Shown piece by piece: positions 1 to 60,233 of a stretch of DNA of 60,233 bases (the first letter of the stretch is position 1; the number at the start of each line of letters is the position of its first letter). The stretch covers positions 1-60,233 of the forward strand of contig JANXXE010000012.1 in assembly GCA_025350815.1 (NCBI GenBank), given 5' to 3'. Made by a program: the position numbers and the translations under genes. Source of the DNA: Myxococcales bacterium (GTDB lineage Bacteria; Myxococcota_A; Polyangia; Fen-1088). The notes beneath the pieces were generated by a model. The model was not told the origin of the DNA. It made no database searches and saw nothing but the letters and a program-made list of their open reading frames with translations.

Positions 1-177
1 CTTGATCGTGAATTCGATGGTCTTGTCGTCGACCTGCTTCACGGTCAGCCGCTGGCGCACGCCGGGGCCGGTGTGCGTGAAGGTCAGCGGCCTGGGCGCC
101 GCGTCCTTGGCGTTGGCCGCGCCCGGGCCCAGCAGTAGCGCCGCAAGCGCTGCGTAGCGTGTCAGTGGACGGGGCAT
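1..177 (-). CDS. Exported protein of unknown function, 5' part only
   Basis: Fifty-nine codons run from an ATG at 177 off the left edge of the window. The first ~22 residues are a signal peptide: a short Arg-containing n-region, a Leu/Ala core and an ANA-type cleavage site before KDAAP. The visible mature part (ending RLTVKQVDDKTIEFTIK) is too short to assign a family. The start lies 2 bp beyond the stop of the aldehyde dehydrogenase, so the two are probably co-transcribed. The signal peptide is clear; the function is unknown. Confidence 0.7.
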   Translation of the reverse strand, partial: MPRPLTRYAALAALLLGPGAANAKDAAPRPLTFTHTGPGVRQRLTVKQVDDKTIEFTIK

Positions 178-179
178 GG

Positions 180-1631
180 CTAGTACTTCATGTAGACGGT
201 CTTGATCTCGGTGTAGAAATCGACCGCCAGCGAGCCCTGTTCACGCATGCCGATCGAAGATTGCTTCGAGCCGCCGAACGGCACCTGGTATTCGACGCCG
301 GCCGACGGCAGGTTCACCATCACCAGGCCAGCCTCGATGCGGTTGACGAATTCGAAGGCCGAGGTCAGTGACCTGGTGCAGATCGACGCGGACAGGCCGA
401 AGCGGATGCCGTTGGCGATTTGGACCGCGTGATCGAGATCTTTCGCCGGCAAGATGGCCGCCACCGGGCCGAAGATTTCCTCCTGGGCGATGCGCATGGT
501 GGGCGTCACGTTGCCAAGCACGGCCGGCGTAGAAAAGAATCCGTGGGCCAAGGCGCCGTCGCTGACGCGCGCCCCACCGTATAGCAGGCTGGCGCCTTCC
601 TTGCGGCCGATGTCGACGTAGTCGAGCACGGTCTTCAACTGACCTTCGTCGACGGACGGGCCAAGGTCGATGCCCGTCTCGAGACCGTTGCCGATCTTGA
701 ACTTGCGTGCGCGTTCGACCAGGGCCTGCGTGAATGCCTCGACGATCGGTTGCTCGACGATGACGCGCGAGGTGGCAGTGCATTTTTGGCCGGTCGAGAA
801 GAAGGCGGCGTTGGCGACGACCTCGACTGCTTCGGCGATGTCGGCGTCCTTCAGCACGATGGTCGGATTCTTGCCGCCCATTTCCAGTTGGACCCGGGCG
901 CGGCGCTTCGCGCATTCGATGGCGATGTTGCTGCCGGTGGTCTCGGACCCGGTGAAAGAAATCGCGCCCACCGCCGGGTTCACGACCAGTTCGTTGCCGA
1001 CCTTGGATCCGGGGCCGGTCACCAGATTGAGGGCGCCCTTGGTGACGCCGGCTTCGTCGAGGGCCTCGACCAGGCGCAGGGCGCACAGGGGGGCGAGATC
1101 CGACGGTTTGAGAACGACGCCGTTACCCGCGATCAGCGCCGGGGCCAGCTTCCACGCCGGGATGGCGATGGGAAAATTCCACGGCGTGATGAGGCCGACG
1201 ACGCCCACGGGTTTTTTCACCGTGTGGATGAAGACGCGGGGGCGTTCGGACGGGATCGCCTCGCCGCACAGACGCGCGCCTTCGCCGCCGATGTAGCGCA
1301 AAATGTTGATCGCGCGGCCGACCTCACCCTTTGATTCGGGCAGCGTCTTGCCTTCCTCGCGTGTCATCTCGCGCGCCACCGCTTCGGCCCGCGATTCCAA
1401 AATGTTGGCGGCCTTGAACAAGATCTCGCCGCGCTTGGGGGCGGGCACGGCGGCCCATTTGGGCTGTGCCTCGCGCGCGACGTCGATCGCCTTGCGCGTG
1501 TCCTCGACGCCCGAGCGGGCGAAGGTGCCGACGATGTCGCGGGTATCAGCCGGGTTGACGTTGGCGAAGGTCTCGCCCGACAGCGCGCCGACCCATTCTC
1601 CGCCGATAAAATTCTTGAATATGGTGGTCAA
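180..1631 (-). CDS. Aldehyde dehydrogenase (NAD(P)-dependent, ALDH superfamily)
   Basis: This 483-residue protein has the usual ALDH length and motifs. PWNFP (150-154) and FTGSETTG (226-233) are cofactor-binding motifs, the general-base Glu is in LEMGGKNP (E250), and the catalytic Cys is in GQKCTATSR (C284). The family oxidises an aldehyde to the acid with NAD(P)+ in the cytoplasm. The pattern is closest to ketoglutarate-semialdehyde and succinate-semialdehyde dehydrogenases, but the substrate cannot be fixed from sequence. It is followed 2 bp later by an exported protein gene on the same strand. Confidence 0.93.
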   Translation of the reverse strand: MTTIFKNFIGGEWVGALSGETFANVNPADTRDIVGTFARSGVEDTRKAIDVAREAQPKWAAVPAPKRGEILFKAANILESRAEAVAREMTREEGKTLPESKGEVGRAINILRYIGGEGARLCGEAIPSERPRVFIHTVKKPVGVVGLITPWNFPIAIPAWKLAPALIAGNGVVLKPSDLAPLCALRLVEALDEAGVTKGALNLVTGPGSKVGNELVVNPAVGAISFTGSETTGSNIAIECAKRRARVQLEMGGKNPTIVLKDADIAEAVEVVANAAFFSTGQKCTATSRVIVEQPIVEAFTQALVERARKFKIGNGLETGIDLGPSVDEGQLKTVLDYVDIGRKEGASLLYGGARVSDGALAHGFFSTPAVLGNVTPTMRIAQEEIFGPVAAILPAKDLDHAVQIANGIRFGLSASICTRSLTSAFEFVNRIEAGLVMVNLPSAGVEYQVPFGGSKQSSIGMREQGSLAVDFYTEIKTVYMKY

Positions 1632-1686
1632 AGCCGCCCCATCTCATGCTTGCGCCCGACGCGCGTCAAGGGAAAACCCTGCCCCG

Positions 1687-2835
1687 TCACGGCACCGCGC
1701 GCCAGCGTGCCACCTGCAATTCGGGCGCCCCGTCCGCAGCGCGCGAAAAACCGATGCCCAGAAGCACGTTGCCCGAGGTGTCGCGCAGCGAGAGCGGCGG
1801 CGCGGGGAAGGGCGCGCCCTTGTTCACGGCCTCCAGTGCGGCGGCGTCGTAGAACGAGTTTCCGGAGGTGTCCGTGACCGTCGTCTCGGCCAGGCTGCCA
1901 TCGGGTTTCACCACCGCGCGAACAAGGGCACCCGGGGCGCGGGCCGCACGAAGTGACGCTGCCCGGACGAAGGGCGGACGGAAATGCGGCAGCACACGCC
2001 GGCGGACACGTTCGGCGAACACCGGCCCCGTCAGATCCAGTTCGAAGGAAAAGGAAAGACCCGCGACACCGCCGCTGTCGACCAACTCGGGCGGTGGGTG
2101 CGGCATCGGTTGAATGCGCCGGAACACGGCCAGTGCCTCGTCGTCGAGCGCAGGCACCGCCGACGTGCTGCTGACCGTCGCGCCTAGCAGCGTCCCGTCG
2201 GCGCGGATCCGCAGCGCCAGTTCCGTGCGTCGGGTTTGTTCGTCGAGAAGGGGATTGCCAGGGGCCACGCGGCGGTACACGTCCGCGGGGCGCCAGGCCG
2301 CGCGGGCCAGGATCTGAAGCCGGGCAAGATAGGCTGACAGCAGTGACGCGCGTGCGGCAGCGGCCGCAGCGGCGACTGCGGGGGAGATGGCGGGGCCGGC
2401 CTCGGCAGCAGGCGCCGCCGGGGCATCATTGTCGCCGTCGTCGTTGCCGTTGTCGTGGATCTCAGACGGTGGCTGCTGGTCGACAAGGTTCAAAGCCGGG
2501 GGGGCGGTGGTCTTCGCGCCGGCGTGCGGGGATCGCGTGCGTGTCCAGGCCGGCCGTTCTGCACGGGCAGGATCTGGCGCGGGCGCGCCTTCGGCCGGTG
2601 GTGAAGTTGCGGGTGGCGCGTCCAGAAGTTGCCATTCCTGCGCGACATCCGGCTCGCGTCTTTCGGTCGGTGGCGTGGCCATCGGTGCCAGGCGTTGCAA
2701 AACGAAGGCAAGTCCCAGCGCAAGGGCCGCTGCATGGACCCCCGTCGCGGCCAGCAGGGCACGGGCAAGTCCTGCCCCCCGCCTGCGGGCCAGCGAAGAT
2801 GGGCGGCCTTTCATTGCGGCCCGATCATGCCCCAA
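1687..2835 (-). CDS. TonB-like periplasmic-spanning protein with two C-terminal domains
   Basis: The N-terminus is basic and followed by one membrane helix (about 24-46). A long Pro/Ala-rich, acidic linker (50-160) then leads to two tandem TonB/TolA-type C-terminal repeats (about 167-265 and 272-365). Each repeat has the 'basic helix, strand-PDG/ADG-strand, helix, PFPxPP/PMPHPP' layout. Such proteins couple inner-membrane energy or signals to the outer membrane; no exbB/exbD gene lies next to it. A second Met at residue 8 (2814) could be the true start. The duplicated C-terminal domain is unusual, since classical TonB has one. Confidence 0.75.
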   Translation of the reverse strand: MGHDRAAMKGRPSSLARRRGAGLARALLAATGVHAAALALGLAFVLQRLAPMATPPTERREPDVAQEWQLLDAPPATSPPAEGAPAPDPARAERPAWTRTRSPHAGAKTTAPPALNLVDQQPPSEIHDNGNDDGDNDAPAAPAAEAGPAISPAVAAAAAAARASLLSAYLARLQILARAAWRPADVYRRVAPGNPLLDEQTRRTELALRIRADGTLLGATVSSTSAVPALDDEALAVFRRIQPMPHPPPELVDSGGVAGLSFSFELDLTGPVFAERVRRRVLPHFRPPFVRAASLRAARAPGALVRAVVKPDGSLAETTVTDTSGNSFYDAAALEAVNKGAPFPAPPLSLRDTSGNVLLGIGFSRAADGAPELQVARWRAVP

Positions 2836-2872
2836 ACCCTGACTTCACGGCAGGGTGGTGTAGCCTGCGTCG

Positions 2873-2980
2873 ATGATCGCCTTGCTGGTGGGTGGCGTGT
2901 TCGCCGTGGTCGCCTCCTGCATTCTTGCCTTCGTTTTCATCCGTCTGGCGCGACAGGAAAGCGGAAAGCACAAACGCTGA
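2873..2980 (+). CDS. Possible small single-pass membrane protein (35 aa)
   Basis: A 35-codon frame starts at ATG 2873 and ends with TGA at 2978-2980. It encodes a hydrophobic helix (IALLVGGVFAVVASCILAFVF) followed by a basic tail (RLARQESGKHKR), which fits an N-out/C-in single-span peptide under the positive-inside rule. It lies between two minus-strand genes and has no obvious strong ribosome binding site. No family is recognised; the case rests on the composition of the frame. Confidence 0.4.
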   Translation: MIALLVGGVFAVVASCILAFVFIRLARQESGKHKR

Positions 2981-2990
2981 ACGCGGGTGG

Positions 2991-3176
2991 TCACACCAGT
3001 CCGGCGAGGAACCGTTCGTAGTCCATGACCCGCACGTTCATCTTGGCGTAGGACCGGTCGTGGAAGGGTCGTCGAATCAACTGAAACGCGCGGATCCCGC
3101 CCAACTGGGTCTGGAAATGCAGCAGCGCCGGGGAGGGATCGAGTACTGGCAAATGGGCGCGACCAGTTTTCACCAT
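2991..3176 (-). CDS. Short unassigned protein or gene remnant (61 aa)
   Basis: This 61-codon frame has a protein-like C-terminal half (GGIRAFQLIRRPFHDRSYAK, then MNVRVMDYERFLAGLV) but no recognisable family and no good ribosome binding site. A second minus-strand frame over the same DNA contains SSFDYGENW just upstream, so this could be the tail of a frameshifted gene. From 3177 to 3309 nothing else convincing is seen. Confidence 0.25.
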   Translation of the reverse strand: MVKTGRAHLPVLDPSPALLHFQTQLGGIRAFQLIRRPFHDRSYAKMNVRVMDYERFLAGLV

Positions 3177-3309
3177 AGTCGAAACTGGACACCCGTGAGT
3201 CAGGGTCGCGCGGCCTCACCGTGGTCACGGTTTCGAAACCTTGATGTCCGAGGCGACGGCGGCAGCCGCTGCGGCCGCCGCGCAGAAATCCCGCTGATCG
3301 CGCTTGCCC

Positions 3310-4287
3310 CTACGGGGTCGCGAAGCAGTAAAACGAACCGCGGCCGCCGCCGCTGGTGACGGTGCCCGAGATGCGGTTGACCAATTTGCCCCCGGCGTCG
3401 AGTTCCGACCCGCACCCGACCGTGTGGACAAAGTTCCATGACGGGTCCAGGCCATCGCCCTCGCGGTTCGAGTGACCGACGCTGGCAATGCCGGAACTGC
3501 TGGTCCAGTTCGAACAGTGGTGGTCGATGTCGACGGTGCCGTCGCCCCGGGACCCGGTCAGCATGTCGTGCAGGTTGGGCTGATGCTTGCCGCCCTTTTC
3601 ATCGAGGATGATCTCGAAGGCGGGGTAGCCCATCGGCCAGGTCGCGCTGAGTTTGTCGCCCGGGCCCTGATCGGCGTGAAGCACTTCGAGACTGCTCGCC
3701 ACAATGACGCCCTTGGCGTTGCGCCACGGGCCGGGACCAATTCGAGTATTCGCGTTCACCGTCGACGTGCTGAGGTAGGCGTGCCAAGTTTTCGCACCCA
3801 GCGCCGGCGATACGGCGGCCGCCAGCGTCTTGCAGTGCATGTCCGCGCCCTCAAGACCACCGAGATTGCCGCCCTTGCCCATGCCCCGGCTCGTGACGAA
3901 GAAGCTCATGGTGGTTGAAATTTCTACGGGACCGCCATCGCCCTTGGCCGGATCAACGGCAGGCGCCTGGTCGCGCGGTCCGTCGGCGGGGCCAACCGGG
4001 GGCCCAGCGTCGACGCCTGCGCTGCCAGCCGCGCCGCCTGTGTTCGTCGAACGATCCGCGCTGGGGCCTGCGTCTTTGCCCGCAGCGCCGCCGGCCGCCG
4101 CCGCCGCATCGGTGGTGGCCCCGTTGCCCGGCGTCGTGCCAGCGGTGCCGCCTGTTCCGCCCGCGCCGCCAGCCCCGATGTCATTGTCGCCCGCCTTTGG
4201 CTGTCCGGTGGCGCTGGTGCATGCGATTGCTAGAACGCAGGCCAGATATGAAAGCCAACTCGCAGGACCGCAGCTTGTTAGTTTCAT
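3310..4287 (-). CDS. Lipoprotein with Gly-rich linker and endostatin/lectin-like domain
   Basis: The start is set at the ATG at 4287 because it gives a lipoprotein signal ending in LAIAC; an in-frame start at 4362 would add 25 residues with no signal character. A low-complexity Gly/Ala/Thr/Asp linker (about 30-125) follows. The C-terminal ~195 residues (SFFVTSRGMGKGGNLGG onward, with DMHCKTLA, GPWRNAKG, NLHDMLTGS, HHCSNWTS and FYCFATP) match the Cys- and Trp-containing endostatin/DUF1554-like fold common in secreted proteins of Myxococcota and Planctomycetota. A surface location and ligand binding are likely; the ligand is unknown. The AT-rich stretch 4288-4440 probably holds its promoter. 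Confidence 0.75.
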   Translation of the reverse strand: MKLTSCGPASWLSYLACVLAIACTSATGQPKAGDNDIGAGGAGGTGGTAGTTPGNGATTDAAAAAGGAAGKDAGPSADRSTNTGGAAGSAGVDAGPPVGPADGPRDQAPAVDPAKGDGGPVEISTTMSFFVTSRGMGKGGNLGGLEGADMHCKTLAAAVSPALGAKTWHAYLSTSTVNANTRIGPGPWRNAKGVIVASSLEVLHADQGPGDKLSATWPMGYPAFEIILDEKGGKHQPNLHDMLTGSRGDGTVDIDHHCSNWTSSSGIASVGHSNREGDGLDPSWNFVHTVGCGSELDAGGKLVNRISGTVTSGGGRGSFYCFATP

Positions 4288-4440
4288 CCGGTCGACGCTA
4301 CACCACGGGTGAAGCAAATTTCCGATCAATTTGGATTGCGATTGCGAATAACAAAAGACCAATCACAATCACCGTGCAAAATGAAACCTTATTCAATTGC
4401 CCGGACATACCCGGGTTTGTCGGCACCAAGCGGTCCTGCT

Positions 4441-5526
4441 TTACTTCGTCCAGCGGAACCAGCCCTTGTCCATCATGATCGCCACCCCCCGATCCGCCCA
4501 CAGCTTGTGCCCCGCCAAATTGAAGTGGTGGTCATCTTGTTGACCGGTCTTGTCGGCGGGCACAAGAGCCAAATTGGCGATTTGCGTAGGCAACATCGCC
4601 AGCATCGGCTGCATCGCCTTCGAAAAAGCGCTGCCCACGGCGATAACCGGGTCCGTCGCCTCGACCTCATAGCCGCACTCGAGAATCGGCAGATTGGGTT
4701 CTTGCAGATCGGCGCGCAGGTCGGAAATGATCTTGGCGAATCGAGTTGAGAATCCGGCCCAGTCACCTTGCGCCAGATGCCGATCCGTGACCCCCAGCAT
4801 GACGAAGGCGCCTCCAAAGGTAACCTTCCCGATCAGGGGCTTGGCCTTGACGAGCAAGGCGCTGTACAGCGGCCCCCCCTTTTGCCAGTCAACGGTGGTC
4901 AAGGCCCCCGCCGCCTTCGAGACAGAAATGAAATGGTAATCGGGACCCGCAATGGCCGCTGAAGCCTTCAGCCACGCCATCCCGGGACCGCCCGCATGAT
5001 CTGTGCTGGCAGGTTCGGTTGCGGTCCGCTCCTTGGCAGGGCTGAACTGACTTCCGCTGTAGCTCCACAGACGTTCCTGCGGGGTAAAAAAGTATTTGTC
5101 CAAATCGGCGGGGCCGGTGCCGTGTCCGACCATGTTCGAATGGCCGAAATGCAGAAAGACGATCGCCTTTTCTTTGGGAACCTTCGTGCCGTTGATGTCT
5201 ATGAACACGCCCGAGGCACCCGCGGCGCCCCCTGCACCTGCGGCGCCCCCTGTACCCGCGGCGCCCCCTGCACCCGCGGCGCCAGACGTGCCTGCCGTCC
5301 CGCCGCCGGCCGCGCCACCCTTTCCCGCACCGCCTCCGGCGGATCCGCCTGCACCTCCGCTGGCTCCTCCGCTGGCTCCTCCGCTGCCCCCCGATGACTC
5401 ATCGCCCTTTGGCGCCGGGGCGGTGTTGTCCTTGACCCCGCCGCAGGCGGCGTAATGCAGCATCGTCGCAGCAACCATTGGCCCCCAAAGGCCGAATCGC
5501 CCCATTTTGCGCGTGAAGAATGCCAT
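4441..5526 (-). CDS. Lipoprotein carbohydrate esterase, SASA/SGNH family (paralogue 1)
   Basis: The signal peptide ends at HYAAC (Cys28), a slightly off-consensus lipobox. A GASGGAGG-type linker (43-106) precedes an SGNH hydrolase domain of the sialate-O-acetylesterase type. GHSNMVG carries the nucleophile Ser130, GVTDRHLAQGDW lies mid-domain, and DDHHFNLAGH near the C-terminus carries the Asp/His pair (331-340). It is predicted to remove acyl groups from extracellular glycans. It is a clear paralogue of the gene at 8713-9849, with which it shares most catalytic-domain motifs. In-frame 18-bp repeats encode part of the linker. Confidence 0.85.
   Translation of the reverse strand: MAFFTRKMGRFGLWGPMVAATMLHYAACGGVKDNTAPAPKGDESSGGSGGASGGASGGAGGSAGGGAGKGGAAGGGTAGTSGAAGAGGAAGTGGAAGAGGAAGASGVFIDINGTKVPKEKAIVFLHFGHSNMVGHGTGPADLDKYFFTPQERLWSYSGSQFSPAKERTATEPASTDHAGGPGMAWLKASAAIAGPDYHFISVSKAAGALTTVDWQKGGPLYSALLVKAKPLIGKVTFGGAFVMLGVTDRHLAQGDWAGFSTRFAKIISDLRADLQEPNLPILECGYEVEATDPVIAVGSAFSKAMQPMLAMLPTQIANLALVPADKTGQQDDHHFNLAGHKLWADRGVAIMMDKGWFRWTK
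5222..5283. repeat. 18-bp tandem repeat coding a Gly/Ala linker
   Basis: Just over three copies of an 18-bp unit, GCGGCGCCCCCTGCACCC, start at 5222, 5240, 5258 and 5276 with one or two changes each. They encode GAGGAA/GTGGAA in the linker of the esterase lipoprotein. A related, shorter CCCCCTGCACCCGCG pattern is present in the paralogue near 9555-9595. Slippage in such repeats could change linker length in frame. Confidence 0.8.
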
Positions 5527-5613
5527 TCACATGGTGTTGGAAGTGCAGACAGATACCGGGACAAAAAAGGCACCCGGGCGCCGGGGGAATGGGCGTTCCC
5601 GTCGGGCTGCCAG

Positions 5614-7470
5614 CTACTTGAGCAGGCCGTACACGCGCAGGAATGCAGGCGAGGTCGCGTTGACGTTGGCAAAACTGTTCACATAGACCTTGCCGTTGGC
5701 CACGGTCGGTGGGCTGAATTTTGCCAGGTTGCCCAGGTTGTCACGCGTCGAATTGACGGTGCTGTCCCACAGCTTCTTCGAGGGATCCATTGCGTCCAAC
5801 GCGATCAAACCGCCCCGGGCGATGTTGTGCCAGGAGTCGCCGTTTGTCGTCACGGCCGCCCACACGATGCCGGTGCCGGGCATATCGCCATTGGACGAAA
5901 CGACAACGGTTCCGCCCGGGTGCGAAGGCTTTCTGTCCTCGAAAGCGCCGACAGGCGCAGCGCTGAGCTTGCTGTTCGCGTATGAGTAGACGCGCAGGCC
6001 AGTGTTGTCCGGCCAGACGTAGATCCGGTTGTTCCAGAAGGTCAAATTGTGCATTTCGGCCTGCGCGCCCTTCGGGACGGCGACGCGCTGGGTGATGGTA
6101 TCGCCGCCTGCGTTGAAATGGGTCATGTTCATCTGGTCAATCAGATAAATGACGCATTCCTTGCCGCCCGCCACCAGTTGATTTGAATTCGGTATCAGAA
6201 CGACGCCGGCGGTCAGGTCGGCGTCATTGCTGTTCAGGGCTCCCGCATTCGACGGGGTAAACCAGTCGCCCAGCTTCGTATCCAGGCCCAGCCGAACCAC
6301 GCTCATCCCGGTGGCCTTGCCATCGGCCGTGAAATCGCCGTTGCCCGTCGTGAAAAAGATGCCCTTGTCGTTCCCAGCCAGGCCCACGCCAGATTGCCAG
6401 ATCGCGCCGCGGGTGCCATTCGGACTGGTGTTGTATGTGCCTTTGAGTTGCAGGGTCCCCGGATCGTAGCTGAGCACCCACCCGTGATAGGGGTTGTCGT
6501 CGCAGTGGCTGCCGATGCCGATGTACAGGACCCCGTTGTTGAGCAGGAGGCCCGGGCGCACCATGTGTTTCCAGCCGTCGAGCTTGATCATCCCGCCAAC
6601 GGAACCGGCGCCTGAACCAGGTACCGAGGCATCGATGGCCACCGGGCTGCCCGCGGTGTCTGCGCCCGTCAGAATATCGATGGCGTGCAGTTTGTTGACG
6701 TAGGTACCGCCAATCTTGCCGGACTTCGACACCAAGTACATCTTGCCCGACGCCAGATCGATGACCGGCGTCGACGTGATTCCGACGAACGGATACATGT
6801 CCTGGCAGATGGTGTAGCCGTTCATCTTGATGACGGTGTCGACCTTGATTTCGGCGGGCGGCGCCAGTTGGCGCGTCCACAGTGGCATCATCGCGGCTGG
6901 GTCGTCGGCGTCAAATGCGTAGACGTTGTTGGTGGACGTGACGACGAAGACCACGTTGTGCGTGGCGCCCTTGATCATCAGGCCCGGGACATACAACGGT
7001 TGTCCGTACGGATTGCCGTCGTAGGGTCGCGTGAACAGCAGGCCAAATCCGTCGGCGGCACCCACGTTGGCCACCGTTAGCTTCTTTTCGCTGGTATTGG
7101 AACCCGTTCGCGCGTTGTCGTAGCGATTGGTAAGTACGGCAAAGTCGCCAGCGGGTTGTGGGGGCATGATCGTTCCCCCGTCCGTTGTCCCGCTTGCAGG
7201 CTTGTCGACGCCGCCGTCACCGACCACAGTGCCCCCCGTGCCGGCGCTGCCTGCCGCGCCACCTGCGCCGCTGCCGGCTTGTCCGGCGCCCGCCGTCCCG
7301 CCGCCGCCCGCCCCCGCCTTGCCCCCGATGCCGGCCGCTCCCATGGCACTGCCGTCTGCATTGTCATCGGGTGGTGTCGTTTCGCCTGCCCTTTGCCCAG
7401 AGGGTCCGCACCCCGCGCAAAGCGCGATGGCAAAGAGCGAGCGAAAAGCGACCTTGCTGCTGTTATTCAT
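5614..7470 (-). CDS. Lipoprotein with PQQ-like beta-propeller
   Basis: This 618-residue protein has a lipobox LCAGC (Cys21) followed by a Gly/Ala-rich linker to about residue 85. The remainder is a repetitive beta-propeller with blades such as VVFVVTSTNNVYAFDADDP, GKMYLVSKSGKIG, NKLHAIDILTG, GVLYIGIG and GLIALDAMDPSKKLWD, which resemble PQQ-like/WD40-like repeats. No quinoprotein Trp-docking signature is visible, so a structural or binding role is as likely as a dehydrogenase. It is probably attached to the outer membrane. It is transcribed away from the concanavalin-fold lipoprotein at 7690. Confidence 0.75.
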   Translation of the reverse strand: MNNSSKVAFRSLFAIALCAGCGPSGQRAGETTPPDDNADGSAMGAAGIGGKAGAGGGGTAGAGQAGSGAGGAAGSAGTGGTVVGDGGVDKPASGTTDGGTIMPPQPAGDFAVLTNRYDNARTGSNTSEKKLTVANVGAADGFGLLFTRPYDGNPYGQPLYVPGLMIKGATHNVVFVVTSTNNVYAFDADDPAAMMPLWTRQLAPPAEIKVDTVIKMNGYTICQDMYPFVGITSTPVIDLASGKMYLVSKSGKIGGTYVNKLHAIDILTGADTAGSPVAIDASVPGSGAGSVGGMIKLDGWKHMVRPGLLLNNGVLYIGIGSHCDDNPYHGWVLSYDPGTLQLKGTYNTSPNGTRGAIWQSGVGLAGNDKGIFFTTGNGDFTADGKATGMSVVRLGLDTKLGDWFTPSNAGALNSNDADLTAGVVLIPNSNQLVAGGKECVIYLIDQMNMTHFNAGGDTITQRVAVPKGAQAEMHNLTFWNNRIYVWPDNTGLRVYSYANSKLSAAPVGAFEDRKPSHPGGTVVVSSNGDMPGTGIVWAAVTTNGDSWHNIARGGLIALDAMDPSKKLWDSTVNSTRDNLGNLAKFSPPTVANGKVYVNSFANVNATSPAFLRVYGLLK

Positions 7471-7689
7471 GCGCGGTGTTCTCCACCGGGGGATATGTCC
7501 GCGATGGAGTGGCAGGTTTCACTATTTTTTCTGACACCGACCGACTCGTCGCACTACAGAACTCGACAATGTGTCCCAAAGACGGAATCAGGTTTCAGTC
7601 AGGTTTCGGTAATTGCCGTCTTATTGTTCAATGTGTAATAGCTTTATCCGAGCGTTGACGTTGTCAGTGCCGCAGCTCAAAGTACGCAT
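7471..7689. promoter_or_regulatory. Divergent promoter region with CAGGTTTC direct repeats
   Basis: This 219-bp gap separates two divergent lipoprotein genes and must contain both promoters. CAGGTTTCA occurs at 7513-7521 and 7589-7597, and CAGGTTTCG at 7600-7608. The last two form an 11-bp direct repeat, one helical turn apart, as expected for a regulator binding one face of the DNA. The flanking sequence (7611-7650) is AT-richer than its surroundings. The regulator is unknown. Confidence 0.35.
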
Positions 7690-8703
7690 ATGCGAACGTC
7701 TGGGGTTCGAATTGTTTCGGTGGCGATAGTTTCCTTTGTCACAGCCGTCGTCGGATGCGGCTCGGGTCAACGCAAGGCCGAACCCGTCATCGATCCCCCT
7801 GATCCGACGTTCGATGTGGATGCCATGCCGGCATCGATGTCGAAGGCCCCTTCCGATGCGATGGCGGCTGTGATCCGCGATGCGTCCGCCGCCCCTTCGG
7901 GAGATGGGCCGGCGGCGATGTCGCCCTTGCCGCCGGTTGACGCCTTGGCCGGCGCCGATGACGGCGGCCCGGCGACGCCCATTCCCATCACAGTTACCTG
8001 CAAGGAGGCCAGGCTGTGTGACAATTTCGAAAGCTACCCCGTTGGGATGCCTCCCGGCGCGCCTTGGATCTTGTCGCCCCTCAGTGGCGGTGCCACGCTT
8101 GTGGTGGACGGCACGAAGGCTTTTAGCGGGACCAAGGCGATCTTGGTGAAGACGCCCGGCGGCGTCGCGGGGGCGCGGATGCGTGTGGGCGCCCCGGTGT
8201 TGCCGTTGCCCGATAACGATATGTACGGGCGAATGATGGTGTGGCTGACCGACAGCCCAGTCGGCGCGGTTCACTGGAATAACATCATTGCCAGCGGCGC
8301 GCTTCCGGGCGGTACGTCGTCAATCTACGCGTACGGCGCCATGTACAGGAACTTCATGGCCAACTACCAGCCGAACGACTGCGCCGCCACGTCTAAAACG
8401 CCGTTTCCGACGGGCCACTGGTCATGTTTGCAGTGGCAATTCGATGGTTCGAAAGATCCCGCCACGGGCATGCTCCGGAACACCTCGCGGCTGTGGATGG
8501 ATGGCGTCAGCGTGGGTGACCAGACGGTGGTCAAGTTTGCAGCGGCCTGCGTGGGGGCTCGCACCGAATGGATCGCGCCCATCTTTACGACGCTTTCAGT
8601 CGGCTGGACGAACTACCAGACGTCGATTCCGATCTCGATGTGGATAGACGACGTCGCCATCGGCGACAAGATGATCCCCTGTCCCGCGGCCAAGGCCCCG
8701 TAA
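7690..8703 (+). CDS. Lipoprotein with concanavalin-like (polysaccharide-binding/lyase-like) domain
   Basis: This 337-residue protein has a lipobox VVGC (Cys23), then an Asp/Ala/Pro-rich linker to about residue 100. A beta-sandwich domain starts at CKEARLCDNFESYPVG, a typical opening of concanavalin A-like lectin/glucanase and polysaccharide-lyase-like domains. Later strands include DMYGRMMVWL, HWSCLQWQF and PISMWIDDVAIGD. No catalytic residues can be named, so binding or cleavage of a glycan is an inference from the fold. It converges with the esterase gene at 8713 with 9 bp between the stops. Confidence 0.7.
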   Translation: MRTSGVRIVSVAIVSFVTAVVGCGSGQRKAEPVIDPPDPTFDVDAMPASMSKAPSDAMAAVIRDASAAPSGDGPAAMSPLPPVDALAGADDGGPATPIPITVTCKEARLCDNFESYPVGMPPGAPWILSPLSGGATLVVDGTKAFSGTKAILVKTPGGVAGARMRVGAPVLPLPDNDMYGRMMVWLTDSPVGAVHWNNIIASGALPGGTSSIYAYGAMYRNFMANYQPNDCAATSKTPFPTGHWSCLQWQFDGSKDPATGMLRNTSRLWMDGVSVGDQTVVKFAAACVGARTEWIAPIFTTLSVGWTNYQTSIPISMWIDDVAIGDKMIPCPAAKAP

Positions 8704-8712
8704 GGGCGCCGT

Positions 8713-9849
8713 CTAGCGGGCCCAGGGCAGCCAGCCTTTGTCCTTCATCAGAGCGACGCCGCGATCTGACCACAGTTTCAGCCCCGCGAGGTCGAAGTGG
8801 TGATCGTCCTGCATGGTGATCGTGTCGTCCACGGGGACCAAGGCCAGATTGGCGATCTTGCCCGGCAGCGATGTCATGAGGGGTTGGACGATCTTGGCGA
8901 ACGGACTGCCGACCTTGATCGTGGGATCGGTTGCGCCAATTTCGTAGTCGCACGCCATGACGGGAAGGTTGGGCTCTTTCATGTCGGCGCGCAGGTCGGC
9001 AATCAGCTTTGAAATACGCGCCGGAAATCCCGGCCAGTCGCCTTCTGGCAGATGCCGGTCGGTCACGCCCAGCATCATGAACGCACCGGCAAAGGTCACC
9101 TTGCCGATCAGGGGCTTGATCCGCGCAAACAGGGTGCTGTACAGCGGGCCACCCTTTTGCCAATCGCTGGTATTCAAGAAGGACTGTGCCCGGGCAACAG
9201 AGATGAAATGGTAGTCGGGTCCTGCCAAGGCGGCCGCTGCCTTCAACCAGGCCATACCGGGGCCACCTCCGACTTGGTCTGGGTTGAAGGGCTCAGTGGC
9301 GGTGCGTTCCTTGGCGGCCGTGAACTGGGTGCCATCGTAGCTCCACAAGCGAGCCTGGGTATTAAAGAAGTAATTGTGTAATTCGGTGTTGCCGGTTCCG
9401 CGCCCGACCATATTTGAATGGCCGAAATGAACGAATACGATGGCCTTTTCTTTGGGGACCATTGTGCCGTTGATGTTGATGACGATCCCCGAGGCGGGGA
9501 CGGGCGCGCCACCGGCGCCACCAGCGGCCCCACCAGCCCCCCCGGTGCCCGCAGTTCCCCCTGCACCCGCGCCCCCTGCACCCGCGGCGCCCGCGCTAGT
9601 CGTTCCCCCCGCGCCGCCTGTCGCGCCCGCCGTTCCCGAGGCGCCCGCCGCGCCGCTGGCGCCACCGGCGCCGGGCTGGTTCGCAGTGCCCGCTCCTGCT
9701 GTACCTGAACTTCCCGCTGACGAGTTGTCCGGCGCCGGATCGGGGCTTGAGTGGTCCTTGACGCCGCCGCAGGCGGGCAGGATTAGACCGACGGTTAACA
9801 GGGACAATCCGAAAGAGGCTTGCGTTGCCCTGTAACGCGACTTCGACAT
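8713..9849 (-). CDS. Lipoprotein carbohydrate esterase, SASA/SGNH family (paralogue 2)
   Basis: The lipobox is ILPAC (Cys27), followed by a ~90-residue Gly/Ala/Thr linker and an SGNH domain parallel to the 4441-5526 protein. GHSNMVGRG carries Ser145, MLGVTDRHLPEGDW is mid-domain, and DDHHFDLAGLKLW lies near the C-terminus. The last motif has Leu where the paralogue has His. It is predicted to de-acylate extracellular glycans. A good ribosome binding site (GGGAGG) precedes the ATG at 9849. The two copies probably arose by local duplication and now flank the propeller and concanavalin-fold genes. Confidence 0.85.
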   Translation of the reverse strand: MSKSRYRATQASFGLSLLTVGLILPACGGVKDHSSPDPAPDNSSAGSSGTAGAGTANQPGAGGASGAAGASGTAGATGGAGGTTSAGAAGAGGAGAGGTAGTGGAGGAAGGAGGAPVPASGIVININGTMVPKEKAIVFVHFGHSNMVGRGTGNTELHNYFFNTQARLWSYDGTQFTAAKERTATEPFNPDQVGGGPGMAWLKAAAALAGPDYHFISVARAQSFLNTSDWQKGGPLYSTLFARIKPLIGKVTFAGAFMMLGVTDRHLPEGDWPGFPARISKLIADLRADMKEPNLPVMACDYEIGATDPTIKVGSPFAKIVQPLMTSLPGKIANLALVPVDDTITMQDDHHFDLAGLKLWSDRGVALMKDKGWLPWAR

Positions 9850-9949
9850 CGTGGAACCTCCCAGGCGGTATTCATGTGGCGCCGTGCGCCCCCCTTGCCG
9901 GCGCCGGACGTGCGGCTAGTAGCAGTGATGTCCGTCAGCGGGACAAAGG

Positions 9950-11635
9950 TTACGGTCGCCCTTGGCGGGCGGGCGACGGCGGGCGGGGCCCTATCTGTCC
10001 CTGGTACTGCGCGGCGACTTCCTGGGTCGCGGCATCGGGCGGCCCCAGTTCCACCAGGGCGCGGTGCAGAAGGCGCGCGGCGCTTTCGCTATCGCCCCTC
10101 AAGAACTGCAAATAGCCCAGCCACGCGACGGGCAAAGCGGCGCCGGGGTTGAGGCGTATGGCCGCATCCAGGTCGGCCCGCGCCGCCCCCACCTGATCCA
10201 GCAACGTCCGCGTGGCGCCCCGGCGGGTATAGAAGATCGACAGCTGCGCAGGCTCCAGGGTGCCCTCGGGACACAAGGCCAGCGCGCGATCATGGTGGGC
10301 GAGGGCGTCCTGCAACAGTACTGCGGAGCGTGTGTTGATGCCGTGGGTGAACAGGTCACCGCCGACGGCGCTGTGGGCGCGACAGGATTGCGGGTTCACC
10401 GACAGCGTGGCGGCCGCCAGTGTGGCATCGTCGCGCCAGTCCAGGTGCCGCCGGTTTGCGATGCCGATCCAGATGAGGACGACAAGCCAGCCCAGCGCGC
10501 GTGTGGTCGTCTGGCCCGGTAGCGACAGCCGCGGCACGATCCGCGCGGTTGCAAAAGCCGCTGCCACGGCGATCCCCACAAGCGGCAAGTACAGGAAACG
10601 TTCGGCAGCTGGTACTGGTATGGGCACGATGTTGGCGACAGGCCCCAGTGCCAGGGCGAACCACCCCAGGCCGTAGGCGATGCCGCGCTGGCCGCGCAGG
10701 GCAGTCACCGCGATCGCGCCGGCGAACGCGACGCCAACCAGCACCGCCGGGATCCACGTGGTCACCGACCGGTCTTCGAACGCGAAGAATCCCCCGTAGT
10801 CCGCGCACAGCGGCCAGGGAAGGGCCACAAGGCGCAGGTAATGGGCGAACACCGTCGGCATGCCGCCAACGGTCGTCGCAAGCGAGCCACCCGGATGGCG
10901 CCCGTAGGTGCCCGCGACGTTCATCGGTCCAAAACGCAGCGCCAGGTAGCCCAGGGTGACGACGGCGAACAAGCCCAGTCGCGCCAGCCGCTGGTGCAGG
11001 GCGCGGGCAAACCCGTCGGTGTCAGCGCCAACGACGACAAACCCCAGCCACAACAAAGGCATGACCACCGCCGATTCTTTCGACAGCAGCGCCAGTGCAT
11101 AAGCGAAAAGCGCGCGGCCCGTGGCGCCGCGTTCGGCCCACAGCAGGGCGCCGAGCACGAACACCGTCACCAGGCTGTCCTCCCGAAAAGACGCGTTGTC
11201 GACGGTCTCGGTGACGACGGGGTGCACGGCGAAAAGCAAGGCGGCCACCAGCGCGAACGCCCGATTTGGTGCGGGCAGGATCCTCCGGGTGAACGCCAGC
11301 AGCAGCAGAGCCGCCGCCAGGTGCCACAACAGGCTTTGTGTCTTCGCGATCGCCGGCGCGGTGCCGAAGACGTGGTCGACCATGTAACTGAAGGTCACCA
11401 GCGGCCGCCAGGTGCCTTCGAAGGACGCCGCGAAGTAGTCGCGCGAAAACAGCGTGCCCACCGCGCCCGAGCCCAAAAAGGGGCCCGCGCGGGCAATGAC
11501 CAGCGTTTCGTCGTAGGTGTAGCCGTTCGTCAGCGCGCGCGCGAACGCCAGTAGCATGACAAGCGCGATGATCCAGGGCTGCTTGTCGAAGGTGCGGACA
11601 GCGAACGGGTGGGGCCCGCGGACGCGCACGGCCAT
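9950..11635 (-). CDS. Multi-pass GT-C-type glycosyltransferase-like protein with TPR tail
   Basis: This 561-residue protein begins with a membrane helix and the loop NGYTYDETLVIARAG, whose Asp-Glu pair is typical of GT-C transferases that use lipid-linked sugars. Ten or more hydrophobic segments follow to about residue 400. The C-terminal ~130 residues form TPR-like helices (AHHDRALALCPEG, ADLDAAIRLNPGAA, AARLLHRALVELGPP). The layout matches bacterial TMTC/O-mannosyltransferase-like proteins. Its stop is 1 bp from the start region of the lipoprotein gene at 11636-12142, so it is probably the last gene of an operon with the kinase. Confidence 0.75.
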   Translation of the reverse strand: MAVRVRGPHPFAVRTFDKQPWIIALVMLLAFARALTNGYTYDETLVIARAGPFLGSGAVGTLFSRDYFAASFEGTWRPLVTFSYMVDHVFGTAPAIAKTQSLLWHLAAALLLLAFTRRILPAPNRAFALVAALLFAVHPVVTETVDNASFREDSLVTVFVLGALLWAERGATGRALFAYALALLSKESAVVMPLLWLGFVVVGADTDGFARALHQRLARLGLFAVVTLGYLALRFGPMNVAGTYGRHPGGSLATTVGGMPTVFAHYLRLVALPWPLCADYGGFFAFEDRSVTTWIPAVLVGVAFAGAIAVTALRGQRGIAYGLGWFALALGPVANIVPIPVPAAERFLYLPLVGIAVAAAFATARIVPRLSLPGQTTTRALGWLVVLIWIGIANRRHLDWRDDATLAAATLSVNPQSCRAHSAVGGDLFTHGINTRSAVLLQDALAHHDRALALCPEGTLEPAQLSIFYTRRGATRTLLDQVGAARADLDAAIRLNPGAALPVAWLGYLQFLRGDSESAARLLHRALVELGPPDAATQEVAAQYQGQIGPRPPSPARQGRP

Positions 11636-12142
11636 CTACGGTCCGGCGTCGACGGGATCGAAGGTGATGCCGCCATCGGGCCGCACCCCGCAACGCAGGG
11701 TTGCGTCCTGCGGGCAATCGTCGATCACGTCGGGGATGCCGTCCTGGTCGGCATCAGGCAGGGGACCTGCGCCCAGCAGGATGACCTGTTCGTGCCAGGT
11801 CTGCGGCAGGACGTTCACACGGGCCGCCCCTTCAGCGACAAGCATCGTGTCAACCATGCCGCGGGCAATCACCTTCAACGATCCCGTGAACGGGCCGCCC
11901 AGTTGCACCAGGACCTTGCCGAGGGGTTGCTCGACGGTTGGGGGCGCCAGTGTTCCCGTTTCGGGCAAGCGTTTGCGGAAAATCGAGGCGTCGCCGCCCA
12001 ACACAACGATGTCAACGAACGCGGGCATCGCGCCGTTGCTGTCAATGAGGGTTAGCTGGACACCCGTTGCGCCGAGTCCCTCGTCCCCGCACGCCGCCAG
12101 CGGCACGCACAACCACAGCAGCCAGCCACAGCGGGACATCAT
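11636..12142 (-). CDS. Small lipoprotein with Asp-rich (TSP3-like) calcium-type motif
   Basis: The start chosen is the ATG at 12142, which overlaps the kinase stop by 4 bp (ATGA) and gives a lipobox LAAC (Cys18). The 168-residue product has a beta-rich middle and near the end an Asp-rich segment, DADQDGIPDVIDDCPQD, like thrombospondin type-3 calcium repeats. This segment is common in outer-surface proteins of Myxococcota. The role is unknown. Tight coupling to the kinase suggests a shared regulatory or envelope function. Confidence 0.75.
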   Translation of the reverse strand: MMSRCGWLLWLCVPLAACGDEGLGATGVQLTLIDSNGAMPAFVDIVVLGGDASIFRKRLPETGTLAPPTVEQPLGKVLVQLGGPFTGSLKVIARGMVDTMLVAEGAARVNVLPQTWHEQVILLGAGPLPDADQDGIPDVIDDCPQDATLRCGVRPDGGITFDPVDAGP

Positions 12143-13668
12143 CGACCGTGCGTCTCGGTGCCCAATTTTTCCAGGTCGAGGGTGATGGTCTTGTCCCGGT
12201 CGGCGTCGAACTGTACGGGCGTGCCCAGGTAGCCCTTGTACTTGGCGATGGCGCGGTGGGGACCCTCGGTCAGCATGACGGGATTCGTGCTGGGCTCTTT
12301 GGCGCCGTCGACGAATATCTCGCTCATCTCCGGTGTCACCTTGAAGATGATCGTGACTTTGCGAGCCGACGGCGCCTCGACCTCGGCGGCGGGGCGGACG
12401 GCATCGCCACGCATGCGCGGAACGACAATCATCGCCACCAGCGCGAAAACGGGGATCGGAATCAGCCACGGCCATTTCGGTCTTGGCCGCGGCACGGGCT
12501 CGGGCTGACCGGTTCGGATCTGTCCCGGCGGCGTCAGGGTGGTGGCGGCCACTCCGGGGCTGGGACGTGAAGACCGATCGAGTTCGAGTACGGCGTCCGG
12601 GCGATTGCTGGGGCCGGTCGCCGTCCGGGGCCGGCTGGGGGCCGATGCCCGCGTGGCCAGGTCGACCAGCACCGGCGCCGCCAACGCTTTCACCGCCGAG
12701 GATTCTCGAAATGTGGCGTCGGCCGCGGGTGGTGCTGGCATCGGTTTCCGGGGCTCCGACGCGGCGGCCGCCCGGGCGGTCAGGGCGGTCTTCAGCAAGG
12801 TCGCGAAGTCACCCGCGGTGGGGGGACGACGGTTGCGATCCTTGTGCATGGCCGACTCCACCAGACGCACCAGTTCCGGCGGGGCCTCGGGACAGAATTT
12901 TGCCAGCGGCGGGGCGGCGCCCGAGACCACCGCGGTCAGCACCTGCATGACGTCTTCACCGTCGAACGGGGGACGCCCCGCCAGCATGTAGTACATGACC
13001 ACGCCCATCGCATAGACATCGACGCGCACATCCACGTCTGCGGCACCGGCCGCCTGTTCGGGCGCCATGTATTGCGGCGTTCCGACGGTGAATCCGGCGC
13101 GTGTTCCTTTGACCCGCTTGCCGACGCTGGCCAGCGCCTTGGCGATGCCGAAATCCAGAATGCGCGGCGTCTCGCGGCCGCCAGGCGACTGCGCGAAGAA
13201 GATATTGTCCGGCTTGATGTCCCGGTGAATCAGGCCAAGCGCGTGCGCCGCCCCCAGGCCCGACAAAAGTTCGAGCGCCGTGGCGACGACGTTTGCCGCC
13301 TCCATGCGCCCAGCCCGCTCGAGGCGTGCGCCCAGCGTTTCGCCACGCAGGCGATCCATGACGAAGTACAGCGCACCGTCGGGCGTCAGCCCCATATCGG
13401 TGACGCTGATTATGTTGGGATGCCCGATCGCGGCGGCCGCCCGTGCTTCGGCTTCGAATCTCTCTCGCACATCGTCGACAGCGGCCAGTTCGGGCCGCAG
13501 CACTTTCACTGCGACAGGCTTTTGCAGCAGCAGGTGCTGCGCCTCGTACACCAGCCCCATCGCGCCGCCGCCAAGCGGTTTGCCGACTAGATATTTCCCT
13601 TCCAGGATCTGACCCTCGGTCAGCGGCGTCGCCGGCGCGGGGGTCACGTCCAGATCCATTGGCCCCAT
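12139..13668 (-). CDS. Hanks-type serine/threonine protein kinase, membrane-anchored
   Basis: With ATG 13668 as start (ATG 13659 is also possible) the protein has 509 residues. Kinase motifs are complete: glycine loop GGGAMG (33-38), Lys55 in VAVKVL, HRDIKPDN (148-155), DFG (172-174) and APEQ (202-205). A Pro/Ala/Ser-rich juxtamembrane region leads to one membrane helix (about 399-417) and an external PEGA-like beta domain (about 435-500). It should phosphorylate Ser/Thr in cytoplasmic targets in response to an envelope signal. The downstream lipoprotein gene overlaps its stop by 4 bp. Confidence 0.92.
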   Translation of the reverse strand: MGPMDLDVTPAPATPLTEGQILEGKYLVGKPLGGGAMGLVYEAQHLLLQKPVAVKVLRPELAAVDDVRERFEAEARAAAAIGHPNIISVTDMGLTPDGALYFVMDRLRGETLGARLERAGRMEAANVVATALELLSGLGAAHALGLIHRDIKPDNIFFAQSPGGRETPRILDFGIAKALASVGKRVKGTRAGFTVGTPQYMAPEQAAGAADVDVRVDVYAMGVVMYYMLAGRPPFDGEDVMQVLTAVVSGAAPPLAKFCPEAPPELVRLVESAMHKDRNRRPPTAGDFATLLKTALTARAAAASEPRKPMPAPPAADATFRESSAVKALAAPVLVDLATRASAPSRPRTATGPSNRPDAVLELDRSSRPSPGVAATTLTPPGQIRTGQPEPVPRPRPKWPWLIPIPVFALVAMIVVPRMRGDAVRPAAEVEAPSARKVTIIFKVTPEMSEIFVDGAKEPSTNPVMLTEGPHRAIAKYKGYLGTPVQFDADRDKTITLDLEKLGTETHGR

Positions 13669-13791
13669 TCTTATCGACCGGGGCCAAAGGCCGAAATTTG
13701 TTGTGCAACGCAATGCGCGATTTGTGCGGGCCGCACACCGCCGAGCACCCGGCTGGAGCGGGTCCGGCATTCGTGATTAAGTGACCCTGCC

Positions 13792-14805
13792 GTGCAAATG
13801 CGACGCCTCGACCGCTGCCCCGCCTGCGACGCTGGCGCCCAGGTTGCGGTGTACCCGCACAACGATCTCACCGAGATCGACGCCTCGGCGTCCGAGATCG
13901 GGCCCGAACTGAGGCACAGCGATTTCGTGATCTGTTCGCGCTGCGAGCTGCTGTACGCGCAGTGGCGACAGGTCGACAACGAGATGGAAGGCTACTACGG
14001 CCTGTTCGCGAAATACGAGCACCGGACCTATGCGCTTTACCCGCCGCCGGCGTCCTACCTGCACGCGAAAGAGCGTCGCATTGCCCGGGTGGTCGACGAT
14101 CTTTCGCGGCTGGGCCTGCTGCGGCCCGGGATCAAGGTTCTGAATCTGCGCTGCGAGGCGGGCGCCCTGGCCGCGGCCCTTCGCGCGAAACACGGCATTA
14201 CCGACGTCGACGGGCTGGAATACTTCGATACCAACCTGCGCTATGCCCGTGAGCAGGGTCTGATGAAGAACCTGGCACCGTTCGTCCCGAACAAGTTCAA
14301 GATTCCATTCGCCGCATCCGCCTACGACCTGATCGTCGCCAATCACATCATGACCCACGCCATCGATCCCCGGCAGATGCTGGCCGATCTGCGCGGCCTG
14401 TTGGCGCCCGGGGGTGCCATCTTCCTGTACGGCGAGGTCGACCACGTGGCGGCCTTCGGTGCCGGCTGGCATTTTGCCCAGTTGGGCATCAACAACTTTC
14501 ACAAGCAGCTTTTGACTGACGCCAGCCTGGAAAATATGTCGCGCCTGGCGGGCTTCAGCTACCAGTTCGTCGGTCGCGGCGCCCCGCACTTCTTCGATGC
14601 CCTGATTCGCCCGGCGCCCGCAGTCGCACCGGGTGATCTGCGCCGCGGGGATTCGGCGTCGATGGCCCGTGCCTTCCGCCGCTGGGGGCGCCTGCACCTG
14701 ATTGCGCGCCTCAAGCGCGAGACCGAGCAGCGACTGCCGGGCGCCGTGGGCCTGGCCCGTCGTCTGTTGGGACGCGGCGCGGCCGCTGTTACACCTCCGC
14801 ACTAG
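13792..14805 (+). CDS. Class I methyltransferase-like protein with N-terminal zinc ribbon
   Basis: GTG 13792 or ATG 13798 may be the start. Cys pairs CPAC (near 10) and CSRC (near 50) form a zinc-ribbon like that of sugar C-methyltransferases. The SAM-binding region (VLNLRCEAGALAAAL) lacks the usual GxGxG, although a post-I acidic residue follows in VDGLEYFD. Later elements (YDLIVANHIMTHAIDP, LLAPGGAIFLYGE) fit the fold. The family modifies nucleotide sugars or glycan intermediates. It opens the carbohydrate locus and is followed directly by a LamG lipoprotein gene. Confidence 0.7.
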   Translation: MQMRRLDRCPACDAGAQVAVYPHNDLTEIDASASEIGPELRHSDFVICSRCELLYAQWRQVDNEMEGYYGLFAKYEHRTYALYPPPASYLHAKERRIARVVDDLSRLGLLRPGIKVLNLRCEAGALAAALRAKHGITDVDGLEYFDTNLRYAREQGLMKNLAPFVPNKFKIPFAASAYDLIVANHIMTHAIDPRQMLADLRGLLAPGGAIFLYGEVDHVAAFGAGWHFAQLGINNFHKQLLTDASLENMSRLAGFSYQFVGRGAPHFFDALIRPAPAVAPGDLRRGDSASMARAFRRWGRLHLIARLKRETEQRLPGAVGLARRLLGRGAAAVTPPH

Positions 14806-14853
14806 GTGCCAGACGACGCGAGGGTGGCAAAGGGGGGTACAATCAAACACCCC

Positions 14854-15645
14854 GTGCAGCGCCGCCTTGTTGTGATGATTGTGTGGCTTGCTGGGTGCCG
14901 GGCGGCCAATCCCGCCTACACGCCCTTCCAGATCGCCGCCGATGCCAGCGATTTATCGCGTGCGGACGGTGTTGTCGAACCGACCAGCGACGGCAATGAC
15001 TTTTCCCGCGTTCCCGCCATCACCTGTCCTGCCGACAACAACCTGATACTGTGTTGCCGGTTCGAGGGGTCCTTGAAGGACGAATCGCCGTCCAAGCTGA
15101 ATGTCCAGTCAGGCACCGTTCGTTTCGCCCCCGGCAAGGATGGCCAGGCCGTGCGCATTGCAGCCGATAGCATGGTCCATACGCCCATGGGCGTCGTGCC
15201 GGCTTCGGCGCATGCGACGCTTGAGGCGTGGATTTCGCCGTCGACCCTTCCCGAAGGTTCGCAACGCGCGGGAGTCCTCGACCACAACAGCGGCTATTCG
15301 ATCTTCGTCTATCCCAGTGGGGTAATCAGATGTGGCGGCGTGGGCGCGATGGAGCTCTTGTACTCGCCGCCGGGTTTGATCAGGGCAGGCGTCTGGTCAA
15401 GTGTGGCCTGTGTCGTCGACGACAACACGATGACCCTGTGGGTGGACGGCGTCTTGAAGGCGTCGCAGGCCAAGCAACCCACCACCACCATGATGGGGAC
15501 GGAGGTGGTGATTGGCGCCAATAATGTCGACAGCGCCAACCCCGACCTCGATCCCTTCGACGGCATGGTCGACAACGTTCGCATATGGCATAGCATTCGT
15601 ACCCCCGCGCAGATCTGCGCGGCGTCGTTGAACTGTCAGCCCTGA
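14854..15645 (+). CDS. Lipoprotein with LamG (concanavalin-like) domain
   Basis: The GTG at 14854 is preferred because it gives a short lipoprotein signal ending LAGC, with AAAGGGGGGT about 15 bp upstream. The frame extends back to a GTG at 14806, directly after the previous stop. The mature part contains a LamG-3-type beta-sandwich: LCCRFEGSLKDESP, ATLEAWISPSTLP, SVACVVDDNTMTLWVDG, FDGMVDNVRIW and a closing Cys pair. It is predicted to bind carbohydrate at the cell surface. Confidence 0.75.
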   Translation: MQRRLVVMIVWLAGCRAANPAYTPFQIAADASDLSRADGVVEPTSDGNDFSRVPAITCPADNNLILCCRFEGSLKDESPSKLNVQSGTVRFAPGKDGQAVRIAADSMVHTPMGVVPASAHATLEAWISPSTLPEGSQRAGVLDHNSGYSIFVYPSGVIRCGGVGAMELLYSPPGLIRAGVWSSVACVVDDNTMTLWVDGVLKASQAKQPTTTMMGTEVVIGANNVDSANPDLDPFDGMVDNVRIWHSIRTPAQICAASLNCQP

Positions 15646-15713
15646 GCTGTCAGTCCGCAGGAGGCGTTCGGGGGACAAGCGGCGAGGGGGTGCCGGCGTC
15701 TTTCTTGCGCAGA

Positions 15714-18700
15714 TCAATCACCGGTGAACAGGGTCTCGATGGCAGCCGTCAGCAGCTTGTTGTTGGCGTCGAACATGTCGCGCACGTCAAAGCGCGGGAT
15801 CTCCCAGCGCGCTGTCAGATCCTGCGGCTTGCACACCCGCCGGGCCATGGTCACGCCTCCGATGAAACCCAGCTCCTTCATGACCATCTTCGTCAGGTGG
15901 TTCCAGGTGCCCGGCCCGCCGTACGGATAGGCCACGTGGATATCGCGCAGGCCCACCTTGTCGCGGAAGAACTGCGCCGCGGTGGACAGTTCGTGGCGCT
16001 GGTCGGCCTCGCTCAGGCGGCTGAGCATGGGATGGCTGTGCGTGTGAATGCCGATGTCGTGTCCGGCGGCCTGAAGGTCCTTCAGTTCGTCGACGCCCAG
16101 GTAAACGCGCTTGGCCAGTGGGGCCTCGGGGCCGAAGGTCTCCTCGACAATCTTTTGTAAAATGGGCGATACGACTTCGTAGGGCAGCTCGTAATTCAGC
16201 GCCAGCTTGAAGTTGCGCGTCTCCTCGTTGTCGTAACGGTACGGGTTGCTGATGCCCAGGATCTTCGGATCATCCAGTTCGTAGGCGTGGCGGACGGCGG
16301 CCAGGCGTTCGTTGAACCGCCGGCGAAATTCGTCGATGCCCAGCTTGCCATGCAGCAGGTGAATGCGGTGCACATCCAGCAATCGCCCATTCACCAGTGG
16401 GGCGCTGGGGCAGTAGACGCTGGCGGGAACCTTCCAGCGCGCCAGGACGGGCGCCGCATGTTCGTGGAAATCTTTGAGGCCGTCGTCGAAGGTCAGCACC
16501 GCCACCGAATGCGGCAGCTTCAGGTCGGCGTTCAGCAGCTGCGCCATCGTGACGAACTGGAATTCGCGGCTTAGCTGTTCGACCTGCTGATCCAACTCTT
16601 CCGGCGTGATGCCGTTAAGCCCCGGGAACGGCGCCCCGGCTTTGGGGTGGCAGTAGTGATAGCTGAGAATAAGCGCGTGGCGATCTTCGATCGACGGCAG
16701 GCTGGGCTGAAAATCAAAGTCGATGTTGCTGGCTGTGATGTGCTTGGTGCGCTTGACCCGCAAATCGTGGGCGCGCGCCTCAAGTGGATTCATCACCGGC
16801 CAGCGCCCCGGCAGAACCAGTGCCAGGCTGTCGCACGCATCGTCGTAGATCTGGACCAGCGGGACCCTGGCATTGGCGGCGCGCACCGCCGTGCTGATGG
16901 CGTCCTGGTATTCGTGCGACGAAATCAGCACGACGTCCACCTCGTCCCATTTGACGGCGGAAAGGTCCAGTTCGGGATAAACGGAAAATGGCTCTTGTTC
17001 GCCGCGCAGGTGGTCGAAGGGGACGAATCCTGCGACCGTCACCTGCGGGAAATCCGGGATGTACATGTACAGGCACCGCGTGTGCTGGCGCGTGCCGGCG
17101 ATGAGAACACGCGTCGGACGTTCGGCCCACGACAGCATCGCCTTTTCCAGTTCGTACTTGGCGCGGTAGTCGCGGTACCAGGCGGCTATCTTGTTTTCTT
17201 CTTCGAGGTACTTGTCCCGCTCGCCGGTGTCGTAGGCCGCCAGGTACTTCTGCGTGACCACCGCCCATTCGGCGTCGGCGCGCTGCTTGCGCAGTTCCAG
17301 CAGGCGATCGATGAGCTCGGGCCTGCGGTAAGGCGCGCAGTCGACCAGGCGGCCTTGCAGATACAGATAATCGATTGCGGTCCCCAGCGCGCAGACCAGC
17401 GCATCGAGGGGCGTCTCGACAATGGGTTCTTTGTTGATGTTGAACGACGTGTTCAGTACCAAAGGCACGCCGGTGCGGTCGAAGAACGCCTTGATCATCC
17501 GGTAGTAGTCGCCCTGCTCGGCCTCGGTCACCGTCTGCGGGCGCGTCGTGTGGTCGATGTGGGTGACGGCGGGGATGAGGGTCCGTTTGGGCTCGCGCAC
17601 ACGCGGAAGCAGCAGCATGAAGGGGCTGGGACCGTCCAGTTCCAGCCATTCGGCGGCGTGTTCGGCCAGGATGCTGGGCGCATACGGGCGGTAGCCCTCG
17701 CGGAACTTCACCGACCCGTTCAGGTGATCCTTCATGTGCAGCTGGCGGGGATCGGCGACGATCGATCGATGGCCAAGGGCGCGCGGCCCGAACTCGGAGG
17801 CGCCGTCGAACCACGCCACGACCTTGCCGTCGGCGACCAGATTGCCCACCTCGGCCGGGGTGGCGGGCCGGTGCTTGATGTCAAATCGGGCCAGCACGTC
17901 GCCGATTTCCTGATCCGTATACGACCGCCCGGTGTACGCGTGCTTCATCGTGGCGCGGGCGCGCCGGGATTTGTCGGGCCGCAGGATGTTGAAGTACCCC
18001 CACAGCGCCAGGCCGAACGGCATCCCGGTATCGGAACAACCGGGCTGAACCCAGACTTCTTTGATGGGCGTTTCTTCCAGGATGCGCAGGTTCGCGGCGC
18101 CGTTCAGGGCCACGCCACCCGACACGCACAGGCGCGTGCTGCCGGTCTTTTCGTGGGCGTACTTCGCCATGCGCACGAACTGCCGCTCGCATTCTTGCTG
18201 AACATCGTAGGCCACGCGCGCCGGATACGGCTCTGTGACCCGTTCGCGGTCCTCGCAGCGCTGCACGCCCTTGGCGACCAGACGCGAATTGGGAAATCGC
18301 GTGAAAAACCCGCTGTAGTCCGTGGTCATGCCCTGGTCCTGCGGCTGAAAATCCAGCACCGGGCCGGGCTGGTGTTCGCCGTACGGGGCAAGCCCCATGA
18401 CCTTGCCGTAGCCCTTTTCGGGGCCGTAGGGCAGCACGCCGCCCGTTATCATCGAATACAGGCGGCCGATGCCCCAGTGGTTGCCGCGTTCGATGTCGCG
18501 CGTCTGGTCGTAGGTCATGTGGAACAGCGACTGCGTGTTCAGGCGCGATCCGACTCCGTCGACCACCAGCACGGCGGCCTCGTCGTAGCCCGACGGGTAA
18601 AACGCGCTGGCGGCGTGGGCGCTGTGGTGGTCCGCGACCAAGATCTTGTCGCGTGGGAAATCCAGATTGACCTTCAGATAGTCGTGTTCAAGCTTGCGGT

Positions 18701-18977
18701 AACCGGGGCCGCTGTTGATCCAGCGCGGCACGCGCGCGTAGTCGGTGACGATGTAGTCGACCTGCCGCAGATCTTCGAGCCCCATCGTCTGCAGGCAGTA
18801 GTGGATGCCGCGCAGGGGGAACAGGTAGGTGTGCTTGATGCGGGTGATGCGATCTTCGCCGATGCAGACGTACTGGATGGCGCCGCCGTCACGGGGGATT
18901 TTCAGCAGGGCGGCGGCCGCCTCGTAGTTGCCGAAGTTGGGCACGCCCAGCACATAGATGTAGTCGTTTTCTTTCAT
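15714..18977 (-). CDS. Carbamoyltransferase fused to a Rossmann-like domain and a NodB polysaccharide deacetylase
   Basis: The ATG at 18977 gives 1087 residues. Residues 8-550 are a NodU/CmcH-type O-carbamoyltransferase: the Kae1-like metal motif HHSAHAASAFY (117-127), VVDGVGS, EKGYGKVMGLAPYGE, CVSGGVALNGAAN and, in the C-domain, FGPRALGHRSI and NTSFN. Residues 622-715 form a Rossmann-like segment. Residues 768-1087 are a NodB-type deacetylase with TFDDG (829-833), HTHSHPM (978-984) and AYPYGG (1016-1021). The single chain should carbamoylate a sugar hydroxyl and may remove an N- or O-acetyl group. The usual NodU length is about 570-600 residues, so the fusion is distinctive. Confidence 0.9.
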   Translation of the reverse strand: MKENDYIYVLGVPNFGNYEAAAALLKIPRDGGAIQYVCIGEDRITRIKHTYLFPLRGIHYCLQTMGLEDLRQVDYIVTDYARVPRWINSGPGYRKLEHDYLKVNLDFPRDKILVADHHSAHAASAFYPSGYDEAAVLVVDGVGSRLNTQSLFHMTYDQTRDIERGNHWGIGRLYSMITGGVLPYGPEKGYGKVMGLAPYGEHQPGPVLDFQPQDQGMTTDYSGFFTRFPNSRLVAKGVQRCEDRERVTEPYPARVAYDVQQECERQFVRMAKYAHEKTGSTRLCVSGGVALNGAANLRILEETPIKEVWVQPGCSDTGMPFGLALWGYFNILRPDKSRRARATMKHAYTGRSYTDQEIGDVLARFDIKHRPATPAEVGNLVADGKVVAWFDGASEFGPRALGHRSIVADPRQLHMKDHLNGSVKFREGYRPYAPSILAEHAAEWLELDGPSPFMLLLPRVREPKRTLIPAVTHIDHTTRPQTVTEAEQGDYYRMIKAFFDRTGVPLVLNTSFNINKEPIVETPLDALVCALGTAIDYLYLQGRLVDCAPYRRPELIDRLLELRKQRADAEWAVVTQKYLAAYDTGERDKYLEEENKIAAWYRDYRAKYELEKAMLSWAERPTRVLIAGTRQHTRCLYMYIPDFPQVTVAGFVPFDHLRGEQEPFSVYPELDLSAVKWDEVDVVLISSHEYQDAISTAVRAANARVPLVQIYDDACDSLALVLPGRWPVMNPLEARAHDLRVKRTKHITASNIDFDFQPSLPSIEDRHALILSYHYCHPKAGAPFPGLNGITPEELDQQVEQLSREFQFVTMAQLLNADLKLPHSVAVLTFDDGLKDFHEHAAPVLARWKVPASVYCPSAPLVNGRLLDVHRIHLLHGKLGIDEFRRRFNERLAAVRHAYELDDPKILGISNPYRYDNEETRNFKLALNYELPYEVVSPILQKIVEETFGPEAPLAKRVYLGVDELKDLQAAGHDIGIHTHSHPMLSRLSEADQRHELSTAAQFFRDKVGLRDIHVAYPYGGPGTWNHLTKMVMKELGFIGGVTMARRVCKPQDLTARWEIPRFDVRDMFDANNKLLTAAIETLFTGD

Positions 18978-19103
18978 GTTAATAGGCCCTTGCGGGCATT
19001 CCAGGTCTTTACTAGAGGCCCCAGGCGAAAGCAAACAACGGGGCCGCGTGGTTCAGAATATCGATTCAAGAAATTCGGGGCGCCGTCCGATGACGCAGGG
19101 ACC

Positions 19104-19925
19104 ATGGTCTCCTACACGGATCGCGCGTTGCTGGCAGGGGCTGGTGGCAAATGGGCATGCGCCCTCGTGGTGGGAATGGCGGCGGTGGTTTTCGCCCCGT
19201 CCCGCGCGCACGCGCAGGGCATCGTTTTCGATGTCGCCACCGAGCGGGCCAGCAACGGGCCAACGGGTAGTTTGACCTGGTCACACACGATCGCGGCCGA
19301 AGGTGCCGACAATCCGATGCTGGTCGTCGGCGTGTCCACCACGGGCGCGATCGCGGGTGTCACTTATGGTGGTCGGGCGATGGCCCAGCGCGGGACCGGG
19401 GCGGCCACCGGCGGGGCGTGTCGCATGTACCTTTTCTCGCTGGCAAATCCCCCCGCTGGCGAAAACCAAATCGTGGTCAGCGTCGGTGGTGATAGGGCGC
19501 CGGTGTCGGCAGGTGCGTATTCGTTTACCGGTGTGAATCAAAGCGATTTTGGGCCCTTCGTCGCCAGCAACGGCAACGGTGGCGTGTTGGCCCAGACCAT
19601 CACGGCGGCACAGGGCGAGTATGTGGTGGATACGATGTGCCAGGTTCCGTCGGCGTCGGGCGTGGTCTCGGCTGTGGCGACGGCCCCCCATCAGACGCGG
19701 CGCTGGACCGCGGTGGATGACGTTTCGGGCGTCCGTGGCGCGGGCAGCACCACCGACGGCGCGCACACGGGAACGACGGTTGCCCCAGGCTACGCGATGA
19801 ACCACGGCGGCAAGTGGGCCGTCGGCGGCTTCGCGCTGAAGAAGGTGGCACGACCCACCGGTCGCGCAGCGATCATCGAGTCGGCTTTGCAGGGTGTGGC
19901 GTCGCTGCTGGGCGTTCGCCCCTGA
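19104..19925 (+). CDS. Exported beta-sandwich protein of unknown function
   Basis: The 273-residue product starts at ATG 19104 and has a signal peptide (core ACALVVGMAAVVFAP, cleavage near AHAQG). The mature part is a beta-rich domain (GSLTWSHTIAAEGADNPMLV, then VGVSTTGAIAGVTYGGRAM) of a widespread secreted type that carries no catalytic residues, with VSAGAYSFTGVNQ and NHGGKWAVGGFALKK later. The same frame is open far upstream over the carbamoyltransferase, but only the signal peptide start is credible. The role is unknown. Confidence 0.65.
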   Translation: MVSYTDRALLAGAGGKWACALVVGMAAVVFAPSRAHAQGIVFDVATERASNGPTGSLTWSHTIAAEGADNPMLVVGVSTTGAIAGVTYGGRAMAQRGTGAATGGACRMYLFSLANPPAGENQIVVSVGGDRAPVSAGAYSFTGVNQSDFGPFVASNGNGGVLAQTITAAQGEYVVDTMCQVPSASGVVSAVATAPHQTRRWTAVDDVSGVRGAGSTTDGAHTGTTVAPGYAMNHGGKWAVGGFALKKVARPTGRAAIIESALQGVASLLGVRP

Positions 19926-19958
19926 ACGTCCGGCGCGGTGCTAACCTGAACGCCGCGA

Positions 19959-20582
19959 ATGCAGCCGGCGCGCATCGGCCTTGATCTCGACGGTACGATC
20001 GCGCTGTACGGCGACGTCTTCCACCGCTGCGCGACCACGCATTTCGCGATGCCCGCGCAGGTGCCGGTCGATAAATCGGCCATCAGGCAGTGGTTCCTTG
20101 GTTCGGCGGCGGGTCATATGGCGTGGACTGAATTGCAGGGGCTGGTTTACGGACCGCATATGGGCTCGGCCAAGATTGCCCCAGGTCTGACAGCGTTCCT
20201 GCGCTTCTGCCGCGCGGAATCAATCGCCATTTCCGTTATCAGCCACAAGACCCAGTTCGCCGAACGCGGACCGCGGTTCGATCTTCACCAGTCGGCGTGG
20301 GATTGGTTGGGACGGCAAGGTCTTTTCGATGAGGGACTGGTCGACAGAAGCCGCGTCTTCTTCGAGCCCGATCGCGACGCGAAGGTGGCCCGCATCGCCG
20401 CCGAGGGGTGCACCGCCTTCGTGGATGATCTGGAAGAAGTGCTGACACACGAATCGTTCCCCATTGATGTGGAACGGATTCTGTACGCGCCCGGGCGGGT
20501 GGAATCGCTGTCGGGGAAAATCAAGATCCTTTCTGACTGGGATCGCGTCAAGGCGTTCTTTCAGCGTCGGGCCCAAGGATGA
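19959..20582 (+). CDS. HAD-superfamily hydrolase
   Basis: The 207-residue protein opens with the HAD motif I DLDGT (9-13; Asp9 nucleophile, Asp11 acid/base). Motif II-like Ser/Thr is in AISVISHKTQ, and acidic motif IV is FVDDLEEV. The family dephosphorylates small metabolites, including sugar phosphates. It overlaps the next gene (kinase-like) by 4 bp, so both act in the same carbohydrate or nucleotide pathway with the downstream split transketolase. A role on a C7 or branched sugar phosphate is an inference from context. Confidence 0.75.
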   Translation: MQPARIGLDLDGTIALYGDVFHRCATTHFAMPAQVPVDKSAIRQWFLGSAAGHMAWTELQGLVYGPHMGSAKIAPGLTAFLRFCRAESIAISVISHKTQFAERGPRFDLHQSAWDWLGRQGLFDEGLVDRSRVFFEPDRDAKVARIAAEGCTAFVDDLEEVLTHESFPIDVERILYAPGRVESLSGKIKILSDWDRVKAFFQRRAQG

Positions 20583-21637
20583 TCGAGGCGCGCATATCGG
20601 ACGCGGTTGAAACGGCCCTTGGCGCCCGGCCGCTGGTGGTCACGCGGTTGCCGGGGGGCAGGAACAACATCGTTGCGCGCGTCGTCCTGCCGGAGCGCAC
20701 CGTCATCGCGAAGCTGTATTTTCGGCACCCCGGCGATTCGCGCGATCGGCTGGGGACGGAATTCGGGGTGCTGGGCTTTCTGTGGGACAACGGGTTGCGG
20801 ACGATCCCACGGCCGATTGCCTCGGATGTCGCTGCTGGTGTGGGGATTTACGAATGTGTCGAGGGCACGCCCGTCGATCCGGGCGGCGTGGGCCCGTCCG
20901 AGGTCCGACAGCTTGCGGACCTTCTGGTCGCGCTGTGGAAGCTGCGGTCACGTCCGGGGGCCGACAGTTTGCCGCACGCGTCCGAGGCCAGTCTGTCGTT
21001 GCGCGCGTGCGTGGATGGCCTGGCAGTGCGCCTCGGGCGCCTGGAACAAACGCTGACGGGGCCGGATGTCGATGCCGCCCGGCACCTGGTGCGCGATGTG
21101 TTGCGACCGGCGTTCGAGCGCATTTCGCGCGCGACCGCGAACGCTGCGGTTCGATCAGGCCTTGATCTCGACGCTGGGCTGGCGCCGGACCGCCGGACCA
21201 TCAGTCCTGCAGATCACGGGTTTCACAACGCCCTGTCGGGCGCAGCAGGTCTTGTGTTTCTGGACTTCGAGTACGCCGGCTGGGACGATCCGGCGCAGAT
21301 GTTGGCGAACGCGTGTCTGCAGCCCCAGATCCCGATGCCCGTCGCGCTTCGCGCAGGATTCCTGGCCGACACGATCGCGCGCCTGCATGCGGACCGCGCC
21401 GATGCACGGACGCTGGCGCAGAGGGTGAGGGTGCTGTACCCGCTGCTGGCCTTGCGGTGGAGCCTGATCATGCTGAACGAGTTTTTGCCCGTGGATGGTC
21501 TGCGCCGCGCCTTTGCCGGCGCGCCGACGGTGGGCAGGCCGCAGGGTCAGCTGGATGGCGCGCGCCTGCAGGCGGACGAGGCGCTTGCCCATGCCGAGAC
21601 GAGATCCTTTCTCGACGAGCTGGTGGAATCGGCATGA
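20579..21637 (+). CDS. APH/choline-kinase-fold small-molecule kinase
   Basis: The 352-residue protein has the aminoglycoside-phosphotransferase fold: Lys45 in VIAKLYF, the Brenner catalytic motif SPADHGFHN (Asp212, Asn217) and the metal motif FLDFEYAGWDDP (Asp229). In carbohydrate loci this family phosphorylates sugars, cyclitols or choline-like groups; antibiotic resistance is less likely here. It overlaps both neighbours by 4 bp (HAD upstream, transketolase N-part downstream), so all four are one translationally coupled unit. Confidence 0.8.
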   Translation: MIEARISDAVETALGARPLVVTRLPGGRNNIVARVVLPERTVIAKLYFRHPGDSRDRLGTEFGVLGFLWDNGLRTIPRPIASDVAAGVGIYECVEGTPVDPGGVGPSEVRQLADLLVALWKLRSRPGADSLPHASEASLSLRACVDGLAVRLGRLEQTLTGPDVDAARHLVRDVLRPAFERISRATANAAVRSGLDLDAGLAPDRRTISPADHGFHNALSGAAGLVFLDFEYAGWDDPAQMLANACLQPQIPMPVALRAGFLADTIARLHADRADARTLAQRVRVLYPLLALRWSLIMLNEFLPVDGLRRAFAGAPTVGRPQGQLDGARLQADEALAHAETRSFLDELVESA

Positions 21638-22461
21638 GCCCGACGGGCGCGACCCTTGACGAACGGGCGCTCGCGCAGCGACGCCGCATCATCAGGATGC
21701 TGGAGCGGGCCGGCCGTGGTCACGTCGGCTCGCCCCTGTCGGTGATGGAGATCATCCGCGTGCTCTACGACGACATCCTGCACGTCGATGCGTCCCGGCC
21801 CGACTGGCCGGATCGCGATCGGTTCATCCTGAGCAAGGGGCACGCGTGTCTGGCGCTGTATCTGGTGCTGGGCGAAAAGGGATTCTTCCCGGCCGAGGAA
21901 CTGGACCGCGTGTGCAAGTTCGGCGCGATGCTGGGCGGCCATCCGGAATCCCACAAGATTCCAGGGGTCGAGGCCAGCACGGGGGCGCTGGGGCATGGCC
22001 TGTCCATCGGCGTGGGTTTTGCGCTGGCCGCGCGCATCGACAAGCGGGCCTGCCGAACGTTTGTCCTGGTCGGCGACGGCGAGTCGAATGAAGGCAGCGT
22101 GTGGGAGGCGGCCCTTTGCGCCAGCAAACACAAGCTGGACGCCCTGACTGTCATCGTCGACTACAACAAGATGCAGTCCTATGGCTCGACCTTCGAGGTG
22201 CAGGACCTGGAGCCGCTGGGCGCCAAATGGGCCAGCTTCGGTTTTGCCGTTCGCGAGGTCGACGGCCACGATGTGGCGGCGTTGCAAGGGATCTTCGGGC
22301 AATTGCCATTCGAGGCGGGCAAACCCAGCTTGATTGTGGCGCATACGGTGAAGGGCAAGGGGGTGCCTTTCGCCGAGGGAAATCCGGAATGGCACCACAA
22401 GGCCAAATTGACCGCGGACGAACTGGCGCGCCTGTACGCAGCCTTGGGTGGACCGCCATGA
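21634..22461 (+). CDS. Transketolase-like enzyme, N-terminal (ThDP/PP) subunit
   Basis: The ATG at 21634 overlaps the kinase stop. The 275-residue chain holds the ThDP-pyrophosphate domain: GHVGSPLSVMEI (His30), SKGH (67-70), and the GDG-N signature from GDGESNEG (147-154) to DYNKM (Asn178). The family moves a two-carbon ketol unit between sugar phosphates. Split N/C subunits in a sugar locus are often specialised for making unusual sugars rather than for the pentose pathway. The C-subunit gene follows with a 4-bp overlap. Confidence 0.92.
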   Translation: MSPTGATLDERALAQRRRIIRMLERAGRGHVGSPLSVMEIIRVLYDDILHVDASRPDWPDRDRFILSKGHACLALYLVLGEKGFFPAEELDRVCKFGAMLGGHPESHKIPGVEASTGALGHGLSIGVGFALAARIDKRACRTFVLVGDGESNEGSVWEAALCASKHKLDALTVIVDYNKMQSYGSTFEVQDLEPLGAKWASFGFAVREVDGHDVAALQGIFGQLPFEAGKPSLIVAHTVKGKGVPFAEGNPEWHHKAKLTADELARLYAALGGPP

Positions 22462-23387
22462 GGATTGCGTGCCTGACCGCCGTGTACGAACTGGCCCGCC
22501 GCGACCAGCGTGTCGTATTCATCGGGTCCGACATCACCAAGCGCAGCCTGGAAAAGTTCGCCGCCGAGATCCCGGAACGTTTCTTCATGGAGGGCATCTA
22601 CGAGGGCCACCTGGTCGGGATGGCGGCCGGCCTGGCGCTGTCGGGCAAGATCCCTTACCTGAACACGATCAATACCTTTCTGACCCGTCGCTGTTACGAG
22701 CAGATCCTGATCGACGTGGGGCTGCACAATCTGCCGGTTCGGTTGCTGGGCAGCGGCGGCGGCGTGGTCTATGCGCCGCTGGGTCCCACGCACATTGCCA
22801 ATGAAGATCTGGCCATTCTGCGGGTCATTCCCAATATGACCGTCGTCGCCCCCTGCGACGCCGAGGAAATGAAAAGGTTGATGGCGCAAACGCTGGATTG
22901 GCCGGGGCCCATCCACGTGCGCATCGCCAAGGGGGGCGACAAGGTCGTGTCGTCGGATGCGCGTCCGTTTCGCATTGGCCAGGCGATCCCGCTGTGCGAC
23001 GGTGCCGACGTTCTGTTGATCACGACGGGCATCACGGCGCAGATCGCATTGGAGGCTTCGGCATTGCTGGCCACGTCTGGCGTCGACGCCGGCGTGCTGC
23101 ACGTGCATACCATCAAGCCCCTGGACGCCGAGCAGATCGCATCCCGCGCGCGGCCGGTGCGCGTGATTGTGACCGTCGAGGAGCATTCGGTCATCGGCGG
23201 CCTTGGTAGTGCGGTGGCCGAGCTGTTGATGGAGACCGGCGCGGGGCAGGGCAAGCGTTTTGCGCGGGTGGGGTTTCCGGATGTGTTCACCGACGAGCTT
23301 GGTTCGCAAAACGAGATCATGGGCAAGTACGGCATCGCCGCGCCGGCTGTTGCTGCACGGGTCCTGGCGTTGCTGGCCGGCCCGTAG
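22458..23387 (+). CDS. Transketolase-like enzyme, C-terminal (pyrimidine-binding) subunit
   Basis: The 309-residue chain begins at ATG 22458. It contains the pyrimidine-binding segment FMEGIYEGHLVGMAAGLAL, with Glu45/Glu49 candidates for activating the ThDP aminopyrimidine. The transketolase C-domain follows (VLLITTGITAQIALEA, VLHVHTIKPLD, VTVEEHSVIGGLGSAV). It completes the active site with the preceding subunit. Its stop is 1 bp from that of the converging membrane protein gene. Confidence 0.92.
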   Translation: MRIACLTAVYELARRDQRVVFIGSDITKRSLEKFAAEIPERFFMEGIYEGHLVGMAAGLALSGKIPYLNTINTFLTRRCYEQILIDVGLHNLPVRLLGSGGGVVYAPLGPTHIANEDLAILRVIPNMTVVAPCDAEEMKRLMAQTLDWPGPIHVRIAKGGDKVVSSDARPFRIGQAIPLCDGADVLLITTGITAQIALEASALLATSGVDAGVLHVHTIKPLDAEQIASRARPVRVIVTVEEHSVIGGLGSAVAELLMETGAGQGKRFARVGFPDVFTDELGSQNEIMGKYGIAAPAVAARVLALLAGP

Positions 23388-23388
23388 A

Positions 23389-24849
23389 TTATTTTTGCGC
23401 CGAGAAGGTGTCCCAGACCGCTGTGGCGGGTTTGTCCCACAGCAATCCGTACTGAATCCATCCCGGTATCGAGATGGTCAGCGCGATTATAGCCAGCGTC
23501 GCGACGCCGACGCGAACGAAACGGCCATAAGCCCGGAACGCGAGGCCCGCGGCCAGCGCAAAGAACGGCATCACACACACGTAGTAGCGGGGCCCGTAGC
23601 AGCTGGCGCCATAGCCCGGCGCCATGCCACAAATCAGCCACACGTACGGCACGAGCGGCAGCAGAATCTGGCGGACGAAGGTGACGGGAATGCCGTCGGG
23701 CGGGGTGCGCATCCATGGCAGCAGCAGCAAGGTCGCGGCGGCCCAGGGGGCGTAGCGCAGCAACCCGTATTCTTCGCCAAGCAAGCTGACCCAGGCGCCG
23801 TGCAGCAGCGAGCCGCCCATCAATACGGCCGGCGGGACGCGCCAGTCCCACGCGTACCAGTAGTTGAACGCCAGGATCGCCGCGACGCCCGCGCCGATGA
23901 CGGCGGACAGCACGACGGCGTCTCGGATGCGGCGTGCCCACAAACGTTCCAGGCCCCACGCGGCGGCCACCACAACGAACGCGGGTTTGAGCGCAATGGC
24001 CACGACGACCGCCAAGCCGGCGAGGACCATTCGTTCGGCCTTCATGGCGAACAGGCCAAGCGCGAGGACCAGACCTATCGCAACCTCGGCGAAATACGAG
24101 CGCGAGTACGCAAGCCAGGGGCTGGCCAGCAATAGTGACGACGTGACAAACGCACCCAGGCGTCCAAATCCCAGCCTTCGCGCCATCACGTAGGTGATCA
24201 CCATCCCCAGCCAGCTCAGCAGGATGATCGCGTCGCTGGCGAAGCCTTCGACCTCTTCCCTGTTGGGCGACCGCGGCGCCACCAGAGCGGCCAGCAGCGC
24301 GGGAAACGCCATCGGGTGAAATGACACTTCTCGCGCTGTGGGCGACGGGACAAAGGCACCCGGAGCCAGGCGATAGCCCGTGCAATCGGGGTTGTCGGGT
24401 GGACATGGTTCAGGCACGCCTGCCAGGTACAAGCCATGCCACCAACTGTGGTTGCCCGTCTTTTCATCCAGGACGAAGGTGTGATGATCGAGGTGGGCGC
24501 CCCGAAACCGGATGCCCGCCTCCCGGCCGCCGTGCCGGACGCGCTGGTAGTCCTGTCGCAGGTCCAGATCCTTGTCGAAGAGCAAGCTGTTGAGGACCAT
24601 CAGGTAGTGGGGTTCGTCGCCGCTAATGGCGAAAGCGCCCGTGCGCACATAGCCGTGGCCCGGAAAATAATAGTGATTACGCACGAACCCCATGGCCAGC
24701 AGGATGGCCAGGAAGCCGGCGCCGACAAGCACTGAAATACGGTCGAAGCGCGCCCACCACGGTCGCAGGTCCGGGGCTGATGGTTCGCCCGCGTCCGGCC
24801 GTTCCGGGCGCCTGGGGCGGGCCTGCGGACGCGGACGGCGGCGGCTCAT
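23389..24849 (-). CDS. Multi-pass membrane protein, GT-C glycosyltransferase-like
   Basis: ATG 24849 is chosen over an in-frame ATG at 24996, which would add an Asn/Lys/Arg-rich leader. The 486-residue protein has a very basic, Pro/Arg-rich cytoplasmic start, then about ten membrane helices. The first external loop contains FAISGDEPHYLMVL, a GT-C-like acidic motif (DEPHYL). Such proteins attach sugars from polyprenyl carriers on the outer face of the inner membrane. A 70-bp divergent gap separates it from a second protein of the same type at 24920. Confidence 0.75.
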   Translation of the reverse strand: MSRRRPRPQARPRRPERPDAGEPSAPDLRPWWARFDRISVLVGAGFLAILLAMGFVRNHYYFPGHGYVRTGAFAISGDEPHYLMVLNSLLFDKDLDLRQDYQRVRHGGREAGIRFRGAHLDHHTFVLDEKTGNHSWWHGLYLAGVPEPCPPDNPDCTGYRLAPGAFVPSPTAREVSFHPMAFPALLAALVAPRSPNREEVEGFASDAIILLSWLGMVITYVMARRLGFGRLGAFVTSSLLLASPWLAYSRSYFAEVAIGLVLALGLFAMKAERMVLAGLAVVVAIALKPAFVVVAAAWGLERLWARRIRDAVVLSAVIGAGVAAILAFNYWYAWDWRVPPAVLMGGSLLHGAWVSLLGEEYGLLRYAPWAAATLLLLPWMRTPPDGIPVTFVRQILLPLVPYVWLICGMAPGYGASCYGPRYYVCVMPFFALAAGLAFRAYGRFVRVGVATLAIIALTISIPGWIQYGLLWDKPATAVWDTFSAQK

Positions 24850-24919
24850 GCACGCAATAGTACCCACGGCTTGCCGTCGGCGAAAGGAATGCGCCATTTC
24901 GCCGTGGCGATTCGGCGAT

Positions 24920-26542
24920 ATGATGCAGGCGATGGCTCGCTTGCCCGTTCGCCTTGCCATCTTCGCGTTTTTCTTCTCGTTGGTGTTGCTGTTCACGTCC
25001 CACCGGGCCCCCGACGGTGACGGATGGGGCTACTTCGTGCTGACGGATTCCTTGGCGCGCCATCAGTCGTGGTCGGCGTCACCCGAGCTTTCGCTGGGCA
25101 GCGGCCATGACGTGTCCAGCCCCGATGGCAAGCGCTATACGTACTTCTCGTCGGGGCAGTCTCTTGTTCAGCTGCCACTGTACTTCCTGGGCATCAAGCT
25201 GGCGGATGCCGTCTCAGATGACAAGGCCAGGGATTTCGTCGTCACGCTGTCCTTGCGGGCCACGCAGGCTGCATTGACGGCACTGGCAGCGGTGGTCTTG
25301 TTTGGTTTGCTAACAGGGGGTTTGGGCCACGGGCCACGATTGTCGCTGTTGGTTGTCGGTCTGTATGTTCTTGCGACGCAGGCGCTGCCCTATTCGAAGA
25401 TGCAGTATTCAGAGCCTCTTCAGGCTTTGCTGCTGGTCATGATGGCCAGCCTGACGTTTGGGCGAATAACGGACCGAAGTTTGGCTGGATTGGCCGCTTG
25501 CTGCGGGGCCCTGGTTGTGGTCAAGACCGTCGCGGTCCTGTTCTTGCCGTTCTTTTTCGCGGTGTTCGTCTACCACGTCGGCCGGACCGAGATCACCCGA
25601 CGCAGGGTCCTGTGGGCGCTGGCCGCCGCCGCGCCCTTTCTTGTGATCTTTTGTTACTGGAACTACCTGCGCACTGGAAATATCTGGGACTACGGTCGGC
25701 CACCCATTGTGGTTGCGTCCACCAAGGCAGACCTGCGGCTGTTGCCCTGGTCTCTGTTGAGCCTTCTCGGTTGGCCCGAAAAGAATATCTTCCTTTTCAA
25801 TCCGATCTTGTTGCTGGCTGTTGGCGGATCGTTTGTGGCGCCGAATCGGCATTACCGCTTCTTTGCCCTCGGTATATTCGTTCTGCAGGCAGTGGTCTTT
25901 GGCGTTTTTCCGATGGGTTTCCGCCTGGCGCAAATGGGGGGGACCCAGGGTTGGGGCGCCTGGGCCTGGGGGCCGCGCTATCCGATGCCTTTCCTGATCC
26001 TGCTGTCGCCCCTGGTGGCGGCCTGCCTGCAGCGGATCGGCGGTGTGGCACGCCGGACGTGGCGAATTGTGGCAGGGGTGGGCGCAGCCGTCGTCAGCTT
26101 GGTTTCGATCTACGTACAGATTCTGGGGGCGTCGTATTCGTTCATGACGGTGTATCAACTGTGTCCCGTTCACGAACGTATCAGGGAGATCGTGGCCAAA
26201 CAGGCGCCGCCGTTTCCCGAATGCCAGCAGGACATCCGCGCCAACGCGGTCGTCATCCACCAGTATCTTCTGTGGCATGCGATCCCCGATCCCAGCCCCG
26301 GCACGTTGACCCCTGATTTTCCGTGGATCGACTTGCCCTTCCGGCCGCCAATAGCCCAGGGCGTTTTCGCGGCCTTTCCCGGCCACGCCCGTGCGGAACT
26401 TTTCTATCCCGATTTCATGTTCTTTTCGGAGCGTCAGGCGAACCCACTGCGGGATTGGGTGCAGTGGCCGCTGGTCGTGGTGGCCGGCCTGTCGATGGCG
26501 GCATGCATTGTGGCCGTGGTGCGTCCGCGCGCGGCGGCCTGA
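24920..26542 (+). CDS. Multi-pass membrane protein, possible GT-C glycosyltransferase
   Basis: Starts at 24920, 24923 or 24932 all precede a strong first helix (LAIFAFFFSLVLLFTS); 24920 gives 540 residues. The first loop (HRAPDGDGWGYFVLTDSLA) has the acidic cluster seen in GT-C proteins, and about ten helices follow. A long external C-terminal loop (about 420-510) contains PVHERIREIV and DFPWIDLPFRPP. It is divergent from the similar gene at 23389 and converges with the nucleotidyltransferase gene. Substrate is unknown; glycan assembly is inferred from context. Confidence 0.7.
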   Translation: MMQAMARLPVRLAIFAFFFSLVLLFTSHRAPDGDGWGYFVLTDSLARHQSWSASPELSLGSGHDVSSPDGKRYTYFSSGQSLVQLPLYFLGIKLADAVSDDKARDFVVTLSLRATQAALTALAAVVLFGLLTGGLGHGPRLSLLVVGLYVLATQALPYSKMQYSEPLQALLLVMMASLTFGRITDRSLAGLAACCGALVVVKTVAVLFLPFFFAVFVYHVGRTEITRRRVLWALAAAAPFLVIFCYWNYLRTGNIWDYGRPPIVVASTKADLRLLPWSLLSLLGWPEKNIFLFNPILLLAVGGSFVAPNRHYRFFALGIFVLQAVVFGVFPMGFRLAQMGGTQGWGAWAWGPRYPMPFLILLSPLVAACLQRIGGVARRTWRIVAGVGAAVVSLVSIYVQILGASYSFMTVYQLCPVHERIREIVAKQAPPFPECQQDIRANAVVIHQYLLWHAIPDPSPGTLTPDFPWIDLPFRPPIAQGVFAAFPGHARAELFYPDFMFFSERQANPLRDWVQWPLVVVAGLSMAACIVAVVRPRAAA

Positions 26543-26546
26543 GGTT

Positions 26547-27268
26547 TCAACCGCGCCATTTCCCCGATGCGATCGCCTCCTGCGCCTCGGCATACCGGGC
26601 CGGGGAATCGATGGCGCAGCGGTAACCTGTCAGTGCAAAGCCGTACAGGCGCTCGTAAGCGACGTTGGGGGCGTATACGTCCCGGGGCAGATCCACGGGG
26701 ATTTCGTCGGGGATCCGCTGCAAGAACCGCCGGCCGAGCAGTTGAAGACCCGAATTGACCCAGGGATCGCGGATGGTGGTCGCGTCGCGCTCGGAGGGAC
26801 GTTCGATGAACGCGGTGATCCGCCCGTCTGGATCCATCTGGACGACGCTGTTTGAGCTGGACCGTCGGTGCAGCAGCAGCGTTGCCGCCGCCTGGTTGCG
26901 CCGGTGCGCCGCCCGCAACGCACCCAGATCCTGATCCACCAGCAAGTCGCCGTACACCACCAGAAGGTCGTCGTCCTGCCCAAGGAACCCTGTGACGCTT
27001 TTGACGGTTCCCGCTGTTCCGAGGAGGCTCGCTTCGGCAAAGTAGTGAATGGCCTGACCGTCCGTGCTGCGATCTCCGAAATGTTCGCGAATGCAGGCGG
27101 CGCCATGATGCAGGTTGATGGCGATCTGGTCGTAGCCATGCCGCGCGAGATAGCGCAGCGTGTGTGCCAGCAGTGGCTGACCGGCCAGTGGCAGCATGGG
27201 CTTGGGGGTCGCGACCGTCAGTGGCCCCAGTCGTTTTCCGTAGCACCGCACAGCACCAACGCCTTCAT
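26547..27268 (-). CDS. HddC-like sugar-1-phosphate nucleotidylyltransferase, frame broken at N-terminus
   Basis: The ATG at 27268 overlaps the GmhB-like stop (ATGA) and reads MKALVLCG. The frame must then shift by one base near 27243-27247 to reach YGKRLGPLTVATPKPMLPLA, which together form the normal nucleotidyltransferase start. A GTG at 27251 would give 234 residues but loses part of the glycine-rich loop. Other motifs are intact: VYGDLLVD (metal Asp), AFIERP and NSGLQLL. The family makes NDP-sugars; next to GmhA/GmhB it probably activates heptose-1-phosphate. It is a 1-bp deletion mutant or a sequence error. Confidence 0.8.
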
Positions 27269-27852
27269 GGCGCGTCCCCGTGGCGCTGTCCCAGTATCAG
27301 GTCGACGGCGGCCTGCAGGTCCGGGCAGGTGTGTGCGGGCTGCACTGTCGCCCAGGGCCCGGCGCCTTCGATGGGCGGGGCCTGGTGCTGGCCTGTTTCC
27401 ACAAGGATGGTGCGGCAGCCGACCCGCGCCCCGGCCGCGATGTCCGACGGACGATCCCCGATGGCAAAGCTGTCGGTCAGGTCTATCCCCAGTTCACGCG
27501 CGGCGCGTTCGAACAGGCCGCTGCGGGGTTTGCGGCAGTTACACGCCACGCGGTAGACAGGCAGGGTCGCGTTGGGGTGGTGCGGGCAGAAATAGAATCG
27601 ATTGACGATGGCGCCGCTGGCGGCGTGCAACAACTGCGCAAGATCCTGGTGGGCTTGCACGACGTCCGGTTCGCTGGCCAGTCCCCGCGCCACGACGGTC
27701 TGGTTCGAAACCACGACGACCAGATAGCCGCTGTCATTGAGGCGGCGGATGGCCAGGGCCGCCCGGGGCAGCAGCACCAGATCTTCCTGTCGCGCGGTGG
27801 GCCCGACGTCACGAAGGATGACGCCGTCGCGGTCCAGAAAGACAGCCCTCAC
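27265..27852 (-). CDS. gmhB: D-glycero-D-manno-heptose 1,7-bisphosphate 7-phosphatase (GmhB-like, HAD)
   Basis: GTG 27852 overlaps the GmhA stop by 4 bp and gives the typical start RAVFLDRDGV; an in-frame ATG at 27870 is also possible. Asp7 and Asp9 of DRDG are the HAD nucleophile and acid. SNQ is motif II, and the Cys/His zinc loop FYFCPHHPNA...CNCRKP is diagnostic of GmhB. IGDRPSDIAAG is motif IV. The enzyme removes the C7 phosphate from heptose bisphosphate. The 195-residue length fits the family. Confidence 0.9.
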   Translation of the reverse strand: MRAVFLDRDGVILRDVGPTARQEDLVLLPRAALAIRRLNDSGYLVVVVSNQTVVARGLASEPDVVQAHQDLAQLLHAASGAIVNRFYFCPHHPNATLPVYRVACNCRKPRSGLFERAARELGIDLTDSFAIGDRPSDIAAGARVGCRTILVETGQHQAPPIEGAGPWATVQPAHTCPDLQAAVDLILGQRHGDAP

Positions 27853-28427
27853 GGATGGTCCAGCACCCATTGCCGCAGGTAAGCGATCAGCAAATGATCG
27901 AACATCATGTGGACGTCCTCGACCGGTTCGTACTGATCGGAGGGGACAACCACGGCCGTATCGACCAGCGTTGCCGCTGCGCCCCCGCCCTTGCCCAGAA
28001 AGGCGATGGTGGAAAGACCCATCCGCCGCGCCTGTTCGATGCCGCGCAGAATGTTGGGGCTGTTGCCGCTGGCGGAAATGGCGATGAAGACGTCGTCGAC
28101 CCGGGCCTGGGCGGCCAGTGGCGCGACGAAGATTTCCGCAAACGCCGAATCGTTCGCGATCGCCGTCATGGACGGGACATTGTCCGTCAACGCCGAGACG
28201 CGAAAGCCGCGCCGTCCGGTCTGCGCAATACCCCACAGCAGATCGCTTGCCATATGCGACGCGGTGGCGGCGCTGCCGCCGTTGCCCGCAATGAAGACAT
28301 GCCTTTGTTCCTGGTAGGCCGTCTCGAGGATCGCCATGACACGCGTGAGGGGTTCAAGCGGCAGTGCCGTGAGGACCCGCTTGAGGTTGTCGACATAGTC
28401 CCGGGCGAAGGTCAGCCGTTTGTCCAT
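27849..28427 (-). CDS. gmhA: Sedoheptulose-7-phosphate isomerase (GmhA, SIS domain)
   Basis: The 192-residue length equals that of GmhA. The SIS phosphosugar-binding region is IAGNGGSAATASHMASDL, with AISASGNSPN in the second phosphate loop and a C-terminal VEDVHMMFDHLL helix that supplies the catalytic His. The enzyme converts sedoheptulose 7-phosphate to D-glycero-D-manno-heptose 7-phosphate, the first committed step to nucleotide-heptose. It lies 3 bp after the kinase/nucleotidyltransferase gene and overlaps GmhB. Confidence 0.9.
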   Translation of the reverse strand: MDKRLTFARDYVDNLKRVLTALPLEPLTRVMAILETAYQEQRHVFIAGNGGSAATASHMASDLLWGIAQTGRRGFRVSALTDNVPSMTAIANDSAFAEIFVAPLAAQARVDDVFIAISASGNSPNILRGIEQARRMGLSTIAFLGKGGGAAATLVDTAVVVPSDQYEPVEDVHMMFDHLLIAYLRQWVLDHP

Positions 28428-28430
28428 CGT

Positions 28431-29960
28431 TCAGCCCAAGATATTTTCGACGAAATCGAACAGGGCCTCGGGCGTTATCGACTGCTGATTTCCAATGAAC
28501 CGCACGGCCAGGGCGCCCACCGCATTGCCAATGAATCCCAGCAGCTCTGTCTCGATTCCGGCCTGCGCGCAGGGTGCCGTGATGGACAGGAAGGCGTCGC
28601 CGGCGCCAATCGTATCCACGACGTTGCGCGACAACACTGGCACGGCGGCCGGTGGCTTGCCGCGGCGGTGGGTCAACGATCCCAGATGTCCCAGGGTGAC
28701 AGTCAGGTATTCAGCCGACAGATCATGGGCGACAGAGCTGGCCAGTTCGGCCGCGGGTCGCTGGCGATCGCGACAGGCCATCTGCAATTCCTGTAGATCG
28801 ATGCAGACGTAGTCCACGCGCGGGTAGCGCGTGATGACGTTGAACCCATAGTTGATGCTGTTCAGCTGGCTGTTGACCGCCAGGAACTTCGAGCGGCGAC
28901 ACAGAACCTCGACCATGTTGGCGCTGACGGCCCCCTGGCCGAAGTCGGCCACCACGACGACGTCGTGCTGGTCGATCAGCGTCGACAGGCGTCGGCAGAT
29001 CTGAATGTCTATGTCGGTGGGCAGCGGCGCATCGTTGAAGAACGACACCTCGAACAGATTTCGCGCCATGAACTTGCGGATGTAGCGCCGCTTGACCGTG
29101 GTGGGGCCGTCGGGTCGCACGAACAGGTCCGCCCTTACGTTGGGCAGAAGGTGGCTGCGAACGAAATCCTCGCGCGTGTCGGCGGCACCCAGGCACGTCA
29201 GCAGGTGGACGGTGTCGCAGAAACCCGCCAGGTGATTGGCCACGGCCAGAATTCCGCCAGCGTGAGCCTCGGATTGAAGAAATTGCGCCGCAATGACGGG
29301 TGACTTTTGCGGCATGCCGTACGGACGGCAGAAATGGTATTCGTCGATGATGGTGTCGCCGACGACCAGCACCTTCAGGCCGCGCAGGTCTTTCAGGGTT
29401 CCGATGACGTCTTTCGCGCTGTAGCGACTGCGGAAACCCCGAAGGAACGCGTCGGCCTCTCCCGGTGTCGACTCGGCCACACGATCCGCCGAGCCCTGGA
29501 TCTCAGCTTCGTCGAGCACGATCAGCTTGCCACCACCGTTGCCCACGGCCGACCGCTCGGTGCCGTCCTCCTCGCGCTCGCTGGACAGTCGGATGCCGTC
29601 AACGCCCTGGGCAAATACGTCCGGGCGCAGGGCCTGGATGGAACCCAGTGCCGACCACGCGGTCGCCGGCACGACGAGATCGACGAATGGTAGCGAGGCA
29701 AGGGTCAAGGCGCGCACGTTCTGGTCAAGCGTGGCCCGTCGCCGCCCCCATGCGGGATCGATGTCTGGCCGCAACGAGACGATCAGGACGTCGCCCTCGG
29801 CGCGCGCCCGTGACAGGCGCTGAAGGTGACCCGAGTCAAGCAGATCGAAAAGGCCGTGCACGACAACCACGCGCCGCGATTCGCGCTGCCACTGGTCGCG
29901 CTGCGCGGTGGCTGCGGCCAGCGGCATGATCTTCGTCGGGCGAAGGGGCGCGTCCGTCAT
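28431..29960 (-). CDS. HldE-like protein with cytidylyltransferase domain first, PfkB kinase second
   Basis: ATG 29960 overlaps the upstream epimerase stop by 4 bp and gives 509 residues. Residues 30-180 are a nucleotidyltransferase domain of the cytidylyltransferase type, with HGLFDLLDSGHLQRL at 35-49. The HxGH signature reads DSGH because Asp42 replaces the first His. Residues 200-509 are a PfkB kinase, starting VLVVGDTIIDEYHF and ending with DTIGAGDAF (449-457; catalytic Asp). In E. coli HldE the kinase comes first. It should phosphorylate heptose-7-phosphate; the nucleotidyltransferase half may be impaired or altered. Confidence 0.85.
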   Translation of the reverse strand: MTDAPLRPTKIMPLAAATAQRDQWQRESRRVVVVHGLFDLLDSGHLQRLSRARAEGDVLIVSLRPDIDPAWGRRRATLDQNVRALTLASLPFVDLVVPATAWSALGSIQALRPDVFAQGVDGIRLSSEREEDGTERSAVGNGGGKLIVLDEAEIQGSADRVAESTPGEADAFLRGFRSRYSAKDVIGTLKDLRGLKVLVVGDTIIDEYHFCRPYGMPQKSPVIAAQFLQSEAHAGGILAVANHLAGFCDTVHLLTCLGAADTREDFVRSHLLPNVRADLFVRPDGPTTVKRRYIRKFMARNLFEVSFFNDAPLPTDIDIQICRRLSTLIDQHDVVVVADFGQGAVSANMVEVLCRRSKFLAVNSQLNSINYGFNVITRYPRVDYVCIDLQELQMACRDRQRPAAELASSVAHDLSAEYLTVTLGHLGSLTHRRGKPPAAVPVLSRNVVDTIGAGDAFLSITAPCAQAGIETELLGFIGNAVGALAVRFIGNQQSITPEALFDFVENILG

Positions 29961-30961
29961 GACGATCTCGGTGCGGGCGCCAGGTATTCGAACCATTGCT
30001 GCGTGGCCTGCGCGATCGTCGGTGGCGTCCAGACCGGTGCGTCGCGGAAGGATTCGATGTGGTCCAGCAGAATGCGCACGCCGCTTTCGAAGGACACCTG
30101 GGGCTGCCAGGGCAGCAGCCGGCGAATCTTGCTTGTGTCGGCCAGGGTTGAGTCGGGCTCGCCGGGGCGCTTCGGGATGTGAACAACGTCGCCGCCCAGC
30201 AACTGCGCCAGGTGGGCCACGCTGACCGTGCGGCCCGACCCCACATTGAGGACCTCGCCCACCAGATCGGAAGCCGCTGCCGCAACGAAGGCGTTTACGA
30301 CGTCACTGACAAAGGTGAAATCGCGCGTCTGACTGCCGTCGCCCACGATGGTCAGGGGTTGTCCGTGCAGCTTCTGCGCGAGAAAGACACCGAAAACGGC
30401 GCCGTAGGTTCCGGCCGTGCGCGCCCGCGGGCCATAAACATTGAACAGGCGCAGCGATACAACGGGCAACCGGTATAACTGCGACCAAAATAGGGCCATC
30501 GATTCGCCCATCCACTTGCCAAGCGCGTAGGGGTACTGGGGCCTGGCGGGCGCCTGTTCTGGGGTCGGCACGACGTCGGGCAATCCGTAACACGACGACG
30601 ACGCCGTATAGATGAAACGCCGCACGCCCGCCGCGCGACTGGCTTCCAGAACGTTGATGGTTCCGTCGACGTTGGCGCGGTGATACGCAATTGGCCGCTC
30701 GACCGAGGGCACGATGTCCGCGAGGGCGGCCAGGTGAAACGCCCAGTCGCATCCGACAAAGTGCGGCGCGATGGCGGAAAAATCTGTCACGTCCGCGTGG
30801 ACAAAGTGCAGGCGTGCGTGATCGCGCCAGGCCGCCAGATTCTCCAGTCGCCCGGTGGCCAGATTGTCCAAAACGACGACGTCGTGCCCGTCTGCCAACA
30901 GCTGATCGGTAAGGTGCGAACCGATGAAGCCCGCGCCGCCCGTGACCACGCAGCGACTCAT
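29957..30961 (-). CDS. NAD-dependent nucleotide-sugar epimerase/dehydratase (extended SDR)
   Basis: The 334-residue protein has the Rossmann motif TGGAGFIGSHL (about 7-17), DNLATG after strand 2, FHLAALADIVPS, TASSSCYG (catalytic Ser) and the YxxxK pair in YPYALGKWMGE. RLFNVYGPRA and a C-terminal GSGRTVSV complete the GalE/WbpP-like family. It likely epimerises or oxidises an NDP-hexose or NDP-heptose. It sits inside the heptose operon with 4-bp overlaps on both sides. Confidence 0.9.
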   Translation of the reverse strand: MSRCVVTGGAGFIGSHLTDQLLADGHDVVVLDNLATGRLENLAAWRDHARLHFVHADVTDFSAIAPHFVGCDWAFHLAALADIVPSVERPIAYHRANVDGTINVLEASRAAGVRRFIYTASSSCYGLPDVVPTPEQAPARPQYPYALGKWMGESMALFWSQLYRLPVVSLRLFNVYGPRARTAGTYGAVFGVFLAQKLHGQPLTIVGDGSQTRDFTFVSDVVNAFVAAAASDLVGEVLNVGSGRTVSVAHLAQLLGGDVVHIPKRPGEPDSTLADTSKIRRLLPWQPQVSFESGVRILLDHIESFRDAPVWTPPTIAQATQQWFEYLAPAPRSS

Positions 30962-31965
30962 TGAAGGCCGAGATCCTTCATCGTGCGCACGTTGAAGTAG
31001 CGATTGTCGGTCAGGGCCTTCGGCAGCCTCCCATCCGTGAGGGCCGCTGCCAGTTCCGCGACCGCTTCCTCGATGCTGTGCTGCGCGCGGAAGCCCAGCC
31101 CCCGCGCAATCTTGTCGGATGAAATGTGGTACGAGCGCTGATCGTTCGTGGGTTCGGTGATGATCGACACGCGGTCGCGGCCCACGACGGTGCGGACTTT
31201 TTCCGCCAGCTCGTTCACGGTGAAGTTGCCGTAGCCCACGTTGAAGATTTGCCCCGCAATGGGTTCGGCAGGCGCGTCGAGCAGCCGTTCATATACGTGG
31301 ACCATGTCGCGGATGTGCAGATTGGGGCGCAGCTGGTTGCCACCGTGAACGATAATCTTTCCTGTATTGACCGCATGATTGGTGAGGATGTTGACGATGA
31401 CGTCCAACCTTTGCCGGGGTGCGTACCCACACACCGTCGCGGGCCGCAGGGTCACGGTCAAGAAATCGGGTGACTGATAGCGGGCAAGGACCTCCTCGCA
31501 CATGGCCTTGTAGCGGGAATAGTCCGTCAGGGGCGACAGGGGACTTTCCTCGCGCACGTCGGGTTCGGCCTTGACACCGTAGACGCTGGATGACGACGCA
31601 TAGATGAATCGGCGCACCCCCGCAGCGCGCGCTTGCCGTACCAGGGGTTCGAACGCGTCATAGTTGACGGATTTGCCGAGGGCGGCGTCCAGATCGAAAC
31701 TGGGATCGTTGGAAATGCAAGCCAGATGGATGACGGAATCGCATTCGTGAAGCGCGGTGGCACACAGACGCAGATCGCGGATGTCTCCCCGAAGCAGTTC
31801 AAGGCCAGCAATCGGATGGCCGCCAAGAACATCGTCGCCGTAGATAAACAGGTCCAGCACCCTGACCCGGTAGCCGCGGGCGAGCAGGCGCGGGACGAGC
31901 GCGCTGCCCACGTAACCCGCACCCCCGGTTACCAGCACCAAACGATCCTTCACGTGCAATGGCAT
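30958..31965 (-). CDS. NAD-dependent nucleotide-sugar epimerase/dehydratase (extended SDR)
   Basis: ATG 31965 gives 335 residues beginning just before LVLVTGGAGYVGSALV; an upstream ATG at 32004 is less likely. Motifs are DLFIYGDDV, IHLACISNDPS, YASSSSVYG and YSRYKAMCEE (Tyr/Lys pair). The HLACISNDPSFD segment is typical of the group that includes GDP-6-deoxy-heptose and dTDP-sugar enzymes in surface-glycan loci. It is the first gene of the heptose operon, so 31966-32106 carries its promoter. Confidence 0.9.
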   Translation of the reverse strand: MPLHVKDRLVLVTGGAGYVGSALVPRLLARGYRVRVLDLFIYGDDVLGGHPIAGLELLRGDIRDLRLCATALHECDSVIHLACISNDPSFDLDAALGKSVNYDAFEPLVRQARAAGVRRFIYASSSSVYGVKAEPDVREESPLSPLTDYSRYKAMCEEVLARYQSPDFLTVTLRPATVCGYAPRQRLDVIVNILTNHAVNTGKIIVHGGNQLRPNLHIRDMVHVYERLLDAPAEPIAGQIFNVGYGNFTVNELAEKVRTVVGRDRVSIITEPTNDQRSYHISSDKIARGLGFRAQHSIEEAVAELAAALTDGRLPKALTDNRYFNVRTMKDLGLQ

Positions 31966-32039
31966 GCAGGTAGTTTCAGAACAACCCCCGTGCGACAATA
32001 CCATCGTCACGGGCGTCCCGGAAGGCGTCCCGCGCCGCA

Positions 32040-32091
32040 TGTTCGGTCAACGTGTTCGACCAACGTGTTCGACCAACCTGTTCGGTCAGCC
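32040..32091. repeat. Four tandem 13-bp repeats in a divergent promoter region
   Basis: The units are TGTTCGGTCAACG (32040), TGTTCGACCAACG (32053), TGTTCGACCAACC (32066) and TGTTCGGTCAGCC (32079). They lie in the 141-bp gap between the heptose operon (minus) and the methyl-sugar operon (plus), ending 15 bp before the ATG at 32107. The sequence is not coding on either strand. Such spacing fits a cooperative regulator site controlling both operons, but no regulator is known. The rest of the gap shows no other clear signal. Confidence 0.7.
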
Positions 32092-32106
32092 TGCGACTTT
32101 CCGCCC

Positions 32107-32655
32107 ATGAATCCCCTCTGCGACGCCCAGCTTTTTCGATTTGACGACAGCGGGCACAGCCCGGCCTTCTTCAGCGTTGCGCCTGCGGCCGTGGCCACAG
32201 CCGACCTGGTGGTTGCCCTGCGCGAGGCGGCGACGCGTTTGCGCGTACCTACCCTCCGGGTCTGCCTTCACGACAGCCGGGAGGCGACCCTGCAGGACAT
32301 GATTGTCCTGGTGAACGAAGGCGCCTTTTGCCGGCCCCACCGGCACCCCACTCGGGACGAGAGTTACCACGCTGTCGATGGTGCCGCGGACTTGCTGCTT
32401 TTTGCGGATGCGGGACAGATAACCCGGACGGTTCGGCTTGAACCGGGCAGTCAGCCCGGCGCGCGCCTGCCGGCGAATCTTTTTCACGTGCTGATTCCGC
32501 GCGGCCTGCAATTCATCTACCGCGAGTTTCGTGCCGGGCCCTTTCGTCCCACGGACAGCGAATTTCCGCCGTGGGCGCCCGACGGCAGCGACGGGTCGGA
32601 GGCGGCAGGCTACATGGCGGCGCTGCGGGAAAGGGCCGGCCGTGGCCTACCTTGA
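32107..32655 (+). CDS. WbuC-like cupin protein
   Basis: The 182-residue protein has a cupin core: FCRPHRHPTRDESYHAVDG (metal-type His/Glu set), LLLFADAGQITRTVRLEPG and a closing ANLFHVLIPRGLQFIYREF. WbuC-family cupins occur in O-antigen loci, and some act as sugar isomerases or epimerases, but no function is firmly known. It heads the plus-strand operon, directly after the 13-bp repeats, and overlaps the following methyltransferase by 14 bp. Confidence 0.75.
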   Translation: MNPLCDAQLFRFDDSGHSPAFFSVAPAAVATADLVVALREAATRLRVPTLRVCLHDSREATLQDMIVLVNEGAFCRPHRHPTRDESYHAVDGAADLLLFADAGQITRTVRLEPGSQPGARLPANLFHVLIPRGLQFIYREFRAGPFRPTDSEFPPWAPDGSDGSEAAGYMAALRERAGRGLP

Positions 32656-33304
32656 TTTCATCGGAAGGCTGCACGGTGCCACCACGCGCGACTATGTCCA
32701 AAGGGTGGTCGACCACGACAAGGCCGCGTGCGCCGAGGTGGCGTTGCAGTACGGGCAGGACTACTGGGACGGGGATCGCAAGTTCGGTTACGGAGGTTAT
32801 CGCTATGACGGCCGCTGGCTGCCCGTCGCTGAACAGCTTGCCGCGCATTACGGGCTCAAGGCCGGGGACAAGGTCCTTGACGTTGGTTGTGGCAAGGCGT
32901 TCCTGCTGCACGAACTGACGCGCGCGGTTCCGGGAATCGTGGTGGCGGGCATCGACATATCCCCCTACGCTGTCGCCCACGCGAAAGAGGAAGTGCGGCC
33001 GCTGGTTCGGGTGGGCAGCGCGACCAGTCTGCCCTGGCCCGATCGAAGCTTCGACCTGGTGATTTCCATTGGTACGGTCCACAACCTGAAGAACTTCGAA
33101 CTGCGCCAGGCCCTGGCCGAGATTGAACGCGTCGGCAAGGACAAGAAGTACATCGTCGTCGAGTCCTTTCGAAACGAGCGCGAAAAGGCCAACCTTCTGT
33201 ACTGGCAGCTGACCTGCCGATCGTTCTACGCGCCGGAGGAATGGCAGTGGTTCATGAAGGAAAGCGGCTACACGGGCGACTTCGGCTGTATCTTTTTTGA
33301 ATGA
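32642..33304 (+). CDS. SAM-dependent methyltransferase (class I)
   Basis: GTG 32642 gives 220 residues starting AYLDFIGRLHG; other starts lie in a basic, non-conserved leader. The SAM motifs are complete: VLDVGCGKAFLL (motif I), GIDISPYAVAHA, VGSATSLPWPDRSFDLVISIG and a later LAEIERVGK. A role in methylating a nucleotide sugar or glycan intermediate is inferred from its place between the cupin and the C-methyltransferase. It overlaps the next start by 4 bp. Confidence 0.88.
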   Translation: MAYLDFIGRLHGATTRDYVQRVVDHDKAACAEVALQYGQDYWDGDRKFGYGGYRYDGRWLPVAEQLAAHYGLKAGDKVLDVGCGKAFLLHELTRAVPGIVVAGIDISPYAVAHAKEEVRPLVRVGSATSLPWPDRSFDLVISIGTVHNLKNFELRQALAEIERVGKDKKYIVVESFRNEREKANLLYWQLTCRSFYAPEEWQWFMKESGYTGDFGCIFFE

Positions 33305-34566
33305 CGATCGCCGTTGCGCGCAGAGTGCTCTGCCGGTTGTGCGACGACCCGCACCTGGACCTGGTCGTCCCGCTGGCAGCCACGACGGTGGCCGAGAAGT
33401 ACGTCACCCAGGCGCAACGGCACGAGCCACAACCGCGTTTTCCCCTGGACCTATACATGTGCGCGGCCTGTGGCCATGTGCAGCTACTGGACGTGATCGA
33501 TGCGGCTTTTCTGTACGACGATTTCACGTACCAAAGCGGCAATACACGTCCTTTAATAGACCATTTCGGGCACTGCGCCCGGCAGGTTCGGACCCGCTAC
33601 CAACGCCCGGCCGGTAGCCTGGTGGTCGACGTGGGCAGCAACGACGGCTCGTTGTTGCGTTGCTTTGCAGCCGAAGGATTCCGCGTTCTGGGAATTGATC
33701 CGGCGGTCGACATCGCGCGACAGGCTACAGCGGCCGGCATTCCAACGATCCCGATGTTTCTCACGGCGGCGGTTGCCCGCGCGTTGCGCGACAGCCACGG
33801 CCCCGCCAGCGTGGTGTGCGCGTTCAACGTCTTCGCGCACGCGGATGATTTGGGCGGCATGCTGGACGCCATCCGGCAAATGCTGGCGCCCGATGGGATC
33901 TTTGTCTTCGAGGTGTCCTACCTGCTGGACGTCCTCGATGGAATGCTGCTGGGAACAATCTTTCACGAACACATGAGCTACCATTCGCTCGGGCCGATGG
34001 TGCCGTTTCTTCGTCGCCACGGCATGCAGGTCATCGATGTCGAACGGGTGGCCATCCAGGGTGGCTCTCTGGTCGGGACGGCGCAATTGGCCGGCGGTCC
34101 GCAGCCCGTCAATGATTCTGTGGCGAATTTGTTGGCGCTGGAACAGCGGCGCGGGCTTGACCGTCCTGAGACGCTGAAGGCATTCGCCACCAAGTTGCAG
34201 GCCTTCAGTGCGCGGCTGGCCGCTCTGGTGACTGATTTACAGCGGCAGGGCAAGACGATCTGGGGCTATGGTGCGGCCCGCAGCGGCACGACGCTGATCG
34301 CGCAGATGGGCCTTGGCCAGGTGATTGCCGCCATCGTCGATGACAGCGCGGACAAGCAAGGCAAGTTCAGCCCCGGCGATCACATCCCCATCCTGCCCGT
34401 CAGCGCCCTTTACGAAGCCCGACCCGACTACGCGTTCATCTTGGCGTGGATTCACGCTGACCGGATCATTGCCAACAACAGGGCCTACCTCGATCAGGGT
34501 GGCCATTTCATCGTCTGCTTCCCCGAAGTCCGGATTGTCGGCGCCGACACGGTTCGCGAGCCATGA
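33301..34566 (+). CDS. NDP-sugar C-methyltransferase
   Basis: The 421-residue protein has the three-part C-methyltransferase layout. The N-terminal zinc-binding Cys pairs are CRLC (11-14) and CAAC (54-57). The SAM domain has VDVGSNDGSLL (109-119) and FHEHMSYHSLGPM. The C-terminal Rossmann-like domain has GYGAARSGTTL near 322. These enzymes (TylC3 type) add a methyl branch to a keto-deoxysugar nucleotide. Together with the epimerases and the RmlD-like reductase it implies a branched deoxysugar. Confidence 0.92.
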   Translation: MTIAVARRVLCRLCDDPHLDLVVPLAATTVAEKYVTQAQRHEPQPRFPLDLYMCAACGHVQLLDVIDAAFLYDDFTYQSGNTRPLIDHFGHCARQVRTRYQRPAGSLVVDVGSNDGSLLRCFAAEGFRVLGIDPAVDIARQATAAGIPTIPMFLTAAVARALRDSHGPASVVCAFNVFAHADDLGGMLDAIRQMLAPDGIFVFEVSYLLDVLDGMLLGTIFHEHMSYHSLGPMVPFLRRHGMQVIDVERVAIQGGSLVGTAQLAGGPQPVNDSVANLLALEQRRGLDRPETLKAFATKLQAFSARLAALVTDLQRQGKTIWGYGAARSGTTLIAQMGLGQVIAAIVDDSADKQGKFSPGDHIPILPVSALYEARPDYAFILAWIHADRIIANNRAYLDQGGHFIVCFPEVRIVGADTVREP

Positions 34567-35678
34567 CGCCGTGCCTGTTGTGTCGGCAGACCGCCTGCTC
34601 GCTGTTGCTCGACCTGGGACTGCAGCCCGTCTGTCACCATTTCTTTGACGGCAACCAAGACGAAGATCGACACCCATTGCGTTTGGGGCAGTGTGAAGAC
34701 TGCGGCCTGGTGCAATTGTTGAATCCAGTCCCCGCTGGGCAACTGGTTCCGCACTTTGACTGGATCGCCAACCGCGAGCCCGAGGGCCATCTGGATGCAC
34801 TGGTCGATGTGCTGCGGGCGCTGCCGGGGATTTCGGCGGCATCGAAGGTCCACGGCGCCAGCCACAAAGACGCCTCGACGCTGCAACGTCTGCGGGAACA
34901 GGGCTTTGCGGCGGCGTCGACGGAACCGTCCGATCTGCTGATCGCGCGACACATTCTGGAACACGCGGCGAATCCGCGGGTCTTCGTCGAAGGTCTTGCC
35001 GCCCAGGTCAGCCCGGCAGGGTATGTCGTGTTCGAAGTCCCGGATTGCCGTGGGCCGCTCAGGCTGCTCGATTACACCATGCTGTGGGAGGAACACACCT
35101 TGTACCTGGACGAAGACGCCCTGCGGATTTGCCTGGCCAGGGGCGGCCTCGTGGTCGAACGGATCTTGTCGTACGCCGCGCCCTATGAAACCGCGCTGGT
35201 GGCCATTGCACGGCCGGCGGGCGCGGCGGAACCGTTGCCACCCCATAACAGCGCGTCGGCGCAGCGGCAACGGCCGCTGGCGTTTGCGCGCGCGCTTGGC
35301 GAACGACGGCTAGCCCTCAGGGACTTGCTGTCGCGGTGGCGTCGCACGGGGGCGATCGCGCTTTTCGGGGCCGGGCACCACGCGGTGACGTTCCTGAACG
35401 TCATGGGCGTGGCCGATCTCATCGATTGTGTCATCGATGATCACCCGCGCAAGCAGGGCCTCCGCATGCCGGGCTCGCGCTTGCCCATCGTTGGGGCGGA
35501 GGTTCTCAAAGGCAGTCACATCAAGCTATGCCTCAGTGGTCTCGGTTTCGACAGTGAAAGGCGGGTTCTGCAGGCGCACCGTCGATTTGTGGATCAGGGC
35601 GGCACCTTCGCGTCGATCTTTCCGACCAACCGCGCCTCCGCGCTGACGCATCTGGCGGGTCCGGGACTGCCCCCGTGA
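34563..35678 (+). CDS. C-methyltransferase-like protein lacking a recognisable SAM motif
   Basis: The 371-residue product has the zinc Cys pairs (Cys4/Cys7, Cys44/Cys47) and the C-terminal GAGHHAVTFLNVMG domain of sugar C-methyltransferases. The middle has ARHILEHAANPRVFVEGLA and WEEHTLYLDEDAL. The SAM motif I position reads ISAASKVHGASHKDASTL and lacks a glycine-rich loop. It may be a pseudo-enzyme partner of the 33301 protein or act on a different cofactor. It overlaps both neighbours by 4 bp. Confidence 0.75.
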   Translation: MTPCLLCRQTACSLLLDLGLQPVCHHFFDGNQDEDRHPLRLGQCEDCGLVQLLNPVPAGQLVPHFDWIANREPEGHLDALVDVLRALPGISAASKVHGASHKDASTLQRLREQGFAAASTEPSDLLIARHILEHAANPRVFVEGLAAQVSPAGYVVFEVPDCRGPLRLLDYTMLWEEHTLYLDEDALRICLARGGLVVERILSYAAPYETALVAIARPAGAAEPLPPHNSASAQRQRPLAFARALGERRLALRDLLSRWRRTGAIALFGAGHHAVTFLNVMGVADLIDCVIDDHPRKQGLRMPGSRLPIVGAEVLKGSHIKLCLSGLGFDSERRVLQAHRRFVDQGGTFASIFPTNRASALTHLAGPGLPP

Positions 35679-36559
35679 GATTTCTGATCGTCGGCGCTTC
35701 GGGCTTCATCGGCGGGACCCTGCTGGCCCACGCAAGGGCGAAAGGATTCGAGGTGGTGGGTACGCAGGCGCACGGGCAACGGCCCGACCTGTCCCGGTTC
35801 GATTTGGCGCGGGATCGCATTGTCGATTGCGTGCCTTCCGGCTTCTTTGCCGGCGCGGGCCCCATTCACGTTGTCATTGCGGCCGCCATCAGTGACATGG
35901 ATCGGTGCCTGCGGGACGGCGAGGCCAGTCGTCAGGTGAACGTCGACGGCACGATCCGGTTGATCGAGGATGTCCGGTCCCTGGGCGCGAAACCGGTCTT
36001 TCTTTCGACCTGCTTTGTCTTTGACGGCAAGACCGGGGGCTACACGGACGACGCTACCTTGTCGCCGGTCAACGAATACGGCCGGCACAAGGCCACCGTC
36101 GAGCAGTACATCCGGGCGCGGGTGCCCGAGGCTTTGGTGGCGCGCCTGAGTACGAATGTCGGGGACACCGTGCAGGGGCGTCACCTGTTCGCCGATTGGC
36201 ACAAGCTGATACTGGCCGGGCAGCCGATCCCCTGCATCGAGGGCTCGTCGATGTCGCCCACGTACGTCGAAGACGTGGCCCGCGCCATTGTGCTCGGCTG
36301 CCAACTGGGCCTGACCGGCGTCTTCAATGTCGCCGGCCCGGAGCCGTATTTTCGCGACGAACTGGCGCAACAATTTGGCCGGGCGCTGGGTCGTAGGGCG
36401 AACGTGGTGACAAGGCCGCTGGCCGATTTTGGCTTTGCCGACAACCGCGCCTTGCGGGCGTCGCTTGATAGTTCGCGATTTGCCGATGCCACCGGTTTGC
36501 GCTTCACGCCCATGGTCGAAGTCATACAAAAGTTTGTTCGTCGGCTGCAGGGGGCCTAG
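35675..36559 (+). CDS. RmlD-like NDP-sugar reductase/SDR
   Basis: GTG 35675 overlaps the previous stop (GTGA). The 294-residue protein has GASGFIGGTLL at the start, AAAISDMDRC, STCFVFDGKTGGY, and the Tyr/Lys pair in EYGRHKATVEQY. This pattern is that of dTDP-4-dehydrorhamnose reductase and relatives. It likely reduces the keto group of a methyl-branched or deoxysugar nucleotide, the last step of the pathway implied by neighbouring genes. A 9-bp gap follows before the next SDR. Confidence 0.85.
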   Translation: MRFLIVGASGFIGGTLLAHARAKGFEVVGTQAHGQRPDLSRFDLARDRIVDCVPSGFFAGAGPIHVVIAAAISDMDRCLRDGEASRQVNVDGTIRLIEDVRSLGAKPVFLSTCFVFDGKTGGYTDDATLSPVNEYGRHKATVEQYIRARVPEALVARLSTNVGDTVQGRHLFADWHKLILAGQPIPCIEGSSMSPTYVEDVARAIVLGCQLGLTGVFNVAGPEPYFRDELAQQFGRALGRRANVVTRPLADFGFADNRALRASLDSSRFADATGLRFTPMVEVIQKFVRRLQGA

Positions 36560-36568
36560 AAGTAGACG

Positions 36569-37276
36569 ATGCCGACGGTTCTCATCACCGGTGCCAGCCG
36601 GGGTCTTGGCTGCGAATTCGCGCGGCAGTACGCAGCGGATGGGTGGAAGGTGATAGCGACCTGTCGTTCGCCCGGGGGCGCGGGTGCCCTGCAGGGTCTG
36701 TCGGGCGACGTTGACGTCCGTCAGATGGACATCACCGAGGCGCCGCAAATAGATGCTTTGGCGCGCGATCTGGGTACCCGACCTGTCGACCTTCTGATCA
36801 ACAACGCCGCCATTCATGGTCCGCGCGACGCGGGCGCAAGCTTCGGCGCCCTGGATGTGGCCGCGTGGATGGAGGTCATGCGGGTCAACGCGCTGGCGCC
36901 CCTGAAAGTGACCGAGGCCTTCTTGCCGCACGTGCGCGCTGGCGGGCAACGCAAGATCGTCTTCATCTCCAGCCGCGCCGGCAGCATTGCCGAACGCGGC
37001 GCCTTGCCCCACCACCGGCCGGGCGGGCCCTACGTCTACCGCAGCAGCAAGGCGGCCCTGAACGCCGGCGCCAAGGCCCTGGCCTTTGATCTGGGGCCGC
37101 AGGGAATCAGCGTCGTGGTCCTGCACCCCGGCTGGGTCAAGACAGAAACCGGTGGCTGGGACGCACCGGGTGACGCCGCCAGCAGCGTCACGGCGATGCG
37201 GAAGGTCATCGATGCGGCGACACCGACGGACAACGGTCACTTTCGCAACTTCGACGGCGCGGAGATCCCCTGGTGA
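36569..37276 (+). CDS. Classical short-chain dehydrogenase/reductase
   Basis: The 235-residue protein has TGASRGLG (7-14), DLLINNAAIHGP, a Ser in FISSRAG and the catalytic Tyr/Lys in YRSSKAAL. The C-terminal HPGWVKTE is typical of the family. It is probably an NAD(P)-dependent carbonyl reductase. The operon position suggests a sugar or lipid-carrier substrate, but this is inference. The downstream glycosyltransferase overlaps by 4 bp. Confidence 0.88.
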   Translation: MPTVLITGASRGLGCEFARQYAADGWKVIATCRSPGGAGALQGLSGDVDVRQMDITEAPQIDALARDLGTRPVDLLINNAAIHGPRDAGASFGALDVAAWMEVMRVNALAPLKVTEAFLPHVRAGGQRKIVFISSRAGSIAERGALPHHRPGGPYVYRSSKAALNAGAKALAFDLGPQGISVVVLHPGWVKTETGGWDAPGDAASSVTAMRKVIDAATPTDNGHFRNFDGAEIPW

Positions 37277-38010
37277 CCATCCGGCCGTCGGTATCGTTCA
37301 TTGTGCCCGCCCTCGACGAGGAGCGCCTGATTGAGGGCACGGTTGACGAGATCAGAAAAGCGGTCGCGGCCAGCCGCATCGACGCCTACCAGATGGTTCT
37401 CGTCGACGATGGCAGCACCGACGGGACGGGCGCCATCATGGACGGGCTGGCCGCGGGCGACGCGCGCATCACTGTGCTGCACAACGCGCAGAATCTGGGA
37501 CTCGGCGGCGCCTACAGGCGGGGCGTGACGGCGGCCAGCTGCGACCACGTCATGATGGTTGTGGGTGACAACGTCATGCCGGCCTCTGATATCGGTCTGA
37601 TTCTGGATCGCCTGGGCCAGGCTGACATTGTCCTGGGTTATCTGACCAATCCCTACCTGCGTCCACTTGGCCGCCGCGTGGGATCGCGGGGCTTCACGAC
37701 GGTGGTCAACCTGCTGTTTGGTTTGAAGATGCACTACTACCAGGCGATGGTTCCGCGCAGGTCACTATTGGAAAAGATCACGATTGCCACCAATAGCCAC
37801 GCCTTTCCCGCCGAGGTTGTGGTCAAGCTGGTCAAGGCCGGCGCCTCTTTTGTTGAGGTCGGGCTGCCAAACACACCGTCAAAAAGGGGCAATTCCGTTG
37901 CCCTGGAGCCCCGCCGCCTGATGTCGGTGTTCAAGACTTTGGTTCGCCTGAATCGCGAAATCAGGCGACCCGGAGCCATTCCCCGCGGGGTTGGGCAACG
38001 ATTGCCCTGA
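37273..38010 (+). CDS. Family 2 glycosyltransferase (dolichyl-phosphate sugar synthase-like)
   Basis: GTG 37273 gives 245 residues. The GT-A motifs are VSFIVPALDEE, VLVDDGSTDGTG (Asp pair) and HNAQNLGLGGAYRRG; the DxD-like acidic motif is VVGDNVMP. It has the length and order of DPM1/polyprenyl-phosphate glycosyltransferases with no C-terminal membrane helices. It probably loads a sugar onto polyprenyl phosphate, supplying donors for the GT-C membrane proteins at 23.4-26.5 kb. Confidence 0.85.
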   Translation: MTIRPSVSFIVPALDEERLIEGTVDEIRKAVAASRIDAYQMVLVDDGSTDGTGAIMDGLAAGDARITVLHNAQNLGLGGAYRRGVTAASCDHVMMVVGDNVMPASDIGLILDRLGQADIVLGYLTNPYLRPLGRRVGSRGFTTVVNLLFGLKMHYYQAMVPRRSLLEKITIATNSHAFPAEVVVKLVKAGASFVEVGLPNTPSKRGNSVALEPRRLMSVFKTLVRLNREIRRPGAIPRGVGQRLP

Positions 38011-38068
38011 ATGGGGGCCGCTGTTCCCTTATGATCAAGGGGGATTCACGCCGGATGGATGTCTGCAG

Positions 38069-40108
38069 ATGAAGAGACAGATTTTTTTCGCCGATCTTAC
38101 GCACACTGCCCAGGGCATTTCCGCGGCAACGTTCCCCCTGGGCGCCAGTTACGTCATGGCCTACGCGCGACAGGAACTTGGCGCTGAATTCGACTTTCGT
38201 CTTTTCAAATTCCCCGACGTATTCGAACAGGCACTGCTTCGGGATAGCCCGTCACTTTTGGCCTTTTCCCACTACAGCTGGAACAGCGAGTTGGCCTGCA
38301 AGATGGCTGAATTGGCCAAGGCCCGGCAGCCCGGTCTGGTCGTGGTCTTCGGGGGCCCGAACTTCCCGACCGACGCTGACGAAAAGGCCCAGTTTCTAGG
38401 GCGCCACCGGGCGGTTGATTTCTACGTCGAGCTCGAAGGCGAGCTGGGCTTTGTCGATCTGGTCCGCTCGCTTGACGCTTCGGCCTTCGACCCGTCAGCG
38501 CTGAAGGCCAGCGGCGTGGCCCCGTTGAACACCACCTATTTGCGCGGCGAGCAGCTGGTCAGCGGCCCGCAGCGACGGATCGACGACATCAATGTGATTC
38601 CTTCGCCCTATTTGACCGGCGTGCTGGATGAATTCTTCGACCTGCCGCTGGTCCCCATGGTCGAAACCACGCGCGGCTGTCCTTTCGCGTGCACGTTCTG
38701 CGCCGACGGATTGGCAATCAAGAACCGGGTCAGCCGCTTCAAGGCCGACCGTACGCGCGAGGAACTGTCGTACATCGCCGCGCGCGTCAAGAACATCGAC
38801 GAATTGATCATCACCGATCTGAACTTCGCGATGTACGCCGGGGACGTCGAGACCGCCCGGATGTTGAGTGACCTTCGCAGAACGCACAACTGGCCGACGC
38901 TGCTGTCCGCGTCCGCCGGTAAGAACAAACCCCACCGCACGATCGAGGTCGCCAGCATCCTGGGTGGCGCGTGGACGCTGGGCGCGTCGATCCAGTCGAC
39001 CGATGCGGGCGTCCTGCGATCGATCAAGCGCAGCAACATTTCCAGCGCCGCCTACCAGAAGCTGATCGAGTACGGCAACACCCTGGAGACCAGCAAGACC
39101 CATTCGGAGGTCATCCTGGCGTTGCCGGGCGACAGCAAATCCAAGCATTTCGAATCACTGCGTTTTGGCGTCGAGAACAACGTGAACAGCCTGCGCATGT
39201 TCCAGGCGATCCTGCTGGTCGGCACCGAAATGGCATCGCGGGCGACGCGGACGGCCTTTGGTCTGCTGACGCGATTTCGCACCATTCCCGGCTGCGTCGG
39301 CATCTACGAATTCTTCGGCCAAAAGCATTCTGTCGCCGAGATCGAGGAGATCATCGTGGGCAGCCAGTCCCTGCCTTTCGAGGATTACCTGGAATGCCGG
39401 GTGATGAACCTCATCGTCGAAACCTTCCACAACAACGCCTTGTTCGAGGAGGTCTTTGCCCTGGTGCGGGCGCTGGGCGCATCGGCCTTCGACTGCCTGC
39501 TTCGGATGAAGGAACACCTGGAAGACGCGGAGCCCACGCTGCGGCAAATCGTCGCTGAATTTCGCAGGCAAACCACGATCAATCTGTTCGACAGCTACGA
39601 TCAGGCCAGGGCGTTTGTGCTGACCCCATCGGTTATCGAGAAATACATCGGTGGCGAGATGGGCATCAACGAATTGCTGGTCCACCGCGCGTTGCTGTAT
39701 CGCGAATTCGACGGGATTTGCCGCGTCCTGTTCGATGCCGTTCGCGCGACCCTGCACCCGCGTGGCCTGCTGACGGAACAGGTGGGCGCGTATTTGGACG
39801 AATTGCAGCGGTTCACCATCTTGCGCAAGAAGGGGATTTTCGACGACCAGGACACCGTCAAGACGGGCGAATTCCGTACGGACTTCGAGGCTGTCAAAAA
39901 CGCCCGTTACCGCATCGACCCCAATCAATGGACCGGCGTCCGGCCGCCGCGGACCCTGTATTTTTTCCACGACGGCCAGCAGAAGCACCACATTGCCAAC
40001 CAGATGCGGATCTATGCGCGGACGCCGATTGGTCTTGGACGCCTCATCCAGCGCTCGAACCTCAAGATGATGTATCGGTCGTTCTCGCCGTCGCCGCCTG
40101 CAAAATAA
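38069..40108 (+). CDS. Radical SAM protein with B12-binding-like N-terminal domain
   Basis: ATG 38069 is preferred over an in-frame ATG at 37991 inside the previous gene's end. The 679-residue protein starts with a Rossmann-like domain resembling cobalamin-binding domains (about 1-120, VVVFGGPNFP) but without a clear DxHxxG. The radical SAM motif RGCPFACTFC follows (Cys204, Cys208, Cys211). A long C-terminal region (about 400-679) has no recognised function. The family carries out C-methylation, epimerisation or rearrangements. Its tail overlaps the converging partner gene by 47 bp. Confidence 0.85.
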   Translation: MKRQIFFADLTHTAQGISAATFPLGASYVMAYARQELGAEFDFRLFKFPDVFEQALLRDSPSLLAFSHYSWNSELACKMAELAKARQPGLVVVFGGPNFPTDADEKAQFLGRHRAVDFYVELEGELGFVDLVRSLDASAFDPSALKASGVAPLNTTYLRGEQLVSGPQRRIDDINVIPSPYLTGVLDEFFDLPLVPMVETTRGCPFACTFCADGLAIKNRVSRFKADRTREELSYIAARVKNIDELIITDLNFAMYAGDVETARMLSDLRRTHNWPTLLSASAGKNKPHRTIEVASILGGAWTLGASIQSTDAGVLRSIKRSNISSAAYQKLIEYGNTLETSKTHSEVILALPGDSKSKHFESLRFGVENNVNSLRMFQAILLVGTEMASRATRTAFGLLTRFRTIPGCVGIYEFFGQKHSVAEIEEIIVGSQSLPFEDYLECRVMNLIVETFHNNALFEEVFALVRALGASAFDCLLRMKEHLEDAEPTLRQIVAEFRRQTTINLFDSYDQARAFVLTPSVIEKYIGGEMGINELLVHRALLYREFDGICRVLFDAVRATLHPRGLLTEQVGAYLDELQRFTILRKKGIFDDQDTVKTGEFRTDFEAVKNARYRIDPNQWTGVRPPRTLYFFHDGQQKHHIANQMRIYARTPIGLGRLIQRSNLKMMYRSFSPSPPAK

Positions 40109-40508
40109 GGGCGCGCCAGGATCGGTCGGCGTCGCGGCGCCGGGCCGCATCCACGGCGTATAGAAAAGGAAACAGGGCGTCCAACGCAGCCGCGTCCCGG
40201 ATGGCCAGACCCTCGCGCGCGAAGTGCGCCTCCAGGTTCAATGTGGCGACGATCGTCTTCAGCAGCTTGAAGTTGAAAGCCGGGCCATAGGCGAACTGGT
40301 TGATTGTGAAGAAGACGACGCCCTGAATGCCGGGATAACGGCGCAGCTTGGCCTGGATGAAGGCCTGCGAGCCCAGGGTGAGGATTTCCTCGGCACCGTA
40401 GAAAGTGATCGCGCCGCCCGCCTTCGCCGCGCGATCGCGAATCGCCAGATGCTGCAACGGCTGCGGGGCCGGCAGGCTGGCGTCGATGCAGGCGTAAAAG
40501 GATTTCAT
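40062..40508 (-). CDS. Sporadic carbohydrate cluster protein, LIC12192-like (copy 1)
   Basis: ATG 40508 overlaps the oxygenase stop by 4 bp. The 148-residue product has PAPQPLQHLAIRDRAAKAG, GAEEILTLGSQAF and GIQGVVFFTINQFAYG, matching the arrangement of copy 2 at 42861 and of the small 'sporadic carbohydrate cluster' family (TIGR04323-like, recalled from memory). The biochemical role is unknown; members accompany a 2OG-Fe(II) oxygenase. This copy is more divergent at its N-terminus than copy 2. It overlaps the radical SAM gene tail-to-tail. Confidence 0.75.
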   Translation of the reverse strand: MKSFYACIDASLPAPQPLQHLAIRDRAAKAGGAITFYGAEEILTLGSQAFIQAKLRRYPGIQGVVFFTINQFAYGPAFNFKLLKTIVATLNLEAHFAREGLAIRDAAALDALFPFLYAVDAARRRDADRSWRALILQAATARTTDTSS

Positions 40509-41272
40509 CCCAGTAACTGGCGCTTGTGGAACGCAAGCCCGTGTTGCGACAGGGGCGACAGCGACAGCAGGCGGAAATATTCCAAGGGATCCTTGAGGCC
40601 ATTGGGCGAAAACAGCCCCTTGTAGCGCAGATTCACCGACCAGCGCGTTTCGGTCTCCTGGTTCACGCGCGAGCCGTGGTAAAGGCCGGTCCAGAAGAAC
40701 AGCGCGCTGCCGAAGGGCACGTCCACCCCCTGGCCCGCCGCCAGGCAGTGCGCCTCGAAGCCGGCCCAATCATCGTTGTGTGCCTTCAACAATTCCTGCG
40801 CGGCGGCTGTCTTCTGCCTGTCCAGGATGTACAGGCTCTTGGTGGCGTGGCAATCCACCAGGGGCACCCACACGACGACCTCGTACGGGGAATTGCTGGG
40901 GGCGTCGCGGTGCAGTTCTGATGGATCGGGATCGTGCGGCTGCTGAATGACAAGGTTGGTTGTCTTTTGTACCAGCAGGTCGGGACCCAGCAGTCCCCTG
41001 ACGGTCGGGCCGAAAGCCTCGAAGATCAGGGCGCCCGCATCGACCTCGGCGGTGCAGCGTTCGATCAGACGCAGGCGCAGGTCGTTCAGGCGCGCGCCCG
41101 TCACGCCGTGCTGGTGAAACTGATTGAAGAATTCCTCGGCATTGCCGGACCGGGCGTCGAAGATCTCCTGGGCGATGTGAAAGATCTGGTGTCGCAGTCT
41201 TGTCAATGGCGCCAGATCAGCCGCCGGCGTGACCGCATAGCCCAGGTGAAGAAAATCGTCGTCTGTCGGCAT
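40505..41272 (-). CDS. PhyH-type 2-oxoglutarate/Fe(II) oxygenase (copy 1)
   Basis: The 255-residue protein has the HxD...H facial triad: LHRDAPSNSPYEVVVWVPL (His121, Asp123) and GLYHGSRVNQ (His199), with Arg210 in ETETRWSVNLR for 2-oxoglutarate. The segment SPYEVVVWVPLVDCHATKS matches copy 2 at 42053. Members of the sporadic-carbohydrate-cluster oxygenase group (TIGR04324-like, from memory) probably hydroxylate a sugar or its lipid carrier. It starts 1 bp after the SDR stop and overlaps its partner by 4 bp. Confidence 0.85.
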   Translation of the reverse strand: MPTDDDFLHLGYAVTPAADLAPLTRLRHQIFHIAQEIFDARSGNAEEFFNQFHQHGVTGARLNDLRLRLIERCTAEVDAGALIFEAFGPTVRGLLGPDLLVQKTTNLVIQQPHDPDPSELHRDAPSNSPYEVVVWVPLVDCHATKSLYILDRQKTAAAQELLKAHNDDWAGFEAHCLAAGQGVDVPFGSALFFWTGLYHGSRVNQETETRWSVNLRYKGLFSPNGLKDPLEYFRLLSLSPLSQHGLAFHKRQLLG

Positions 41273-41273
41273 G

Positions 41274-42029
41274 CTAGCTGGCGCCCCCGTCGAGGCCCAT
41301 CACGGTGCCCGCGGCGAAGGACGCCAGTTCCGAGCACAGGAAGGCAACGGCCGGGGCAATTTCGTCGACCTGACCCAGGCGCCCGGCCGCGACGTGGTGC
41401 CGGAAGTATTCCGCCAGCGCCGCCGGATCGGTCTGCTTCAACTGGGCAAAATGGCGGCCCTCAAGTTCGATGGCCCCCGGTGCCACGGCGCTGATGACGA
41501 CGTTGTCCGGCGCGACCGCTCGGCCGACGCTTTTGACGTAGGCGTTCAGCGCCGCCTTGGCCACCGCGTACGCGGGATAACCGTGGCTGGTACTGCCCGA
41601 CGTCGACGAAATGTGCACGATGCGTCCCCACTTCCGGCTGGTCATTGCAGGAATGAATTGTCGATTGAACTCGGCGGCGATACCCAGGTTGAAACGCCAC
41701 ACCCGATTCCAATCGTCGGCGGGCGCAAGCGGCGCGGACACACCCAGGGATCCGCCCAGGTTGTGCACGATGATCGCGGGCGCGCCACACTGTGTTCGAA
41801 TCTGCCCCGCAAGTTCCTCGATGTCGGCGGTCATCAGGTCTGCGCCGACGCACCAGTGGCGCGTGTGCCCGCCGGGCAACTGTTCGCACAACGATTCCAG
41901 CGTCGCCAGCGTCCTTCCCAGAAGGATCAGCCGGGCGCCTTCCTTGGCCAACTCCACGGCGATGCCACGGCCGATGCCGCGGCCGGGGCCGGTGACCAAA
42001 GAGACTCTGCCCTCGATCCCCAGGTTCAT
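41274..42029 (-). CDS. Classical SDR oxidoreductase between the two oxygenase pairs
   Basis: ATG 42029 gives 251 residues beginning LGIEGRVSLVTGPGRGIGRG; upstream in-frame codons overlap the divergent oxygenase gene and are not used. Motifs include HNLGGSLG, ISSTSGSTSHGYPAYAVAKAA (catalytic Ser/Tyr/Lys) and a C-terminal GTVMGLDGG. It resembles 3-oxoacyl-ACP reductase-like SDRs and likely reduces or oxidises a carbonyl on the sugar product of the oxygenase. It is the first gene of the minus-strand set. Confidence 0.88.
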   Translation of the reverse strand: MNLGIEGRVSLVTGPGRGIGRGIAVELAKEGARLILLGRTLATLESLCEQLPGGHTRHWCVGADLMTADIEELAGQIRTQCGAPAIIVHNLGGSLGVSAPLAPADDWNRVWRFNLGIAAEFNRQFIPAMTSRKWGRIVHISSTSGSTSHGYPAYAVAKAALNAYVKSVGRAVAPDNVVISAVAPGAIELEGRHFAQLKQTDPAALAEYFRHHVAAGRLGQVDEIAPAVAFLCSELASFAAGTVMGLDGGAS

Positions 42030-42034
42030 GGTTT

Positions 42035-42044
42035 GGATATATCC
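42035..42044. promoter_or_regulatory. Perfect 10-bp palindrome in a 23-bp divergent gap
   Basis: GGATATATCC is identical on both strands and lies centrally in the 23 bp between the ATG of the SDR (42029, minus) and the ATG of oxygenase copy 2 (42053, plus). The GATATAT core could serve as a -10 element for both directions, in which case both mRNAs would be nearly leaderless. It could instead be a repressor half-site pair. Both are inference from position. Confidence 0.45.
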
Positions 42045-42052
42045 TACCGTAA

Positions 42053-42868
42053 ATGTCCCAGAATATGCCGCCCCAGACCCGTCGGCCACACGCGGCCGCG
42101 TTTGTGCAAGACGGATTCTGCGTGGTGCCGTCGCAGCAGGTGTCCATCTTGGAATCCGTCCGGGCCGATGTCGTCGCGTATCTGCGTTCGATGACAAAGG
42201 GTGGCGCAGGCTTGACGGACGAGGCCTACCTGAACGCCTTTCACAAATTCTCGGCGCCCACGGCCCTCAATGATGTGCGCGTTGGCGTGCACAAGACGCT
42301 TGGGTCCTCCGAAGTCTTCCGGCAAAAGGTTTTCGCCTGCGCCCGCCACCACCTGGAAGATCTGGTGGGCAACGAAATCGTCATGCAACGGCAGGTGGGC
42401 GTCGTCATTCAGGCGCCGCGGGATCCGGCGGGATTGCTGGCGCTGCACACCGACTGCTGGTCGGGCTGCTCGCCCTACGAGGTTGTCCTGTGGATTCCGC
42501 TGGTCGACGTGCACGACACGAAATCCATGTACATCTGCGATCGCGCGCAGACCGAACGTCACCTGCGCGAGATCAAAGCCGGCCCTGCACCGGAAAGCAC
42601 GGCGGCCCTGGCGCGCAGGGTGCGGCCCGGGGCACAGGATCTTCGGATGAAATTCGGCGACCTGTTGTTCTTTTCGTCGATTCTCATGCACGGGGCCGAG
42701 GAAAATCAGACGGACGAGACGCGGTTTGTACTCAACGTGCGCTTCAAAAGCCTGTTTTCGCCCTATGGCACGAAGGCCATTGGCGAAACGTTTTTGCCCG
42801 TGAACTACCTGCCCGCGACGGAGGTCGGCCTGGATTACGAAGGCGAATTCGGGGCCGTTCATGCCTAA
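42053..42868 (+). CDS. PhyH-type 2-oxoglutarate/Fe(II) oxygenase (copy 2)
   Basis: The 271-residue protein carries the facial triad His132/Asp134 (LHTDCWSG) and His213 (LMHGAEENQT), with Arg224 (DETRFVLNVRFKSLFSPYG). SPYEVVLWIPLVDVHDTKS is nearly the same as in copy 1, so the two are paralogues in opposite orientation. A second start at 42065 is possible. It overlaps its small partner by 8 bp. It likely hydroxylates a carbohydrate intermediate. Confidence 0.85.
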   Translation: MSQNMPPQTRRPHAAAFVQDGFCVVPSQQVSILESVRADVVAYLRSMTKGGAGLTDEAYLNAFHKFSAPTALNDVRVGVHKTLGSSEVFRQKVFACARHHLEDLVGNEIVMQRQVGVVIQAPRDPAGLLALHTDCWSGCSPYEVVLWIPLVDVHDTKSMYICDRAQTERHLREIKAGPAPESTAALARRVRPGAQDLRMKFGDLLFFSSILMHGAEENQTDETRFVLNVRFKSLFSPYGTKAIGETFLPVNYLPATEVGLDYEGEFGAVHA

Positions 42869-43298
42869 CGGTTTTCTCGGCTACAACTTTGGCGGGCCCA
42901 GCCGCGGGGGCTTCGTGCCGCAGCGGCTGCAAAATCTTTGCATCCGCGACCACGCCGCACGCCATGGTCTGGTGTTGTCGTTTTCGGTGTCCGAGTATTT
43001 CGACGCGGCGCCGGCGCTGATGCTGTTCTCGCAGTTCGAACACATCGGGGCGCTGGACGGGCTGATCTTTTTCTCCCTGGCCCTGCTGCCCGGGGATCGG
43101 AAGCGGCGCGCAGCGTTCTACGCGCGCATGACAGACAGCGGAAAAGAGCTGCATTTCGCCCTGGAAGATCTCGTCTGGACGCCGGGTCGTCCCTGGAAGG
43201 ACATCGATCGCCTGTACCGGCTGCGCTTCGATTCGCGTCCTGACGACAACCGTCGCGCCCTGCAGAAGCTGGTCGCGAAACCGCCCGGCCCGGCGTAG
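42861..43298 (+). CDS. Sporadic carbohydrate cluster protein, LIC12192-like (copy 2)
   Basis: The 145-residue protein shows the family pattern clearly: FLGYNFGGPSRGGFVPQRLQ, NLCIRDHAARHG, SFSVSEYFDAAPALML and DGLIFFSLALLP (TIGR04323-like, from memory). It lacks a signal peptide or membrane helix, so it is cytoplasmic. Function is unknown; it always appears in sugar loci beside the oxygenase. It ends 9 bp before the next lipoprotein gene. Confidence 0.8.
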   Translation: MPNGFLGYNFGGPSRGGFVPQRLQNLCIRDHAARHGLVLSFSVSEYFDAAPALMLFSQFEHIGALDGLIFFSLALLPGDRKRRAAFYARMTDSGKELHFALEDLVWTPGRPWKDIDRLYRLRFDSRPDDNRRALQKLVAKPPGPA

Positions 43299-43307
43299 CA
43301 TGCGCGC

Positions 43308-43883
43308 ATGAAGACGCGCCACCTGTCCCGATTCCTGTTTCTGTCCCTTGCGCCAATTGCGGCAGCCAGCTGTGCCACGCCCACCGCCAGTGCCCCTGCG
43401 GCCCCGCCGCCCGCAGCGGTTGTTGCGGCGGCACCCGCACCAGCCCCCGCTCCTGCACTTGCTGCCGCGGTGTCTAACCCGAACGATCCGATGACCGCTG
43501 TCGGTCCGCCCACCATCGCGTGGAAGGACATGACGAAAGAGCAGAAGAACAAGTTCATGAAGGTGGTGGTCACGCCCCGCATGAAGGAAGTCTTCCAGGC
43601 CTACGACGCCACCGAGTACAAGGTCTTTGGCTGCAAGACCTGCCACGGCAAGGATCCGAAGGCGGTGGATTTCAAGATGCCCAGCGCCGATCTGCACGTG
43701 CTGCCGGCCACCCGCGAAGGGTTCGCCGAGTTGATGCAGAAGGAACCGAAGGCAATGAAATTCATGGCGGGCGAGGTGAAGCCCAAGATGGCGGCGCTTC
43801 TGGGGCTTGAAGACTTCCGCCCCGACAACCCAAAGCCCGACGCCTTCGGCTGTCACGGCTGTCACACCAGCAAGACCCAGTAA
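43308..43883 (+). CDS. Exported c-type cytochrome-like lipoprotein with two CxxCH motifs
   Basis: The 191-residue product has a signal ending AAASC (Cys22), then an Ala/Pro-rich linker to about residue 55. GCKTCHG (near 110) and GCHGCHT (near 183) are heme-c binding CxxCH sites. The mid-region MTKEQKNKFMKVVVTPRMKE matches a small cytochrome-like family common in Myxococcota. It should be an envelope electron carrier or a redox-linked structural protein. It is separate from the carbohydrate operon in function but follows with only 9 bp. Confidence 0.8.
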   Translation: MKTRHLSRFLFLSLAPIAAASCATPTASAPAAPPPAAVVAAAPAPAPAPALAAAVSNPNDPMTAVGPPTIAWKDMTKEQKNKFMKVVVTPRMKEVFQAYDATEYKVFGCKTCHGKDPKAVDFKMPSADLHVLPATREGFAELMQKEPKAMKFMAGEVKPKMAALLGLEDFRPDNPKPDAFGCHGCHTSKTQ

Positions 43884-43943
43884 GACATTCGCTGCCCGGG
43901 ACGCCGTGGTCAGCCCCCATCGGTTGCGCTACTGTCGCAGCCC

Positions 43944-45728
43944 ATGTGGACGAAGAAGACGACGACAAGGGTGAAGGCTGCGGCGTCATTGTTTCTTTCG
44001 CTGGTGTTGCTGTCTGCCGCGACCGCGCAGGCGCAATCGCCAGCCGCCTTTCATCTGAAGGCCGGTGATCGCGTGGTCTTTTTCGGCGACAGCATCACCG
44101 AACAGCGTCTTTACACGACCTTCGTCGAGACCTTCGTGCTGACGCGCATGCCGACGCTGCCGGTGACCTTCGTCCATTCGGGATGGGGCGGCGACAAGGT
44201 CTCGGGCGGCGGGGGCGGCGCGATAGACACGCGTCTGCGCCGCGATGTTTTCGCCCACGATCCGAATGTGGTGACCGTCATGCTGGGCATGAACGACGGC
44301 CGCTACCAGCCTTTCGATCAGGCGGTCTTCGATGACTTCGCCGAGGGATATGAGCACATCGTCGCCAGCCTGAAGACAACGCTGCCGAGGGCGCGCGTCA
44401 CCCTGATCCAGCCGTCGCCCTACGACGACGTGACCCGGCCGCCGATGGCGGGCGGCAGCTACAACGACGTTCTTTTGCGCTATGGCGCGTTCATCAAGAA
44501 AGTCGCCGCGCGGGAACGATTCGCGTTCGCGGATCTAAACACCGACCTGGTGGATGTTCTGCGCCGGGCCACCAAGACCGACGCCGAGGTCGCGCAGCAG
44601 TTCATCAAGGACCGCGTCCACCCGGGGCCGGCGGGATCGATCATCATGGCGGCATCGTTGCTGAAGGCGTGGCACGCGCCCGGTTTGGTGTCGTCGGTCG
44701 AGGTGGACGCCGCACAGAAACGGATCGTTCAGGCGCGGAACACCAAGGTTTCGAACGTGGCCGCGGCACCGCTGGGCGAGGGGGCCTCGTGGGTGCAGCT
44801 GGATGCTGCGTTGCCCATGCCTGTCGACACCGGCGATGCGGCGCTGGCGCTGGCCATCAAGTCGTCGTCGTTCACCGACACGCTGAACCGGCAACCGCTG
44901 CGGGTCACCGGCCTGCACGGCGGCTCGTTCGCGCTGTGGATCGACGACCAGCAGGTGGGTGTCTTCCGCGGGCCCGACCTGGCCAAGGGGATCAACCTGG
45001 CGACGCTGCCCACGCCGATGCTGCGCCAGGCCGCCGAGGTCCACGCGCTGACGCTGAAGCACAACGAGATCCACGCCACCCGCTGGCGGCAGGTCGAACT
45101 GCGCATGGGCAAGGACTCCGACGACTCTGTATCCGCCGCCCTGAAGGCGCTGGACGGCCTCGAGGCCGCGCTGGTGGCAAAACAGCGCGCCGCCGCCGCC
45201 CCGCGCTCGCGACGTTTCGATCTGGTTCCGGTGTCGGACGACGCGGCGGCGGTGCCCGCGGGGTTCCAGCCCCTGTTTGGCGAGGGGGCCTTGCGCTACA
45301 TCTTGCTGGCCGCCAAACCACAACGAAACGTCGAGGTCTTCCTTGAAATGGACGGTGACGGCGACGCGCCGGGTCTGTTGCTTTTGCGCGCCAATGAGCG
45401 GGGCCAGGGTTTCACGGTGACCCTCGACGGACGGGCGCGCGGGGCCCTGGGTCGTGTCGAGGGCGTGGGCTTCAAGGGCGCGGGTCGCACGGCAGCGCCG
45501 GACTGGGCGCCGCACTGGAAGAAGGACGCCTGGAACGCCGTGCGCGTTCGCATCAGCGGCGAAAACGCCCACATCGTCGTCTGGTTGAACGGAACGAAAC
45601 TGACCGACTGGACCGCAGGCAGCGTTCAGCCCCCGGCTGACGGGGGTTGGGATCGCGTCGCTGTTCGCGTCCCCCAGGACGGCCGGCCACCGCATTTCCG
45701 CAACGTCGCCGTGAAGGACCTGCCATGA
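43944..45728 (+). CDS. Secreted SGNH/GDSL hydrolase with C-terminal LamG/DUF1080-like domain
   Basis: The 594-residue protein has a signal peptide (cleavage near ATAQAQ). The SGNH blocks are GDSITEQ (Ser50), SGWGGD (80s), GMNDG (Asn117) and DRVHPGPAG (Asp223, His226). Residues about 400-590 form a beta-sandwich (VEVFLEMDGDGDAPGLLLLR, WNAVRVRISGENAHIVVWLN) like the DUF1080/3-keto-disaccharide hydrolase fold. It is predicted to de-acylate an extracellular polysaccharide. Its stop overlaps the NHL-protein start by 4 bp. Confidence 0.85.
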   Translation: MWTKKTTTRVKAAASLFLSLVLLSAATAQAQSPAAFHLKAGDRVVFFGDSITEQRLYTTFVETFVLTRMPTLPVTFVHSGWGGDKVSGGGGGAIDTRLRRDVFAHDPNVVTVMLGMNDGRYQPFDQAVFDDFAEGYEHIVASLKTTLPRARVTLIQPSPYDDVTRPPMAGGSYNDVLLRYGAFIKKVAARERFAFADLNTDLVDVLRRATKTDAEVAQQFIKDRVHPGPAGSIIMAASLLKAWHAPGLVSSVEVDAAQKRIVQARNTKVSNVAAAPLGEGASWVQLDAALPMPVDTGDAALALAIKSSSFTDTLNRQPLRVTGLHGGSFALWIDDQQVGVFRGPDLAKGINLATLPTPMLRQAAEVHALTLKHNEIHATRWRQVELRMGKDSDDSVSAALKALDGLEAALVAKQRAAAAPRSRRFDLVPVSDDAAAVPAGFQPLFGEGALRYILLAAKPQRNVEVFLEMDGDGDAPGLLLLRANERGQGFTVTLDGRARGALGRVEGVGFKGAGRTAAPDWAPHWKKDAWNAVRVRISGENAHIVVWLNGTKLTDWTAGSVQPPADGGWDRVAVRVPQDGRPPHFRNVAVKDLP

Positions 45729-46807
45729 CACGCATCGCTCGAACACTGGCGCTGGCACTGACGCTGTATACGCCCGCCGCGTGGGCGCAGGCCTTCACCT
45801 TCACGACGCTGGCGGGGCTGGGCGGGGCCAACGGCGGTGTCGACGGGCCGGGTGCGTCGGCGCGTCTGAGGGCTCCGACGGGGATCGCCGTCAAGGACGG
45901 TACGGTCTACTTCAACGAATACTGGAACGGCGCCGTCAGGAAGGTCACGCCCGACGGGGTCGTGTCGTCGGTCGCGGGCCTGATGGGCGTGCACGGCAGC
46001 GCCGACGGTGTGGGCGCCGAGGTGCGCTTCGAACGTTCGCACGGCATCGCCGTCGGTCCCGACGGGACGCTGTACGCCGCGGACTGCGGCGACCACACCA
46101 TCAGAAGGATCACGCCGGCGGGTGTCAGCACGACGCTGGCGGGTCTGGCGCATTCCGCGGGCGGCACCGACGGCACCGGCAGCGCCGCGCGCTTTCACGG
46201 CCCCGAGGGCGTCGCCGTCGACCAGCAGGGCAACGTCTTCGTGGCCGACACCTTCAGCTACACCGTCAGGAAGATAACCCCGGCCGGCGTCGTCACGACC
46301 ATCGCCGGGCTGGCGGGAACCAAGGGCAGCGCGGACGGCAAGGGCAGCGCCGCGCGCTTCGACGTTCCCATCGGCATTGCCATCGATGGGCACGGGATCT
46401 TGTACGTCGCCGACGGCGGCTTCGACACGTTCACGGGCAATTCAACCGTCCGCAAGGTCACCCCCGACGGCACGGTGACCACACTGGCAGGTCTTGCGGG
46501 ACAGCTGGGCCACGCGGACGGCAAGGGCAGCGCCGCGCGCTTTTACTATCCGGTCGGAATCGCCGCCGACAAGAACGGCACCGTCTACGTCGCCGATTCG
46601 CGCAACTTCACCGTCCGGCAGATCACCCCGGCCGGCGTGGTCACGACCATCGCGGGAACGCCCGGCGCCAGGGGCACGGCCGACGGCACCGGCGCCGCCG
46701 TCCGCTTCAATCTTGCGCAAAGCATGGCCGTCGACAGCGACGGCACCCTGTACGTCGCGGACACCGGAAATCACACCATCCGCAAGGGCGTCAGGGCCGC
46801 CCGATGA
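45725..46807 (+). CDS. Exported NHL-repeat beta-propeller protein
   Basis: ATG 45725 gives 360 residues with a signal peptide (cleavage at AWAQA). About six NHL repeats follow, each with a pattern like GIAVKDGTVYFNE / VRKVTPDGVVSSVAG / LYVADTGNHTIRK. The DNA of the repeats is also similar, so unequal exchange is possible. The function is binding or scaffolding in the envelope. It is coupled to the SGNH hydrolase upstream and the ferredoxin-like protein downstream by 4-bp overlaps. Confidence 0.85.
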   Translation: MTRIARTLALALTLYTPAAWAQAFTFTTLAGLGGANGGVDGPGASARLRAPTGIAVKDGTVYFNEYWNGAVRKVTPDGVVSSVAGLMGVHGSADGVGAEVRFERSHGIAVGPDGTLYAADCGDHTIRRITPAGVSTTLAGLAHSAGGTDGTGSAARFHGPEGVAVDQQGNVFVADTFSYTVRKITPAGVVTTIAGLAGTKGSADGKGSAARFDVPIGIAIDGHGILYVADGGFDTFTGNSTVRKVTPDGTVTTLAGLAGQLGHADGKGSAARFYYPVGIAADKNGTVYVADSRNFTVRQITPAGVVTTIAGTPGARGTADGTGAAVRFNLAQSMAVDSDGTLYVADTGNHTIRKGVRAAR

Positions 46808-47028
46808 CGAAGCGTTATACCAATGGCGAAATCACCATTCTGTGGCAGCCCGCGCTGTGCCAGCACACCGGCATCTGTTTTCGCGGCCTGCCCGAAGTCT
46901 TCGACCCCCGCCGCCACCCCTGGGTCGTGCCCGGCGCCGCGGCCACAGCCGAAATCGTCGCGCAGGTCGCCCGCTGTCCATCGGGCGCGCTGTCGCTTGT
47001 CGTCGGCGAAGATCCTTCGGCCGTCTAG
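46804..47028 (+). CDS. Small divergent 4Fe-4S (Fer4_19-like) protein
   Basis: The 74-residue protein has Cys19 and Cys25 in LCQHTGICF, then Cys58 in RCPSGAL, with the short helix-strand layout of the divergent mono-cluster ferredoxin domain. Three Cys are visible, so cluster type is uncertain. It probably serves as a small electron carrier. Its stop overlaps the converging broken SnoaL-like gene by 4 bp. Confidence 0.75.
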   Translation: MTKRYTNGEITILWQPALCQHTGICFRGLPEVFDPRRHPWVVPGAAATAEIVAQVARCPSGALSLVVGEDPSAV

Positions 47029-47332
47029 CTGACGGCGTTCAGCACCTGGGCGGTGTCCTCGTAGTGCCGCAGCCGGGTCACCTGGTCGGCGTCATTCAAG
47101 GTCCACCAATGCAGTTGGTCCATTGCCACCCTTCGTCCGGTGGCGCGAACGGTGTACTCGATGTGAACGTCGACCACGACGTGGGGTCCGCAATTCCCAG
47201 GCGATTTCCCGGGCGGCCGCCATTGAAATCCCACACGGTGTCAGGCGTCACGCGAACCATGATGGCCGCCAGATCCTGCCTTCCGAATGCCTCGTAGATC
47301 GTTTGAACGGTGCTCACTTTTTCGATGCTCAT
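47025..47332 (-). pseudogene. SnoaL-like gene with out-of-frame internal deletion
   Basis: The N-terminal part (ATG 47332; MSIEKVSTVQTIYEAFGRQD, then VRVTPDTVWDFNGGRPGN) reads in one frame to about 47203. The C-terminal part (GPHVVVDVHIEYTVRATG, then AMDQLHWWTLNDADQVTRLR and HYEDTAQVLNAV) reads in another to 47025. Together they are the two ends of an NTF2/SnoaL-like protein of about 130 residues, with about 35-40 residues missing and the frame changed. It is a disrupted gene or a local sequence error. The 47333-47430 gap holds a CGACCT repeat. Confidence 0.7.
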
Positions 47333-47350
47333 GATGTCCCCCTTGTTGAC

Positions 47351-47374
47351 CGACCTCGACCTCGACCTCGACCT
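47351..47374. repeat. (CGACCT)4 hexanucleotide repeat
   Basis: Four perfect copies of CGACCT lie 18 bp upstream of the start of the SnoaL-like remnant, between it and the NlpC/P60-like gene. It is a simple sequence repeat with no known role. Confidence 0.8.
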
Positions 47375-47430
47375 GGATGGGGGCGGCCTGGATGCTTGGC
47401 AGGATCAGTTCCGCTGGCCCCGCGCCGACG

Positions 47431-48720
47431 CTACTTGTGGCGGAGGTACACGGGCCGAAGCGGCTCCTTGTAGATCGAATCGTACAGCTCGACCATGCCC
47501 TGTCGCTTGGTCAGGAGCCAAGGAGCGGAAGGCGTGATGCCGTTCTTCGTGAAGACGAGGTCATCCGCCAGATGCACGGCCGCGTGCAGCGGGATCGCCT
47601 TGCCGTTGAGCAAGACGACCAGGTCGCCGAATTGCAGATCCTGGACGGGCCTGTAGTCCGTCGCGAGGGTCTTCAAGACGAAATCCGGGTCATGAAACCG
47701 GTCATCAGGAGTGCTGTTGAAGAAGTTCAACGCAGTCCAGAAGCAATCCATCTTGTCAGCGCTCGCGTCAGACAAGCGCGGGAATCTGTAGAGGCGTTGC
47801 CGTGCGAAAGGCGGCAGCAGGTATGCGATGTTGATAGCGTCACCAGCCGGCTGGCGTGCCAGTGCCAGAAGTAGTGGCCGCAGGTCCTCGGCGCTTCCGC
47901 GACGATCCCAGTATCGGACGAGCCCGCCCACATCGTCCTGGGCGCCGACCTTGAGCCGCACGAGAAAGGTAGGCGATCGCAGAAGCATGCCGACGAATCG
48001 GGCCAAGGCCTTGTCCTGTGGCAGCCACCGCTGAAACATCCAGGTGTCGGAGAACGCGACTTTCGATCCGTATGGATAAAGAAGCCGCTTGAATCCGTCG
48101 ACGGTCTGCTGATTCAACCCGGAGGCCAGGAAGAGGCTTTCCAGTTCCGACGCTTCGAACGCGAACGGACGAAACTGAACAGGGTTCTCGATGGATTGGC
48201 CCAGGACCCCGTAAATCGTCTGTCGCGTCGACGATGCCATGTCGAGAACAACATCTGGCGGTGGGTTAACCGACGTTCCCTGCGGCGTCACCTGCCACTG
48301 TCCGTTCCGTGAGATTTCCCCGACGGCGAAGGCACTGAATCCGGACGTTTTCAGGAGGTTTTCAACCTGCAGGCGGCTGTGTCCACCGAAAAACCACTCT
48401 GGCGTCCGCGGGGAGAGGGGATCGAGGTGGTCCGACGGCGGCTCGATCACGATCGGATCGTATTCCAGCCGCCCCCACGGCCCCTTGATTCCCTCGCTAA
48501 CGTCTGGGCGACCAACACGGACCGACTGGACCACGCCGACGCTCTTGCGCCCGAGGGACCAGCCCGCCCAGCCCGCAACCACGGCGATCAACACCGCACC
48601 AAGCACCCGATAGCCTCGGCCGGCCCGGCTGCGGCCTGAAGCCGCAGTAAGGCCGCCCCGAGGCGCCCATCCGGGGTTCGGGGTCCTGTGATGGCTGGAG
48701 ACGTTCTGACGGCGGCCCAC
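47431..48720 (-). CDS. Membrane-anchored NlpC/P60-like (papain-fold) protein
   Basis: The frame is open to 48993, but codons above 48720 do not look protein-like; GTG 48720 gives 429 residues. A basic N-terminus leads to one membrane helix (about 37-58, VLGAVLIAVVAGWAGWSLG). A large periplasmic region follows. The C-terminus has DCFWTALNFF (Cys326) and HAAVHLADDLVFTKNG (His379/His383), the Cys/His arrangement of NlpC/P60-type hydrolases. Cleavage of peptidoglycan peptides or of another amide is possible. The start is uncertain. Confidence 0.6.
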   Translation of the reverse strand: MGRRQNVSSHHRTPNPGWAPRGGLTAASGRSRAGRGYRVLGAVLIAVVAGWAGWSLGRKSVGVVQSVRVGRPDVSEGIKGPWGRLEYDPIVIEPPSDHLDPLSPRTPEWFFGGHSRLQVENLLKTSGFSAFAVGEISRNGQWQVTPQGTSVNPPPDVVLDMASSTRQTIYGVLGQSIENPVQFRPFAFEASELESLFLASGLNQQTVDGFKRLLYPYGSKVAFSDTWMFQRWLPQDKALARFVGMLLRSPTFLVRLKVGAQDDVGGLVRYWDRRGSAEDLRPLLLALARQPAGDAINIAYLLPPFARQRLYRFPRLSDASADKMDCFWTALNFFNSTPDDRFHDPDFVLKTLATDYRPVQDLQFGDLVVLLNGKAIPLHAAVHLADDLVFTKNGITPSAPWLLTKRQGMVELYDSIYKEPLRPVYLRHK

Positions 48721-48995
48721 GCTGGCTATCTCGCCTACATCGGCCGAATCCAAGGCAATCTTGAAGGGCCGGTGACCCGCCGCGCGGACCCTGAAGTCTT
48801 GGGCGCGCACCCGCCGCAAAAGGCAACCAGGCGCATCGCGTCCGTAGTCACCGCAGCACCGGGGGCGCTCGCGTCCGACCGCCCACGACGGCACCAAGGC
48901 CCAGGGACAGGACCACCGGCAGCAGGTGAAAGACCATGGTGTGACTGACACTGGGCAGGGCGTGGCAGGCCACATGCAGGACAGACTGTGCAACG

Positions 48996-49436
48996 GTGAC
49001 GGATCTTGCCGGGTGCGGCGGCGGGGCGGGCGATAGGGAATCCGGTGGCAGCACCACGCCCGGACCGCTGATGCGCCCGGGCTGGAATTGCCTGGCGTCG
49101 GGCTGCCACTTCCCGGACAAGCAGCCCGTCCCGCCCGACTGGGGCGCGGCCGGTACGATTTTCCCCGGGTTCGACGCGCGTTCGACCGAAGGACTGGCCG
49201 GGGTGACCGTCATCCTCAAGGATACCGACGGCAAGGAGGTTCGACTGGTCACCAACGCCGCGGGCAATTTCCACACCGCGGAGATCCTCAAGGGTCCCAT
49301 CGACGTGACGCTGGAACGCCAGGGGCGCCGGATCAAGATGCCAACGCCCGCCCCCGCCGGCTCGTGCAACTTCTGCCATTCGCTTCCGGCAACCAGTGGC
49401 GAAGGCTGGCCAAAAGGGCGCATCTTCGCCCCCTGA
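48996..49436 (+). CDS. CxxCH-containing carboxypeptidase-regulatory-like protein, 5' end unclear
   Basis: GTG 48996 gives 146 residues. DLAGCGGG resembles a lipobox, but there is no hydrophobic core before it in this frame, so the signal peptide may have been lost or its frame shifted. CLASGCHF and CNFCHS are Cys/His motifs of c-type cytochrome-like proteins. AGVTVILKDTDGKEVRLVTN is a carboxypeptidase-regulatory-like strand pattern. The 48721-48995 stretch has no other convincing gene. It ends before a converging methyltransferase gene. Confidence 0.6.
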   Translation: MTDLAGCGGGAGDRESGGSTTPGPLMRPGWNCLASGCHFPDKQPVPPDWGAAGTIFPGFDARSTEGLAGVTVILKDTDGKEVRLVTNAAGNFHTAEILKGPIDVTLERQGRRIKMPTPAPAGSCNFCHSLPATSGEGWPKGRIFAP

Positions 49437-49492
49437 GCAATGCCCCACGGCGAACCACTCGGCGCGACGGGCTGCCGGGGCCGCCCCCTCCA

Positions 49493-50269
49493 TCACGGCG
49501 TGGGCTTCACGAAACGGAGTGCGAAACGGTCAGTGGCCCCCCGCCGCCCCTTGTCGAACACGTTCCAGTCCCTCGCGTCCGCCGGATTGCGAAGAAATTC
49601 TGACGCGGACTCCAGCACGAACCCGGCCGCCAGGATCTCAGTGCGCACCAGCGCCTCATCGATCCGGTGAAGGGTCTTTGCAACATCGGCCCCGGCTCCG
49701 GGCTTGGCGGAGTGGTCGATCACCACGAAGGCGCCCCCCGGTTTCAACACCCGGTAGATCGCCTGATTCATGCGGTGCCGGTCCGTCCCGAACCAGTAGG
49801 TGTCGTGATAGAAAAGGACCATCACGACGAGATCGAGCGCGTGCTCATCGGACGGGAACGGATCTTCGAGTTCGCGATCGAGGCGGACAACGTCACGCAT
49901 CGCCGGCCGTACAAGCCGCGCCGTCCAGGACTTCTCGGCAAACCGCTGCAGCACGAACGGGGTATTGTGGCCATACACGCGCCCTTCCGGCCCCACTGCG
50001 CGCGCCAGCAACTCGCTGGTGTAGCCGCCTCCCGCGCACAACTCGGCGACCCTCTGCCCTGGGCGCACGCCGACGAACGCCAGCATCTCGACGGGCTTGC
50101 GTGCGGCGTCCATGGCGCGATCGTCAGGCGTTCGATCTGGCGCATCCACGATGGTCTTCCAGTCGATCGTGTGGGCACGTGGCTCAAGGTTCACCGCAGG
50201 CAGACGCGTGGCAGTACGGGTGGATGCGCAACCGCAAACAAGGCCAAGCAAGACGACAAGCCGAATCAT
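49493..50269 (-). CDS. Lipoprotein methyltransferase-like protein
   Basis: ATG 50269 gives 258 residues with a lipobox VCGC (LVVLLGLVCGC), chosen over in-frame starts that precede it. The mature part is a class I methyltransferase-like domain: VAELCAGGGYTSELLA (motif I), EDPFPSDEHALDLVVMVLFY, RVLKPGGAFVVIDHSA. An exported SAM-type fold is odd because SAM is cytoplasmic; this COG4798-like family (assignment from memory) shares the feature. Its role is unknown. Confidence 0.75.
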   Translation of the reverse strand: MIRLVVLLGLVCGCASTRTATRLPAVNLEPRAHTIDWKTIVDAPDRTPDDRAMDAARKPVEMLAFVGVRPGQRVAELCAGGGYTSELLARAVGPEGRVYGHNTPFVLQRFAEKSWTARLVRPAMRDVVRLDRELEDPFPSDEHALDLVVMVLFYHDTYWFGTDRHRMNQAIYRVLKPGGAFVVIDHSAKPGAGADVAKTLHRIDEALVRTEILAAGFVLESASEFLRNPADARDWNVFDKGRRGATDRFALRFVKPTP

Positions 50270-50430
50270 GACGGCATCCTGCCCCGTGGCCCCGCTGTCT
50301 GTCATCCCCGACGTGCCGGGGTGACGTCGAATGCACTGGCGCGTGTGGCCTCCCCGTTGATCAAGACGGCGACGGGCACGGTTGTCCGAAGGTCCAGTCA
50401 CAGGAAATCGTGATCTCGCCGCGGCACGCA

Positions 50431-50789
50431 TCACCGCTTGTGCTTGGCAACTCGCCAGGTCGCCCCGTCGAGCCATTGAACTTGCTGACGTGTGATGGTC
50501 GCGATGAGCGGAACGGGCTTGCTTGCGACGACGCTGTCAATCGTCTTCCAGTGTTGCAAGAGGCACGCGGCTTGCTCATCTCCGCGCATGTTCGCCGCAG
50601 ACAGACAGACGTAGCGCGCATTCGCATGTCGAAGCGCCTGGATTTCGACACACGCGCGTCGGATGTTCTTGTCCTTGGTCAGGATCACCCAGTCGCGCGC
50701 GGCCACCTCGGGAATCCAGACCTCGTCGGGAACCTTGGGATGTCCGTGCCCAAGCATCGATCCACCCAGTAGATTTGTTCCGATGCCAC
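50431..50789 (-). pseudogene. PIN-like toxin gene with internal deletion and frameshift
   Basis: GTG 50789 starts 3 nt after the antitoxin stop and reads ASEQIYWVDRCLGTDIP, the usual beginning of a DUF5615/VapC45-like PIN protein (Asp in WVDR). The frame then changes near 50735. The other frame continues PDEVWIPEVAARDWVILTKD, KNIRRACVEIQALRHAN and so on to 50431. About 25-30 residues that normally join the parts are missing. An ATG at 50757 would express only the C-terminal 108 residues. The toxin is probably inactive. Confidence 0.7.
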
Positions 50790-50792
50790 GCG

Positions 50793-51077
50793 CTAAGCCG
50801 CGCGGAGCTGAGATTCGAATCGAATCGCCTCTTCGACCGTGGCCTCTTCGATAGCGAAGTCAGCGGCAAGTACCGCTGTGGAATCGCCGGCGAAAAAGCG
50901 ATCAGCGACAACGGCCGTTTCCAAATTCGTGGACGCCAGAATCGGCCTACCAAATCGAAACGACGGATCGATCAGAACGGTGCGGGCGTTCGACCCATCG
51001 TCGCGCGTGATCGGGAACAGTCGGCTGGCCAGTCCCTTCTCGTCGCGCTCGATGCGCTCGAGGTAGCGCTCGATCAA
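50793..51077 (-). CDS. DUF433-family antitoxin, probably N-terminally truncated
   Basis: TTG 51077 gives 94 residues with the DUF433 pattern: IERYLERIERDEKGLASRLF, TVLIDPSFRFGRPIL, VVADRFFAGDSTAVLAAD, FAIEEATVEEAIRFE. Twenty further sense codons upstream (EYLGQLVNISTSQTTFRPL) still look like this protein and run back to an in-frame TGA at 51138-51140. The N-terminal HTH part of a long-form antitoxin has therefore probably been lost. It precedes the broken PIN gene. Activity is doubtful. Confidence 0.7.
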   Translation of the reverse strand: MIERYLERIERDEKGLASRLFPITRDDGSNARTVLIDPSFRFGRPILASTNLETAVVADRFFAGDSTAVLAADFAIEEATVEEAIRFESQLRAA

Positions 51078-51285
51078 AGGGCGAAAGGTGGTTTGAGAGG
51101 TCGAGATATTGACCAGTTGACCGAGATACTCCGCGAATCAGCGGGCTCCAGCTTTTCCGAGGTGGCGCAGCTGTTCGAGACGCTCCCCGGGCTCGGGCTG
51201 AGGCTGAGCCTCGGCGGCGGTGCCCAGGTCGTTGGTCTGCCGGAGGGCCGGCCATGATGGGAACGATCACAGTCGAAACTGGAAC

Positions 51286-51315
51286 TTGCGCTAGTGATCA
51301 AGGTTGTATAACCTT
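51286..51315 (+). promoter_or_regulatory. Promoter with inverted repeat before the HTH-AAA-protease operon
   Basis: TTGCGC (51286-51291) and TATAAC (51307-51312) have a 15-bp spacing and could be -35/-10 boxes. The inverted repeat AAGGTT-GTAT-AACCTT (51300-51315) covers the -10 box, as an autorepressor site would. The GTG at 51323 lies 11 bp after the -10, implying a near-leaderless mRNA. This supports 51323 rather than an ATG at 51254 as the start of the HTH gene. Confidence 0.5.
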
Positions 51316-51322
51316 CGCGCGA

Positions 51323-51532
51323 GTGGCCCAGCCAGCAACTATATCCGACCTTCTCACCATCAAGGCGGCGGCCGAGCTACTCGGAGTGAGCGAGCAGACC
51401 CTTCGCCGATGGGACAAGGCCGGAAAGCTGCGGGCTCGTCGGCATCCCATGAATGGCTACCGGATCTATCCGCGCAAGATAGTCCTAGACCTCAAGCGGA
51501 AGATTCTGTCAGACGGGAACGCAGGGCGATGA
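51323..51532 (+). CDS. Small MerR/excisionase-type HTH regulator
   Basis: The 69-residue product from GTG 51323 has LTIKAAAELLGVSEQTLRRW, then KAGKLRARRHPMNGYRIY, a single winged-helix DNA-binding domain of the MerR/excisionase type, and a basic tail. An upstream ATG (51254) would add a leader across the promoter. It overlaps the ATPase gene by 4 bp and probably represses the operon through the inverted repeat at 51300-51315. Confidence 0.8.
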   Translation: MAQPATISDLLTIKAAAELLGVSEQTLRRWDKAGKLRARRHPMNGYRIYPRKIVLDLKRKILSDGNAGR

Positions 51533-52512
51533 AGGCCGACATCCTCAAGCTGCTGCTCCAGTCGCACGCCGACGGCGATGAATCGTCGTTTCGGAAGGCC
51601 GCCCTGCAGCTTGCTGCCGCCGAGAGCGGAGCAGGTCACGTCCGAGTTGCCGATGAGATCCGCGCGATCATCGCGAAGATGCCTCCCGCGAGTACGCGCA
51701 AGGCTGGCCCCATCGTCGACATCGCCAGCCCTCGCGGCGAGCTCGCCGACATTCTCGAAGGCGGCCATCGCGACGAGCGCCTGCGCGACATCGTCCTACG
51801 TGACGAGGTGCGCGATCTCCTGCTCCGGGTGATCTCAGAGAACCGGTCGCGCGGTCGCCTTGAGCGCTTCGGCGTCTCGCCAAGACGCAGACTGCTCTTT
51901 CACGGCGCTCCAGGCTGCGGGAAGACGCTGGCAGCGGCGGTGCTCGCTGGCGAGATGGGCCTGCCGCTGATGACCGTTCGCTTCGACGCGCTCTTCTCGC
52001 GTTTCTTGGGAGCGACAGCGGTTCAACTCCGGGCGATCTTCGCCGAGATGCCACGTCGTCCCGGCATCTACCTCTTCGACGAGTTCGATTCGGTGGCGAA
52101 GGCCCGGGGCGACTCTCAGGACGTCGGCGAGATGAACCGTGTCGTCACCGCGTTCCTCCAGCTCGTCGACGCCGACGTCAGCGGGAGCATCCTCGTCGCC
52201 GCCACGAACCACGTCGATCTGCTCGACCGCGCTGTGTTCCGACGATTCGACGTCATCGTGCCGTTCGAGAAGCCGACACGGGACCAGCTCGTCGATCTCC
52301 TCAAGCTGCGCTTGGGAACGATCGGCCTGACGGAGGCCCAAGCCGCACAGCTTGCCTCACGAGCCGAGGGCTGGAGCTTCGCCGATGTCGCACGGGCCTG
52401 CGACGACGCGGTTCGAACCATGGCGCTCGACGATCGCGAGGAGGTCACCGAGCGAGACGTCGTCCACGCGCTCGAGGAGCTGAAGCGACGCGAGTTGCCG
52501 GCCGGGAGATGA
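51529..52512 (+). CDS. AAA+ ATPase, IetA-like defence component
   Basis: The 327-residue protein has one AAA+ module: Walker A GAPGCGKT (126-133), Walker B YLFDEFD (181-187), sensor-1 AATN (224-227) and an Arg finger in FRRFD (238-240). The N-terminal ~100 residues are helical. It forms a coupled pair with a subtilisin-like protease 3 bp downstream, the arrangement of the IetAS anti-phage/plasmid-incompatibility system. Its presumed role is to control or activate the protease using ATP. Confidence 0.88.
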   Translation: MKADILKLLLQSHADGDESSFRKAALQLAAAESGAGHVRVADEIRAIIAKMPPASTRKAGPIVDIASPRGELADILEGGHRDERLRDIVLRDEVRDLLLRVISENRSRGRLERFGVSPRRRLLFHGAPGCGKTLAAAVLAGEMGLPLMTVRFDALFSRFLGATAVQLRAIFAEMPRRPGIYLFDEFDSVAKARGDSQDVGEMNRVVTAFLQLVDADVSGSILVAATNHVDLLDRAVFRRFDVIVPFEKPTRDQLVDLLKLRLGTIGLTEAQAAQLASRAEGWSFADVARACDDAVRTMALDDREEVTERDVVHALEELKRRELPAGR

Positions 52513-52515
52513 TCC

Positions 52516-55041
52516 ATGGCCGAAGAACGGCTACCGCTACTTCGCGGACGTGTTTCCGCGGTCGAGAGCTACGAAGCTCCGCAGCGTGGTGGCTCGCCGC
52601 CGAAGCTCCCTTCTCTCGATCCGCTCGCCCATAGAACTCGACTTGTCGCCCAGCTCGACACGATCGAGCGTCAAGTGCAGGCGCGTGCGGAGACCGCGCG
52701 TGATGAGGTGGCGACCCGCGAGATTGTTGCAGTGCACCCTTCCGCCGGCGCGAAGCTCACGCCGGAGCAGCTCGACGACGTGCGCGAGGATGCGCGTCTC
52801 ATCGGCGTGGTCCTGGAGACCGGCGCGGTCCTTCTCGACGTGGCCAACCCGCATCTCGGCTACCTTCGCGAGAAGATCGACGCCTTCGCCGCCGACGCGG
52901 GTTCGACAACGAAGACGGAGAAGGACGGGACCACGACGGTCCGCCGCGACAAGGAACGCGCGATTGCCCCGCTCGACACCATCCGCCTGGCACAGCTGGA
53001 CGATGTTCGCGGCCCGCAGTTTCGCGCAGAACTCCTCGTTGCTGATCGCCCGTACTGGTTCGAGATCGCCTGCCGAGGTGGCTATCGCCGCCCACTCTCC
53101 GAGACAGAAGCAAGCCGCGCGCAGATCGCCCGCCAGCTACATCGTGCGGGTGCGCCCCACGAGAGGCTCGATGAGTTCATTGGACCGGAGCAGGTTTACC
53201 TTTTTGTGAGGCTCACGCAGCAGAAGCTCGATGCGCTGCGTGCCGCGACGGACTGCATCTACGAGGTGGAGCTTGCTCCGCCGCCACTCCGAGATCTCTG
53301 CTTGCTCGAGGACGTCACGACGAAGGACGTGAAGGCGTTCTTGCTGCAGCCGCCGGCTGTGGACGCGCCCGCGGTCGTCATCCTCGACACCGGCATCGCG
53401 ACTGCGCACCCGCTACTGAAGCCGGCGATCCTTTCCGCGACAACGGCGAGCGATCTGATCCCGTCGCCCGAGGACACGAACGGCCACGGCACGAAGATGG
53501 CCGGCGTCGCCCTCTACCGCGATCTCGGCGCCGCGATTGAGCGAGGGAACGCCGTCGCGCCGCACTGGCTCCAGAGCAGCCGCCTGTTGGTGCAGCCAGG
53601 CCAGGGTACGGCGTCTGACGACAACTACGTGAATTGGCCGGTCCTCACCCTCGGGGCGGTGCGCTCGGCTGAGGATGCCGATCCTCGACCGCGTGATCGC
53701 GTGTTCGTGCTCGCGATCACCAGGACGATGCAGGAACCACCGCTCGATGGGCTCGTCGCGACCCTCTGGAGCCAAGCCATCGATCAGATCGTCCACCACG
53801 AAGGCCACGGGCGGCTGCTCGTCGTCTCGGCGGGGAACGCCAGGTACGACCAGTGGCTGGCGCTCGCAGAGCAGCATCCGCAGCTCCAGCTCTCCGAGAA
53901 GATCCATCAACCCGCGCAGGCAGCGAACGCGCTGACGGTGGGCGCGTTCACCACGCGAGTCGAGCTTCCGGGATCGAAGGACTACGCCGAAGCACAAGTC
54001 GTCGCGAAGCGCCCGGGCGGCATCTCCCCGTTCACGAGCACGGGCCTCTCGGGAAACGAGTGGCCGATCAAGCCGGACGTCGTCATGGAAGGCGGGAACC
54101 TCGCGATTTCGGGCTCGCTGCCCGACGCGAGCGTCCCTACGCTGAGCGCGCTGACGACCAACCACCGGCACACGCTCGGGCAGCCCCTCGGCCAGATCTC
54201 AATGACGAGCGAAGCCACCGCACGCGCCGCAAACCTCGCGGCGTGCATCTGGGCGGTCGAGCCCAAGCTCCGCCCGGAAACGATACGTGGGCTGATCGTC
54301 CATTCGGCGTCCTGGACTCCGGAGATGGTCGCGCAGTTTGGAGGAATGAACGATCGCCTCCCCGCGTGCGGTTACGGCGTACCGGATGAGCGGCTTGCGC
54401 GTGAGTGCGCCCAGGAGCGTGCGACGGTTCTCATCGAGGACGAGATGCCGAACGCGGTCGTCGAGGAGGAGCCGAAGAAGAAGCCGCCCAAGCGCCCGAC
54501 GACGAAGACCACGGAGCCGAAGCTGCGACGCAAGCTCAAGCTCTTTCGGCTCCCAATCCCGAGCGAGCTGCTGGGCGAGACCGACCCTGACGTCGAGCTG
54601 CGCGTCACGCTCTCCTACTTCACCGAGCCGAACAAGTTCGGCCGCACCGTCTTTCGCGGACTCGATCTCAAGTGGGACATGCAGGGACCGCAGGAGTCGG
54701 AGAGCGCGTTCCTCCAGCGCATCAACGTCTTGAAGCGACCAAAAGGGGCCGATGGGAAGCGTCAGAAGGTGGCCGCCACGAAGTCGTTCCCGTGGGATCT
54801 CGGGGTACAGCTTCGCAGTCGCGGCACTGTTCAGAGCGACCGATGGCGCGGCAAGATGTCCGCGCTCGCCGGGGACAAGCTCATCGCGATCATCCCGGTG
54901 CTCGGATGGTGGGATCAGCGCCGGCACCTGAAGGAGCAGGGCATGCGCTTCTCGCTCATCGTCTCGGTCTTCGGTCCGGGCGTCTACGCGGCCATCAAAC
55001 CTCGCGTGGAGGTACCGATCTCGATGTCCATCGAGATCTGA
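52516..55041 (+). CDS. Subtilisin-like serine protease, IetS-like defence effector
   Basis: The 841-residue protein has no signal peptide, so it acts in the cytoplasm. The S8 triad is Asp291 (VVILDTGI), His324 (NGHGTKMAG) and Ser565 (ISMTSEATARAA), with oxyanion Asn441 (VVSAGNAR). The ~280-residue N-terminal and ~200-residue C-terminal regions are not recognised; the C-terminus has a Lys/Pro/Thr-rich stretch (about 650-680) and a beta domain. In IetAS the protease is the toxic effector. The triad is intact, so the module looks functional. Confidence 0.88.
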   Translation: MAEERLPLLRGRVSAVESYEAPQRGGSPPKLPSLDPLAHRTRLVAQLDTIERQVQARAETARDEVATREIVAVHPSAGAKLTPEQLDDVREDARLIGVVLETGAVLLDVANPHLGYLREKIDAFAADAGSTTKTEKDGTTTVRRDKERAIAPLDTIRLAQLDDVRGPQFRAELLVADRPYWFEIACRGGYRRPLSETEASRAQIARQLHRAGAPHERLDEFIGPEQVYLFVRLTQQKLDALRAATDCIYEVELAPPPLRDLCLLEDVTTKDVKAFLLQPPAVDAPAVVILDTGIATAHPLLKPAILSATTASDLIPSPEDTNGHGTKMAGVALYRDLGAAIERGNAVAPHWLQSSRLLVQPGQGTASDDNYVNWPVLTLGAVRSAEDADPRPRDRVFVLAITRTMQEPPLDGLVATLWSQAIDQIVHHEGHGRLLVVSAGNARYDQWLALAEQHPQLQLSEKIHQPAQAANALTVGAFTTRVELPGSKDYAEAQVVAKRPGGISPFTSTGLSGNEWPIKPDVVMEGGNLAISGSLPDASVPTLSALTTNHRHTLGQPLGQISMTSEATARAANLAACIWAVEPKLRPETIRGLIVHSASWTPEMVAQFGGMNDRLPACGYGVPDERLARECAQERATVLIEDEMPNAVVEEEPKKKPPKRPTTKTTEPKLRRKLKLFRLPIPSELLGETDPDVELRVTLSYFTEPNKFGRTVFRGLDLKWDMQGPQESESAFLQRINVLKRPKGADGKRQKVAATKSFPWDLGVQLRSRGTVQSDRWRGKMSALAGDKLIAIIPVLGWWDQRRHLKEQGMRFSLIVSVFGPGVYAAIKPRVEVPISMSIEI

Positions 55042-55064
55042 TCGAGCCAATATAGCCGACAACC

Positions 55065-55322
55065 CTATGTAAATACGCAAGAAACAGCCGGACTAACAGG
55101 GCTGGCGATGTTGTCGCCGGCATCTTCGCGTCCGACAAACATGAAATTCTTTCTTCCCAGGGCCACGACTCGGAGCGCGGATTCGCTTCTGTTGTTGTCC
55201 GGTGGAATCCGGGCGTCGTCGAGGAATCGAGTCAACTCGGTCCAGTTGTTGAGCGCGTATGAAATCGCGCTGCCCATGGGGCTTTTGGGCACATGCTGGC
55301 CCTTGCGATCTTCCAACCACAC
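55065..55322 (-). pseudogene. IS66-family transposase remnant
   Basis: The fragment reads LEDRKGQHVPKSPMGSAISY, ALNNWTELTRFLDDARIPPD, NNRSESALRVVALGRKNFMF, VGREDAGDNIAS. This is the conserved C-terminal part of IS66 TnpC (the DNN-E region and RKNFLFVG). The normal continuation after GDNIA (GLYSLV-type) is missing, and the N-terminal ~400 residues are absent. It lies 24 bp beyond the protease stop. It marks a boundary of the acquired island. Confidence 0.85.
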
Positions 55323-55334
55323 CGGCCTGACCGC

Positions 55335-56444
55335 CTACTTCAACCCTCCGTTTTGCGCAGCGTCTGCGCCCGTATCTTTCGGGCGCGCAGCCAGTGCGGA
55401 GATCAGGTGGCGCAGCATCGCGAGCATCGTGAGGGTCCAAGCGGCGATGGCGACGTACACGGATACGCGCGGGATGGCGATCAGATAGGACGCGTCGACG
55501 GCCGCCGCCAGCCGAATGGTACACACGGTGTACATGCCCACCGGGAACACCGCGCTCCAGTAGAGGGGATCATAGCGAAGGGGGAATCGTCGCCAGACGT
55601 GCCGCCACAGGCCGAGAACGACCAGCATCGGGATCCACCACGTTGCCGTCGCCCACCACATCAGGGTGAGGCCGCGGACGAACGGCAGTACCTGCACGAT
55701 AATGGCGGCGTGCGGGGCCGCCAGCACCAGCAACGCGCCCGCCAGGGTGGAGATGGCAGCGGCCCCCATGTTGATCCAGTAGGGCGGCGACAGATCGGAC
55801 GGGGTCATCTCGAAGAAGGTGCAGCGGTAGAAAATGAGGCCGATGATCCACAGGTACAGCATCCCGCCACCCAGCCAGACCACCAGGCAGAACAGCAGTG
55901 CCGGCGCTTCGTACGGGTGCAACCCCGGCGCCAGTTGCGCGCCCAGCGCGGCCACCGACTGCGCAGCCACGACCACGACCAGCCAGCCGCCGTTGAGACC
56001 CTCGGGCAGCGGCGGTTTGTTCTTCTTCACAATGAACATGGCAAGGATGGTGTACGTGAGCGCCAGCCACAGCACGATGCCCACGGCCCACAGGACGCAC
56101 GCCGCGCGAAAGGCGCCTCCGATCACTAGGCACTGCGATCCCAGCACGCACGTAGCCGCCACCGATGTGAAGAAGCCGACCGCGCGGCCGTGGTGCCACA
56201 GGTCCGCCAGCACGCGATCACGGTGGCGAACGACGCGCGCGATCATCAGGGCCCAGACCACCGGATAGAAAGCCAGATTGAGGGCGAACAAGACGGCGCC
56301 GATCGCCCGCAGCCCAAGCAGGTGCGTGGCCAGCGACACGATCCCGGTGGCCATCACCAGCGCGAAGTACGCCGGATGCAGATCAGCCAGTCCGCCCAGA
56401 GCGGGCGGGGACGTTCCGGGGCCGGGCGCGGCATCGATGGACAT
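55335..56444 (-). CDS. TehA/SLAC1-like ten-helix membrane transporter
   Basis: ATG 56444 overlaps the upstream small-protein stop by 1 bp (TGATG) and gives 369 residues. About ten membrane helices begin with HPAYFALVMATGIVSLATHLLG, the typical opening of TehA/SLAC1/C4-dicarboxylate-type proteins, and LYWSAVFPVGMYTVC comes later. The family carries anions or tellurite-like compounds across the inner membrane; the substrate is not set by sequence. It is the last gene of the operon with the DUF6755-like and cytochrome-like genes. Confidence 0.85.
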   Translation of the reverse strand: MSIDAAPGPGTSPPALGGLADLHPAYFALVMATGIVSLATHLLGLRAIGAVLFALNLAFYPVVWALMIARVVRHRDRVLADLWHHGRAVGFFTSVAATCVLGSQCLVIGGAFRAACVLWAVGIVLWLALTYTILAMFIVKKNKPPLPEGLNGGWLVVVVAAQSVAALGAQLAPGLHPYEAPALLFCLVVWLGGGMLYLWIIGLIFYRCTFFEMTPSDLSPPYWINMGAAAISTLAGALLVLAAPHAAIIVQVLPFVRGLTLMWWATATWWIPMLVVLGLWRHVWRRFPLRYDPLYWSAVFPVGMYTVCTIRLAAAVDASYLIAIPRVSVYVAIAAWTLTMLAMLRHLISALAARPKDTGADAAQNGGLK

Positions 56445-56656
56445 CAGAGGTATCGCAGCAGGCCCAGGTTGAGGAGGAAGCAAGCGGCGCTGGCCGCCAC
56501 AGAGGGAAGCACGACCGCCGTGTTCCCACCGAGGAATGCATTCATCGTCGCCGTGAAAAGCCACAACTGGGCGACGATCAAGATGAGAACGAAACAAAGT
56601 ATTCCATGGACAATCGTCGGTTGATGCGCGCGCAGCGGTGCCCGTCGTAGGGGCAT
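56444..56656 (-). CDS. Small two-helix membrane protein (DUF6755-like)
   Basis: ATG 56656 gives 70 residues; an ATG at 56674 overlaps the previous gene. HQPTIVHGILCFVLILIVAQ and AASAACFLLNLGLLRYL are two membrane helices, and TATMNAFLGGN is the loop. The pattern matches a small membrane protein family (DUF6755-like, from memory) found beside TehA-type and Rieske-type genes in Myxococcota. It is likely a subunit or stabiliser of a membrane complex. Confidence 0.75.
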   Translation of the reverse strand: MPLRRAPLRAHQPTIVHGILCFVLILIVAQLWLFTATMNAFLGGNTAVVLPSVAASAACFLLNLGLLRYL

Positions 56657-56657
56657 A

Positions 56658-57798
56658 TCAGACGGTCCTTTCATCCATGCCGATCGCCCACACCTCGTCT
56701 CCCCGTACCTCGCACAGATCGAAATAACCCTCGTGGCAGGGACAGTGCAGCACCCCTTCGGCCACGCGCGGGACCACCGCCTTGCGCCAGTCCGAAGAGG
56801 GCGCGGCGGCAGCGCGGACAAATCTGCTGGTAGTGGTCGGCGTCGCGACGGTCGAGCTCGTAGCGGAATCCCAGCTCTCGTTCGACCTGGGTCAGGTCGC
56901 GGATCAGCTCCGCCGGGGCAAATGTGGCCGCGCACCTCTTGCAAGCGGCCTGCTCGCCCATGCGGGCGGCTTCCTTGTACAGGGCGACCCCGATCTGGGC
57001 GGGTCGCTGGAAGACGTGGAAAAACTTGCCGAAAGGCAGCCACAGCAGCGTCAACACGACGGTGATCGCGTGGACGATGGCCAGAAACCCATAGGCGTAG
57101 CCACGCATCCAGGTGTAGCTGACGGTCAGCATCAGTCCGCTGACGCTGATGGCAGCAAGCACAAGCAGCGGCAGGATGTCCTCGCCGAACTGCTGCGCGG
57201 CGGCCGCGCCGTGATCCCGTATGCGCCGCCGGAATGCCAGCATCACGCCACCCATGACCAGGAACGAGCACCACACCATGCCGTGAAGGACCAGGAACGC
57301 GGTCACCGACTCGATGCGGAAGCTGGCGACCGGCACGCCGAAGACGAAGGCGCGGTATGTGTCGAGCGCGCCGGGGATCGTTTCGAAGTGCAGCCAGCCC
57401 CACACCAGCGGGAAGGTGATCGCTGCTGCGCCGATGCAACCTCACATGATCTCCAGGTGGGCGGCGCCGCGCAGGACGCCGCGGCGGAAGATGAACCGGT
57501 TGGCCACCACTTCGACCAGCAGGCGGCGCAGCACCTCGCCCAGGTTCTTGACAAAGAAGCGGGGATTGGCCATCACGCGCCAGCCGCGCCGCCAGTACAT
57601 CCGCGTGGGCGGCCGTTGCAGCCAGACCGAGTAGCGGTAGGTGATGCCGAAGGTGGCGAACAGCGTGGCGAAGGTGTATCCGACCAGCGCGGCGTCGAAG
57701 TGCCTGAGGTTCCGAGAACCCGCCACAATGAGCGCGGCCAGGAGGCAGGTGGCAAGGGCACCGCTCAGGAGGGCGCGAACCTGGAACCCGCGGAACAT
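56658..57798 (-). pseudogene. Cytochrome b-like membrane protein with Rieske-type C-terminus, disrupted twice
   Basis: From ATG 57798 the frame reads through helix-rich sequence to HLEIM, then an in-frame TGA at 57444-57442. The same frame continues directly as [20 protein letters not shown], so the stop stands where a residue such as Trp (TGG) is expected. Six or so helices follow, then zinc-type pairs CKRC and CPRC. Near 56780 the frame shifts to [20 protein letters not shown], a Rieske-like CPCH motif, and ends at 56658. It was a membrane redox protein coupled to DUF6755/TehA-like genes. Whether the breaks are biological or sequencing errors cannot be told here. Confidence 0.65.
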
Positions 57799-57963
57799 GC
57801 GGTGCGCATTATAACAACGACCCGGGGCAGCGCCGTTGCGATTCGCGCTGATCTTGGCTTTCGTCCGCAGGATCGACGACCACCGTCCTTTCAGCTTCAC
57901 GCGACCCTTCCGGCTCAGGACCACCGACCGACCGGCCGGGGAAAATGGGCTTCGTCTTTACGG

Positions 57964-57987
57964 GGACTGTATTAGGGCATACAGTCC
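57964..57987. promoter_or_regulatory. 9-bp inverted repeat upstream of the ZU5-like lipoprotein gene
   Basis: GGACTGTAT (57964-57972) and ATACAGTCC (57979-57987) are perfect arms with a 6-bp spacer. They lie about 54 bp before the ATG at 58041, whose ribosome binding site is GAGGAG at 58028-58033. It could be an operator or an mRNA hairpin. The rest of 57799-58040 shows no gene. Confidence 0.5.
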
Positions 57988-58040
57988 GCGGGCGAATAGT
58001 TTTTGGGCTCAATAATTTCGTCCCCTTGAGGAGCGCCACC

Positions 58041-59264
58041 ATGACCAACCCCGCGCAACGAATTTTGATCGCGATGCTGCTGGCGACCCTCACCGCCTGC
58101 GGCTCGAGCAAGCCCGCCAACACCGGCACGGGCGGCAGCGGAGGTTCAGGCGGCACCACGGCCACCGGGGGCACGGCGGGAACCGGGGGCACCACCGCCA
58201 CCGCAGGGAGCACCGGCTCCGACGGCAGCGTGGGCTCCGACGTCGGCGGCTCCGACGTCGGCGTGGGCTCCGACCGCAGCGCGGGCTCCGACAGCAGCGT
58301 GGGCTCCGACAGCAGCTCCGACGTCGCCACCACGACCAAAGCGATCGCGGCCGCCACGGGGGGGGCCCTCACGATCACGGGCGGAGCGGTCAACATCCCC
58401 GCCGGCGCGCTCGCGGCCGACACGATGATCGCCGTGCGAGAGTCCTCGCCGGGCACGGACACGCCCAACAAGGATCAGATCGTGGGGCTCATCTACAACT
58501 TCGGCCCCAACGGTACGAAGTTCAAGTCGCCGGTCGAGCTGACGCTCCCGCTGACGAGCGCGGTGCCGACGGGCAAGAGCGCGATCGTCGCGTTCCTCGA
58601 TACGGCGACCAACGTCTGGGTGCCGCTCGCTTCCAACGTCTCGGGTGCGACGGGAGCTCAGAGGGTCACGGCCCTCACCTCGCACTTCACGCCGTTTGCC
58701 GTGCTGCTGCTGTCGACGGGCGGCGCCTGCCCGGCGACCGCCGCGTGTGGTGGGTCGCTGGTGGGCGCATGGGAGCTCACCACGTTCTGCAAGGCGGGGC
58801 CGCAGGAGACCGCCACGGTCGACTGCAAGGACGGCTCGTTCGAGTTCGCCACCGCAGTCTGGGACCTGACCGGCACGATGACGATCGCCGCCGACAACAC
58901 GTTCACGACGGCGCGCACGGTTCACGCCGATCGCTTCGTCACCGAGCCCCCGGCCTGCATCGCGCTCGCCAACACCGTTTTCACGCCGAAGATCGCCACG
59001 TGCGACGGTCTCGTGCCGGGTCTCAACAAAGAGTTTTCGCTGATGACGACGATCTGCACCGGGACGGTCGCCGCCGGGTGCACCTGCTTTGCGCCCACCG
59101 CGGTGCCGCAGACCCAGACGGGGACGATCGTCCCCTCGGGAACGACGTACATCGCGACCTTGACGGGCGGCCAGCCCGGCGGGCCCAACTCTTACTGCGT
59201 GAAGGGCAACGTGCTGACGGTGACGTCGCCGACCGGGGACGTCTTCACGGCTATCAAGAAGTAG
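58041..59264 (+). CDS. Lipoprotein with Ser/Asp/Gly-rich linker and ZU5-like domain
   Basis: ATG 58041 has a good ribosome binding site and gives 407 residues with lipobox LTAC. A Gly/Thr then Gly-Ser-Asp linker (about 24-95) precedes a ZU5-like beta domain (GGALTITGGAVNIPAGALAA, then PVELTLPL and SHFTPFAVLLL). A Cys-containing C-terminal domain follows (CGGSLVGAWELTTFC, TCTCFAP-type pattern, SYCVKGN). It is a surface protein of unknown ligand, typical of Myxococcota. Confidence 0.8.
   Translation: MTNPAQRILIAMLLATLTACGSSKPANTGTGGSGGSGGTTATGGTAGTGGTTATAGSTGSDGSVGSDVGGSDVGVGSDRSAGSDSSVGSDSSSDVATTTKAIAAATGGALTITGGAVNIPAGALAADTMIAVRESSPGTDTPNKDQIVGLIYNFGPNGTKFKSPVELTLPLTSAVPTGKSAIVAFLDTATNVWVPLASNVSGATGAQRVTALTSHFTPFAVLLLSTGGACPATAACGGSLVGAWELTTFCKAGPQETATVDCKDGSFEFATAVWDLTGTMTIAADNTFTTARTVHADRFVTEPPACIALANTVFTPKIATCDGLVPGLNKEFSLMTTICTGTVAAGCTCFAPTAVPQTQTGTIVPSGTTYIATLTGGQPGGPNSYCVKGNVLTVTSPTGDVFTAIKK
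58209..58325. repeat. Degenerate GGCTCCGAC repeats coding a Gly-Ser-Asp linker
   Basis: GGCTCCGAC recurs about seven times at 12-21 bp intervals and encodes the (V/A)GSD(S/V) linker of the lipoprotein. The repeats stay in frame, so copy-number change would alter only linker length. Confidence 0.7.
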
Positions 59265-59391
59265 TCGGCAGCGAACGGCACGGCTAAAGACCTAGCAGGG
59301 TTTCATCCATCTTCGGCGGAGGGGCCGGCTGTATCAGGCGTTCTCCGACCTTGAGCGGATGTGCGATCGGACCTCTGCACGTCCGCGCGGC

Positions 59392-60057
59392 TCACCAGAG
59401 CCACTCCCAGGCGACATTGGCGAAGTAGCTCCATTCCGGGTGAGGCCAGCTTCCCCCGGCGTCACTCCATGCGGATTTCTCCTGCTTCGTACAACCGTCG
59501 AACGCGTAGCAGTTCCGATGCTCTTCGAGACGCGCATTCTGTGAATGGAGGCCGATGCGTCGTTTTCCGCCGACGGTCAGTGAAAAGAGACCTTTCGCAG
59601 CGGCCTTGGAGATCCGGACGCCGGCGAAACCATGCCAGTCCACTGCGCTGTCCGCGACATGGAATAGTTCGAACTGCTTTCCGGAAGGAGCGCCGGTATC
59701 TGCCAGGCGTATGTAGTGGGCAGAGTAAATGACATTCGTGCCGAGTACCGGATCGATCGTCAGAGGATGTTCACCCGGCCCTTTGCAGAAAAGCCCGTTG
59801 TTTCCTTCAAGCGAAAACGCCGCCGTGGTGCCCGCCATCGGGACAGAGGCAGCGCCGTCGATTCCAAGGCCAAGTCGGAGGGCTAGATGATCCAGGTACA
59901 CAGCTCCCGTTGCGCCCAGGTACCCTCCTGGCGCATGACTTCCGAACCACACCACCGGCAGGTCTGACTGAAATCCCAAACCGATGGTTTTCGCGTCGGC
60001 CGAGGCCGCGACCAGTGACAAAATCCCAGTCAGGGTGAGGCTCTGAAGGAAGTTCAT
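59392..60057 (-). CDS. Exported protein of unknown function
   Basis: ATG 60057 gives 221 residues with a clear signal peptide (LTLTGILSLVAASADA). An in-frame start at 60114 lies before the signal peptide. The mature part is rich in Gly and aromatics (GLGFQSDLPVVWFGSHAPGG, DHLALRLGLGIDGAASV), has a Cys pair (HRNCYAFDGC) and ends with WEWLW, which would suit an outer-membrane or surface beta structure. No family is recognised. The gap 59265-59391 shows no gene. Confidence 0.6.
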   Translation of the reverse strand: MNFLQSLTLTGILSLVAASADAKTIGLGFQSDLPVVWFGSHAPGGYLGATGAVYLDHLALRLGLGIDGAASVPMAGTTAAFSLEGNNGLFCKGPGEHPLTIDPVLGTNVIYSAHYIRLADTGAPSGKQFELFHVADSAVDWHGFAGVRISKAAAKGLFSLTVGGKRRIGLHSQNARLEEHRNCYAFDGCTKQEKSAWSDAGGSWPHPEWSYFANVAWEWLW

Positions 60058-60183
60058 GCATTGGTATCGTCCCGATTTCATCGAAGTTGCGGATCCGAAG
60101 CGGCGCGAAACCATCGGGCGCGGCCACTTCGGATCCGGCGGGCAGATTCACGCCCGCATGTTCCCTATCGGGCTCGCGAGAAA

Positions 60184-60233
60184 CTAGAAGCCGACCGGCG
60201 TAAGGGTCACGAACTCGGGAACCCAGCGGGTGA
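60184..60233 (-). CDS. 3' end of an unidentified gene
   Basis: The last codons of a minus-strand frame entering from the right edge read TRWVPEFVTLTPVGF before TAG at 60186-60184. The aromatic C-terminal residue would fit an outer-membrane protein, but the piece is too short to assign. The 60058-60183 stretch has no visible gene. Confidence 0.3.
   Translation of the reverse strand, partial: TRWVPEFVTLTPVGF

Follow-up and report, generated by a model that had tools for sequence, protein, structure and literature searches.

Two protein families have been defined for sporadic carbohydrate clusters: the SpoChoClust_1 or LIC12192 family (TIGR04323, cut-off 55 bits), and the SpoChoClust_2 family (TIGR04324, cut-off 150 bits), described as the sporadic carbohydrate cluster 2OG-Fe(II) oxygenase. 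In our literature search, no paper naming the sporadic carbohydrate cluster, LIC12192, TIGR04323, TIGR04324 or SpoChoClust was found; therefore, we found no earlier report of a fold for the TIGR04323 family. Three other groups are relevant for comparison. The phytanoyl-CoA dioxygenase family (PhyH, PF05721) has an HxD...H and R(+11) layout in common with the oxygenases of this study. The serine recombinase catalytic domain (PF00239) has the same fold as that predicted here for both small partner proteins. Poxvirus OPG061 (vaccinia F16 family), described in one source as a catalytically inactive serine recombinase (PMC4304020), also combines a recombinase fold with the absence of catalysis, as proposed for partner 2, although it is a eukaryotic-virus protein from an unrelated context.

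We analyzed a 60,233-nucleotide stretch of a Myxococcales genome (contig JANXXE010000012.1; hereafter the window) that contains two pairs of an oxygenase gene and a small partner gene around one SDR gene. The features are listed in Table 1.

Table 1. Features of the two oxygenase-partner units and of the surrounding gene cluster in the window
Feature	Position	Strand	Remarks
HAD-like, APH-like kinase, split transketolase N + C	19959..23387	+	Pfam Transketolase_N, Transket_pyr, Transketolase_C, APH
Sugar-1-P nucleotidyltransferase, GmhB-like, GmhA-like, HldE-like, two NDP-sugar epimerase/dehydratases	26547..32040	-	
Class I SAM methyltransferase	32654..33304	+	Pfam Methyltransf_31
GT2 glycosyltransferase	37273..38010	+	Pfam PF00535
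B12-binding radical SAM protein (KedN5-like)	37991..40108	+	Pfam B12-binding, Radical_SAM
Partner 1, B-type LIC12192-like	40062..40508	-	148 aa; B-type HMM 219 bits
Ox1, B-type 2OG-Fe(II) oxygenase	40505..41272	-	255 aa; TIGR04324 170 bits; B clade
SDR, classical, first gene of B operon	41274..42029	-	251 aa; adh_short_C2 3e-36
Divergent gap with perfect palindrome GGATATATCC (42035-42044)	42030..42052	.	23 bp; from sequence
Ox2, A-type (canonical) 2OG-Fe(II) oxygenase	42053..42868	+	271 aa; TIGR04324 214 bits; A side
Partner 2, A-type LIC12192 family	42861..43298	+	145 aa; TIGR04323 75 bits

Each oxygenase gene overlaps the gene of its own small partner. The start of partner 1 lies in an ATGA that overlaps the Ox1 stop, and the open reading frame reaching up to 40769 is a mere upstream extension of this gene. 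Ox2 and partner 2 overlap by 8 nt, and a single nucleotide separates the SDR stop from the Ox1 start. The Ox2 and SDR starts face away from each other across the short gap, and the coordinates and strands thus bear out the divergent arrangement given in a preliminary description of the locus. The palindrome in the gap is present as a single exact copy within the window and is a possible candidate for a shared symmetric -10 region; a promoter scan of the region found no sigma-70-like promoter. The GC contents of the two units (0.64 and 0.63) are similar to that of the window (0.646); therefore, the region is not marked as foreign.

Both oxygenases exceed the TIGR04324 cut-off (E 6.5e-50 for Ox1 and 2.1e-63 for Ox2). 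The SPYEVVxWxPLVD core and the intact HxD...H triads noted in the preliminary description are present in both proteins, together with the 2OG-binding Arg (H121, D123, H199, and R210 in Ox1; H132, D134, H213, and R224 in Ox2). The H, D, H iron triad and this Arg are conserved across the family. Ox2 passes the Pfam cut-off for PhyH (27.2 versus 22 bits), whereas Ox1 scores below it (18.5 bits). Unlike in the PhyH family, the substrate here is likely a sugar. The oxygenases could instead catalyze an oxidative cyclization or another 2OG reaction rather than a simple hydroxylation, which would leave the pairing with a subunit unchanged. Weak profile matches in the PDB include phytanoyl-CoA dioxygenase, AndA, SyrB2, and "oxidase/hydroxylase" entries (4xc9, E 0.74), and a fused relative in locus L008 has HxG where HxD is expected, a change known from Fe/2OG halogenases. 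However, none of these PDB matches is significant, and the Asp of the HxD motif is retained in both Ox1 and Ox2. A reaction other than hydroxylation is considered unlikely.

Judged from their sequences, the two pairs represent two ancient subfamilies, the canonical A and a second one, B. In the oxygenase tree, Ox1 groups with B-type sequences from other phyla (98/92 for the grouping with L023), whereas Ox2 falls on the A side, indicating that the two separated long ago. Ox1 scored 422 bits with the B-type HMM and 195 bits with the A-type HMM. It lies in a separate clade with its own partner type, whereas the TIGR04324 model makes no distinction between A and B. B pairs are also found in Bdellovibrionota and Alphaproteobacteria, where they are twice clustered with an A pair (L023 and L024) and once located beside an orthologous SDR (L024). 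The two-pair arrangement thus recurs in two other phyla. The term "duplicated" used in the preliminary description is incorrect if a recent event is meant: that the pairs arose by recent duplication in place and are functionally redundant is hardly credible, and this reading was rejected because the tree separates Ox1 from Ox2. Although the two pairs are of the same families, adjacent and divergent, Ox1 and Ox2 are only 33% identical, while Ox1 shares 43% identity with a Bdellovibrionota protein. Furthermore, B exists without A in three genomes (L025, G470, and G877).

The types of oxygenase and partner agree in all of the 124 adjacent pairs scored, which include 44 closely related Bradyrhizobium-group loci, and no discordant pair was found. 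Among 385 Alphaproteobacteria, 28 have both families, one has TIGR04324 only, and one has TIGR04323 only (Fisher p 3e-40); the genome with TIGR04324 only (G470) carries a B partner that is missed by TIGR04323. Two Pelagibacter loci (L030 and L057) have a B-like oxygenase without a directly adjacent partner. In G638, a partner lies beside the methyltransferase, and the 11 kb that were read there contain no oxygenase. The oxygenase and the partner are fused in one open reading frame in L008, and fusions of the partner with a methyltransferase are found in L003/L055 and, also as one open reading frame, in L054, L201, and L202.

The SDR retains the cofactor motif TGPGRGIG at position 13 and the catalytic YAVAK (S...YxxxK) at position 154. 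It was previously assigned to the first pair, and this assignment is supported by the Kiloniellaceae genome L024, in which the SDR directly after the B pair is its reciprocal best match (177 bits versus 90 for the next protein in one direction, and 176 versus 86 in the other). In Microcoleus (L037), the neighbor of an A pair is an SDR with 46% identity to that in the window.

The PQxLQxLxIRDxA pattern is present in both small partners. The proposal that both are LIC12192-like is directly borne out for partner 2, which is a member of TIGR04323. Partner 1 was not matched by this model (E up to 0.1, then up to 1), as is the case for most B partners, yet hhalign aligned the A and B partner profiles over 103 columns with a probability of 98 and an E value of 2.3e-13. 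A profile built in this analysis gave 81 bits for partner 1. The similarity is well beyond chance, and by these profile comparisons partner 1 is homologous to the TIGR04323 family over about 100 columns. The Pfam search assigned the partners to no family, and a sequence search of the PDB gave nothing relevant.

AF2 models of partner 1 and partner 2 had pLDDT values of 90.5 and 84.8, respectively. In the VIA-align comparison, the top 18 PDB entries for partner 1 were all serine recombinases, with Z scores from 12.2 (phiC31 integrase) down to 8.8. The top 25 entries for partner 2 were also all serine recombinases (Z 13.1 to 8.6; next 7.7), including 3lhk, which is titled just "putative DNA binding protein". 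The fold search of a viral library was headed by poxvirus OPG061 and serine recombinases; OPG061 was the best viral match of partner 2 in BFVD by Foldseek (E 1.9e-5). Foldseek against the PDB alone reached no better than an E value of 0.011. Both partners are thus predicted from the models to have the fold of the serine recombinase catalytic domain with the catalytic motifs YxRxS and DRxxR lost. The YxRxS motif was found in 0 of 88 partners, against 28 of 30 resolvases. Three of the 88 partners have a DRxxR-like match, and the positions of partner 2 aligned to this motif are not D or R; in PF00239 terms, no DRxxR is in the right place. As stated earlier, no activity is known for the partner, but prediction now allows a fold to be given to it.

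The joined A and B partner profile matched the recombinase profile in hhalign with an E value of 0.0023 and a probability of 13%, compared with 0.042 or worse for 13 control families and 0.029 or worse for shuffles. The separate A and B profiles gave 0.032 and 0.037, no better than the best shuffles. Because this sequence support is weak, convergence on the fold is possible. No resolvase-family protein was detected in the same genome, which gives no hint that the partner arose recently from a resolvase within it. The predicted fold and the precedent of a dead recombinase in the OPG061/F16 family, as far as it is described (PMC4304020), might point to a DNA-binding protein that regulates the cluster. 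This role is very improbable: the partners are small (~120-160 aa), and, in a difference from PF00239, no extra DNA-binding domain was seen in them; the fusions join them to biosynthetic enzymes, their type always agrees with that of the adjacent oxygenase, and their gene context is sugar biosynthesis.

The surrounding genes are consistent with this context. The module of HAD-like, APH-like, and transketolase genes usually accompanies A pairs; the HAD-like label comes from reading, the protein having no Pfam match. The HldE-like protein is a kinase/nucleotidyltransferase, and it and the epimerases are conserved with A pairs; the GmhB label also comes from reading. The methyltransferase is present in 31 of 35 non-Bradyrhizobium loci and in all 44 Bradyrhizobium-group loci, and its homologues are fused to or adjoin the partner in other genomes. 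On the B side, GT2 glycosyltransferase homologues adjoin the B pairs in L023 and L200. The 3' ends of the radical SAM gene and of partner 1 overlap by 47 bp; the radical SAM product scores 155 bits against NF033712, below the cut-off of 700, and has homologues adjoining the B pair in L200 (779 bits) and in the L024 cluster (736 bits). The transketolase module was not seen in the stretches read of the B loci L025, L197, and L200; therefore, A and B need not share a sugar. A link to bradyrhizose, an unusual O-antigen sugar of Bradyrhizobium, was considered because an A pair is present in each of the 44 Bradyrhizobium-group loci. This link was dropped: the published candidate is an 11-gene cluster in photosynthetic strains, and the text of that paper mentions no transketolase.

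On this evidence, we favor, with modest confidence, the view that the window carries two long-separated paralogous TIGR04324/TIGR04323 units in which the partner is a motif-less recombinase-fold subunit of sugar biosynthesis. The natural fusions to an oxygenase or to methyltransferases suggest that it is likely an accessory or substrate-handling subunit. The partner would bind its oxygenase and present or gate the sugar substrate. In partner 2, a conserved patch of Y8, Q24, E45, H98, and E102 might be used for this handling; it would lie near strand ends, at the place of the active site in recombinases. A C-H bond of a heptose-like or higher-carbon sugar supplied by the transketolase/HldE module would be oxidized by the A unit, and the B unit would oxidize a further position or a further residue. 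The SDR may interconvert an alcohol and a ketone at or near the position of the B unit. The two hydroxylation steps suggested in the preliminary description are plausible, and the SDR might act after them, as proposed there. Two different chemical steps are the better reading, since the sequences and the gene neighbors of A and B are not alike and three genomes have B but no A.

The partner might itself be an enzyme, for example an isomerase or a hydrolase, with the residues E45, H98, E102, and Q24 at the old recombinase site acting on the oxygenase product before methylation. Among the partners, Q24 and E102 are invariant (88 of 88), and conservation is 98% for E45, 91% for Y8, and 88% for H98 (partner 2 numbering); E45 and H98 are located within predicted strands or at their ends. 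The partner beside a methyltransferase without an oxygenase in G638 fits this role as well, and it indicates that a partner may serve a methyltransferase. However, some members have F or R instead of H98, the fold searches showed no standout non-recombinase enzyme of the same fold, and fusions to two unrelated types of enzyme fit a binding or scaffold role equally well. We regard an enzymatic role as rather unlikely compared with that of an accessory subunit.

The partners appear to have found a new use in sugar chemistry. We tentatively suggest, with somewhat less conviction than for the subunit role, that TIGR04323 and its B branch are domesticated serine recombinase domains that now serve, with no DNA involved, as subunits of 2OG oxygenases acting on sugars and, in some cases, of methyltransferases, each oxygenase branch having its own matched pseudo-recombinase. 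The product of the cluster may be a higher-carbon sugar of an unusual kind, found in bacterial surface polysaccharides. For TIGR04323, a named but functionally blank family, a fold is now predicted and a role can be tested, and the TIGR04324 oxygenase family gains a second branch, the partner of which is missed by current annotation. If the partner is indeed an oxygenase subunit, the serine recombinase fold would have been recruited into carbohydrate metabolism.

Judged by their sequences, the minus-strand oxygenase (Ox1) and the plus-strand oxygenase (Ox2) are complete 2OG/Fe(II) oxygenases, and they scored 170 and 214 bits, respectively, against TIGR04324 (cut-off 150). Of their small partner proteins, partner 2 matched TIGR04323 (75 bits, cut-off 55), whereas partner 1 had no match in the family model search. 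The profiles of the two partner types, A and B, are homologous in a profile-profile comparison (probability 98, E 2.3e-13).

Genes of the two divergent operons
Gene	Position	Strand	Remark
SDR	42029-41274	minus	first of three genes in a tight operon
Ox1	41272-40505	minus	second gene, 1 nt after SDR
partner 1	40508-40062	minus	third gene, ATGA overlap with Ox1
Ox2	42053-42868	plus	TIGR04324 oxygenase
partner 2	42861-43298	plus	8-nt overlap with Ox2

The contig belongs to a metagenome-like assembly (226 contigs). The starts of the two operons are separated by 23 bp (42030-42052). Within this gap lies a perfect palindrome, GGATATATCC, with no second exact copy in the window; as a symmetric -10 region shared by both operons, it might give near-leaderless transcripts in both directions. 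Partner 1 and the convergent radical SAM gene share 47 bp at their 3' ends (40062-40108).

A single pattern-based scan, which covered about 85,000 genomes and favours seed-like proteins, yielded 80 relatives; Bradyrhizobium is over-represented. HMMs built here separated an A type (Ox2, partner 2) from a B type (Ox1, partner 1). In the oxygenase tree, Ox1 groups with B proteins of Bacteriovoracales, Kiloniellaceae and Magnetospirillum, with support of 98/92 for its grouping with the Bacteriovoracales protein. Ox2 lies on the A side, but its exact place is unsure because its branch is long and the bootstrap had not settled. The two oxygenases are not sisters in this tree, which argues against a recent duplication of the pairs described preliminarily as duplicated. 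By their sequences, A and B are two old subfamilies. Oxygenase and partner were of the same type in every scorable pair (124 concordant, including 44 related Bradyrhizobium-group loci, and 0 discordant).

The preliminary description had proposed a survey for two-pair clusters elsewhere, and A and B pairs indeed stand together in two other loci, L023 and L024. Most of the cluster of the window recurs in L024, where the radical SAM homologue scored 736 bits and the SDR is the reciprocal best hit of the window SDR (177 versus 90 bits for the next hit, and 176 versus 86). In genome G688, the two pairs are on different contigs, and a B pair without an A pair occurs in L025, G470 and G877; that of G877 (L200) adjoins a GT2 and a radical SAM protein resembling window 37273-40108. 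Microcoleus has, after an A pair, an SDR related to that of the window (46% identity); in its loci L037 (6369-10768) and L044 (7956-11723), a window-like SDR and two further oxygenases, which are more distant, come after the A pair. L201, from a 1.2 Mb genome (G789), also has two pairs, about 10 kb apart (3813-5692 and 14681-15878), but both are of the A type; in one of them the partner is in a single ORF with the methyltransferase.

TIGR04324 exceeded its cut-off in 3 of 379 Myxococcota genomes, 29 of 385 Alphaproteobacteria (group label taken from L024) and 17 of 291 Bdellovibrionota (label taken from L023). Both families co-occurred in 28 of the 385 Alphaproteobacteria genomes, with one exception each way (Fisher p 3e-40). 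G470, oxygenase-only by the family models, has a B partner that TIGR04323 misses. In the partner-only G638, the partner precedes the cluster methyltransferase (L212, 5374-6579), and no oxygenase was found in the stretch read around it.

The AlphaFold2 models of the partners, built on 40 and 27 sequences, are good (pLDDT 84.8 and pTM 0.78 for partner 2; 90.5 and 0.77 for partner 1). For partner 2, the top 25 PDB entries were all serine recombinases (Z 13.1 to 8.6; one, 3lhk, bears no more specific title than 'putative DNA binding protein'), followed by a step down to Z 7.7 (HflX). The top 18 for partner 1 were also serine recombinases (Z 12.2 to 8.8), with a smaller margin because GTPBP6 came next at Z 8.7. 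Foldseek placed serine recombinases at the top of the PDB matches, yet at E 0.011, and the best matches among predicted viral proteins were poxvirus OPG061 (E 1.9e-5) and serine recombinases. The sequences support this homology weakly: in hhalign, the joined partner profile matched 30 resolvases at E 0.0023 (probability 13%), ahead of the best of 13 control families (0.042) and of the best shuffle (0.029), while the A or B profile alone did no better than the latter. The YxRxS motif is present in 28 of 30 resolvases and 0 of 88 partners. Conservation among the partners is highest at Q24 and E102 (100%), E45 (98%), Y8 (91%) and H98 (88%; partner 2 numbering). By the predicted secondary structure, several of these residues lie in strands or at strand ends, and we infer that they may face the side of the recombinase active site.

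Fusions tie the partner to two enzyme types. A single ORF combines oxygenase and partner in L008 (3-1241), with HxG where HxD is expected, a change that occurs in Fe/2OG halogenases. The partner is fused to a Methyltransf_13/14-like C-methyltransferase, typed by eye from its likeness to window proteins, in L003 and L055, and to a homologue of the cluster SAM methyltransferase in L054, L201 and L202.

Both pairs lie in a cluster of sugar-nucleotide and transferase genes (about 13.8-43.3 kb) that includes a split transketolase, an HldE-like enzyme, epimerases, a SIS-domain isomerase, C-methyltransferases, a B12 radical SAM protein and a glycosyltransferase. In the HldE-like protein (28431-29996), the nucleotidyltransferase domain precedes the kinase domain, whereas E. 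coli HldE has them in the opposite order. A 1106-aa ORF (15714-19034) resembles, by eye, a carbamoyltransferase fused to a polysaccharide deacetylase domain. Directly after partner 2, 43308-43883 encodes a small exported-looking protein with two CxxCH motifs and weak family matches, possibly a c-type cytochrome.

The transketolase, HldE-like enzyme and epimerases are conserved with A pairs and suggest a heptose-like or higher-carbon sugar in activated form. The A unit would oxidise this sugar, and the B unit, helped by the SDR, would act on a different position or a different residue. Each partner may serve its own oxygenase as a dedicated subunit, either by holding the substrate or by gating the enzyme.
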